Of a DNA stretch of 24,708 bases, positions 1 to 24,708 are shown piece after piece. The DNA is from a virus. The translations under genes and the position numbers were made by a program. Positions within the stretch are counted from its first letter, which is position 1, and the number at the start of each line of letters is the position of its first letter. The stretch spans positions 1 through 24,708 of IMG/VR virus record IMGVR_UViG_3300043410_000777; one strand, written 5' to 3'. The notes beneath the pieces were generated by a model. The model ran no database searches. It saw nothing but the letters and a program-made list of their open reading frames with translations, and was not told the DNA's origin.

Positions 1-528
1 GGTGGTCCCGCTAATGCTAAGGATCTTTACACCACCGCCGCCCGACAAAATTATTGAAGTGCTTGAAATTAAATAAAATTTGAAATTTCCCGGTGGAACT
101 GTTCCAGATACGATAAGAACTGGAGACCCCATCGTATCTGTCGTGGAATCGTAAATTGTTCCGTAATATCCGGCGGCAGAAACATTAGTGACAATCATCT
201 GTGTAGTGGAATTTATATAAACGCTACCAACAACAGATGAAACTGTGCCACCAAAATTTACGGTTTTGGTAGTGAGAACGGTTCTAGGATCAGGTGAAAC
301 CCCCGCAGGAGTTACCGTATTCCACGTCGGAGCAGCGCCTGCTCCAGCAGAAGTCAGAACCTGACCAGAAGTACCGTAGCTGGGTGAAGAGCCGACGCCA
401 ATCGCCTGTGCGGTATTAAGCGTCAGTGCCGTCGTGGTTCCATTAGTCTGAAGAACCAAATTGCCCGTCGTGTCAGCGGTGCTGACGAGGGCAGTGGTCG
501 AAGTAGTTCCTGCCGCAATCGTGCTCAT
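1..528 (-). CDS. Tail fibre/virion surface protein, C-terminally truncated by window edge
   Basis: The reading frame starts at ATG 526-528, one base after the upstream gene's TAA, and stays open for 176 codons to base 1, so the C-terminus lies outside the window. The protein is rich in Thr, Ser, Gly and Ala. Near residue 45 it has a YGTSGQVLTSAG-type segment followed by AAPTW, a phrase common in phage tail fibre and virion surface proteins, where it links repeats or precedes a trimeric beta domain. No enzymatic motif is seen. It closes a run of similar low-complexity virion proteins. That it is an adhesin or fibre is inferred from composition, the motif and position at the distal end of the structural operon; the receptor-binding part would be in the missing region. 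Confidence 0.7.
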   Translation of the reverse strand, partial: MSTIAAGTTSTTALVSTADTTGNLVLQTNGTTTALTLNTAQAIGVGSSPSYGTSGQVLTSAGAGAAPTWNTVTPAGVSPDPRTVLTTKTVNFGGTVSSVVGSVYINSTTQMIVTNVSAAGYYGTIYDSTTDTMGSPVLIVSGTVPPGNFKFYLISSTSIILSGGGGVKILSISGTT

Positions 529-529
529 G

Positions 530-1030
530 TTAGATCACCACCCATCGCTGTCCGGAAGACACCGTTACAGACACGCCAGAAGAAACCGTAACCGGCCCGA
601 CCGAGAACCCATTAGTACCGGTTGCAACAGTGTAGTTAGTACTAATTGTCGTAGAGTTAGCGACGATACCGTTACCGGTCGTAAGGTTGCCCGTCAGGAC
701 AACATTACCGTTGGCGTCTCTGTAGACCGACTTACCTGCCGGGTAATCGCAGAATACGTTCTTGGTACCGGCGCTGAACGTGACCTTGGCCCCGCCTGCG
801 CTAGAAGCCAGCACAGTATCTCGGGACAGCGTCGTGCCCGAAGACGTATAGGTTCCAATACCAACTTCCCACTCCGCCGCCGTTTGATGGGCAATCGTGT
901 AGTAGGTCGTATTTCCGTTACCGATAGCCGCAAAGGACTGATAGCCGCTAACGGCTCCAGCAAGGGTTACGGTTCCAGTACCGGCAGTGGTAGTGGTCTC
1001 GTTTACTCGGTCGGCAACAACGAGTGCCAT
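530..1030 (-). CDS. Predicted fibre/baseplate-type virion protein (166 aa)
   Basis: This 166-aa protein starts at ATG 1028-1030 and ends at TAA 530-532, one base before the next gene. Residues 1-60 hold a pattern (RVNETTTTAGTGTVTL, then GYQSFAAIGNG and a YYTI block) that recurs in phage virion proteins placed beside tail fibres. The rest is beta-rich, with alternating Thr/Val, a YTSSGTTLSRDTVLASS stretch, and an ending rich in Val and Ser. No catalytic residues or signal peptide are seen. The family resemblance comes from general recognition of the motif, not from a search. A baseplate or short fibre component is the best guess, and its exact place in the virion is unknown. Confidence 0.7.
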   Translation of the reverse strand: MALVVADRVNETTTTAGTGTVTLAGAVSGYQSFAAIGNGNTTYYTIAHQTAAEWEVGIGTYTSSGTTLSRDTVLASSAGGAKVTFSAGTKNVFCDYPAGKSVYRDANGNVVLTGNLTTGNGIVANSTTISTNYTVATGTNGFSVGPVTVSSGVSVTVSSGQRWVVI

Positions 1031-1050
1031 CTAATCACCCCGTATTTAAA

Positions 1051-1518
1051 TCAGGCGATCTGGATGATCGACGAACCCGTACCCGCCGTCGGGAACTGAA
1101 TCGTGAACGTGCCAGACGAAACCGTCTTGGTACCACCGAAGTTTAGCACCGCAACCGACTTGTTGGAGTTGCTGCTGTTATAGATCAGCGCACCATCAGC
1201 CGAGAACGAAGCCGAAGACCACGACGAGTTGCTGAAGTTGATATACGCAGTCGTGCTCGGCGTACCCGAGCTAGTCGGAACCTGCGAAATCGTCAGCGTG
1301 TTACCACCCGTCGTATAGCCAGCACCCGAAGCAACCTCACCCGTAGCCGTATAAGCCGTGGTGGTCGAGTCGATGGTAGCCGCCGAGGTGTACAGGGCGA
1401 TTTTGAACGTATCCTGAGTATTGGAAGTCAGGGCACGGTTCGTCGTATTGAAATTCATGCCGCCGCTAAGGATATCGACCTTGAACGACGTGCACATTGC
1501 GGTAGATCCAACAGCCAT
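1051..1518 (-). CDS. Predicted virion structural protein (155 aa)
   Basis: The start ATG 1516-1518 is preceded by an AGGAGAAG Shine-Dalgarno site that overlaps the last codons of the upstream gene, which ends directly at 1519. The 155-aa product is small, uncharged and beta-rich. It contains the segment FKIALYTSAATIDSTTTAY near residues 38-56, a phrase found in many phage proteins encoded close to tail fibres, and ends with a hydrophobic IIQIA tail. There are no transmembrane segments or catalytic motifs. It sits between a 77-aa unknown and two fibre-like proteins, so a role in the tail tip or as a fibre-attachment protein is inferred. A head-fibre role is the main alternative. Confidence 0.65.
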   Translation of the reverse strand: MAVGSTAMCTSFKVDILSGGMNFNTTNRALTSNTQDTFKIALYTSAATIDSTTTAYTATGEVASGAGYTTGGNTLTISQVPTSSGTPSTTAYINFSNSSWSSASFSADGALIYNSSNSNKSVAVLNFGGTKTVSSGTFTIQFPTAGTGSSIIQIA

Positions 1519-1752
1519 TTAGCTTCTCCTAGTAATGTCGGCTCGTTCAGCGTTCTGAACCTGATTAAAATAATACACAAGCGTGTTATAAATTTGCTCG
1601 CGGAACGCACGAGCCTGATCAACGATTACCGGGTGGCTATTCCCACCAATATAGATAATCTGGTCCGTAGCCATTTGCGCCCACTCTTCAGGAGTATGGG
1701 TCCGGTTATTAGCTACGAATACGTTTACATTCCCAACAGATGCTTCGATCAT
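1519..1752 (-). CDS. Conserved-looking hypothetical protein (77 aa)
   Basis: The 77-aa gene starts at ATG 1750-1752, overlapping the upstream TGA in an ATGA arrangement, which indicates translational coupling to the adaptor gene. The sequence is amphipathic. The N-terminal half includes NRTHTPEEWAQMATDQI, and the C-terminal half looks helical (DQARAFREQIYNTLVYYFNQVQNAERADI). I do not recognise a function with certainty. Its location between an adaptor-like protein and virion proteins makes a minor virion or assembly component plausible. There is no signal peptide or metal-binding pattern. Confidence 0.65.
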   Translation of the reverse strand: MIEASVGNVNVFVANNRTHTPEEWAQMATDQIIYIGGNSHPVIVDQARAFREQIYNTLVYYFNQVQNAERADITRRS

Positions 1753-2405
1753 GTGACCGGAATCCTTACTTGACCACTACGATATGCATCCTGACGCTCC
1801 AGACCGTCGCCAAGACGTTTAGCAAGCGAGAGAGCTTCCTTGTACTTTCCGTCGTACATAGCAAGCAGTTCCATCTCGCCCTTCATGAAAGTATAAGCTT
1901 CGACCAACGACCCGTACAGAAGTACGGAGTCAAAATTATCGCCAAGCCACGACGTACCCGCCGTTACAATTGAGGTCGGATAATAGAAGTAGTGCAACTC
2001 AACCTGATACGCTGCATCCGGGGTCGGCCCTAGAATAAAGGCCAGTTCATTCGGATCTGCAGTCTGCGGACCGAACAAGGAGTAATACTCCGGAGTCCCC
2101 GTGCTGGACGGTGTCGGGTAGGATTCCCGGATGAAGTTCACGTCCTTATTCAGCAGGTATTTATAAGATCCGTCCGCCTCGATAACAGCAATCGAGAACA
2201 CCGACAGAAAGTCGGACGGGCAGGACAGGTACTTATTATTTGCCGTCGCACTACCCGTGACGTTCTTACGCAGGGACGGGAACTGGACCTGATTATAGAT
2301 CCGCTGTTCCGCCTGCTGAACAAACGTCGGGATATTAGCGACGAACGTGGACTCTGTATTCTGACAGTAATCCTGAATCGCCTGCTGTAGTGCAGCGTAA
2401 TTCAC
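1749..2405 (-). CDS. Phage head-tail adaptor (connector) protein, SU10-adaptor-like
   Basis: This 218-aa protein opens with a GTG at 2403-2405 with GAGGA about 7 bases upstream. The N-terminus (MNYAALQQAIQDYCQNTE, then FVQQAEQRIYNQVQFPSLRKN) is the recognisable signature of phage adaptor proteins that ring the portal and join head to tail in short-tailed phages. The middle is beta-rich (residues about 55-150), and a C-terminal helical segment (residues about 155-205, including LVEAYTFMKGE and YKEALSLAKRLGDG) completes the usual adaptor layout. Its length is typical. The family call rests on recognised sequence pattern and position, not on a database result. Its stop overlaps the next start by four bases. 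Confidence 0.75.
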   Translation of the reverse strand: MNYAALQQAIQDYCQNTESTFVANIPTFVQQAEQRIYNQVQFPSLRKNVTGSATANNKYLSCPSDFLSVFSIAVIEADGSYKYLLNKDVNFIRESYPTPSSTGTPEYYSLFGPQTADPNELAFILGPTPDAAYQVELHYFYYPTSIVTAGTSWLGDNFDSVLLYGSLVEAYTFMKGEMELLAMYDGKYKEALSLAKRLGDGLERQDAYRSGQVRIPVT

Positions 2406-2408
2406 AGG

Positions 2409-2600
2409 TTAATCCTCGTCGTAGTACATGTACCCACGAGTAGCAGCACCCTTACCCCGGAAGGCTTTGCGGGTCTTCATCTTGGTATCGGACGGCCAGC
2501 GCCCCTTGACCATGATGTTGTCCTTATCGATATCCTTGATCGGATACCCCGCGCCCTTCGGACCCTCAACCACTTTCGGCTGACGATACGTCTTGCCCAT
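2409..2600 (-). CDS. Small basic hypothetical protein (63 aa)
   Basis: An upstream Met would give 78 aa, but the ATG at 2598-2600 is preferred because it lies one base after the TAA of a real 41-aa gene. That leaves a 63-aa product starting MGKTYRQPKVVEGPKGAG. It is rich in Lys, Arg and Gly and has a short acidic tail (YMYYDED). No domain is recognised. It belongs to a series of short, positively charged proteins between the holin region and the connectors. A nucleic-acid-binding or capsid-internal role is possible but is only inferred from charge. Confidence 0.6.
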   Translation of the reverse strand: MGKTYRQPKVVEGPKGAGYPIKDIDKDNIMVKGRWPSDTKMKTRKAFRGKGAATRGYMYYDED

Positions 2601-2601
2601 T

Positions 2602-2727
2602 TTACTTACCCCGGCCCGCCTTCGTAGGCTTCTTTTGATTAGCAACGCGAGCCAGATTACGGCCCATCTTCTTCATATCCAGCGAGGTGGGACCACCCGC
2701 CTTCATACCCTTGCAAGCCTTCTTCAT
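2602..2727 (-). CDS. Very small Lys-rich protein (41 aa)
   Basis: This 41-aa frame (ATG 2725-2727, TAA 2602-2604) has an AGGAG site 7 bases before the ATG. It encodes MKKACKGMKAGGPTSLDMKK followed by MGRNLARVANQKKP and a basic tail. Short proteins of the same kind (KGMKAGGPTS, then MGRNLARV) are familiar from phage genomes as unannotated small ORFs. The gene abuts its neighbours, with 1 base to the next start and 10 to the previous stop, which supports it being real. Its function is unknown. The charge suggests binding to nucleic acid or to an acidic partner, which is inference only. Confidence 0.6.
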   Translation of the reverse strand: MKKACKGMKAGGPTSLDMKKMGRNLARVANQKKPTKAGRGK

Positions 2728-2737
2728 CTCTCGACTC

Positions 2738-3115
2738 CTAAGTAATAACAATAGTTATAACACCAACCTCAGCCAGACCAGTCAACGTATTAACCGGCCC
2801 CGGAAACGTCCCCAGATCAAACCCGACTGGATTCCAGCCCCAGTAGATCTGGCGGCTACCGCCGTCCCCTCCCACGCTCGTACCGCTATAATAGCTAGTA
2901 TCCGGGCGGGGGTTGCGTACTGCCTGCGGATCATTAACCGGATATAAACCAAGCGACAACTGCGGTTGATCCGGCTCCCAGCAAGTCTGGCACACCAAGA
3001 TATTTACATTCTTAGTCTTAATGACAAGCTGTTTAAGGTCTCTTAACTTGTACCGGAACCCGCAGCGGTCGCATTCCGCAATAGCGTGTTTGCCGGATGA
3101 AAATTGACTAGGCAT
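2738..3115 (-). CDS. Zinc-ribbon virion-associated protein (125 aa)
   Basis: The first 50 residues carry two CxxC knuckles (C15-C18 in ECDRCGF and C42-C45 in CQTCW) separated by 23 residues, a classic zinc-ribbon layout. After that comes a Pro/Gly-rich linker with RNPRPDTSYYSG and a hydrophobic C-terminal end (LAEVGVITIVIT). ATG 3113-3115 follows the upstream stop by two bases. Proteins with this N-terminal ribbon (SGKHAIAECDRCGFRYK) occur next to connector genes in short-tailed phages. Zinc binding is predicted from spacing. A role in neck or connector assembly is inferred from neighbours on both sides. Confidence 0.65.
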   Translation of the reverse strand: MPSQFSSGKHAIAECDRCGFRYKLRDLKQLVIKTKNVNILVCQTCWEPDQPQLSLGLYPVNDPQAVRNPRPDTSYYSGTSVGGDGGSRQIYWGWNPVGFDLGTFPGPVNTLTGLAEVGVITIVIT

Positions 3116-3117
3116 GG

Positions 3118-3837
3118 TTACCTAATAAAAGATTGCCTTGGGACAAACCGGACTGGAGCCTTTTCCCGATCCTCCGTAGACGCAAGCTCCCATGCCTCAT
3201 CGTACTGGGCTTTCAGAACAGCTACGCGTTCAGCAGCATTTGGGAGCTTTAGCGCGAGAAGATACGCAAGACCAGCGACCAAAGCTGGGAGAAGGCGGAA
3301 CGGTATGTCCTGTCCGTTGACGCCGTTACCTGCGTCTTGCATTCGGCGCAGTCGCCAGTAGACGAAAGTGTAGGTGGTGCTACTGTCCGGGACCGGCCAG
3401 ACGGTGAAACGGGGGTTTTGCGAGACACCTGCGGACGAGGTTGCGCCCGTACGCCTTTCGATCCAGACTTGGATGGGGCGCCCCGTGGCCGTTTTGTTTG
3501 GGATTTGGGCATAAGTACTCACTGAAATACGGCTAATGTTAATGTCAATCTGGTTCTGACCAGTACCCGTGCGGATGACATGATCAAGCAAATCGACTGT
3601 ATCGTCGGGCAATTCGTACGTAGCGGTGCCGGCGGTCAGGACTTGGCTGCCCTGCTCGATGGTCCACATATTAACGCCACGATTCGCCCAATCAAGCAAC
3701 AATAAGTTTAGGGACCGCCGCGCAGTACGCAAGTCATATCCGGACCGCAGTTCCGCGCCGCACCTCTCGAACGCCTCTTCGACAATATCGTTAAGGTTTA
3801 GGTTGAACGCCGTAGTATCTGTGGTCTTGTAGGCCAT
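3118..3837 (-). CDS. Predicted adaptor/tail-tube connector protein (239 aa)
   Basis: The 239-aa product begins at ATG 3835-3837 with AGAAGG upstream. Residues about 12-60 contain LNDIVEEAFERCGAELRSGYDLRTARRSLNLLLLDWANRG read in pieces, a helical block found in podovirus proteins that sit between portal and tail (gp4/gp11-like adaptors). The middle part is beta-rich and includes RFTVWPVPD. The last 60 residues are helical (LLPALVAGLAYLLALKLPNAAE), with a second DEAWELA block. The protein lies in the same cluster as the SU10-like adaptor. Neck or tail-tube is the likely location. The assignment is by pattern and context, so whether it corresponds to an adaptor or to a tail tubular protein is left open. 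Confidence 0.6.
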   Translation of the reverse strand: MAYKTTDTTAFNLNLNDIVEEAFERCGAELRSGYDLRTARRSLNLLLLDWANRGVNMWTIEQGSQVLTAGTATYELPDDTVDLLDHVIRTGTGQNQIDINISRISVSTYAQIPNKTATGRPIQVWIERRTGATSSAGVSQNPRFTVWPVPDSSTTYTFVYWRLRRMQDAGNGVNGQDIPFRLLPALVAGLAYLLALKLPNAAERVAVLKAQYDEAWELASTEDREKAPVRFVPRQSFIR

Positions 3838-4092
3838 TTACCTTCTCGCAGTCTTTGCGGATTGTTTAAAAGCCTTTGCAGTAGGGGCACCAGCAGTACC
3901 CGGCTTCCTCATCTTCTCGCCAGAACCTGCAGCAATACGCGCCCGCTTCTTATTGATATTCTCGTAAAGCCCACCCTTCGCAAACGTACGAATAGGCTTT
4001 CCCGTACCAATCACAGGCTTGTTGTCCCCGCGCCGGATCGCACGGGGTACTTTCCTGGGGCTAATAGCGCCCATTCCGCGAGAGGCTCTCAC
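3838..4092 (-). CDS. Small basic phage protein of the KGGLYENIN type (84 aa)
   Basis: The 84-aa frame can start at GTG 4090-4092, overlapping the upstream TGA as GTGA, or at an ATG six codons later (4074). The GTG is kept because of the coupling. The core, FAKGGLYENINKKRARIAAG followed by SGEKMRKPGTAGAPTAKAFKQSAKTARR, is a strongly recurrent phrase in phage genomes, always in a short Lys/Arg-rich protein of unknown function. No domain with known activity is present. It lies in a run of four basic Gly/Lys-rich genes. Packaging, DNA condensation or capsid-interior binding are possibilities only. Confidence 0.7.
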   Translation of the reverse strand: MRASRGMGAISPRKVPRAIRRGDNKPVIGTGKPIRTFAKGGLYENINKKRARIAAGSGEKMRKPGTAGAPTAKAFKQSAKTARR

Positions 4093-4724
4093 ACGAAGCG
4101 TCCCTTGGTCTTGCCACGCGACTCGATGCCGCCACCGCGAGCCATTTTGACCGTAGTACCACGGGTCTTGCCACGCGACTCGATACCGCCGCCACGAGCA
4201 AACTTAGGCACCACGCCCCTAGTGGCTCGGTCAATCGAAGCCTCGCTAGCACCCATTCTGCGGGCACGATCCTGCAGGCGCTTCAGGTTGTCCGGGGTAG
4301 CCGTCCGCATGCGAGTGGTCTCGTTCTCGCTGTAATTCACATTACCGCCTTCGGCGTACTTCTTAACCTTGCCGCCCTTCTTGTACATACTGGCGTAGCC
4401 ATACGGATTTGAGCGGGCAGCGGATTCGCGGGCAAGTTGTGCGCTATATGCATCAGCCTTGGTCTTGGCGGCTGCGACATCCGCCGACTTCTGCGCCTTT
4501 CGCTTATCGCTAGCTTCCTTGGCCTTAGCATAGTCCTCGCTATAAGAACCCTTGGCCTTCGGCTTCGCTACATCAGTCGTGTACTTCTTTCCACGCCATT
4601 CAAACGTCTTATTACCACCTTCGCGGTTGCGCTTAAACGCGGCGCTAAACGACTCATTGGCAAGATCATCGGCCATTTCCATGTCCGGGCTGCCACCCTC
4701 AGCAAACTTTCGCTTCTTGACCAT
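4089..4724 (-). CDS. Repeat-bearing Lys/Gly-rich protein (211 aa)
   Basis: The start is taken as ATG 4722-4724, with GGGAGG 8 bases upstream and a TAATG overlap with the preceding stop; a GTG two codons earlier is possible. The protein is disordered-looking and very basic. A segment near residues 115-130 (KKGGKVKKYAEGG) and two C-terminal copies of ARGGGIESRGKTRG or its Lys variant recur in the neighbouring 142-aa gene. A central helical stretch (residues about 60-105) is rich in Ala, Lys and Asp. The composition resembles nucleic-acid-binding tails. It is probably a virion or assembly protein because of its place in the structural operon; no function is established. Confidence 0.65.
   Translation of the reverse strand: MVKKRKFAEGGSPDMEMADDLANESFSAAFKRNREGGNKTFEWRGKKYTTDVAKPKAKGSYSEDYAKAKEASDKRKAQKSADVAAAKTKADAYSAQLARESAARSNPYGYASMYKKGGKVKKYAEGGNVNYSENETTRMRTATPDNLKRLQDRARRMGASEASIDRATRGVVPKFARGGGIESRGKTRGTTVKMARGGGIESRGKTKGRFV
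4107..4142 (-). repeat. 36-bp coding repeat, copy A
   Basis: This is the first of three near-identical 36-bp segments encoding GGGIESRGKT(R/K) and flanks. It differs by one base from the copy at 4742-4777 and by three from the copy at 4164-4199. It lies in the 3' end of the 211-aa gene. Because the identity is seen at DNA as well as protein level, recent duplication or gene conversion is likely. Confidence 0.85.
4164..4199 (-). repeat. 36-bp coding repeat, copy B
   Basis: This copy of the GGGIESRGKT-encoding unit starts 57 bp from copy A. It has three substitutions relative to copy A, all in third codon positions as far as I can see, so the peptide is kept. The in-tandem arrangement places two motif copies 19 codons apart at the C-terminus of the 211-aa protein. 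Confidence 0.85.
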
Positions 4725-5152
4725 TAGCACATCCTCCCACGGGTCTTGCCACGCGACTCGATGCCACCACCGCGAGCGTACTTCTTGACCTTGCCGCCCT
4801 TCTTCATGCCCATCTCGGCATGTTCCTTGCGCTCATAGTCCATCACATCCTTGGGAGCCTTGGCCTTACGCAAGACCGACATCTCCTTCTTGGCAATCGC
4901 CGGAGTGTCCTTCTCCTTACCCGCAGCTTCACGGCGCTCGTGCGCGGCCAGCTTCTTCTCACCGGCCTTGGCAAAAATGCCAGCCGCCTTCATCTCTTTC
5001 TTCACGTTACCACCTTTATTAAATTTACGACCCTTATCTGCAGCCACGTAGTCCTTACCGACAGACTGGGGAATCCCCAGCCGCTTTGCGGCGCTTGGAT
5101 CGTGTGCCACCATTGCCATCAGGTTGTGTTGTTTCTTGCTTTGGGAGGGCAT
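4724..5152 (-). CDS. Lys-rich phage protein with MPSQSKKQHNLMAMVAHDP N-terminus (142 aa)
   Basis: ATG 5150-5152 opens a 142-aa basic protein. Its first 45 residues (MPSQSKKQHNLMAMVAHDPS, then RLGIPQSVGKDYVAADKGRK) match a widespread small-phage-protein pattern of unknown function that is reminiscent of DUF3008-type sequences. The centre is a charged helix (KEMKAAGIFAKAGEKKLAAHE). The C-terminus repeats KKGGKVKKYARGGG-ESRGKTRG, shared with the next gene. The upstream Shine-Dalgarno is poor (AGAGA). The first 98 bases overlap the 3' end of the HNH gene in another frame. The TAA overlaps the next ATG as TAATG. Confidence 0.65.
   Translation of the reverse strand: MPSQSKKQHNLMAMVAHDPSAAKRLGIPQSVGKDYVAADKGRKFNKGGNVKKEMKAAGIFAKAGEKKLAAHERREAAGKEKDTPAIAKKEMSVLRKAKAPKDVMDYERKEHAEMGMKKGGKVKKYARGGGIESRGKTRGRMC
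4742..4777 (-). repeat. 36-bp coding repeat, copy C
   Basis: This third copy sits at the 3' end of the 142-aa gene, about 600 bp from copies A and B. It is followed in both genes by an equally similar stretch encoding KKGGKVKKYA (about 4358-4388 and 4779-4807), so a longer C-terminal cassette is shared between the two adjacent genes. Confidence 0.85.
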
Positions 5153-5489
5153 CTTTGCGTCTCTTGTATTCTTTAATCCAGTTGCAGTTCTTACAGAGGA
5201 GTTGGAATTGTTCCGGGTTTACGCCATGTTTTGAAAGGTAGCGAACTATTGCAACACCCCCGGTGTTCCGCCTGTGCTCTGCGCCATCGTTGTGAATATG
5301 ATCGAAGTCTAGGACTATCGGGTTCTTTTCACCGCAATGAACGCATTTACCTCCCAACTGGGCGATAAACTCTAACCTTTTCTCGCTCCTCCACCGCTCC
5401 ATACGCGCATCCATAGCAGCGCGATTTTTTCGATAATACTCTCGACAATATGCTTTACGGCGTTCACGATTCTCCGCCACCTTTTTCAC
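5055..5489 (-). CDS. HNH endonuclease (possible homing-type)
   Basis: The 144-aa product has a basic helical N-terminus (residues 1-45, ERRKAYCREYYRKNRAAMDA). A treble-clef HNH core follows: CVHC at 49-52, the DFDHIHNDG block at 61-69, and LCKNCNWIKEY at 98-108. The zinc cysteines (49, 52, 99, 102) and D63-H64 are present, so it looks active. It would cut DNA. Solo HNH genes of this kind in phages are often homing endonucleases. The start is GTG 5487-5489 with a weak GAGAG upstream. It overlaps the holin gene by 26 bp and the next gene by 98 bp, starting just after the HNH core, so the last 32 residues (113-144) are read from another gene's frame. Confidence 0.85.
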   Translation of the reverse strand: MKKVAENRERRKAYCREYYRKNRAAMDARMERWRSEKRLEFIAQLGGKCVHCGEKNPIVLDFDHIHNDGAEHRRNTGGVAIVRYLSKHGVNPEQFQLLCKNCNWIKEYKRRKDALPKQETTQPDGNGGTRSKRRKAAGDSPVCR

Positions 5490-5664
5490 GCTCTCGCCAG
5501 AGTTTAATTTTACGGGCTACGTGCTCCCAAATACGCATGCAGTACCAAATGATCGACAGCCCAGCAGCAATAGCCGGGAGAAGATCAAGCAGGGCACCAA
5601 TGGTAAATGCGGCAGAGACCGCGTCAGCGGCAGCTTTGACTGCTTGGGCGTGGTCGTCTTTCAT
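5464..5664 (-). CDS. Holin candidate (66 aa, membrane protein)
   Basis: ATG 5662-5664 overlaps the upstream TGA as TGATG; a GTG four codons earlier would give 70 aa. The chain has a charged N-terminus (MKDDHAQAVK). A long hydrophobic part from residue about 12 to 46 includes SAAFTIGALLDLLPAIAAGL and then SIIWYCMRIWE, enough for two short or one long membrane segment. The C-terminus is strongly basic (ARKIKLWREREK). Size and layout match class II-type phage holins of short-tailed phages, which form membrane lesions for lysis. No endolysin is next to it. Another small inner-membrane protein is the alternative. Confidence 0.65.
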   Translation of the reverse strand: MKDDHAQAVKAAADAVSAAFTIGALLDLLPAIAAGLSIIWYCMRIWEHVARKIKLWREREKGGGES

Positions 5665-5918
5665 CAGCAGTTCCACGCCCGTAGGGACTTGTTGATACGG
5701 CTATTAGGATCCTTAGCCGTCTTCTCGCTAGTGAGTTTCTTCTTCATACCCTTCATTCGGGCACAGAATGAGTCACGGCGAGCGCCCCCTTCAGGTTGGG
5801 GACGTTTGAGTCCGGGCTTGCCGGGGTTAGCCTTGTTGTAGGAAGCCCGACCCTTGGCATTCAAGCCGCCAGCCGGGTTCTTCCCCTCCTTACGCTGCCA
5901 CGCAGGAGACTTAGCCAT
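5664..5918 (-). CDS. DUF6321-like phage protein (84 aa)
   Basis: The 84-aa protein starts at ATG 5916-5918 inside the 3' end of the upstream gene, an 8-bp overlap. It shows the recognisable pattern SPAWQRKEGKNPAGGLNAKG, then RASYN, then ARRDSFCARMKGMKKKLT and a C-terminal RAWNC. I recall this as the DUF6321 family of phage proteins, whose function is unknown. It is basic and lacks membrane segments. The conserved Cys residues (FCARM and the terminal Cys) are notable. It sits directly before the holin candidate. A virion or DNA-binding function is only a guess. Confidence 0.75.
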   Translation of the reverse strand: MAKSPAWQRKEGKNPAGGLNAKGRASYNKANPGKPGLKRPQPEGGARRDSFCARMKGMKKKLTSEKTAKDPNSRINKSLRAWNC

Positions 5919-6183
5919 AGAAAAACGTCACCGAACCGACAGTCGTAGTGAAAGTCACATACGGATCACTGCGGTACAGGATGCCTTCGCCGGGGATAAG
6001 AAAATAATTAGCGCCAACCGGCACCGTAAACGTAAGGAGCGTGGTACCGCCATTACCTTCTGCGACCGCAACAGTGCCGCCAGTAGTAGTAGCGTAGTAA
6101 ACACCCTTCAAACGAGTACGGGTACCGCCAACGCCCAATGCGCCCGTACCGGATACGGTTACGGATTTAACATCTGTTTGCAT
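5911..6183 (-). CDS. Predicted beta-rich virion protein (90 aa)
   Basis: ATG 6181-6183 opens a 90-aa protein made of short beta-type stretches rich in Thr, Gly and Val (TGALGVGGTRTRLKGVYY, then LTFTVPVGANYFLIPGEGI). It ends with TVGSVTFFYG. Such proteins typically accompany capsid genes in podovirus genomes. No enzyme or membrane motif is seen. It lies 20 bp after a similar 141-aa protein, both downstream of the promoter near 6720. Head decoration or fibre attachment is inferred from composition and location; the function is otherwise unknown. Confidence 0.65.
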   Translation of the reverse strand: MQTDVKSVTVSGTGALGVGGTRTRLKGVYYATTTGGTVAVAEGNGGTTLLTFTVPVGANYFLIPGEGILYRSDPYVTFTTTVGSVTFFYG

Positions 6184-6203
6184 TATGGCGGTCCCTTATT
6201 TAA

Positions 6204-6629
6204 TTACGGGTTGCCAGCCGTCGTGCCGTCCGAGTTACGGACAACATAAGTAACAACCAGAGTACCAGCCGAAGCAGCCGTCGCCGTGTAGCTAAGCTGG
6301 GCATCGGTCGAGCCGACATTCAGCATGGTGCCGACGTTAGCAGCCGTGACCGACAGCGAGTTCAGGCCCGCAGCCGTAGAAAGGGTACCAATAATGGTGC
6401 CGCCGACCGTCACGTTCGGGGTGCCCGCAGCGCCCGTAGTCATGTAAGTGGCAACGCTCTGAATCAGCGAACCCGCCGGAATCATCACGGTAACAGCCGA
6501 ACTCGGGACAACCGCGACCGACTGCGTGACAACCGTAGCGCCCATATTACGAACCAGACCCGCCGTGGTACCCGTCGTATTCTTGACAGTGCCCAGCAGC
6601 CAAGGGCCAAGATGAGATGCAACACCCAT
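6204..6629 (-). CDS. Predicted virion protein (141 aa), first gene after internal promoter
   Basis: A longer frame starts at 6650, but ATG 6627-6629 has a strong AAGGAG site 8-9 bases upstream, so the 141-aa version (MGVASHLGPWLLGTVKNTTG...) is chosen. The protein is rich in Thr, Val, Ala and Ser, with beta-type repeats and a central IPAGSLIQSVATYMTTGAAG. It lacks charged patches or catalytic motifs. It is the first gene behind the sigma70-like promoter at 6717-6745, with a leader of about 80 nt. Its similarity to surface proteins of phage capsids or tails is general. I do not know its specific role. Confidence 0.65.
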   Translation of the reverse strand: MGVASHLGPWLLGTVKNTTGTTAGLVRNMGATVVTQSVAVVPSSAVTVMIPAGSLIQSVATYMTTGAAGTPNVTVGGTIIGTLSTAAGLNSLSVTAANVGTMLNVGSTDAQLSYTATAASAGTLVVTYVVRNSDGTTAGNP

Positions 6630-6716
6630 AATAATCTCCTTAACGCACAAGTCGCCGTACCATCGGTGCGTCGTCTCTAGGTAGCTGGTACGGCTGGTAT
6701 TTTCCTAGCTATAACC

Positions 6717-6745
6717 TATATACACCCCTTAATACTGGGTGTCAA
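6717..6745 (-). promoter_or_regulatory. Sigma70-type promoter for the downstream virion genes
   Basis: On the minus strand TTGACA (6740-6745) is followed after exactly 17 bp by TATATA (6717-6722). This is a full -35 consensus and a 4/6 -10 box. The predicted start is near 6710, about 80 nt before the ATG at 6629. It lies in the only sizeable gap of the left arm, between the capsid terminator and the next gene. Confidence 0.75.
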
Positions 6746-6801
6746 CGAGCCTTTTGGACTTAGATACAGGTAACGGCCCATTATTCAACAAATAATACAA
6801 G

Positions 6802-6830
6802 ACAAAAAGAAAGGGGGCCGAAGCCCCCTT
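6802..6830 (-). terminator. Rho-independent terminator after major capsid gene
   Basis: The minus strand reads AAGGGGGC-TTCG-GCCCCCTT (6811-6830), an eight-base-pair stem closed by a UUCG tetraloop, followed by a T-rich tract (complement of 6802-6810). It starts 27 bp downstream of the capsid gene's stop. It should limit read-through from the packaging/capsid operon into the distal virion genes. Confidence 0.85.
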
Positions 6831-6856
6831 CCCAAATCAGCTAAGTGCCTGATTTA

Positions 6857-7768
6857 TTAGGTCGAACCGGACGAACCGAAAGTACCGAGCGGATCCGACC
6901 AGCCGAACGAATAACGCTCGCGGGCCTTATAACGCACGTTTCCGGTATCGAAATCACCGTCCATTGACTGCGCCAGCGGCGTACGCACGAAGTGCTTCAG
7001 ACCATTCGGCACATCGGTCATCAGGAACCACGCGTTGTTGTCCGTGAGGAAGTGATTAACCGAATAGCCTTCCGGAATCGAACCCATCGCCTTCAGAGCG
7101 TTGATGTCGTTGTCCGTCGTGCCAACACGCAGTTCCGTGTCCAGCAGACGCTTAGCAACGAACATCAGGCTCGGCGGGACGATGAGCTTACGCGGCTTGG
7201 CAGCAATCAGCAGACCACGCTCGTCGGTCCAAGCAGCAATCTGAATAACCGCCGCTTCAAGCGAGGTTTCGTTCAGGTCGGCCTGAGTCGAGAACGTGTT
7301 GCTGTTGGTGCCACCCGAGACCAGCGGATGCGACGTGCTGTACAGCGGCTGGTTGTCACCGCCCGTATAGGCAGCGTTAAAGCCGTTGTTCAGGATCGAG
7401 GCAGCCTTGACCTGCTTCGTGTACGCCATAGCGCGGGCCAGAGCCTTCGTGTAGCGCGACGAGAGCGAGTCATACAGATTGTCCTCAACAGCCTCTTCCG
7501 TGATGGAGAAGCCGAGAGCAATCGTCTCGTGGTTGTAGCGAGCAGTCCAAGCTTCCTGCGCGTTGTCATAAGCAATAGCAGCGCCTTCGTTCTTCACGGG
7601 GGCGGCAGCAAAGCCCGACAGCTTGGTCTCCTCTTCAAAAGAACGCTCGGAACTCTCAGTCTCGTAGATTTCCTTGTGCTCTTCACCATAACGGGCGTAC
7701 TCCATGCCGAACAGCGCGTTCAGACCGGGGAGCAGCTCCTTCAGAAGTTGCGAACGAGAAATAGCCAT
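6857..7768 (-). CDS. Major capsid protein, Mu gpT-like (HK97 fold predicted)
   Basis: The 303-aa protein starts at ATG 7766-7768 with GGGGAG upstream. Its N-terminal part (SQLLKELLPGLNALFGMEY, then YGEEHKEIYETESSERSFEE) and the following KLSGFAAAP match the Mu-like major head subunit (gpT) type seen in many short-tailed phages. The central NGFN-YTGGDNQPLYSTSHPL and IAAKPRKLIVPPSL blocks and the C-terminal RARERYSFGWSDPLG ending are also typical of major capsid proteins. No cleavable N-terminal delta domain is apparent, and a separate scaffold gene lies upstream. It assembles the icosahedral shell. It is followed directly by a terminator, in line with high expression. Confidence 0.85.
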   Translation of the reverse strand: MAISRSQLLKELLPGLNALFGMEYARYGEEHKEIYETESSERSFEEETKLSGFAAAPVKNEGAAIAYDNAQEAWTARYNHETIALGFSITEEAVEDNLYDSLSSRYTKALARAMAYTKQVKAASILNNGFNAAYTGGDNQPLYSTSHPLVSGGTNSNTFSTQADLNETSLEAAVIQIAAWTDERGLLIAAKPRKLIVPPSLMFVAKRLLDTELRVGTTDNDINALKAMGSIPEGYSVNHFLTDNNAWFLMTDVPNGLKHFVRTPLAQSMDGDFDTGNVRYKARERYSFGWSDPLGTFGSSGST

Positions 7769-7784
7769 TTACATTACTCCCCTA

Positions 7785-8459
7785 TTAAACGCCCTGCGGG
7801 ACGTAGTACGAGTGAACGCCGTGGTTGAACTTGACGATGAACTCCGGATAGGAGTCACCCTCGGTGCCTTCCACGATATCCACAATACGCATCGCAAGCG
7901 TAGCAGTCGTAGCCAGCGAGCCACCGTTAGCGCCAATCACGAGATTGACAGCCGAGTTGCCCGAGGTCGTGCTACCAGCCGAGAAATTGCCCAGAGCGGC
8001 GTTCTTGCCAACCGCACCCGGCCAACCCGAACCAGCCGTGCCGCTGTTGAACGTGCCGAGCGCAGCCGAACCCTGAATCTGGAACAGCGCATCCGGATCA
8101 TCAACAACACGCACGTAGATGTCCGTGTAACCAGCCGTCACAGCATTCGCCGGGAGGAACTGGCCGTACAGCGGCTGCTTGGTAGCAGGGCTGACATAAC
8201 GAACACCAACGCAAATACCAACGATACCAGCCGGGCTAACCAGCGTAGCGGTCGGCGTTGCAGCCGTGATCGCCGTGGCAGTCGGGGTCGAGGTAAGAGC
8301 ATACGGAACGCCAGCGCTCGTCAGAGCGATAACGTCACCATTGAAGATGGCAGCCGAGTTGTTCGACGCCACCTTGTACTCGCGGAACTGGCCCGCGAAA
8401 GGCTGACCACCGATCAGGTTGATCGGACGCAGCCCATAAGGCGTAGCGACATTAGACAT
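7785..8459 (-). CDS. Capsid decoration/head structural protein (224 aa)
   Basis: ATG 8457-8459 has AGGAG about 6 bases upstream. The 224-aa protein begins MSNVATPYGLRPINLIGGQP, a phrase common to phage head proteins encoded directly before the capsid gene. It continues with beta-rich Ala/Thr/Gly sequence and a central VGICVGVRYVSPATKQPLYG block. The C-terminus (EGDSYPEFIVKFNHGVHSYY) is more conserved-looking. It has no enzymatic motif. By order (scaffold, 151-aa protein, this, capsid) a capsid cement or decoration role is likely. This is inferred from context and recognised N-terminus. Confidence 0.65.
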   Translation of the reverse strand: MSNVATPYGLRPINLIGGQPFAGQFREYKVASNNSAAIFNGDVIALTSAGVPYALTSTPTATAITAATPTATLVSPAGIVGICVGVRYVSPATKQPLYGQFLPANAVTAGYTDIYVRVVDDPDALFQIQGSAALGTFNSGTAGSGWPGAVGKNAALGNFSAGSTTSGNSAVNLVIGANGGSLATTATLAMRIVDIVEGTEGDSYPEFIVKFNHGVHSYYVPQGV

Positions 8460-8475
8460 TAAAGTCTCCTAAAAG

Positions 8476-8931
8476 TTATTTGGTACCGCGACCGAACGAA
8501 GACGTGCTGCGCTTCTCACTAAAGAGCGGCATACGCGCATCATTCTGACGCAAGAAATTGTTGTCCACAGACTCGATCTGACTCTTAGCTTGCTTGGAGT
8601 AATACTCCTCGCGCTGCTTCATAATCTCTTCCGGAGCCTTGCAGAGCAACAGTCCGCCAATCTCAACATTGCCCTTAAAGCGAGTATTGGGATCAGCCAT
8701 ATACATAAGCTCGGGATGGTCCTCGGCCTTTACCGGTGCCCAACCCTCGCGGAACTTTGCGGAAACATTAGTCGGATCCTGTTGGCCGACCATGCTCGTT
8801 CTAATCCAACGGAAGACCCAACCCGGCTGCGGCGTAGGGGCCGGCAGAGTTTCGGGCTGCTTCCAAGTCTGGACGCGCTTTGCGGTTTCCCGATTTTCCA
8901 ATTCACGGGCAAGACGATTATTTTCAGCCAT
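8476..8931 (-). CDS. Conserved head-region protein (151 aa)
   Basis: The gene starts at ATG 8929-8931, overlapping the scaffold stop as TAATG, with AGGAG 8 bases upstream inside that gene. The 151-aa product carries PGWVFRWIRTSMVGQQDPTN, a YREGW-like segment (FREGWAPVKAEDHPE) and EIGGLLLCKAPEEIMKQREE. The same blocks recur in podovirus proteins encoded between scaffold and capsid. The first 30 residues are charged and helical, and the tail is basic. It might be a virion or assembly factor of the procapsid. I do not know its biochemical function. Confidence 0.65.
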   Translation of the reverse strand: MAENNRLARELENRETAKRVQTWKQPETLPAPTPQPGWVFRWIRTSMVGQQDPTNVSAKFREGWAPVKAEDHPELMYMADPNTRFKGNVEIGGLLLCKAPEEIMKQREEYYSKQAKSQIESVDNNFLRQNDARMPLFSEKRSTSSFGRGTK

Positions 8932-9872
8932 TAGCGATTCTCCTGTTTCATAAGTTCTTTTGCATACGCTTCCGGTGTAATGCCAAGACGCTTGGCAAGG
9001 GCCACCTGCGTTGATGTCAGCCGCACCTGTCGGGGTGCCGTTGACCGGGTAACGGGAGCTACCACGTTAGCTGCTTTTGTGCGCGGAGCCGGCTTCTCTT
9101 CCTTCTCCGTGGTTTGAGGTTGGTCATCCTCGAAATAATCGGGGAATCGCTTCCTCATAGTCGAATTAACCCGTGCATAATACTCATCGGATCGCGGGTC
9201 AAACCCAGACTCGACAAGTTCTTCGTGCAGGCCAAGCGCAAAGGCAGTCATGCCCTTATTAGCACCAAACCAAGTATTCTTTTCCCTCCAAGCTTCTGCC
9301 TTGGGGTCGGATACCGATTTGGGCGGCTCGGCCAGTTTTGGCGGTTGTACACTATAATCTTCCTCCTGTAAAGAGGGTTTATAGCGTTCGTACTCCTTAA
9401 TCCGGATTTTTGCATCCGTTAAGGCTTCCTGAGCATCCGCAATCTGATCGGCGCTGCCAGATTCATAAGCCTGCTTAAGCTTCTCTTTGGCAACCGCATA
9501 TTCATTAGTTGCGGCCTTGGTAACCTCGTTAAGCAGAACCTTATGGCCCTGCCCGAGCCTTTGCTTAAGCTGCTTGTTTTCCTCGGCAACCTGCTGGGCA
9601 TACCGAAGGGCTTCGGCCTTTTCACGGGCCTCTCGCTCTTTCTCGCGCCGCTCGTCATGCCATACCTTCTTCATCTGCCCGAGGCGCTTCTTGACCTTTT
9701 CGGAATACTCGTCTAGGTCGTCTTCCTCAAGCTCCTTGACGATTTCCTTTGGCATCGGGGCACGGCCACGATCCTGTTCCGGCGTATCGTCAACGACTTC
9801 AATCTCCAGCTTGTCTTCCGGCGCGGCCTCCGGGGTCTCGTCGGGAAACTTAAATTCTTCTTGATCAGCCAT
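8931..9872 (-). CDS. Capsid scaffolding protein candidate
   Basis: The 313-aa protein has the composition expected of a scaffold. The N-terminus is very acidic (residues 1-60, with PDETPEAAPEDKLEIEVVDD). A long charged coiled-coil region follows (about 60-165, including KKRLGQMKKVWHDERREKER and ENKQLKQRL), then a Pro-rich linker and a basic C-terminus (TSTQVALAKRLGITPEAYAK), which in scaffolds usually contacts the capsid. ATG 9870-9872 has AAGGAG upstream. Its place between portal/co-chaperonin and capsid genes fits. No protease motif is seen, so maturation protease activity is unlikely. The call rests on composition and order. Confidence 0.75.
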   Translation of the reverse strand: MADQEEFKFPDETPEAAPEDKLEIEVVDDTPEQDRGRAPMPKEIVKELEEDDLDEYSEKVKKRLGQMKKVWHDERREKEREAREKAEALRYAQQVAEENKQLKQRLGQGHKVLLNEVTKAATNEYAVAKEKLKQAYESGSADQIADAQEALTDAKIRIKEYERYKPSLQEEDYSVQPPKLAEPPKSVSDPKAEAWREKNTWFGANKGMTAFALGLHEELVESGFDPRSDEYYARVNSTMRKRFPDYFEDDQPQTTEKEEKPAPRTKAANVVAPVTRSTAPRQVRLTSTQVALAKRLGITPEAYAKELMKQENR

Positions 9873-9882
9873 TATTTGCTCC

Positions 9883-10281
9883 TTATGCGCGGCTCAAGCC
9901 ACGGGGATCTTCCACAACTGCCTCGACCATGTCGTCATTAATGACACGCCATTCGGTGCCATACAGTTTCAGGCGAGTACCCGAGTACGGACGGACGAGG
10001 ACAAAATCCCCTTCCTTGCACCACGGACCAGTTGGGAAACGATCTTTATCGCTATAGGCCATGTCGCCCATCTTGGCGACAAAGAGGATGACCGTAGTTT
10101 GCTCTTCGACCTTCTTGGTCTCGTCGGCCTTAATAAGGCCGCTGGCATACTCTTCTTCGATCTTCGGCACCATGCACAGCAGGCGGTAGCCCTTCGGCTC
10201 CGGAAGTTGCTTGGCCTTCTTTTCAGCCTCTTCGGCAATCTTTGCCTCTCGCTTGGTAGCGAGGATGTCAATATCACTCAT
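9883..10281 (-). CDS. GroES-like co-chaperonin
   Basis: A start at ATG 10279-10281 (132 aa) is preferred over an upstream Met 25 codons earlier, since the latter would overlap the previous gene heavily. After a charged helical N-terminus (residues 1-27) the chain follows the GroES fold pattern. PKGYRLLCMVPKIEEEYASG is followed by a LIKADETKKVEEQT segment that corresponds to the mobile loop region, then FVAKMGDMAYSDKDRFPTGP, WCKEGDFVLVRPYSGTR and a C-terminal VINDDMVEAVVEDP. Phages such as T4 (gp31) supply a co-chaperonin to fit the host GroEL cavity to their capsid protein. That this one helps fold the capsid is inferred from its place next to scaffold and capsid genes. Confidence 0.8.
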   Translation of the reverse strand: MSDIDILATKREAKIAEEAEKKAKQLPEPKGYRLLCMVPKIEEEYASGLIKADETKKVEEQTTVILFVAKMGDMAYSDKDRFPTGPWCKEGDFVLVRPYSGTRLKLYGTEWRVINDDMVEAVVEDPRGLSRA

Positions 10282-10471
10282 CTGCGTCTGTCTCCAGTCG
10301 TTTGGCAAGGTCATTAATAAGCTGTGTGCCGAAGTCAAGACCCTGAATGACTCCAACCAATCTGCGGTATTCGTAATCGGAAATGTTTCCGCCCAGAATA
10401 CTGTTCACTACCACGGCGCGCTGCTCTTCTACCTTTTGCGACAGGTATTCGAGCGCAGTTTGATTTTGCAT
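10274..10471 (-). CDS. Small helical hypothetical protein (65 aa)
   Basis: ATG 10469-10471 directly follows the portal stop and has AGGAG 4-5 bases upstream. The 65-aa protein is mostly helical (ALEYLSQKVEEQRAVVVNSI, then YEYRRLVGVIQGLDFG) with an acidic tail. Its last 8 bp overlap the co-chaperonin start. Short helical proteins at this spot between portal and scaffold are frequent in podoviruses, but no function is known to me. Assembly co-factor is possible. Confidence 0.65.
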   Translation of the reverse strand: MQNQTALEYLSQKVEEQRAVVVNSILGGNISDYEYRRLVGVIQGLDFGTQLINDLAKRLETDADE

Positions 10472-13090
10472 TTACTCCTCGGTCTTAGAAACACCCGTAT
10501 CGGGCGGATTCATATGGCGGAACGTATCGTGTGACATTTTTGAGTTGTGCTTGGCAACGTCGATACGGCGACCATGATTTTCGTGCGCCAAGTCAGCCTT
10601 GTGCTTGGCGATATCGACTCCGATTCGGAGTCCTTCAGACTGCTGCTGAGCAGCAAGTTGGGCTTGGTGTTTACGGATTTCCGTACCCATCCGCATGCCC
10701 TCGGACTTCTGATGGGCATCGAGTTCCCGGATGCGAAGTTCGGTCTGGTCGTCCTTTGCAGCCGCATCGAGCATTGTCTTCTGGGCCTTAAGCTGCAAGT
10801 CCTGCTGGCGAAGCTGGATATCGGCCTGATCCTTCTGCTGCTTGCGCTGCACTTCGGCCTGCTTGATCTGCAAGTCCTGCATCTGCATCTGGACGACGGG
10901 ATCCTGCATCTGCTGCTGAGCCTGCTGCATCTGGGCCTCGGCTTGGTCCTTCTGGAGGAGCTTTGCGGCAGCCTGAGCGGCAAGCTGGGACAACTGGACC
11001 TCGATATCCGGCGGAAGGTAGTTCTCGTCCTTCTGCGAATCCGGCGGCGGGGGGAGCGCCGCACCCAACATCTTCTCGATGCCGGCACGGAACTGGAACG
11101 CCGTATGCTCCATGATGTGGGCATGGGTAGCTGCGATAAGCGCCTGCGCCTGTGGGTTTTGTCCCAAAGTAGCTGCGATCTTCGGATCCTGCAGCATCAT
11201 CATATGCACGGCAATATGGGCGTCGTGGTCCTGCGAAAGGAACGCCTTCACGGGCTTACCCATCATGAGTGCCATGTTCTCGGAGACCGGATCGACCGGC
11301 TTCAAATCGTCCTGCATCGGAATGATCTTGGCGGCGTTTTTGACACCGAGAGTCTCGATCATCTGCCGGTGGAGGAAAGGCAGGTCGTAGATCTGGGGAG
11401 CAGTTTGGGAAAGCTGCAGAACCGCCTGATACAGAACGACCCGTTGCGACATGGTGGCGGCGTTGGGATCCGAAACCGGCAGCACGTCTACTTGATCGTA
11501 GTCCGAACGCTTGGCAGATTTGGTGCCAATTTCCGGCTCGTACGAATATTCTTCTGGAGTGTTATCCCGAATAATGGCCGCAAGGAGCTTGAACTCCTGC
11601 TTCATCGCAAAGTGGATGCGGGCCTGAACAGCCGACATCACCTTAAGCACGCGCTCAAGGATCGCAAGTGTCGTGCCGACCGGTGCCTGCGCCGACATAT
11701 CCGACACGTTAAGGTCCGACACGGCGGCGAACCTGCGGCCTTCCTCGACCACCTTATCCATAAGAGCGGCCAGCGTCTGGCTCGGCTCCTTGTACGGAAG
11801 CGGCAGGATGTTGTCGCGGATCGCGCCACTGGGCAAGTCAACATCGCGGAATTCGCCCGGAGCAATCGGGGTGTCGTCTCCCTTGATGCGAAGCCCGCGA
11901 GACTTCAAGCCGCCCGGAAGGTTGGCAAGGGTACCGGCGTCCACAAGCTGGCGAAGCAGCGAAGTAGCCGTCTTGGAATGCCCACCGATAAGATGAATCA
12001 GGCCAAAGTAGTAGAAACCAAAGCCGGGGATGTACCCGTAATGTACAAAGTGCTGGCGACGCAGCTTAAGCCGATCATCCTCCAGCCAGTTGCGACGGAT
12101 CGCAAGGATCGTCTGGGTGCCCTTCTCAATCGTAACCACGTACGGCAGTGCAATGCGCGTCGGGTGGCCCTTATCGTCCTCATCCTCGTAGCCCGGCAGG
12201 TCGAGGTTTACATGCATTTCTAGGACTTGATAGCGATCATCCACCGCCGCCGAGAAGCCCTGTTCCGTAGCCTTTTGCTTCTCAACTTCATCAAGCACCC
12301 GCACCGGTTCGCCAAGATCAATGTCCCGATAGAAGCCAGCCACCTGCAGGCGGCGCAGCTCGTTCTTGGTCTTACGCATGCGGTGCGTAACACGCTCGGC
12401 GGACTCAAGGCTCTGGGCACCGTACGGCACCACGAGGTCTTCTGCCGGAATAAACACAGCCGTCTGGCGGTTGAGCGCCGGGTCAAAGTAGACCTTCTTA
12501 AACGCATTACCTGACAGGCACAGGCTGATGAGCATGCGCTCATGCTCCGGGCGATACTCACGCATCACCTCGGTAAGCTGGAAGTTCATATCGTCCGTGA
12601 CGCGCACAGCCGCGTCCTTCTTCTCGGTCGTTTCCTTGCCGATGATCTTGGCCTTGACCGGACCTGCCGCCGGGAACGTCTCCATGATCGTCTCGGACTG
12701 GAACTTGACCGCGCTCTCCATCAGCAGCGGATGGTTCACACCACAGGCACCCGGCCACGGCTCGGTGCGCTCCTCGTACTTAAGACCAAGGAGTTTCAGG
12801 CCATCGACGTATGCAACCAGCCAGTCCTTACGCGAGCCAATATCCGAGTCATAATCGCCAAGCAGATCTGCAGCCAGCGAAGCAAGCTCACGCTCGTCGA
12901 TTTCTTCAGCAAGGTTCTTGTCGAACTCCTCGCTGTTGCCGTCCTTCTCCATGTGCATTTCAAAGCCGGGGCCGGAGATATTGACTTCTTCCGGATCAAC
13001 GATCTCGATGCTGATCGGCTCCTCGTCCTGAGCGAGGCTCTCCATCCCCTGCGGGGCAGCGTAAAGACCTTTATCCATATTAGCTGACAT
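10472..13090 (-). CDS. Portal protein with long Gln-rich coiled-coil C-terminus
   Basis: The 872-aa product follows the large terminase gene with a TAATG overlap (start ATG 13088-13090). Its size and the core sequence, with SRKDWLVAYVDGLKLLGLKY near residue 105, ERTEPWPGACGVNHPLLMES, and a VVEEGRRFAAVSDLNVSDMS helix, fit large portals of P22/phiEco32-type short-tailed phages. The portal is the dodecameric DNA channel at the capsid vertex. Residues about 700-860 are unusual: Gln/Met-rich heptads (MQQAQQQMQDPVVQMQMQDL) and two related units of the form SEG(M/L)R(M/I)G..I.KH.A.LA, which predict a long coiled-coil or helical barrel extending into the head. Portal identity rests on size, order after terminase and sequence style. 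Confidence 0.85.
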   Translation of the reverse strand: MSANMDKGLYAAPQGMESLAQDEEPISIEIVDPEEVNISGPGFEMHMEKDGNSEEFDKNLAEEIDERELASLAADLLGDYDSDIGSRKDWLVAYVDGLKLLGLKYEERTEPWPGACGVNHPLLMESAVKFQSETIMETFPAAGPVKAKIIGKETTEKKDAAVRVTDDMNFQLTEVMREYRPEHERMLISLCLSGNAFKKVYFDPALNRQTAVFIPAEDLVVPYGAQSLESAERVTHRMRKTKNELRRLQVAGFYRDIDLGEPVRVLDEVEKQKATEQGFSAAVDDRYQVLEMHVNLDLPGYEDEDDKGHPTRIALPYVVTIEKGTQTILAIRRNWLEDDRLKLRRQHFVHYGYIPGFGFYYFGLIHLIGGHSKTATSLLRQLVDAGTLANLPGGLKSRGLRIKGDDTPIAPGEFRDVDLPSGAIRDNILPLPYKEPSQTLAALMDKVVEEGRRFAAVSDLNVSDMSAQAPVGTTLAILERVLKVMSAVQARIHFAMKQEFKLLAAIIRDNTPEEYSYEPEIGTKSAKRSDYDQVDVLPVSDPNAATMSQRVVLYQAVLQLSQTAPQIYDLPFLHRQMIETLGVKNAAKIIPMQDDLKPVDPVSENMALMMGKPVKAFLSQDHDAHIAVHMMMLQDPKIAATLGQNPQAQALIAATHAHIMEHTAFQFRAGIEKMLGAALPPPPDSQKDENYLPPDIEVQLSQLAAQAAAKLLQKDQAEAQMQQAQQQMQDPVVQMQMQDLQIKQAEVQRKQQKDQADIQLRQQDLQLKAQKTMLDAAAKDDQTELRIRELDAHQKSEGMRMGTEIRKHQAQLAAQQQSEGLRIGVDIAKHKADLAHENHGRRIDVAKHNSKMSHDTFRHMNPPDTGVSKTEE

Positions 13091-14607
13091 TAGTAGTACC
13101 CCACCGCTCGCTTGGACTTAAATTGCTTTATTTCATCTGGTTCGTCGGACTCAAGGCGAATAAACCCACCACGCCGATATCGCATAAGGGCTTGGGTCAT
13201 CGAGTCAACTAGGTCGTCATGTTCGCCAGACGGAAAGCTAGCCACCTCTTCAACCAACTCTTCGGCCCAGTTGGTATTGGGAACCCACACACGCCCCGAC
13301 GCAAAGATATCAGCTACGGAGTTTAAGCGCGCGATTTTATCATTACCCCTAGAGGGGGTAAATTCCTGCACTGGAATACCCATAGCACGAAGCTCAAAAA
13401 TAAGGGGGCTACCCGCTGCCTTGGCTTCCACGATCAGGGCGTCTGGATTCCACTCTTTATATTCCTCGAACGCCCGCATTTTAAGCTCGGGGAACTCCAT
13501 GCGGTCCTTGAAGGCGTTCAGGAGGATGATATTTGTCTGATTTTTGCCCGTATCGTCGGGATATTGGAAGACACCCCACGTCGTACAGGCGGAATAGTCC
13601 GCTCGTTCTGATTTTAGGAACGCCGTATCCCAAGATTGGATCAAAAACTCGCAAAACGGCGGCGTATCACTGTCCCAGACCTGCCACCAGTCACGTTTAA
13701 TGATGGCAGACACGTCCGAAGTGGGCTGCTGCTGGTACTGCGCCTGCCATTTAGAGTTGGGAAGCTCATTTTTAAGGGTTTCTAGCTCCTTAATGTCCCA
13801 AAACTCGGGCCATAGCGACTTGCCAGACGGCAAAATTGCTGGAAATTCAATAACTTCCCACTCTTCCCCGGACCTCTGGACGGCGGACTTAAGAACCTGA
13901 CCAGTCAAGTCCTTCTTGGACCAGCGCGTCATGACTATGACGATGGCTCCGCCCGGCTGCAGACGCTGCCGAGGACCGGATGTGTACCACTCGTAAGTCT
14001 TGTCGTAGACCTCGGGATTAACTTCCGCGAGCGTGGCCTCCTGCTCGGAGTGCGGGTCGTCAATAATAAGGAGGTCAGCGCCCTTACCGGTCACGGCACC
14101 ACCGACACCGATAGCGAAGTACTCACCCGCGCTGTTGGTATTCCAACGTCCCGCCGCCTTGGAGTCCGACTGAAGCTCGGTGTCCGGAAAAATGTCCTTG
14201 TAGCGGTCCGAGTCCACCAAGTTACGGACCTTACGACCAAACCCGACCGCAAGCTCTGCGGTATGCGAGGTCTGGATAATCTTCTTCTGCGGGTACTTGC
14301 CTAGGAACCAACTCGGGAGCAGGTAGGACGCAAACTCCGACTTAGTGTGTCGGGGAGGCATATTAATAATGAGTCGCTTGACCTCGCCACAAGCCACCCG
14401 CTCAAACGCCCGCGCCATCTTCTCGTGGTGCCTGCCGTGGATAAAGTTCGGCCAAACGTATTTTACGTAGGCCATGAAATCGTTCTGAGCCAGATTTCTG
14501 GTGGTTACCCTGCGGGCTTCGGCGATTAGTTGCCCCACCTTCTGCTGCACGGCAGGGGGCATAGTATGCAGGCGCTTTTCGGCTTCCAGCAGGACGTTAA
14601 GATCCAT
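13090..14607 (-). CDS. terL: Terminase large subunit (ATPase and nuclease)
   Basis: The 505-aa protein pumps and cuts phage DNA at the portal. The ATPase part shows the terminase Walker A variant NMPPRHTKSE (82-91), Walker B LLIIDDPHSE (179-188, D183/D184) and the coupling motif MTRWS (226-230). The RNase H-like nuclease domain shows its three acidic positions in QSWDTAF (D327), LIVEAKAAG (E394) and SGEHDDLVDS (D464/D465). All key residues are present, so it looks functional. Start ATG 14605-14607 overlaps the 3' end of the small-terminase gene by 11 bp. The length is normal. The headful versus cos mechanism cannot be told from this sequence. Confidence 0.95.
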   Translation of the reverse strand: MDLNVLLEAEKRLHTMPPAVQQKVGQLIAEARRVTTRNLAQNDFMAYVKYVWPNFIHGRHHEKMARAFERVACGEVKRLIINMPPRHTKSEFASYLLPSWFLGKYPQKKIIQTSHTAELAVGFGRKVRNLVDSDRYKDIFPDTELQSDSKAAGRWNTNSAGEYFAIGVGGAVTGKGADLLIIDDPHSEQEATLAEVNPEVYDKTYEWYTSGPRQRLQPGGAIVIVMTRWSKKDLTGQVLKSAVQRSGEEWEVIEFPAILPSGKSLWPEFWDIKELETLKNELPNSKWQAQYQQQPTSDVSAIIKRDWWQVWDSDTPPFCEFLIQSWDTAFLKSERADYSACTTWGVFQYPDDTGKNQTNIILLNAFKDRMEFPELKMRAFEEYKEWNPDALIVEAKAAGSPLIFELRAMGIPVQEFTPSRGNDKIARLNSVADIFASGRVWVPNTNWAEELVEEVASFPSGEHDDLVDSMTQALMRYRRGGFIRLESDEPDEIKQFKSKRAVGYY

Positions 14608-15178
14608 CGTCTATCCCGAGCGCCATATCCACATCTAGCGATGCAATGGTTGCACCACCCTTGGCAGGGGCCACGTCTTCCTCACCTACGACTGCATAGT
14701 CCGTATAAAGCTCAAGAGTCTTCTTAAGCTCGGCCTCGATGTCCGAGACGCTGCGGTGGGTGACGCTGATATCGACCCGGTCGGAGAAGGAATTAACGCC
14801 CGTCGTCTTGCCCAGCAGTTCCAGCGCCTTTAGGCGGATCTTTGGATCCTCGTCGTTGGTTTCGACGATCAGCCGGTTTGTGACGTAATTTCGCAGCCTG
14901 CGGTGGACATCCAGAACTTCGTAATCCCACTCCGTGAGGAGCGCTTCCAGATTGGCAATCGTGCCCGAGGTAATGTTCCGATTGGAACTGGGAAGCTCCT
15001 GTGCCGCCATTATCCGGTGGGATTCCAACCGGTCGGAGTCCGTAATTTCGATGGGGGTGTCGATAGCCTTTAGCGTCTCAAAGAGAGCATGGGCCTTGGC
15101 ACGGAAGTCGTTTAGCTCTTCCGGCGTAGTATCAAACGGCAGTGGTATACCAGATTCGGGCGTTGCAACAATTGGCAT
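14597..15178 (-). CDS. Terminase small subunit candidate (193 aa)
   Basis: The frame extends upstream to a TTG at 15256, but ATG 15176-15178 (MPIVATPESGIPLPFDTTPE) is chosen because a promoter at 15207-15234 would start transcription near 15200. The protein is helical and acidic at the C-terminus. The segment EELNDFRAKAHALFETLKAI, a middle block with LEALLTEWDYEVLDVHRRLR, and PKIRLKALELLGKTTGVNSF match the style of phage small terminase subunits. A VTHRSVSDIEAEL region near residue 140 precedes an acidic tail. It recognises viral DNA for packaging. The identification depends on its place directly before terL, so it is moderate. Confidence 0.65.
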   Translation of the reverse strand: MPIVATPESGIPLPFDTTPEELNDFRAKAHALFETLKAIDTPIEITDSDRLESHRIMAAQELPSSNRNITSGTIANLEALLTEWDYEVLDVHRRLRNYVTNRLIVETNDEDPKIRLKALELLGKTTGVNSFSDRVDISVTHRSVSDIEAELKKTLELYTDYAVVGEEDVAPAKGGATIASLDVDMALGIDDGS

Positions 15179-15206
15179 TTTGGTGCCTGTAACTGTCGGT
15201 GTGCCG

Positions 15207-15234
15207 AATATACCACGTATTAAAAAGGGCACAA
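15207..15234 (-). promoter_or_regulatory. Extended -10 promoter of the packaging/capsid operon
   Basis: The minus strand has TTGTGC (15229-15234), a 16-bp spacer and TGG-TATATT (15207-15215), an extended -10 element with a 5/6 -10 hexamer. The start would be near 15200, about 22 nt before the ATG at 15178. The -35 overlaps a direct repeat, so a regulator could control it. Confidence 0.65.
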
Positions 15235-15291
15235 GTCCGAATTTTGATTCCTGCAACGCTAACTTGATTCTTGCAACGCCAAGTCCGAATT
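15232..15291. repeat. Nested direct repeats at the late promoter
   Basis: A 12-bp sequence CAAGTCCGAATT occurs at 15232-15243 and 15280-15291. Between them are two copies of TTGATTC(C/T)TGCAACGC (15244-15259 and 15264-15279) with a period of 20 bp. The proximal 12-mer overlaps the -35 box, and 20 bp is roughly two helical turns, which suggests a cooperative operator array. No protein is identified as the binder. Confidence 0.8.
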
Positions 15292-15613
15292 ATTCCCCCG
15301 TGATGCTGCGCTGCATCAAAAACCCCACGAAAAAATATATACCCCCCGGCCATGTTGAATTGGAAAAGGAAGGGGGTGGGTTCGCCAGAAATGGCTGAAG
15401 CAAAGCTTGGGAAAAATATGCCTTAATTAGTTGTCAAATGTTTACGTAGTTTCTATTGGAAGTGGTCGGTTGTGCAGATTATTGAGCGAAATTGGCCGGG
15501 CAGGAGGTATCTCACGCGCGGGGGGTCGGGTACGGGTGGGGGTCCGCCTGCCTGCCTACGCCGCGCTGCGTCGCGCGAAGATTAGCCCCGTAGGGGCTAA
15601 AAAGCGTCAAAAT
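15292..15613. other. Non-coding divergent control region with G-quadruplex motif and hairpins
   Basis: No convincing gene is seen on either strand. Contents are an inverted repeat TGATGC-N6-GCATCA (15301-15318), an AT-rich AAAAAATATATA tract near 15332, and four G runs on the plus strand at 15520-15542 (6, 3, 3 and 5 Gs, loops of 2, 3 and 1) that satisfy the G-quadruplex rule. There is also a perfect hairpin TTAGCCCC-GTA-GGGGCTAA (15582-15600) just upstream of the plus-strand promoter. The hairpin has no T tract in either direction, so an operator is more likely than a terminator. Confidence 0.6.
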
Positions 15614-15642
15614 TTGACAATCATCGCCGTTCGTGTCATCAT
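15614..15642 (+). promoter_or_regulatory. Plus-strand promoter opening the right arm
   Basis: TTGACA (15614-15619), a spacer of 17 bp with a TG extended element (15634-15635), and CATCAT (15637-15642, 4/6) form a good sigma70-type promoter. The predicted start is near 15649, about 36 nt before the ATG at 15685. It is the best forward promoter between the two arms and may direct early transcription by host polymerase. Confidence 0.6.
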
Positions 15643-15684
15643 GTGTCCCATATCGCGGTTCCCCCGCATCACTTGGAGATTCAC

Positions 15685-15834
15685 ATGCAGCAGGTAGTAC
15701 GTAAGGGCAGGCGCTTGTTCGCCGCGCCGCGTCGCCTCCCGCTTGCGGATCAAGTGCATGCAGGTACAGGTCCAGATATGCGGAAGCGTATGCCCACATA
15801 CGTCAAGCCCACGTATCTGGCGAGGACACGGTAA
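15685..15834 (+). CDS. Candidate small basic protein (49 aa)
   Basis: ATG 15685-15687 lies 6 bases after a GGAG site and about 36 nt behind the forward promoter. The 49-codon frame (MQQVVRKGRRLFAAPRRLPL, then ADQVHAGTGPDMRKRMPTYV) ends at TAA 15832-15834. Eleven Arg/Lys residues make it very basic. It is not recognised. A short early protein that takes over host functions would fit the position, but the surrounding DNA is hairpin-rich and the frame could be accidental. Confidence 0.4.
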   Translation: MQQVVRKGRRLFAAPRRLPLADQVHAGTGPDMRKRMPTYVKPTYLARTR

Positions 15835-16226
15835 CGCCTACGTTCTAGATCGAAGCCCTGAACCCGCAAGTGCATAGCTACGGCTATGCCCCGGACAGGC
15901 AACGGTACACGGCGCTAGCCTACGGCAGCATACGTTACGTACTCGACCCGCAAGCCCAACATGGGTGTGCGAGGCGCGGGGCGCGACGGCCCCGCATATA
16001 AGCTAGCGTGCAATAGATCCGGGTGGCACGGTAATACGTGTTGCACTAGCGTCCCGGCCCGTTAACCCGCAATCCAGCATGAGCCCATGTTGCTAGTAGC
16101 ACGTGGATTGTCATGTATACCCTAATCGGGCAGGGGAGTTTTACCTACAGCGTGACCCGCGTGTGTATCAGCAAGTGTCTGCATAGTGCGGATACTTGTC
16201 CATGCAATCACTCGGAGAACGCCAAC
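15835..16226. other. Hairpin-rich non-coding region
   Basis: No supported gene is seen in these 390 bp. Features are a perfect hairpin GCATAGC-TACG-GCTATGC (15872-15889), a second GCGGGGC-N6-GCCCCGC (15976-15995) and an inverted GTGCAA/TTGCAC pair (16008-16013, 16041-16046). The word ACCCGCAA recurs at about 15861, 15946 and 16066, and CTAGCG also recurs. A structured RNA, a long leader for the 170-aa gene or part of an origin are possible. No tRNA cloverleaf was found. Confidence 0.5.
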
Positions 16227-16739
16227 ATGACTACGCTCAACATCCTGTCCGTTGCCGACACCACGAAGCTGATCAAGTCGATCAAGGGCCGGGCCGCGTC
16301 CGTTCAGCGCGACATCCATACCGCCGCAGTCTCAACCCTCGCCCATATGCGGGATCACGGGGACTACACGCTCGCCGTCGCCCTCATGAATGCCCTCCCG
16401 AACGGTCAGCGCGTGAAGGGACTCGCCGCTTGGTACAAGAACTTTTCAGGTGGCAAGTTCGCTGTGCGTCAGGATCGCAAGGCCGGTAACGCTTGGGTCG
16501 GGCAGCTTGCGAAGGACCGCGACAGCACCGACTTCATGGTGGACGAAGCGAACGAAGTGACCTTTGCCGACTTCACGGCTGAGAAGGATCCGCAGCAGAC
16601 TACCGTTGCGTCGCTGGTCAAGTACTTGGAGCGCCTTGCGGATAACGACGACACGCTGCCGAATGGCAGCCCCAAGGTTGCGCCGGAAGCCCGTGCCCTC
16701 GCCATGAAGATGCTGGAGGATGCGGCGAAGGCCGCGTGA
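16227..16739 (+). CDS. Phage hypothetical protein (170 aa), monocistronic
   Basis: The frame opens upstream at 16113, but ATG 16227-16229 has GGAGAACGCCAAC before it and is the first Met of the charged, helical protein (MTTLNILSVADTTKLIKSIK). Recognisable blocks are QRDIHTAAVSTLAHMRDHGD and LMNALPNGQRVKGLAAWYKN, then FADFTAEKDPQQTTVASLVK. These recur as an uncharacterised protein in podovirus early regions. No catalytic motif or membrane segment is seen. It stands alone, with a long leader, a palindrome and a terminator behind it, which suggests separate, strong expression. Its function is unknown. Confidence 0.75.
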   Translation: MTTLNILSVADTTKLIKSIKGRAASVQRDIHTAAVSTLAHMRDHGDYTLAVALMNALPNGQRVKGLAAWYKNFSGGKFAVRQDRKAGNAWVGQLAKDRDSTDFMVDEANEVTFADFTAEKDPQQTTVASLVKYLERLADNDDTLPNGSPKVAPEARALAMKMLEDAAKAA

Positions 16740-16756
16740 TTCTGGTGGGCTTCAAC

Positions 16757-16780
16757 TGATATGGTGCTAGCACCATATCA
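16757..16780. repeat. Perfect 24-bp palindrome
   Basis: Each half is TGATATGGTGCT, and the 24 bases are fully self-complementary without a mismatch or spacer. It lies 17 bp after the stop of the 170-aa gene and 20 bp before its terminator stem. It could be an operator for a dimeric protein, or an RNA hairpin that is an RNase III or stability element in the 3' UTR. Confidence 0.95.
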
Positions 16781-16799
16781 CAACCTCGCGCCGCCTGTC

Positions 16800-16829
16800 A
16801 AGCCCCCGCATGGGGGCTTTTGCGTTTTG
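16800..16829 (+). terminator. Rho-independent terminator of the 170-aa gene
   Basis: AAGCCCCC-GCAT-GGGGGCTT (16800-16819) forms an eight-pair stem with a four-base loop and runs into TTGCGTTTTG, a T-rich tail. It is placed about 60 bp after the stop codon. It separates the isolated gene from the operon that begins at 17212. Confidence 0.85.
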
Positions 16830-16840
16830 CTGCACCTGCG

Positions 16841-17187
16841 TGAGTAGCAAATCGACGTTTTGAGTAGCGTGAGTAGTTAAATGAGTAGTAAAGAATGTCG
16901 TGTAAGTGCTTGATTCGCAAGTGAGAAGTAGTAGGTATACCCCTATTTGAGTAGCTGAGTAGCTATATTACAGGCTCCTAGCCAATTTGCCCTTATGCCC
17001 AACACGTGCGCAACAAGTTTTTTCTGTGTTGCTGCGGTCAAGGGAGGGCTGGCGCTGGTTCTCGGAGCTACTCAAATTACTCAAAAGGACATCTTTGCAC
17101 CCATCACCTTGATCCTAAAAGGATTTCGCGTGAGTAAATTTTCGATTTTGCTGCCCAAACGCCCCCATTTGCTACTCAAGCTACTCA
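16841..17187. repeat. TGAGTAG iteron-like array in an intergenic region
   Basis: TGAGTAG occurs exactly six times on the plus strand (starting at 16841, 16861, 16870, 16882, 16948 and 16956). It occurs three times inverted as CTACTCA (17068, 17172 and 17181). Near matches are TGAGAAG at 16922, TTACTCA at 17077 and TGAGTAA at 17131. Forward copies cluster on the left and inverted copies on the right. A small palindrome ATCCT-AAA-AGGAT lies at 17112-17124. No gene is supported here. The layout resembles replication iterons or an operator array. Confidence 0.85.
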
Positions 17188-17211
17188 GAACCACACAAAG
17201 GACACAGGACC

Positions 17212-17448
17212 ATGACCGACGAAAGCAAGCCAACAATTAGTAAAGCCCTTGTCGACAAGATGTTTAGACATGTACGCGGCGGCTACCTCGACATGGACTG
17301 GAAGGTCTTCGACAGCGACGGCAACCCTGACCCAAAGAAGCGCCTATTCGGTGGCGCGTGGATCGTTGTCGAGGACGCATACACATATGTATTCCTGCGT
17401 GTGAACGAGGACATGACCCTGACCGAATACACAAAGGAGTACGAGTGA
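17212..17448 (+). CDS. Hypothetical protein (78 aa)
   Basis: ATG 17212-17214 is preceded by an AGGA site at close spacing. The 78-aa product has a charged N-terminus (MTDESKPTISKALVDKMFRH). A predicted beta part follows (GGYLDMDWKVFDSDGNPDPK, then GGAWIVVEDAYTYVFLRVN) and an acidic end. I do not recognise it. Its stop overlaps the next start as GTGA, so the two form a coupled pair that opens the right-arm operon directly after the iteron-like region. It could include a regulator of that region, but nothing in the sequence proves DNA binding. Confidence 0.65.
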   Translation: MTDESKPTISKALVDKMFRHVRGGYLDMDWKVFDSDGNPDPKKRLFGGAWIVVEDAYTYVFLRVNEDMTLTEYTKEYE

Positions 17449-17630
17449 CCAAGCTGCGCACATACATAAAGAAGCTACTGCAAGCGATCAACCATGCAGG
17501 TAAGAACGACGACGCCACCATCGACGCCTTGACCGTTGCAGTAACCGAGGCCAAGACCGTCGCCCAAACCAAATCCATTGCCGACGCTGCCGTCCATCTA
17601 AAGGCTGCCGTTAGCAAACTGAACCTGTGA
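17445..17630 (+). CDS. Hypothetical helical protein (61 aa)
   Basis: The GTG at 17445-17447 overlaps the previous TGA, with AGGAG 6 bases upstream, so this start is preferred to the ATG at 17358, which lies inside the other gene. The 61-aa product (GTG read as Met, then TKLRTYIKKLLQAINHAGKN) consists of a basic N-terminal helix and a long Ala-rich helix with the pattern AVTEAKTVAQTKSIADAAVH. The family is unknown. The helical content and charge suggest a small accessory or DNA-associated protein, but this is inference. Confidence 0.6.
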   Translation: MTKLRTYIKKLLQAINHAGKNDDATIDALTVAVTEAKTVAQTKSIADAAVHLKAAVSKLNL

Positions 17631-17644
17631 GAAGTGGAGGCTGT

Positions 17645-18046
17645 ATGAACGAGATCGACTATTACAGGATGCAGGAAGACGCGGCAGAGGGGCAGGTTTG
17701 CCTCGACAACTTGAACGCGATCCTGTCCGCCAACGGCGGCGAGATGACGGTGGCTGACTTGTACCGCAGCATCTATAAGTACATCGATTGTGGTCCGTGG
17801 CTGTCCGTGCAGTTGCATGACGGGACTTGGAAGCATTGCGACGAATTGCATGGAATTGAAAATGGCAACGTCCGGGCGCTGCTTGTCGGTTCCATTGTCG
17901 AAGGCTGCGATGCGGAAGTGACCGGGCGCGTCCTCGACCTGCTGGAGTTTGAAACGCCAGAGGATGCCGTCGCTGCGTTTGACCATGAGGTCGATCAGGT
18001 CAATGCGGAAGCCTGCGCGTTGTGGGATGAAGTAAACGCAACTTAA
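17645..18046 (+). CDS. Hypothetical acidic protein (133 aa)
   Basis: ATG 17645-17647 has GGAGG just upstream. A GTG at 17627 would add six residues and overlap the preceding stop. The 133-aa protein is acidic and contains Cys at several places (CLDNLNAIL, IDCGPWL, HCDEL, EGCDAE). It includes a segment NGGEMTVADLYRSIYKYIDC, a central LSVQLHDGTWKHCDELHGIE, and a C-terminal helix. The layout hints at a winged-helix-like or small regulatory fold, but no family is recognised. It is co-oriented with and close to its neighbours. Confidence 0.6.
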   Translation: MNEIDYYRMQEDAAEGQVCLDNLNAILSANGGEMTVADLYRSIYKYIDCGPWLSVQLHDGTWKHCDELHGIENGNVRALLVGSIVEGCDAEVTGRVLDLLEFETPEDAVAAFDHEVDQVNAEACALWDEVNAT

Positions 18047-18066
18047 GACCTGACCGAAAAAGGGAA

Positions 18067-18094
18067 TTGACACGCATATGGAAACCGTTATATC
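18067..18094 (+). promoter_or_regulatory. Possible promoter for the MoxR module operon
   Basis: TTGACA (18067-18072), a 16-bp spacer and TATATC (18089-18094, 4/6) would start transcription near 18101. It overlaps the start codon of the 57-aa frame, so that frame would not be translated from this transcript. The next full gene is at 18273. The -35 is perfect, the -10 is moderate, and the spacing is at the short end. Confidence 0.4.
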
Positions 18095-18251
18095 ATTGGC
18101 AATCTTCTACGCAATCGCTGCGATTGCCACGTGGATGCTGGAGCGCAAGAGTAATTCAGGACTGCCGCCCCCGGATCGGTCAGTAAAACGCAACGCTGAA
18201 ATCTTCGACGAGATGGCACGGTACAAGGCGCGACTGCGCCACCAGAAGTAG
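18078..18251 (+). CDS. Small single-pass membrane protein (57 aa)
   Basis: This 57-codon frame (ATG 18078-18080, TAG 18249-18251) encodes METVISLAIFYAIAAIATWM followed by LERKSNSG, a soluble Pro-containing linker and a basic tail (ARYKARLRHQK). Residues 4-20 form one membrane segment, and the Arg/Lys after it suggests that the C-terminus stays in the cytoplasm. The Shine-Dalgarno (AAGGGA) is 12 bases away and weak. No family is known to me. A membrane anchor or superinfection-exclusion-type small protein would fit. The gap it fills (18047-18272) has no other candidate. Confidence 0.5.
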   Translation: METVISLAIFYAIAAIATWMLERKSNSGLPPPDRSVKRNAEIFDEMARYKARLRHQK

Positions 18252-18272
18252 ACATATATAAGGAGTGCGAGA

Positions 18273-19361
18273 GTGCAAACACATGAGCCCCAGTCGGGTA
18301 CGTTCTCGGCTGCCCTACACCTTTACAACAACCTGCAGGACAAGTGGAAGAACACCCTGCCCCTGCGTGGACAGAAGCCCAAGAACCCCGGCGACCCCAA
18401 GCCCGACATCAGGCCCATCGGACGGCGCAGCCGCAAGCACGAGGTGGTCGAGCGGATTGACCTTGAGGACGGGACGTATGCCTATGCCGCTACGCTGTAC
18501 CAGATCCGCTGCGTGATTGCCTACCCGGACGGGACGTTCACGGTAAGCACGGGAGGTTGGGATACCCCATCGACCGCTAAGTTTATTAGTCAGTACACGC
18601 CGTGGCATATAAGCTGCGTCAAGGTATCCAATAACTTGTGGCTGTATGGTAGGGTCTCGGCCAGCGGCAAGCCGCCCATAAAGCACAGGCTGGGGCAGGA
18701 GCCGACACGCTTCTATATAGAGGCAACCGAGGACTACGGTGCGCTGGTATGTCTGGACTCCAAACCCATCAAGGTGGAGCGCGTGGACCGCAAGAAAACC
18801 CGCCCCTACCACGACAAGCTGCGTCCGTTCATGGACTGGATGAGCGCGACCCTTACCATGTCGGATGAGTGGCTGATGCATGAGACACGCAAGGCTGTGC
18901 TAGGGATTCACAGCTACAGCGAGACTAACCCGGACGGCAGCATCACTATTATCCCCAGCGGTCAGTACGCCAACCCGAACCTTTCACCATCTGGCAACAG
19001 CGTGCCACGAGAACTCTACCAATGGGGCAGCGGTGGCTACGGACCCAACAGCATGGCTAGTCGAGTAGCGTTCGAATGGTTCAGCGACCTGCATGAGCGC
19101 GAGGATGACTGGCTATTTGCCTTGTGCATTCTGTCCCTACGGTATCGAGGGTATGACCATGCCGCTGACGTTTCACGGCTGGCCGAGTCGCACACTAGGA
19201 TGGTGAACGGTAGGAACTGGCCGGTTAAGTATTATGACCTGCGACTTAGCTTCAAGGCGCTGAAGCGTTTTGTGTACGAGTTGATTGCCAGCGCACCGGA
19301 CAACGTGAAGATCGTCGAGCGTCAGGCGACGGATCAGTTTCTTAATAACGTAGTCGGCTAA
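18273..19361 (+). CDS. Uncharacterised 362-aa protein upstream of MoxR gene
   Basis: GTG 18273-18275 is used because AAGGAG lies 7 bases upstream; the next in-frame Met is far downstream. The 362-aa protein has a basic N-terminus with Pro-rich PKNPGDPKPDIRPIGRRSRK. A beta-type part follows (HEVVERIDLEDGTYAYAATL, then CVIAYPDGTFTVSTGGWDTP), then a middle region including KAVLGIHSYSE, and a C-terminal helical part (FVYELIASAPDNVKIVERQA). No catalytic triad, membrane segment or metal motif is seen. It is separated from the ATPase by 26 bp and is likely co-transcribed, so it may be a partner or substrate of the MoxR module. Its function is unknown. Confidence 0.65.
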   Translation: MQTHEPQSGTFSAALHLYNNLQDKWKNTLPLRGQKPKNPGDPKPDIRPIGRRSRKHEVVERIDLEDGTYAYAATLYQIRCVIAYPDGTFTVSTGGWDTPSTAKFISQYTPWHISCVKVSNNLWLYGRVSASGKPPIKHRLGQEPTRFYIEATEDYGALVCLDSKPIKVERVDRKKTRPYHDKLRPFMDWMSATLTMSDEWLMHETRKAVLGIHSYSETNPDGSITIIPSGQYANPNLSPSGNSVPRELYQWGSGGYGPNSMASRVAFEWFSDLHEREDDWLFALCILSLRYRGYDHAADVSRLAESHTRMVNGRNWPVKYYDLRLSFKALKRFVYELIASAPDNVKIVERQATDQFLNNVVG

Positions 19362-19387
19362 GCCGACACACAACAGGAGAGTGCAGT

Positions 19388-20464
19388 ATGAGCGTCATCA
19401 ATTTCGGTGGCAGCGTTTCGCTGTCTGAGTTTGCCACGGCTGTCGGCACGGTAGGGCGAGAGGTAACTATCATCGGCGAGGGCGAGCCGGGTATCGGCAA
19501 GTCAGCAACACGCAACGCACTTATGCAATTGTATCCCGAGCATCACCATGCGTACATCGATTGCACGTTGCTTGACCTTGGCGACTTCGCCCTGCCGTAT
19601 ACGGTCGAGGAGAACGGACTCAAGGTTACCCGCTTCGCTCCCAATGCACGGTTCGGGTTCCACATGGGCAAGCCGGTTGTCATCATGCTGGACGAGATCG
19701 GCAAGGCTATGAAGGCTGTCAAGAATGTGCTCTTGACGCTCATGCTGGAGCATCGCATCGGTGACCAGTATCTACCCGAGGGTAGCATTGTGTTCGGCAC
19801 CACTAACCTGCAATCGGATGGTGTCGGCGACTCGCTGGAAGCACACGCCAAGAATCGCATTGCGTTTGTCAAGGTTCGCAAGCCCGACTCCGACTCTTGG
19901 ATCGAGTGGGCCATTAACAACGACGTTGCGCCCGAGATCATCGCATGGGTAAAGCAGTTCCCACATGCACTCGCCAGCTACACCGACCCGAGCCAGTCCG
20001 ACAACCCGTATATCTTCAACCCTCGCAGGGCGGCGCAGACAGCGTTTGTCACGCCACGGTCGCTTGAGAAGGCTAGCCACATTGCCAAGCAGCGAGCATC
20101 ACTTGGCGACAACCTGACCATCAGTCTCTTGACCGGCACCATCGGCGAGTCGGCGGCGCGTGACATGAACGCGTTCTTTACGGTGGTCGATAAGCTGCCC
20201 ACATGGGATGCGGTTATCGCTTCGCCCGAGACTGCCAAGCTGCCCGATAACGACGCGGTGGCTAAGTGCATCATGGTGTATAGCGCAATCACACGGATCG
20301 AGCGTGAGACGCTGGGTAAGTGGATGACCTACCTGCAACGTATGGATAAGGAGTGGCAAGCCCTGTTCGCCACTAGCGTCATGAAGTCCCCGAGCAAGCA
20401 GGTGTTCTGTGTGCTCAACAAGGAGTTCAAGGACTGGGCGCTTGCTAACCAATGGCTGTTCTAA
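19388..20464 (+). CDS. MoxR-family AAA+ ATPase
   Basis: The 358-aa protein starts at ATG 19388-19390 with AGGAG upstream. It has the full AAA+ set: Walker A GEPGIGKS (32-39), a loop with LLDLGDFALPY, Walker B VVIMLDE (97-103, D102/E103), sensor 1 in FGTTN (136-140), and an Arg in EAHAKNRI (R157) in the place of the MoxR arginine finger. The C-terminal 150 residues are helical (lid plus extension). MoxR ATPases are hexameric chaperones that act with VWA-domain partners to mature or load metal cofactors or remodel complexes (RavA/ViaA, CobS/CobT, NorQ/NorD). Its partner here is probably the protein at 21106-22269. Its target in infection is unknown. Confidence 0.85.
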   Translation: MSVINFGGSVSLSEFATAVGTVGREVTIIGEGEPGIGKSATRNALMQLYPEHHHAYIDCTLLDLGDFALPYTVEENGLKVTRFAPNARFGFHMGKPVVIMLDEIGKAMKAVKNVLLTLMLEHRIGDQYLPEGSIVFGTTNLQSDGVGDSLEAHAKNRIAFVKVRKPDSDSWIEWAINNDVAPEIIAWVKQFPHALASYTDPSQSDNPYIFNPRRAAQTAFVTPRSLEKASHIAKQRASLGDNLTISLLTGTIGESAARDMNAFFTVVDKLPTWDAVIASPETAKLPDNDAVAKCIMVYSAITRIERETLGKWMTYLQRMDKEWQALFATSVMKSPSKQVFCVLNKEFKDWALANQWLF

Positions 20465-20475
20465 AGGAGAGCGAC

Positions 20476-20700
20476 ATGGAAGAAACCGTACAGGTCGAAC
20501 GCATCAAGCAGTTGGTGACTATGATTATGGATGCGCTAGTGGAGTTTAACGCTACGCCTACCGAGGGCATGACTGCATTGTCTATGGTGCTTACTTCATC
20601 GGCGGCTATGTTCGGTGTGGATAAGCAAACCACGATGTCGGCGATCAGCAACACCTATGATCAAATGTCCAAGGCTGGATTCAGGGAGAACCTGCAATGA
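20476..20700 (+). CDS. Small protein between ATPase and VWA genes (74 aa)
   Basis: ATG 20476-20478 follows AAGGAG at good distance, 12 bases after the ATPase stop; an alternative Met upstream overlaps the ATPase gene. The 74-aa product is helical (MEETVQVERIKQLVTMIMDA, then LVEFNATPTEGMTALSMVLT, with AAMFGVDKQTTMSAISNTYD). It resembles a small all-helical adaptor but no domain is recognised. Its stop overlaps the next ATG as ATGA. The tight coupling suggests a fixed stoichiometry with the neighbouring proteins, an inference. Confidence 0.7.
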   Translation: MEETVQVERIKQLVTMIMDALVEFNATPTEGMTALSMVLTSSAAMFGVDKQTTMSAISNTYDQMSKAGFRENLQ

Positions 20701-20936
20701 GTAAGTCGATCCTTCAGGTGGGTTACCACCAGCTAATCATGGATACCAACCTAGCTATGACGCTGTTCAAGCTACTTAACCGGGAGCAGATTTACCTGAA
20801 GGACTCGACGTATAAAGTGGACGAGAGTGGCAAGACTGTTGAGATCATCAAGGCTAAGCCCTTCAATCACGAGACGGTTGTACGTGGACTAAACGAGGCC
20901 GACTTCGCCCTTTGGAAAATTGCAGGAGCAGAGTGA
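20697..20936 (+). CDS. Small protein between ATPase and VWA genes (79 aa)
   Basis: The 79-aa gene begins at ATG 20697-20699, sharing four bases with the previous stop, and ends with a TGATG overlap into the next gene. The sequence (MSKSILQVGYHQLIMDTNLA, then LFKLLNREQIYLKDSTYKVD, and EIIKAKPFNHETVV) mixes a helix and short beta strands. There are no catalytic residues or membrane segments. I do not recognise a family. Position and double coupling point to a subunit or regulator of the MoxR/VWA module. Confidence 0.7.
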   Translation: MSKSILQVGYHQLIMDTNLAMTLFKLLNREQIYLKDSTYKVDESGKTVEIIKAKPFNHETVVRGLNEADFALWKIAGAE

Positions 20937-21103
20937 TGCAAGAGCGTTGGGTATTGATCCATTACTTCCCGCACGAGCCGACCCATGTGTACGGGACGTT
21001 CGATTCCGAAACCGAGGCGTGGGAGTACGGACAGCGGCAGGGCTTTGCCGTAGCTGGTGGCGCGTATGAAGCGCAGATGATCCGAGACATCAACGAGGAA
21101 TAA
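20936..21103 (+). CDS. Small protein just before the VWA gene (55 aa)
   Basis: The start is ATG 20936-20938 in a TGATG overlap with the upstream stop and AGGAG 7 bases away. An upstream Met at 20912 would lie inside the other gene. The 55-aa protein (MQERWVLIHYFPHEPTHVYG, then TFDSETEAWEYGQRQGFAVA) looks like a compact alpha/beta unit with Trp, Tyr and His residues. It ends two bases before the VWA/metallopeptidase gene. No known domain is seen. It is too short to be an enzyme on its own. Confidence 0.65.
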   Translation: MQERWVLIHYFPHEPTHVYGTFDSETEAWEYGQRQGFAVAGGAYEAQMIRDINEE

Positions 21104-21105
21104 GT

Positions 21106-22269
21106 ATGAACAAGCTGACCGCTGAACAGCGTGTGCAGAAGGCGCACGTATGGCTGATGAAGAATCCCAAGTACTGCCTGTACTCTGGTGTGTTTATGCT
21201 GGGCCGTGTCGAGGTTGTCGATGACGTACCTACTGCATGCACTAACGGACGCGACGTTAAGTATGGCCGCGCGTTCACCGACAAGCTGACCGATCAGGAG
21301 TTGCGCTTCGTTATCCTGCACGAGAACTTGCACAAGGCGTTCCGTCATCTGGAAACGTGGAAGCATCTTTACAAGAAGAATCCTCGCCTTGCCAACATCG
21401 CGTGCGATTACGTCATCAACCTGATGATCCACGACAGCGATCCAAGCTATGTGGACGTTGCCTTCCCCAAGATCGGCGGCATGCTCGACGAGAAGTTCCG
21501 TGGCATGGACGCTGGTACCGTGTTCCGCATGCTTGAGCAGGAGCAGGAGCAGGATGGTGGTGAAGGTGGCGAGGGTGACGGGGGTGGTGGCTTCGATCAG
21601 CACGACTGGGATGGCGGCGAGGGCATGACCGATGCCGAGAAGGAGACGCTTGCCCGTGACATCGATCAGGCATTGCGTCAGGGTGCGCTGCTGGCTGGCA
21701 AGATGTCTGGCAACGTACCGCGTGAGGTTACCGAGGCGCTGACTCCCAAGGCTGACTGGCGCGAGGCTATGCGTGAGTTCATCAACAGTACGTGTGCCGA
21801 CAAGGAGGAGAGCACGTGGCGTCGCCCGTCACGTCGCTGGATTGGACAGGACGTTTATATGCCTAGCGTTATCGGTGAGCGTGTCGGTCGTGTACTGATT
21901 GCAGCCGATATGTCTGGCTCTATGTGGGACATGCTGCCCCGTGTGCTTGGCGAGTTGAAGGCTATCTGCGAGACGGTTCGCCCCGAGGGTGTTGACCTTG
22001 TGTACTGGGATACCGAGGTGTGTGGTCACGAGGCGTATGACATCGACCAGCTAGATAACATCCTGAGCGTGACTAAGCCGCGAGGCGGTGGCGGCACCGA
22101 TGCATCGTGTGTCCCTAGGTTTATGGCAGACAAGAAGCTTAAGCCTGAGTGCGCTGTGATCCTGACCGATGGTTACGTCGGTGCTTGGGGCGAGTGGCCC
22201 TGCCCGACGCTGTGGGGTATTACAACTAACGTTGTCTCGCCGATTGGCAAGACGATCCAGATTTCTTAA
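21106..22269 (+). CDS. Metallopeptidase-like plus VWA-like protein (DUF2201 type)
   Basis: This 387-aa protein has two recognisable parts. Residues 60-110 hold the HExxH zinc motif HENLH (H72, E73, H76) within VILHENLHKAFRH and a following DYVINLMIHD, the layout of the DUF2201 putative metallopeptidase domain. After a Gly/Glu/Asp-rich linker (about 144-175) the C-terminal part is VWA-like, with an intact-looking MIDAS: D268-M-S270-G-S272, T331 in GGGGTD and D355 in ILTDGYVG. VWA/DUF2201 proteins usually pair with MoxR ATPases. Start ATG 21106-21108 has GAGGAA before it. Peptidase activity is predicted only; the acidic linker is unusual. Confidence 0.85.
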   Translation: MNKLTAEQRVQKAHVWLMKNPKYCLYSGVFMLGRVEVVDDVPTACTNGRDVKYGRAFTDKLTDQELRFVILHENLHKAFRHLETWKHLYKKNPRLANIACDYVINLMIHDSDPSYVDVAFPKIGGMLDEKFRGMDAGTVFRMLEQEQEQDGGEGGEGDGGGGFDQHDWDGGEGMTDAEKETLARDIDQALRQGALLAGKMSGNVPREVTEALTPKADWREAMREFINSTCADKEESTWRRPSRRWIGQDVYMPSVIGERVGRVLIAADMSGSMWDMLPRVLGELKAICETVRPEGVDLVYWDTEVCGHEAYDIDQLDNILSVTKPRGGGGTDASCVPRFMADKKLKPECAVILTDGYVGAWGEWPCPTLWGITTNVVSPIGKTIQIS

Positions 22270-22279
22270 GGAGAACGAC

Positions 22280-23113
22280 ATGATCCAGAACAGTTCAATG
22301 CTGGTTGACCTTAACATTAGCGTGTGGACCGCACGTAAGATGGACAAGCAGGTGTCGCAGGAGATTGACGCTGCCAAGTCTACCCGTACGCAAGCTGGCA
22401 ATTACCACAAGAAGCTGCTGCCCGGTATGGACAAGCTGGATGCGCTTAACAGCGTGGCTAATGCTACCCGCACATGGCACTACGAGAACACGCTCCCGTG
22501 GAGCGACAACGGTACGCGGCTGCTGCCGATGGCTAACTTCTTCGACTACAAGGCTGGGCTGGCTGAGCGTGAGCAGCAGTTCCATTCTTCTGCCGAGGAG
22601 TTCTATGCCGAGTACCCGACGCTCATTAGTGCGGCTGCGCTTAAGCTGGGTGACCTGTTCGACCGCAACGATTACCCGAGCGTTGAGCAGATCCGCAACC
22701 GCAACCGCTTCGTGTATACCTTCATGCCCGTCCCGACTTCTGGTGACTTCCGTGTCGATGCCCCCGAGGCTGCGCAACGTGAACTTCAGGAGCAGTATGA
22801 AAAGTATTACAACAACAAGTTGCAGGATGCTTCGCTCGACCTGTGGACCCGGCTGCATGATTGCTTGAAGCACATGAGCGACAAGCTTGCCGGTGCCGAG
22901 AAGCAGATCTTCCGCGACTCGCTGGTTACCAACACGACTGACCTGTGCGGACTGCTTACCCGCATGAACGTGACCAACGACCCCAAGCTGGAACAGGCGC
23001 GGCAGGAAGTCGAGAAGGCGCTGGTCGGTCTTACTGCCAAGGATCTTCGCAAGAACCCGGACCTGCGTAGCGAAACCAAGAACCGCGTCGATCAAATCCT
23101 CAGCATGTTCTAA
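22280..23113 (+). CDS. Uncharacterised helical phage protein, DUF3150-like (277 aa)
   Basis: ATG 22280-22282 sits behind AAGGAG with a spacing of 7 and follows the VWA gene by 10 bp. The 277-aa protein is mostly helical. The first 30 residues (MLVDLNISVWTARKMDKQVS) are followed by RTWHYENTLPWSDNGTRLLP and AALKLGDLFDRNDYPSVEQI. I recall a comparable layout for DUF3150-type proteins of phages found next to MoxR/VWA genes; this is not verified. A coiled C-terminus (residues about 180-277) could give oligomers. It has no catalytic motif. It is likely a substrate, adaptor or effector of the module. Confidence 0.65.
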   Translation: MIQNSSMLVDLNISVWTARKMDKQVSQEIDAAKSTRTQAGNYHKKLLPGMDKLDALNSVANATRTWHYENTLPWSDNGTRLLPMANFFDYKAGLAEREQQFHSSAEEFYAEYPTLISAAALKLGDLFDRNDYPSVEQIRNRNRFVYTFMPVPTSGDFRVDAPEAAQRELQEQYEKYYNNKLQDASLDLWTRLHDCLKHMSDKLAGAEKQIFRDSLVTNTTDLCGLLTRMNVTNDPKLEQARQEVEKALVGLTAKDLRKNPDLRSETKNRVDQILSMF

Positions 23114-23123
23114 GGAGATACGT

Positions 23124-23564
23124 ATGCAAACCTTCCTACCCTCACCGTCGTTTGCGGAGTCGGCCCGTGTGCTGGACTATCGGCGACTGGGTAAGCAACG
23201 GGTGGAGTGCAAGCAGATACTTGCCGCGCTTGGTAAGACATCAGGCGGTTGGGTTAATCATCCCGCTACAAAGATGTGGCGGGGTTACGAGTGGGCGCTA
23301 GCATCCTATGCGGCTAGCATATGCGACGAGTGGCGTGGCAGGGGGTACAAGGACTCGCTGCTGCCGTACTTCATAGACGTGATGGACAGGCTGGAAGAAG
23401 ATGGTGTGGACCCGCGCGACCCGCGTGTCCTGCCGCCGTGGCTAGGTAATGACGAGGTGCATGCTAGTCATCGCAGCAACCTGCTACGCAAAGACCCTAG
23501 CTTCTACGCTAAGTATAACTGGCAAGAGCCAGCCACATTGGAATACGTGTGGCCTGTTAACTAG
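23124..23564 (+). CDS. Pyrimidine dimer DNA glycosylase-family protein (MSMEG_6728-like)
   Basis: The 146-aa protein begins MQTFLPSPSFAESARVLDYR and continues RRLGKQRVECKQILAAL, which is the recognised start of the MSMEG_6728-like family (Pfam Pyr_excise, the T4 endonuclease V superfamily). Later conserved segments are NHPATKMWRGYEWALASYA and LPPWLGNDEVHASHRSNLLR, followed by KDPSFYAKYNW. Relatives excise UV-induced pyrimidine dimers or similar lesions. The protein is full length. ATG 23124-23126 follows AAGGAG. A catalytic amine cannot be pinned down by eye, so enzymatic activity is inferred from the family. Confidence 0.8.
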   Translation: MQTFLPSPSFAESARVLDYRRLGKQRVECKQILAALGKTSGGWVNHPATKMWRGYEWALASYAASICDEWRGRGYKDSLLPYFIDVMDRLEEDGVDPRDPRVLPPWLGNDEVHASHRSNLLRKDPSFYAKYNWQEPATLEYVWPVN

Positions 23565-23574
23565 GAGAACTTAC

Positions 23575-24423
23575 GTGATCAAGATCGAGCAATCTTCGTT
23601 CGACCGATACAATGTCACGCCTCAGCTAATGGAACTTATCAATCGGCTTGCCCGATCCCATGTCAGTCGGTATCCGATTGAGGCTGTGGTTGGTGATCCT
23701 CGCAGCGTATGGTTCATCGACAGCCGTGCGGAAGGCGTGAACCTTTCCGTTTACCGTTCCATCAAGCATGCTATCTGCCGTGTGACGCTTGGGGCCGGGG
23801 CCGACTCCAACGATAAGTTCCGGGTGTTTAGCTATCGCATCAACAACGAGCGGTACCGTACAGGCACGGACAATTACAATTCGCAGGTAACCAAGTCCGC
23901 TGACAAGGCATTCGATCTTCTGCGTAGCGTTGCGGTTAATGACCCAATCGAAAAGCTGTTTGGTCTTACGTTTCAGGACAAGGAGCAAGCGCACAATAAG
24001 TGGAAGCGCGATGCTGAACAGGACTACCAGAAGAAGCTGATGAACCTTTCGTTTGGTGGGATTGGTATCCCTACGCTGTCGGCACTTATCCGAGAGCGTG
24101 AAGCACGCGGTGATTTCCTCGATGAGACTCTTAACAAGATCACTACTCCCGATATTGTCGAGGCACACCGGGAGTTTCTGAAGCGGCGCAATGCCGCTGG
24201 CCTTGAGACTTGTGTGTACGTAGACCCCGCTACCAACATGTGCGACTGGGCGGTTGCGGATGATATGCCTATCAAACCTGATAAGCTTATGAAGCAATGC
24301 GCTTTCGACGCGCTGCCTGTGCCGACGCAGGAACGTGTAGCCATGCTGCGTATGATGGCTATCAACGAGTACGTTGCCGGGGTTGGATATCGTTCCTCAA
24401 ACCATATATACTGGACGTACTGA
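23575..24423 (+). CDS. Uncharacterised protein (282 aa)
   Basis: A frame extends upstream, but GTG 23575-23577 follows AGGAG and lies 11 bp after the glycosylase gene stop, so it is the probable start (GTG read as Met, then IKIEQSSFDRYNVTPQLM). The protein has an alpha/beta N-terminal half with VWFIDSRAEGVNLSVYRSIK and VFSYRINNERYRTGTDNYNS. A charged helical middle follows (QDKEQAHNKWKRDAEQDYQK). The C-terminal third contains ETCVYVDPATNMCDWAVADD and two Cys. No known fold is recognised. The gene belongs to the operon by spacing. Its function is unknown; it could be an additional component of the MoxR/VWA module. Confidence 0.65.
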   Translation: MIKIEQSSFDRYNVTPQLMELINRLARSHVSRYPIEAVVGDPRSVWFIDSRAEGVNLSVYRSIKHAICRVTLGAGADSNDKFRVFSYRINNERYRTGTDNYNSQVTKSADKAFDLLRSVAVNDPIEKLFGLTFQDKEQAHNKWKRDAEQDYQKKLMNLSFGGIGIPTLSALIREREARGDFLDETLNKITTPDIVEAHREFLKRRNAAGLETCVYVDPATNMCDWAVADDMPIKPDKLMKQCAFDALPVPTQERVAMLRMMAINEYVAGVGYRSSNHIYWTY

Positions 24424-24439
24424 GGAGGGGAGCAGGTGC

Positions 24440-24708
24440 ATGACCCCCGAGAAGAAAGTTAAGAACGCCGTCAAGAAGATACTTGACCGGCACGGAGTGT
24501 ATTACTTTTTCCCAGCTACGCACGGGTACGGAAGTTCCGGTGTGCCGGATATTGTCGTGTGTGCTAACGGCAAGTTCCTAGCCATCGAGTGTAAGGCTGG
24601 TAGGAATACCACCACAGCACTACAAGATATTGTGATCGAGCGGATCCGGGCATCGAAGGGTGTGGCGCTGGTGGTCAACGAAGATAACGTGGCCGATGTC
24701 GAGGGTGC
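24440..24708 (+). CDS. VRR-NUC domain nuclease, truncated by window edge
   Basis: ATG 24440-24442 has GAGGAGG and GGAG upstream. The first 89 residues are in the window. They include GVPDIVV (P36-D37), then FLAIECKAG (E50, K52) and Q62, the PD-(D/E)xK nuclease pattern of VRR-NUC enzymes, with the usual helical N-terminus (EKKVKNAVKKILDRHGV). The family includes phage nucleases and Holliday-junction-type enzymes that act in recombination or repair, and phage copies are typically about 100-150 aa. The C-terminus is missing because the sequence ends. It follows the 282-aa gene by 16 bp. Confidence 0.85.
   Translation, partial: MTPEKKVKNAVKKILDRHGVYYFFPATHGYGSSGVPDIVVCANGKFLAIECKAGRNTTTALQDIVIERIRASKGVALVVNEDNVADVEG

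Follow-up and report, generated by a model that had tools for sequence, protein, structure and literature searches.

A conserved mirror-image iteron array as a probable IHF-assisted replication origin in a group of aquatic phages

The window, that is, the whole stretch of 24,708 bases of viral DNA analysed here, carries between positions 16841 and 17187 an array of short repeats that is very probably a bipartite replication origin of the iteron type, bent by IHF, bound by the phage's own primase-helicase, and of the same mechanistic kind as the origins of P4, SaPIs and PICIs. The suggestion of a replication origin, one of three made in the initial annotation, is supported by the conservation, where the replication operon begins, of a bipartite array that includes IHF-type sites, by the single cluster found per genome, by a repeat order also seen in the P4 origin, and by the co-occurrence with a Rep-like primase-helicase. 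Replication would therefore start at this array. The origins of most environmental phages are unknown, and for a large group of phages from aquatic habitats the array would provide a recognisable origin as well as a candidate initiator. No description of it was found in the literature searched.

The repeated word in the window is TGAGTAG, with nine exact copies inside the array and none elsewhere in the window. Six are on the forward strand (starting at 16841, 16861, 16870, 16882, 16948 and 16956) and three are inverted (17068, 17172 and 17181), as initially annotated. Because shuffled versions of the window contain a mean of 1.86 copies over its whole length, only about 0.03 would be expected per 347 bp, which agrees with the original claim of far fewer than one by chance. 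For 7-mers of any sequence, the highest count within 347 bp is nine, against four or fewer in 200 dinucleotide shuffles and four in the window once the array is removed. The density of TGAGTAG outside the array is at or below chance; in a 61.9-kb relative (G015), four of the 12 copies lie outside it. Two degenerate copies reading TGAGTAA, which had been missed earlier, also belong to the set (17077-17083 and 17131-17137). The former, read as TTACTCA, is offset by 9 bp, measured on the TACTCA core (17069 and 17078), from the exact copy that starts at 17068. Including both, the consecutive spacings are 20, 9, 12, 66, 8, 113, 9, 53, 42 and 9 bp, and those first described (8, 9, 9, 12 and 20 bp) are correct.

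The arrangement of forward copies on the left and inverted copies on the right, already noted in the initial annotation, turns out to be the true mirror plan of the element. The left half begins with an outer cluster of four exact copies on the + strand (16841-16847, 16861-16867, 16870-16876 and 16882-16888), the fourth of which is direct in the window and inverted in most relatives. A gap holding an IHF-type site, AATCAAGCACTTA (16903-16915, - strand), separates this cluster from an inner tandem pair, TGAGTAGcTGAGTAG, with an 8-bp period and followed by ctatatta (16948-16962, + strand). The central spacer (16963-17067) is presumed to be the unwinding region. On its other side, the right inner pair (17068-17083, - strand) consists of the exact copy at 17068-17074 and the degenerate one at 17077-17083, followed by a weak, degenerate IHF-like sequence, GGATCAAGGTGAT, that fails the consensus (17102-17115, - strand), by the second TGAGTAA in the opposite orientation (17131-17137, + strand), and by an outer cluster of two exact copies with a 9-bp period (17172-17187, - strand), directly upstream of the first right-arm gene. 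The A+T content is 0.55 in the array and 0.45 in its flanks, and the central spacer is not markedly AT-rich.

The genetic context is that of a phage contig, with head and terminase genes, including the terminase large subunit, transcribed leftward. Left of the array lies a phrog_1448 gene of unknown function (16227-16739, + strand), followed by a hairpin resembling an intrinsic terminator (16800-16819, + strand). The region from 16740 to 17211 has no convincing genes, in line with its earlier description as gene-free and at the start of the right-arm operon, whose first gene begins with the ATG at 17212 and encodes a 78-aa protein of unknown function (17212-17448, + strand). The operon also encodes a MoxR-like AAA ATPase (phrog_1297; 19388-20464, + strand), used as a query for relatives, a pyrimidine dimer glycosylase, and a DUF2201 metallopeptidase/VWA protein (21106-22269, + strand), downstream of which full-length relatives encode PolA, an SNF2 helicase and the primase-helicase. 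The product of 21106-22269 carries the PHROG label 'HNH endonuclease' (phrog_1314), which looks wrong against its Pfam assignment, DUF2201. After the phrog_1448 gene there is also a perfect palindrome with 12-bp arms, TGATATGGTGCT/AGCACCATATCA (16757-16780). In two relatives (L053 and L208) the equivalent position is taken by another palindrome, followed by T-runs, so this element is probably part of the terminator of the phrog_1448 gene. No RNA families or tRNAs were found in the window.

Relatives were collected through the terminase, the ATPase, the phrog_1448 gene and the motif itself. A homologous array occupies the equivalent position, before the rightward replication operon, in 57 distinct related sequences, a number that does not count independent events because the arrays are related by descent. 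Neither of the two outcomes named initially as refuting, an equal density of the motif elsewhere or a lack of conservation in relatives, was therefore observed. TGAGTAG itself is the repeated word in several relatives (L053, L208/L210, L260, L284 and L168/L290), and other lineages use TGTTCC, TGTTCAC, TGTTTCA, TGTGTCA, TTATTC, TGTAGG and others. The code of orientations and spacings is conserved across six or more motif types. In the usual plan of the 57 arrays, the left half has three direct copies 9-10 bp apart and, 13-14 bp further on, an inverted one. It is completed by a pair with an 8-bp period, beyond a gap that measures 52 bp (alternatively 61-66, 76 or 86 bp, the extra length being about whole helical turns). 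After about 107 bp comes a mirrored pair with the same period, separated by 66-67 bp from a mirrored cluster. The window conforms to this plan, but deviates in some spacings and in its direct fourth copy. Arrays are richer in A+T than their flanks in all six types, the spacer of about 107 bp is often AT-rich, and in full genomes the motif clusters only once.

Other repeats were met in the same phages and in further contigs. A 17-bp palindrome, ATACTGTCAGACAGTAT, occurs 5-11 times in each genome of TGAACA-type relatives, also inside the origin array region (L146:2128-2760; G006, G007 and G008, the latter three represented by L181-L184, L193-L196 and L204-L207). It is absent from G001 and G015, and looks like the operator of a separate regulator. 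Several other viral contigs are rich in TGAGTA (L243:3700-4076, L271:12063-12225 and L261:4998-5030), a number of them with an exact 8-bp tandem period.

The gaps between iteron groups hold a second conserved element. Matches to the IHF consensus, WATCARNNNNTTR, number 43 in the 57 arrays and fall at fixed positions in these gaps, with at least one in 33 arrays, whereas the reversed and complemented control patterns give none. A stricter pattern, WATCAANNNNTTR, is observed 40 times against 1.66 predicted from array shuffles. The site at 16903-16915 is the only consensus match in the window's array and stands at the conserved place, and many relatives have a better match in the right gap than GGATCAAGGTGAT. 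Judging from these sequences, IHF would bind the sites.

The candidate initiator is a primase-helicase of about 955 aa encoded in each of the 14 array-bearing genomes whose length allowed a check. It combines an AEP-like primase, a DUF927 helicase (E 3e-24) and a C-terminal winged helix, and it matches phage primase/helicase families as well as, by profile, the SCCmec Cch helicase (E 6e-14). The assignment of the N-terminus as AEP-like comes from profile matches, with a weak PDB match to an AEP-type polymerase domain (E 0.53). A model of the C-terminal 252 residues (mean pLDDT 80, pTM 0.51) has its best structural matches in SaPIBov1 Rep (8tch, Z 9.5) and Cch (5dgk, Z 8.2), and its last 120 residues match the winged-helix protein TcpK with oriT DNA (5vfx, Z 8.2); the origin-binding domain of P4 alpha is not among the matches listed, which speaks neither for nor against a relationship. 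By analogy with these proteins, the primase-helicase probably binds the iterons. In the TGAGTAG-type genome G015 (61,874 bp), the array (25.8-26.2 kb) and the primase-helicase gene (40.0-42.9 kb) are some 14 kb apart, and the right-arm operon continues with PolA, a PD-(D/E)XK nuclease, an SNF2 helicase and the primase-helicase, here of 951 aa. The contig of the window ends before this gene, which is known from the full-length relatives and presumably also belongs to the window's phage. The primase-helicases of the TGAGTAG and TGTTTCA types have a common six-residue insert in the C-terminus. No domain-specific covariation between motif type and C-terminus was seen, since identity in this region falls between types about as much as in the rest of the protein; three further contigs sought for motif-initiator pairs ended short of an array.

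Other proteins were also considered as binders of the repeats. A 97-aa winged-helix protein and a DUF3310-HTH protein were rejected as universal binders, not being found in some array-bearing genomes. The phrog_1448 protein was rejected as the motif-determining binder because its gene is kept beside both TGAGTAG arrays (L053 and L210) and a TGTGTCA array (L212); homologues were not found in other types.

In the proposed mechanism, the origin would consist of two mirror-image sets of 7-bp iterons, each with an outer cluster and an inner pair (of 8-bp period in most), and a bending site for host IHF separating cluster from pair; some 107 bp of spacer would lie between the halves. The primase-helicase, whose gene lies at the distal end of the operon beginning at the array, would use its winged helix to bind the iterons, and the folding of each half by IHF would allow cluster-bound and pair-bound subunits to meet. 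Two helicase rings would then assemble, open the spacer and prime bidirectional replication. Some features of the window speak against an origin, namely its direct fourth copy, its degenerate right IHF-like site and its spacer without marked AT-richness. GC skew follows the gene strand and gives no separate replication signal.

Iterons beside the start of an operon could also regulate transcription, and the array might be an operator without replication function, its repeats bound by a repressor or activator of the right-arm (early) operon that the phage encodes. Temperate phages do have multi-site operators, and the location, immediately before the first right-arm gene and after a terminator-like hairpin, would suit one. 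This possibility, raised in the initial annotation as a repressor array, is nevertheless the weaker one and appears unlikely: a mirror-symmetric plan of two halves over 340 bp, IHF-type sites in the gaps of many relatives and a P4-like order of repeats are at odds with it, as are the single cluster per genome and the way the array tracks the Rep-like primase-helicase. In addition, no sigma-70-like promoter was found on the + strand of the array, the adjacent phrog_1448 protein does not track the motif, and the small winged-helix protein of 97 aa was not found in the TGTGTCA genome. The third function suggested, a partition-like site, has little in its favour. Short direct and inverted repeats with IHF sites are also found in centromeres and attP regions, but none of the right-arm proteins scanned in the window and in G015 matched parA/parB or an integrase. 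Moreover, a search of the bacterial genome collection gave no relative of the primase-helicase, and hence there is no sign of a prophage or plasmid state. A centromere-like or recombination (att or resolution) site is accordingly very improbable. That the array is a chance or low-complexity repeat without function is refuted by its conservation, with a homologous layout in 57 distinct sequences and none of 200 shuffles exceeding four copies, and is hardly worth considering.

A further alternative concerns the initiator rather than the function of the array. The origin could be recognised by a separate protein, such as the 97-aa winged-helix protein or a different small protein of the right arm, and the primase-helicase would then be loaded in a second step. 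The operon does encode other DNA-binding candidates (the 97-aa protein, which is MarR-like, and the HTH-DUF3310 protein), and the C-terminus of the primase-helicase shows no covariation of its own with the motif. On the other hand, the primase-helicase was found in all array-bearing genomes checked and neither candidate was, and the proteins most similar to it in structure are initiator helicases in which the same domain binds iterons (PMC7581432). There is thus a small chance, though a real one, of a separate initiator.

Read as an origin bound by the primase-helicase, the array can be compared with several known systems. Its association with the Rep-like primase-helicase, and not with the structural genes, is supported by four relatives (DSL-LC04, HTVC027P, HTVC023P and 023Pt_psg01) that share the terminase and portal with the array-bearing phages but have another replication module and no such primase-helicase; no comparable array was present in the 50 kb examined of each. 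Iteron plasmid origins that use IHF (pSC101, R6K and P1) combine iterons, an AT-rich region and an IHF bending site; the phage arrays likewise have iterons and IHF-type sites, with a spacer that is often AT-rich. Such plasmids depend on RepA/pi-type initiators, longer iterons and host helicase loading, and no initiator of this type was seen among the proteins scanned.

In the annotated P4 record, the type 1 repeats of ori are ordered as three direct, one inverted and two direct copies, the order found in the left half of most relatives. The window differs by its four direct copies, as well as in word and polarity. The P4 repeat, TGTTCACC, is nearly TGTTCAC(T), one of the motif types of these phages, although the polarity of the motif relative to the AT-rich side is opposite in P4. 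P4 has separate ori and crr without annotated IHF sites, whereas these phages have two mirrored halves in one locus. P4 alpha is likewise a primase-helicase with several functions, and a winged helix binds it to the origin repeats, but its primase is of the bacterial (Toprim) type (PMC4234260) and that of these phages is AEP-like, so that an alpha-type initiator with a Toprim primase is not what these phages have.

SaPI Rep is reported to recognise the ori iterons through its C-terminal domain (PMC7581432), and in PICI origins two iteron sets flank an AT-rich region (PMC6092414), possibly the melting region of these SaPI/PICI origins (PMC6092414, PMC7581432). Similarly, the phage arrays have two iteron sets flanking a spacer, and full-length relatives encode the DUF927 helicase with a C-terminal winged-helix domain known from SaPIBov1 Rep and SCCmec Cch (8tch, 5dgk). 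In contrast to SaPIs and PICIs, which are satellites or islands with the origin directly 3' of the initiator gene, these are phages of roughly 62 kb with the origin about 14 kb away, at the operon start. Their initiator is fused to an AEP-like primase, and IHF-type sites lie in the gaps that separate the iteron groups. The array would work like a SaPI/PICI Rep-ori module, but is not classified as a member of that family.

The repeated word has a history of its own. A tree of the neighbouring ATPase with 48 rows requires at least seven changes of motif type; TGAGTAG appears in three separate places, and the ATPase of the window is nearest to those of TGTTCC-type phages. The iteron word therefore changes or moves independently of the neighbouring ATPase, as if each lineage had its own start code. 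Tentatively, these phages may represent a widespread uncultivated aquatic group with one conserved, IHF-assisted mirror-image origin, in which the 7-bp word has been repeatedly replaced while the layout stayed fixed; word and initiator, exchanged by recombination, might jointly determine replication incompatibility groups among phages that co-infect a host. This natural series, in which different iteron words stand on a single fixed scaffold, offers a ready data set for the joint change of initiator and origin specificity, a long-standing question in plasmid and satellite replication.

Cultured relatives suited to testing exist, with Rollin as the clearer case and RHph_TM3_14A as the less clear one. 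An isolate search with the primase-helicase alone retrieved Pseudomonas phage Rollin (27% identity) and Rhizobium phage RHph_TM3_14A (24%). In Rollin, eight of the nine TATGCAA copies form a single bipartite array whose left gap contains an IHF-type site. Interspersed with this array are further inverted repeats, AAAAGGTAGCAAGTTACTACCTTTT and its relatives, that make up a second set (L444:1-490). In RHph_TM3_14A the array is less clear; the intergenic region preceding the same operon contains two IHF-type sites together with recurring TCATAA/TCATTA words. The homologue of the primase-helicase in a Rhizobium phage record that has attL/attR features (MN988472, 42239-45322) is annotated as 'putative integrase', a label that its similarity to the primase-helicase suggests to be a misannotation.

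Follow-up and report, generated by a model that had tools for sequence, protein, structure and literature searches.

Linkage of a divergent DUF3150 protein to a MoxR-type ATPase and HExxH/VWA pair in a phage operon and on plasmids

The pairing of a MoxR-type ATPase with an HExxH/VWA protein in this viral operon is already known as gp24/gp25 of phage N4, and the part that lacks a description is a third component, a divergent DUF3150 protein encoded by the next gene. With a likelihood put slightly short of even, the operon is proposed to encode a three-part MoxR-type remodelling machine acting on the replication or recombination complexes of the element that carries it; its assembly and target are what we infer. 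This is supported by the intact invariant sites, the MoxR-type fold, the complete co-occurrence of the three genes in viral loci, plasmid operons of the same composition, a second MoxR/VWA type linked to DUF3150, the co-variation of the three proteins, and replication and recombination neighbours. The stretch analysed, hereafter the window, was positions 1 to 24,708 of IMG/VR record IMGVR_UViG_3300043410_000777 (24,708 nt, one strand), and the features of its operon are the following.

18067-18096, plus strand: candidate sigma-70-type promoter (TTGACA-18-TATCAT, consensus match 11/12)
18273-19361, plus strand: first operon gene, 362 aa, function unassigned
19388-20464, plus strand: MoxR-type AAA+ ATPase, N4 gp24-like, 358 aa (PHROG_1297, E=7e-51)
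20452-21103, plus strand: three small ORFs, 20452-20700 (82 aa), 20697-20936 (79 aa) and 20936-21103 (55 aa)
21106-22269, plus strand: metallopeptidase-like (HENLH) and VWA/MIDAS protein, N4 gp25-like, DUF2201_N-DUF2201, 387 aa
22280-23113, plus strand: divergent DUF3150 protein, 277 aa, ATG start at 22280
23124-23564, plus strand: Pyr_excise (pyrimidine-dimer DNA glycosylase-like; PF03013, 1.7e-23), same operon
23575-24423, plus strand: conserved downstream gene, function unassigned, GTG start at 23575

Both ORFs of the initial annotation, those of the ATPase and the VWA protein, were present, and its placing of the two in one operon was borne out by spacings of -13 to +26 nt; the DUF3150 gene of the same operon had been missed. 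Successive spacings from 18273 to 24423 are +26, -13, -4, -1, +2, +10, +10 and +10 nt, and most starts are preceded by purine-rich, ribosome-binding-type sequences. The promoter is weak evidence because promoter-like matches in the region were no more numerous than in shuffled sequence. A relative of the first gene immediately precedes the AAA gene in most loci of the clade to which the window belongs, and the protein from the first gene had no match in Pfam, PHROG or PADLOC. The three small ORFs are translationally coupled (overlaps of -13, -4 and -1 nt), but relatives were found for the 79-aa ORF only, in few loci, and they were dropped as machine components because of this poor conservation. 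Pyr_excise was not counted as a component either, since elsewhere in the clade its gene lies upstream of the module or was not found in the available stretch. Relatives of the last gene lie 3' of the module in 38 of the 59 loci with room for one.

The ATPase has a complete active site, with Walker A GEPGIGKS (G32, G35, G37, K38), Walker B D102-E103, sensor-1 N140, arginine finger R157 and a sensor-2-type R224. None of these residues varied in an alignment of 34 proteins, in which the relatives share 40-79% identity with the window protein, and K38, D102, N140, R157 and R224 were also invariant in a set of 15 very remote relatives, N4 gp24 among them. Since PF07726 (Pfam AAA_3, MoxR proper) had no match in the window, membership of the MoxR clade was judged by structure. 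The AlphaFold2 model (pLDDT 89) contains a helix-2 insert hairpin at 68-85 and a pre-sensor-1 hairpin at 123-128, both read from secondary structure and not by superposition, and among solved folds Foldseek ranked NorQ, NorQ-NorD and CbbQ2 first or close to first. Searches of PDB chains by phmmer with the single proteins returned nothing useful. CbbQ_C (PF08406), which is present in the ATPase of IncA plasmid pRA1, was not matched by the window ATPase, and RavA, whose C-terminal architecture comprises triple-helical and LARA domains, was absent from the profile and Foldseek matches listed for this 358-aa protein. On its complete active site, hairpins, nearest folds and pairing with a VWA gene, the window ATPase is assigned to the broad MoxR AAA+ clade.

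The VWA protein matched PHROG_1314 (E=2e-83), DUF2201_N (E=2e-28) and DUF2201 (E=1.3e-11), and scored 100.2 bits against PF13203 (curated cut-off 23.2) and 45.2 bits against PF09967 (cut-off 26.4). With the PHROG_1297 match of the ATPase, the PHROG and DUF2201 E-values rule out chance for both assignments. Residues H72-E73-x-x-H76, D101, the MIDAS residues D268-S270-S272, T331 and D355 were invariant in 44 aligned proteins, and in the distant set the HExxH motif, D101, the MIDAS residues, T331, D355 and H81 were all invariant. Putative metal ligands are among these residues; zinc binding and peptidase activity are putative as well. The initial reading of a MoxR-type ATPase with a metallopeptidase-like/VWA partner was correct, the nearest solved structures being NorQ, NorQ-NorD and CbbQ, and the pair was retained in relatives with its key catalytic residues.

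The assignment of the third gene was deduced from its family. PF11348 (DUF3150) was matched by 39 of 45 orthologues (best 2e-8), while the window protein alone scored 18.1 bits, under the curated cut-off of 24.9, so that it is claimed as a homologue of DUF3150 on a divergent branch. This was supported by profile-profile comparison (hhalign) with canonical DUF3150, which gave 95.6% for the viral set, 96.9% for the plasmid set and 0.2% for a control. The fold search found nothing below E=0.001 in the PDB and only eight viral proteins in BFVD, the best of which is named DUF3150. A literature search on DUF3150 found no paper naming the family. Gp16 of phage CRP-7, which adjoins the VWA gene of that phage, was tried as a further DUF3150 candidate and rejected, the profile giving no match.

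Wherever a related viral locus had long enough flanks, all three genes were present (49 of 49 loci), in differing gene orders. Protein distances show co-variation in excess of the terminase signal (partial r 0.61-0.84), and the co-variation is weaker once the signal of the linked polymerase is removed (partial r 0.33-0.69).

The same three families, including a DUF2201-type VWA protein, form a compact operon in the order AAA-DUF3150-VWA on Burkholderia, Rhodovastum and Burkholderiales genome elements; unlike the window, the Burkholderiales operon has a plasmid setting, near PRTRC and VirB (T4SS) genes. The loci of this type in the genome collection were found with one plasmid protein as the query and are therefore limited to Burkholderiales. 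Canonical DUF3150 was found in 8 of 398 Pseudomonadota genomes and on pRA1, where it adjoins a CobT-like VWA gene in every case (8/8 genomes and pRA1) and is accompanied by a CbbQ-like AAA gene in 7 of the 8 genomes and on pRA1. This couple is a MoxR/VWA type other than the phage pair. The pRA1 module (CbbQ-like AAA, Bet, Exo, DUF3150, CobT-like VWA) has the same three protein classes as the window, with HExxH and MIDAS residues in the VWA partner and a DUF3150 protein homologous by profile, but its AAA and VWA proteins belong to other subfamilies and Bet and Exo lie inside the module. Bet/Exo genes are also near canonical DUF3150 in three genomes. A Ca. Manganitrophus plasmid carries DUF3150 and an AAA gene with no VWA gene annotated nearby.

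The pair also occurs with no detectable DUF3150 in N4-like phages, several other phages and plasmid pSYSA, which indicates that DUF3150 is not obligatory for it. This is what would be expected if DUF3150 were an unrelated neighbour in the same early operon and the ATPase/VWA pair alone formed a machine. That reading was judged improbable, as the linkage holds across several gene orders and two MoxR/VWA types in phages, plasmids and genomes, and the co-variation of protein distances exceeds the terminase signal. Association of DUF3150 with MoxR-type pairs on phages and, near DNA-replication and recombination genes, on conjugative plasmids points to a putative machine shared by mobile elements.

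The target was approached through gene context, which favours DNA metabolism. A DNA polymerase gene was near the module in 51 of 59 viral loci, family-A DNA polymerase following the module in phages, and the other viral neighbours were exonuclease, SNF2 helicase and primase-like genes; the Schitoviridae pair has helicase/DNAP neighbours. Replication genes abound in the early regions of phages, so that lying next to them there supports a replication target only weakly.

A module common to unrelated incoming DNA elements might also serve to remove or inactivate, shortly after the DNA has entered, a complex that the host directs against phages or plasmids, and such a counter-defence role would account for its sharing by phages and conjugative plasmids. 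Planktothrix phage Pag-Yong1 has a gene annotated as the anti-CRISPR AcrVA2 close downstream of the module, and in bacterial conflict systems MoxR-VWA pairs act as switches for regulation (PMC7159879). Those ternary systems (VMAP, iSTAND, FtsH) likewise join a MoxR/VWA couple to a third conserved component, which here is DUF3150, and the elements carrying it here are phages and plasmids; no effector domain was seen by Pfam in the module proteins of the window. Neither the phage nor the Burkholderia proteins matched a PADLOC model, PADLOC covering defence and not counter-defence, and most neighbours of the module are genes of replication and recombination. Genes for counter-defence tend to have a patchy distribution. 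The pair, however, belongs to the N4-like core gene set (PMC4193335), and a counter-defence role was considered unlikely.

Several viral MoxR/VWA pairs are already on record (PMC2147016, PMC7911831, PMC4124505). One of them, p618/p892 of the archaeal virus ATV, is a precedent for remodelling or cutting of a structural protein in virion assembly or maturation: the VWA partner p892 stimulates the MoxR ATPase p618, and a role in tail development has been proposed (PMC4124505). The ATV proteins, likened to those of the window by their description, are larger and belong to the tail development of a spindle-shaped virus. N4-like roseophages have extra virion genes near their gp24/gp25 homologues (PMC4193335), and the pair adjoins structural genes in Erwinia phage pEa_SNUABM_12. 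In the window, however, the module and Pyr_excise are on the plus strand and the structural genes on the minus strand; in relatives the module precedes DNA polymerase; N4 gp24/gp25 are middle genes (PMC4193335); and plasmids, with no virion to build, carry the same module. A virion role was deemed very doubtful.

Maturation of a host or phage metalloenzyme, in the manner of CobST or NorQD, was suggested by NorQ and NorQ-NorD as nearest solved structures and by the CobT/CbbQ-like appearance of the canonical DUF3150 plasmid couple. NorQ-NorD and CbbQ-CbbO share with the window an ATPase and a VWA partner, but the window has neither a NorB/COX1 target nor CbbQ_C, and its VWA partner carries an HExxH domain. 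The absence of a cobaltochelatase or NO reductase target, noted at the outset, was confirmed, as CobN and the COX1/NorB family had no match in the window or in 13 related virus records. Cofactor insertion was downgraded on this ground, and none of the phages and plasmids inspected showed a gene for a metalloenzyme next to the module; cofactor insertion is regarded as highly improbable.

In the favoured three-part machine, the AAA+ protein would assemble into an ATP-driven ring of six subunits like that of NorQ/CbbQ, as its structural similarity suggests. The VWA/MIDAS domain of the DUF2201 protein would couple this ring to a substrate that the HExxH domain may either cut or merely grip. DUF3150, which is mostly helical, shows linkage and co-inheritance with the pair and could be an adaptor or a dedicated substrate directing the ring. 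Judged from gene context, the target would most likely be a nucleoprotein complex by which the element replicates or recombines its own DNA, presumably one that is remodelled or cleared in early/middle infection or while a plasmid becomes established.

The initial description of the pair as an undescribed system holds for the third component only. The N4 proteins gp24 and gp25 appear in the literature as AAA and vWFA (PMC2784036), and their genes are counted among the N4-like core genes (PMC4193335, PMC7650795). Like the window, N4 and its Schitoviridae relatives have adjacent AAA+ and DUF2201-type VWA genes with the same invariant residues; unlike it, no DUF3150 was detected beside them, and the proteins are only ~24-28% identical to those of the window. 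A search for literature on MoxR in N4-like phages or cyanophages found nothing. These are widespread core genes, each protein matching >500 GenBank phage records. It is suggested that naming is misleading where gp25-like genes of phages are called "HNH endonuclease" and where plasmid ATPases of this type are called cobaltochelatase (CobS).

It is advanced a little more tentatively that MoxR ATPase, HExxH/VWA protein and DUF3150 constitute a widespread, previously unrecognised machine of phages and conjugative plasmids in which DUF3150 is the specificity factor that recruits the ring to nucleoprotein complexes of replication or recombination. If true, this would be a use of MoxR chaperones at such complexes of mobile elements that is undescribed in the literature searched. 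A constant third partner common to phages, Burkholderiales plasmids and an IncA plasmid provides a concrete, testable complex, and its linkage offers the pair a functional context in the replication, recombination or establishment of mobile DNA.

The ATPase and partner reading frames proposed in the initial annotation were both found on the plus strand of this 24,708-base virus record, the minus strand of which carries the portal, large terminase and capsid genes. They belong to an operon that starts at about 18.1 kb, with successive gene spacings of +26, -13, -4, -1, +2, +10, +10 and +10 nt, and a third gene was identified directly after that of the VWA partner:

19388-20464, plus strand: ATPase gene (AAA+ ATPase, PHROG_1297)
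21106-22269, plus strand: VWA partner gene (DUF2201_N + DUF2201)
22280-23113, plus strand: DUF3150-type gene, directly after the VWA gene in the operon

Two minus-strand genes close to one another (1749-2405 and 3118-3837) both matched the SU10 adaptor family (PF24175).

The best family match of the ATPase was PHROG_1297 (E 7e-51); in Pfam, AAA and AAA_5 were matched weakly, and neither AAA_3 nor CbbQ_C was matched. The AlphaFold2 model (mean pLDDT 89) contained a beta-hairpin insertion at residues 68-85 and a short hairpin ahead of sensor 1. Both hairpins are expected in the helix-2-insert/pre-sensor-1 group of AAA+ proteins, which includes MoxR. The nearest solved structures were NorQ and NorQ-NorD, followed by dynein, CbbQ2 and midasin among others, while midasin ranked first by sequence profile. 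From the hairpins of the model and its nearest solved matches, the ATPase is judged to be MoxR-like, without placement in any named subfamily. In the partner, Pfam detected DUF2201_N, a putative metallopeptidase domain (2e-28), together with the VWA-like DUF2201 (1e-11). The initial assignment to a MoxR-type ATPase with a metallopeptidase-like/VWA protein was largely right.

The active-site residues of both proteins are intact. The Walker A, Walker B, sensor 1, arginine finger and sensor 2 positions were invariant in 34 aligned ATPases (relatives 40-79% identical to the window protein), as were H72, E73, H76, D101 and the MIDAS residues D268, S270, S272, T331 and D355 in 44 partner proteins. 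These partner residues, plus H81, were retained across 15 very distant proteins, a set including N4, FV3, PA5oct, Phosso, bacterial plasmids and pSYSA. The ATPases of this set all kept the Walker A lysine, Walker B aspartate, sensor-1 asparagine, arginine finger and sensor-2 arginine; a few Walker A glycines varied, and the Walker B glutamate was aspartate in two plasmid proteins. Judged by sequence, neither has the appearance of an inactive remnant. In L100 (2647-3900) and L165 (1-3900), two of the loci analyzed, the VWA gene appeared as two separate ORF matches, as did the AAA and DUF3150 genes of L165, perhaps reflecting frameshifts, assembly errors or decay.

Among PHROGs, the partner is matched best by PHROG_1314, which is labelled "HNH endonuclease", and many phage records (e.g., NC_071039 and NC_055784) label the family "HNH endonuclease" or "homing endonuclease". 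Since the protein consists of DUF2201_N and DUF2201 (VWA), with no HNH domain found by Pfam search, this label seems wrong and looks like a propagated annotation error.

The assignment of the third component to DUF3150 was deduced mainly at the family level. The window protein alone gave a weak match under the cut-off (E 0.0017); 39 of its 45 aligned orthologues matched DUF3150, with a top E of 2e-8. Profile-profile comparison of the family with canonical DUF3150 proteins gave 95.6% (E 1.1e-8), that of the plasmid and phage intermediates 96.9% (1.3e-10), and a control comparison 0.2%. A W-x-G/A-R-K-type motif lies close to the N terminus in many members of both groups. The AlphaFold2 model (pLDDT 81), an N-terminal beta element with long helices, matched no PDB entry at E < 0.001 and eight viral models, the top one named DUF3150.

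The linkage of the three genes was constant among related viruses, DUF3150 being present in 49/49 loci that have the ATPase and VWA genes and at least 4.5 kb either side of the latter (some being overlapping stretches of one contig). The order was AAA-VWA-DUF3150 in the group closest to the window, DUF3150-AAA-VWA in a second viral group (VWA 44-46% identity), and AAA-DUF3150-VWA in Planktothrix phage Pag-Yong1 and in Burkholderia, Rhodovastum and Simplicispira plasmids. One gene downstream of VWA, Pag-Yong1 carries a gene (11048-12088) annotated as the anti-CRISPR AcrVA2. Per-genus record counts of the three proteins were concordant in Burkholderia, Paraburkholderia, Cupriavidus, Caballeronia and Variovorax. 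With the plasmid DUF3150 as query, 33 genome loci were retrieved from Burkholderiales; these had the same trio wherever the contig extends, preceded in many cases by PRTRC genes and followed in most by VirB11/VirB4/TraI. On Ca. Manganitrophus plasmid CP114559.1, AAA, DUF1257, DUF2997 and DUF3150 genes lie together (6851-9873) with no VWA gene annotated, possibly a further DUF3150 arrangement.

Canonical DUF3150 (E < 1e-30) was found in 8 of 398 sampled Pseudomonadota genomes, on the same stretch as a CobT-like VWA gene in all eight and with a CbbQ-like ATPase in seven. In one genome (G149) the locus is split between contigs, with the ATPase adjoining the N-terminal piece; in another (G022) no ATPase was detected. 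Unlike in the phages, the AAA and VWA partners of these loci and of the IncA plasmid pRA1 are both of other subfamilies. DUF3150 is thus paired with two different MoxR/VWA couples, which makes it hard to regard as a hitch-hiking neighbour, a less well supported reading. Inheritance of the three genes as a unit is supported by pairwise protein distances, which correlated at 0.92-0.94 over 56 non-redundant loci, at 0.61-0.84 once the terminase signal was removed (19 loci), and more weakly, at 0.33-0.69, with the linked DNA polymerase, a close neighbour, as the control (24 loci).

The neighbours are genes of replication, recombination and transfer. DNA polymerase was downstream of the module in 51/59 loci with room, and in a 64.8-kb viral relative (G413) the genes after the module encode a family-A DNA polymerase, a PD-(D/E)XK exonuclease, an SNF2 helicase and a primase/helicase-like protein with DUF927. 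This relative also encodes a 2041-aa virion protein (10844-16966) whose N-terminal 1000 aa weakly match an N4-type virion RNA polymerase PHROG (3e-8); the phage otherwise does not appear N4-like. Among Schitoviridae, N4 has its gp24/gp25 pair close to the middle RNA polymerase genes and a dCTP deaminase, and EcP1 and SBP1 have theirs close to DNA helicase and DNA polymerase. Bet and Exo accompany canonical DUF3150 in three of the eight genomes and in pRA1, where they are situated within the module, and on a Burkholderia plasmid the module is flanked by PRTRC and T4SS genes. Roles in counter-defence or virion assembly are less well supported, as is cofactor insertion, against which stands the absence of CobN and COX1/NorB proteins from the window, as initially noted, and from 13 relatives.

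The pair had been put forward as undescribed, which holds for the three-part module with DUF3150 and not for the pair itself. The window profiles match N4 gp24/gp25, reported in 2009 as a putative AAA ATPase and a vWFA protein (PMC2784036), placed in 2014 in the N4-like core gene set as middle transcripts (PMC4193335), and included in a 2020 panproteome table (PMC7650795); the annotation of EcP1 describes gp33/gp34 as similar to them. Of the GenBank phage records, 513 contain a relative of the ATPase and 504 a relative of the VWA protein. Other viral pairs on record are the two-subunit "MoxR-type metalloprotein chaperonin" of Bacillus phage 0305phi8-36 (PMC2147016), the AAA/VWA pairs of haloviruses (PMC7911831) and ATV p618/p892, the worked example found among viruses (PMC4124505). 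As far as found, the literature reports no function for the pair in tailed phages.

We propose that the ATPase forms a NorQ/CbbQ-like ring, powered by ATP and coupled through the VWA/MIDAS domain of the partner, whose HExxH domain would cut or grip. DUF3150 would serve as an adaptor or a dedicated substrate, and the target would most likely be a nucleoprotein complex involved in the DNA metabolism of the element itself.
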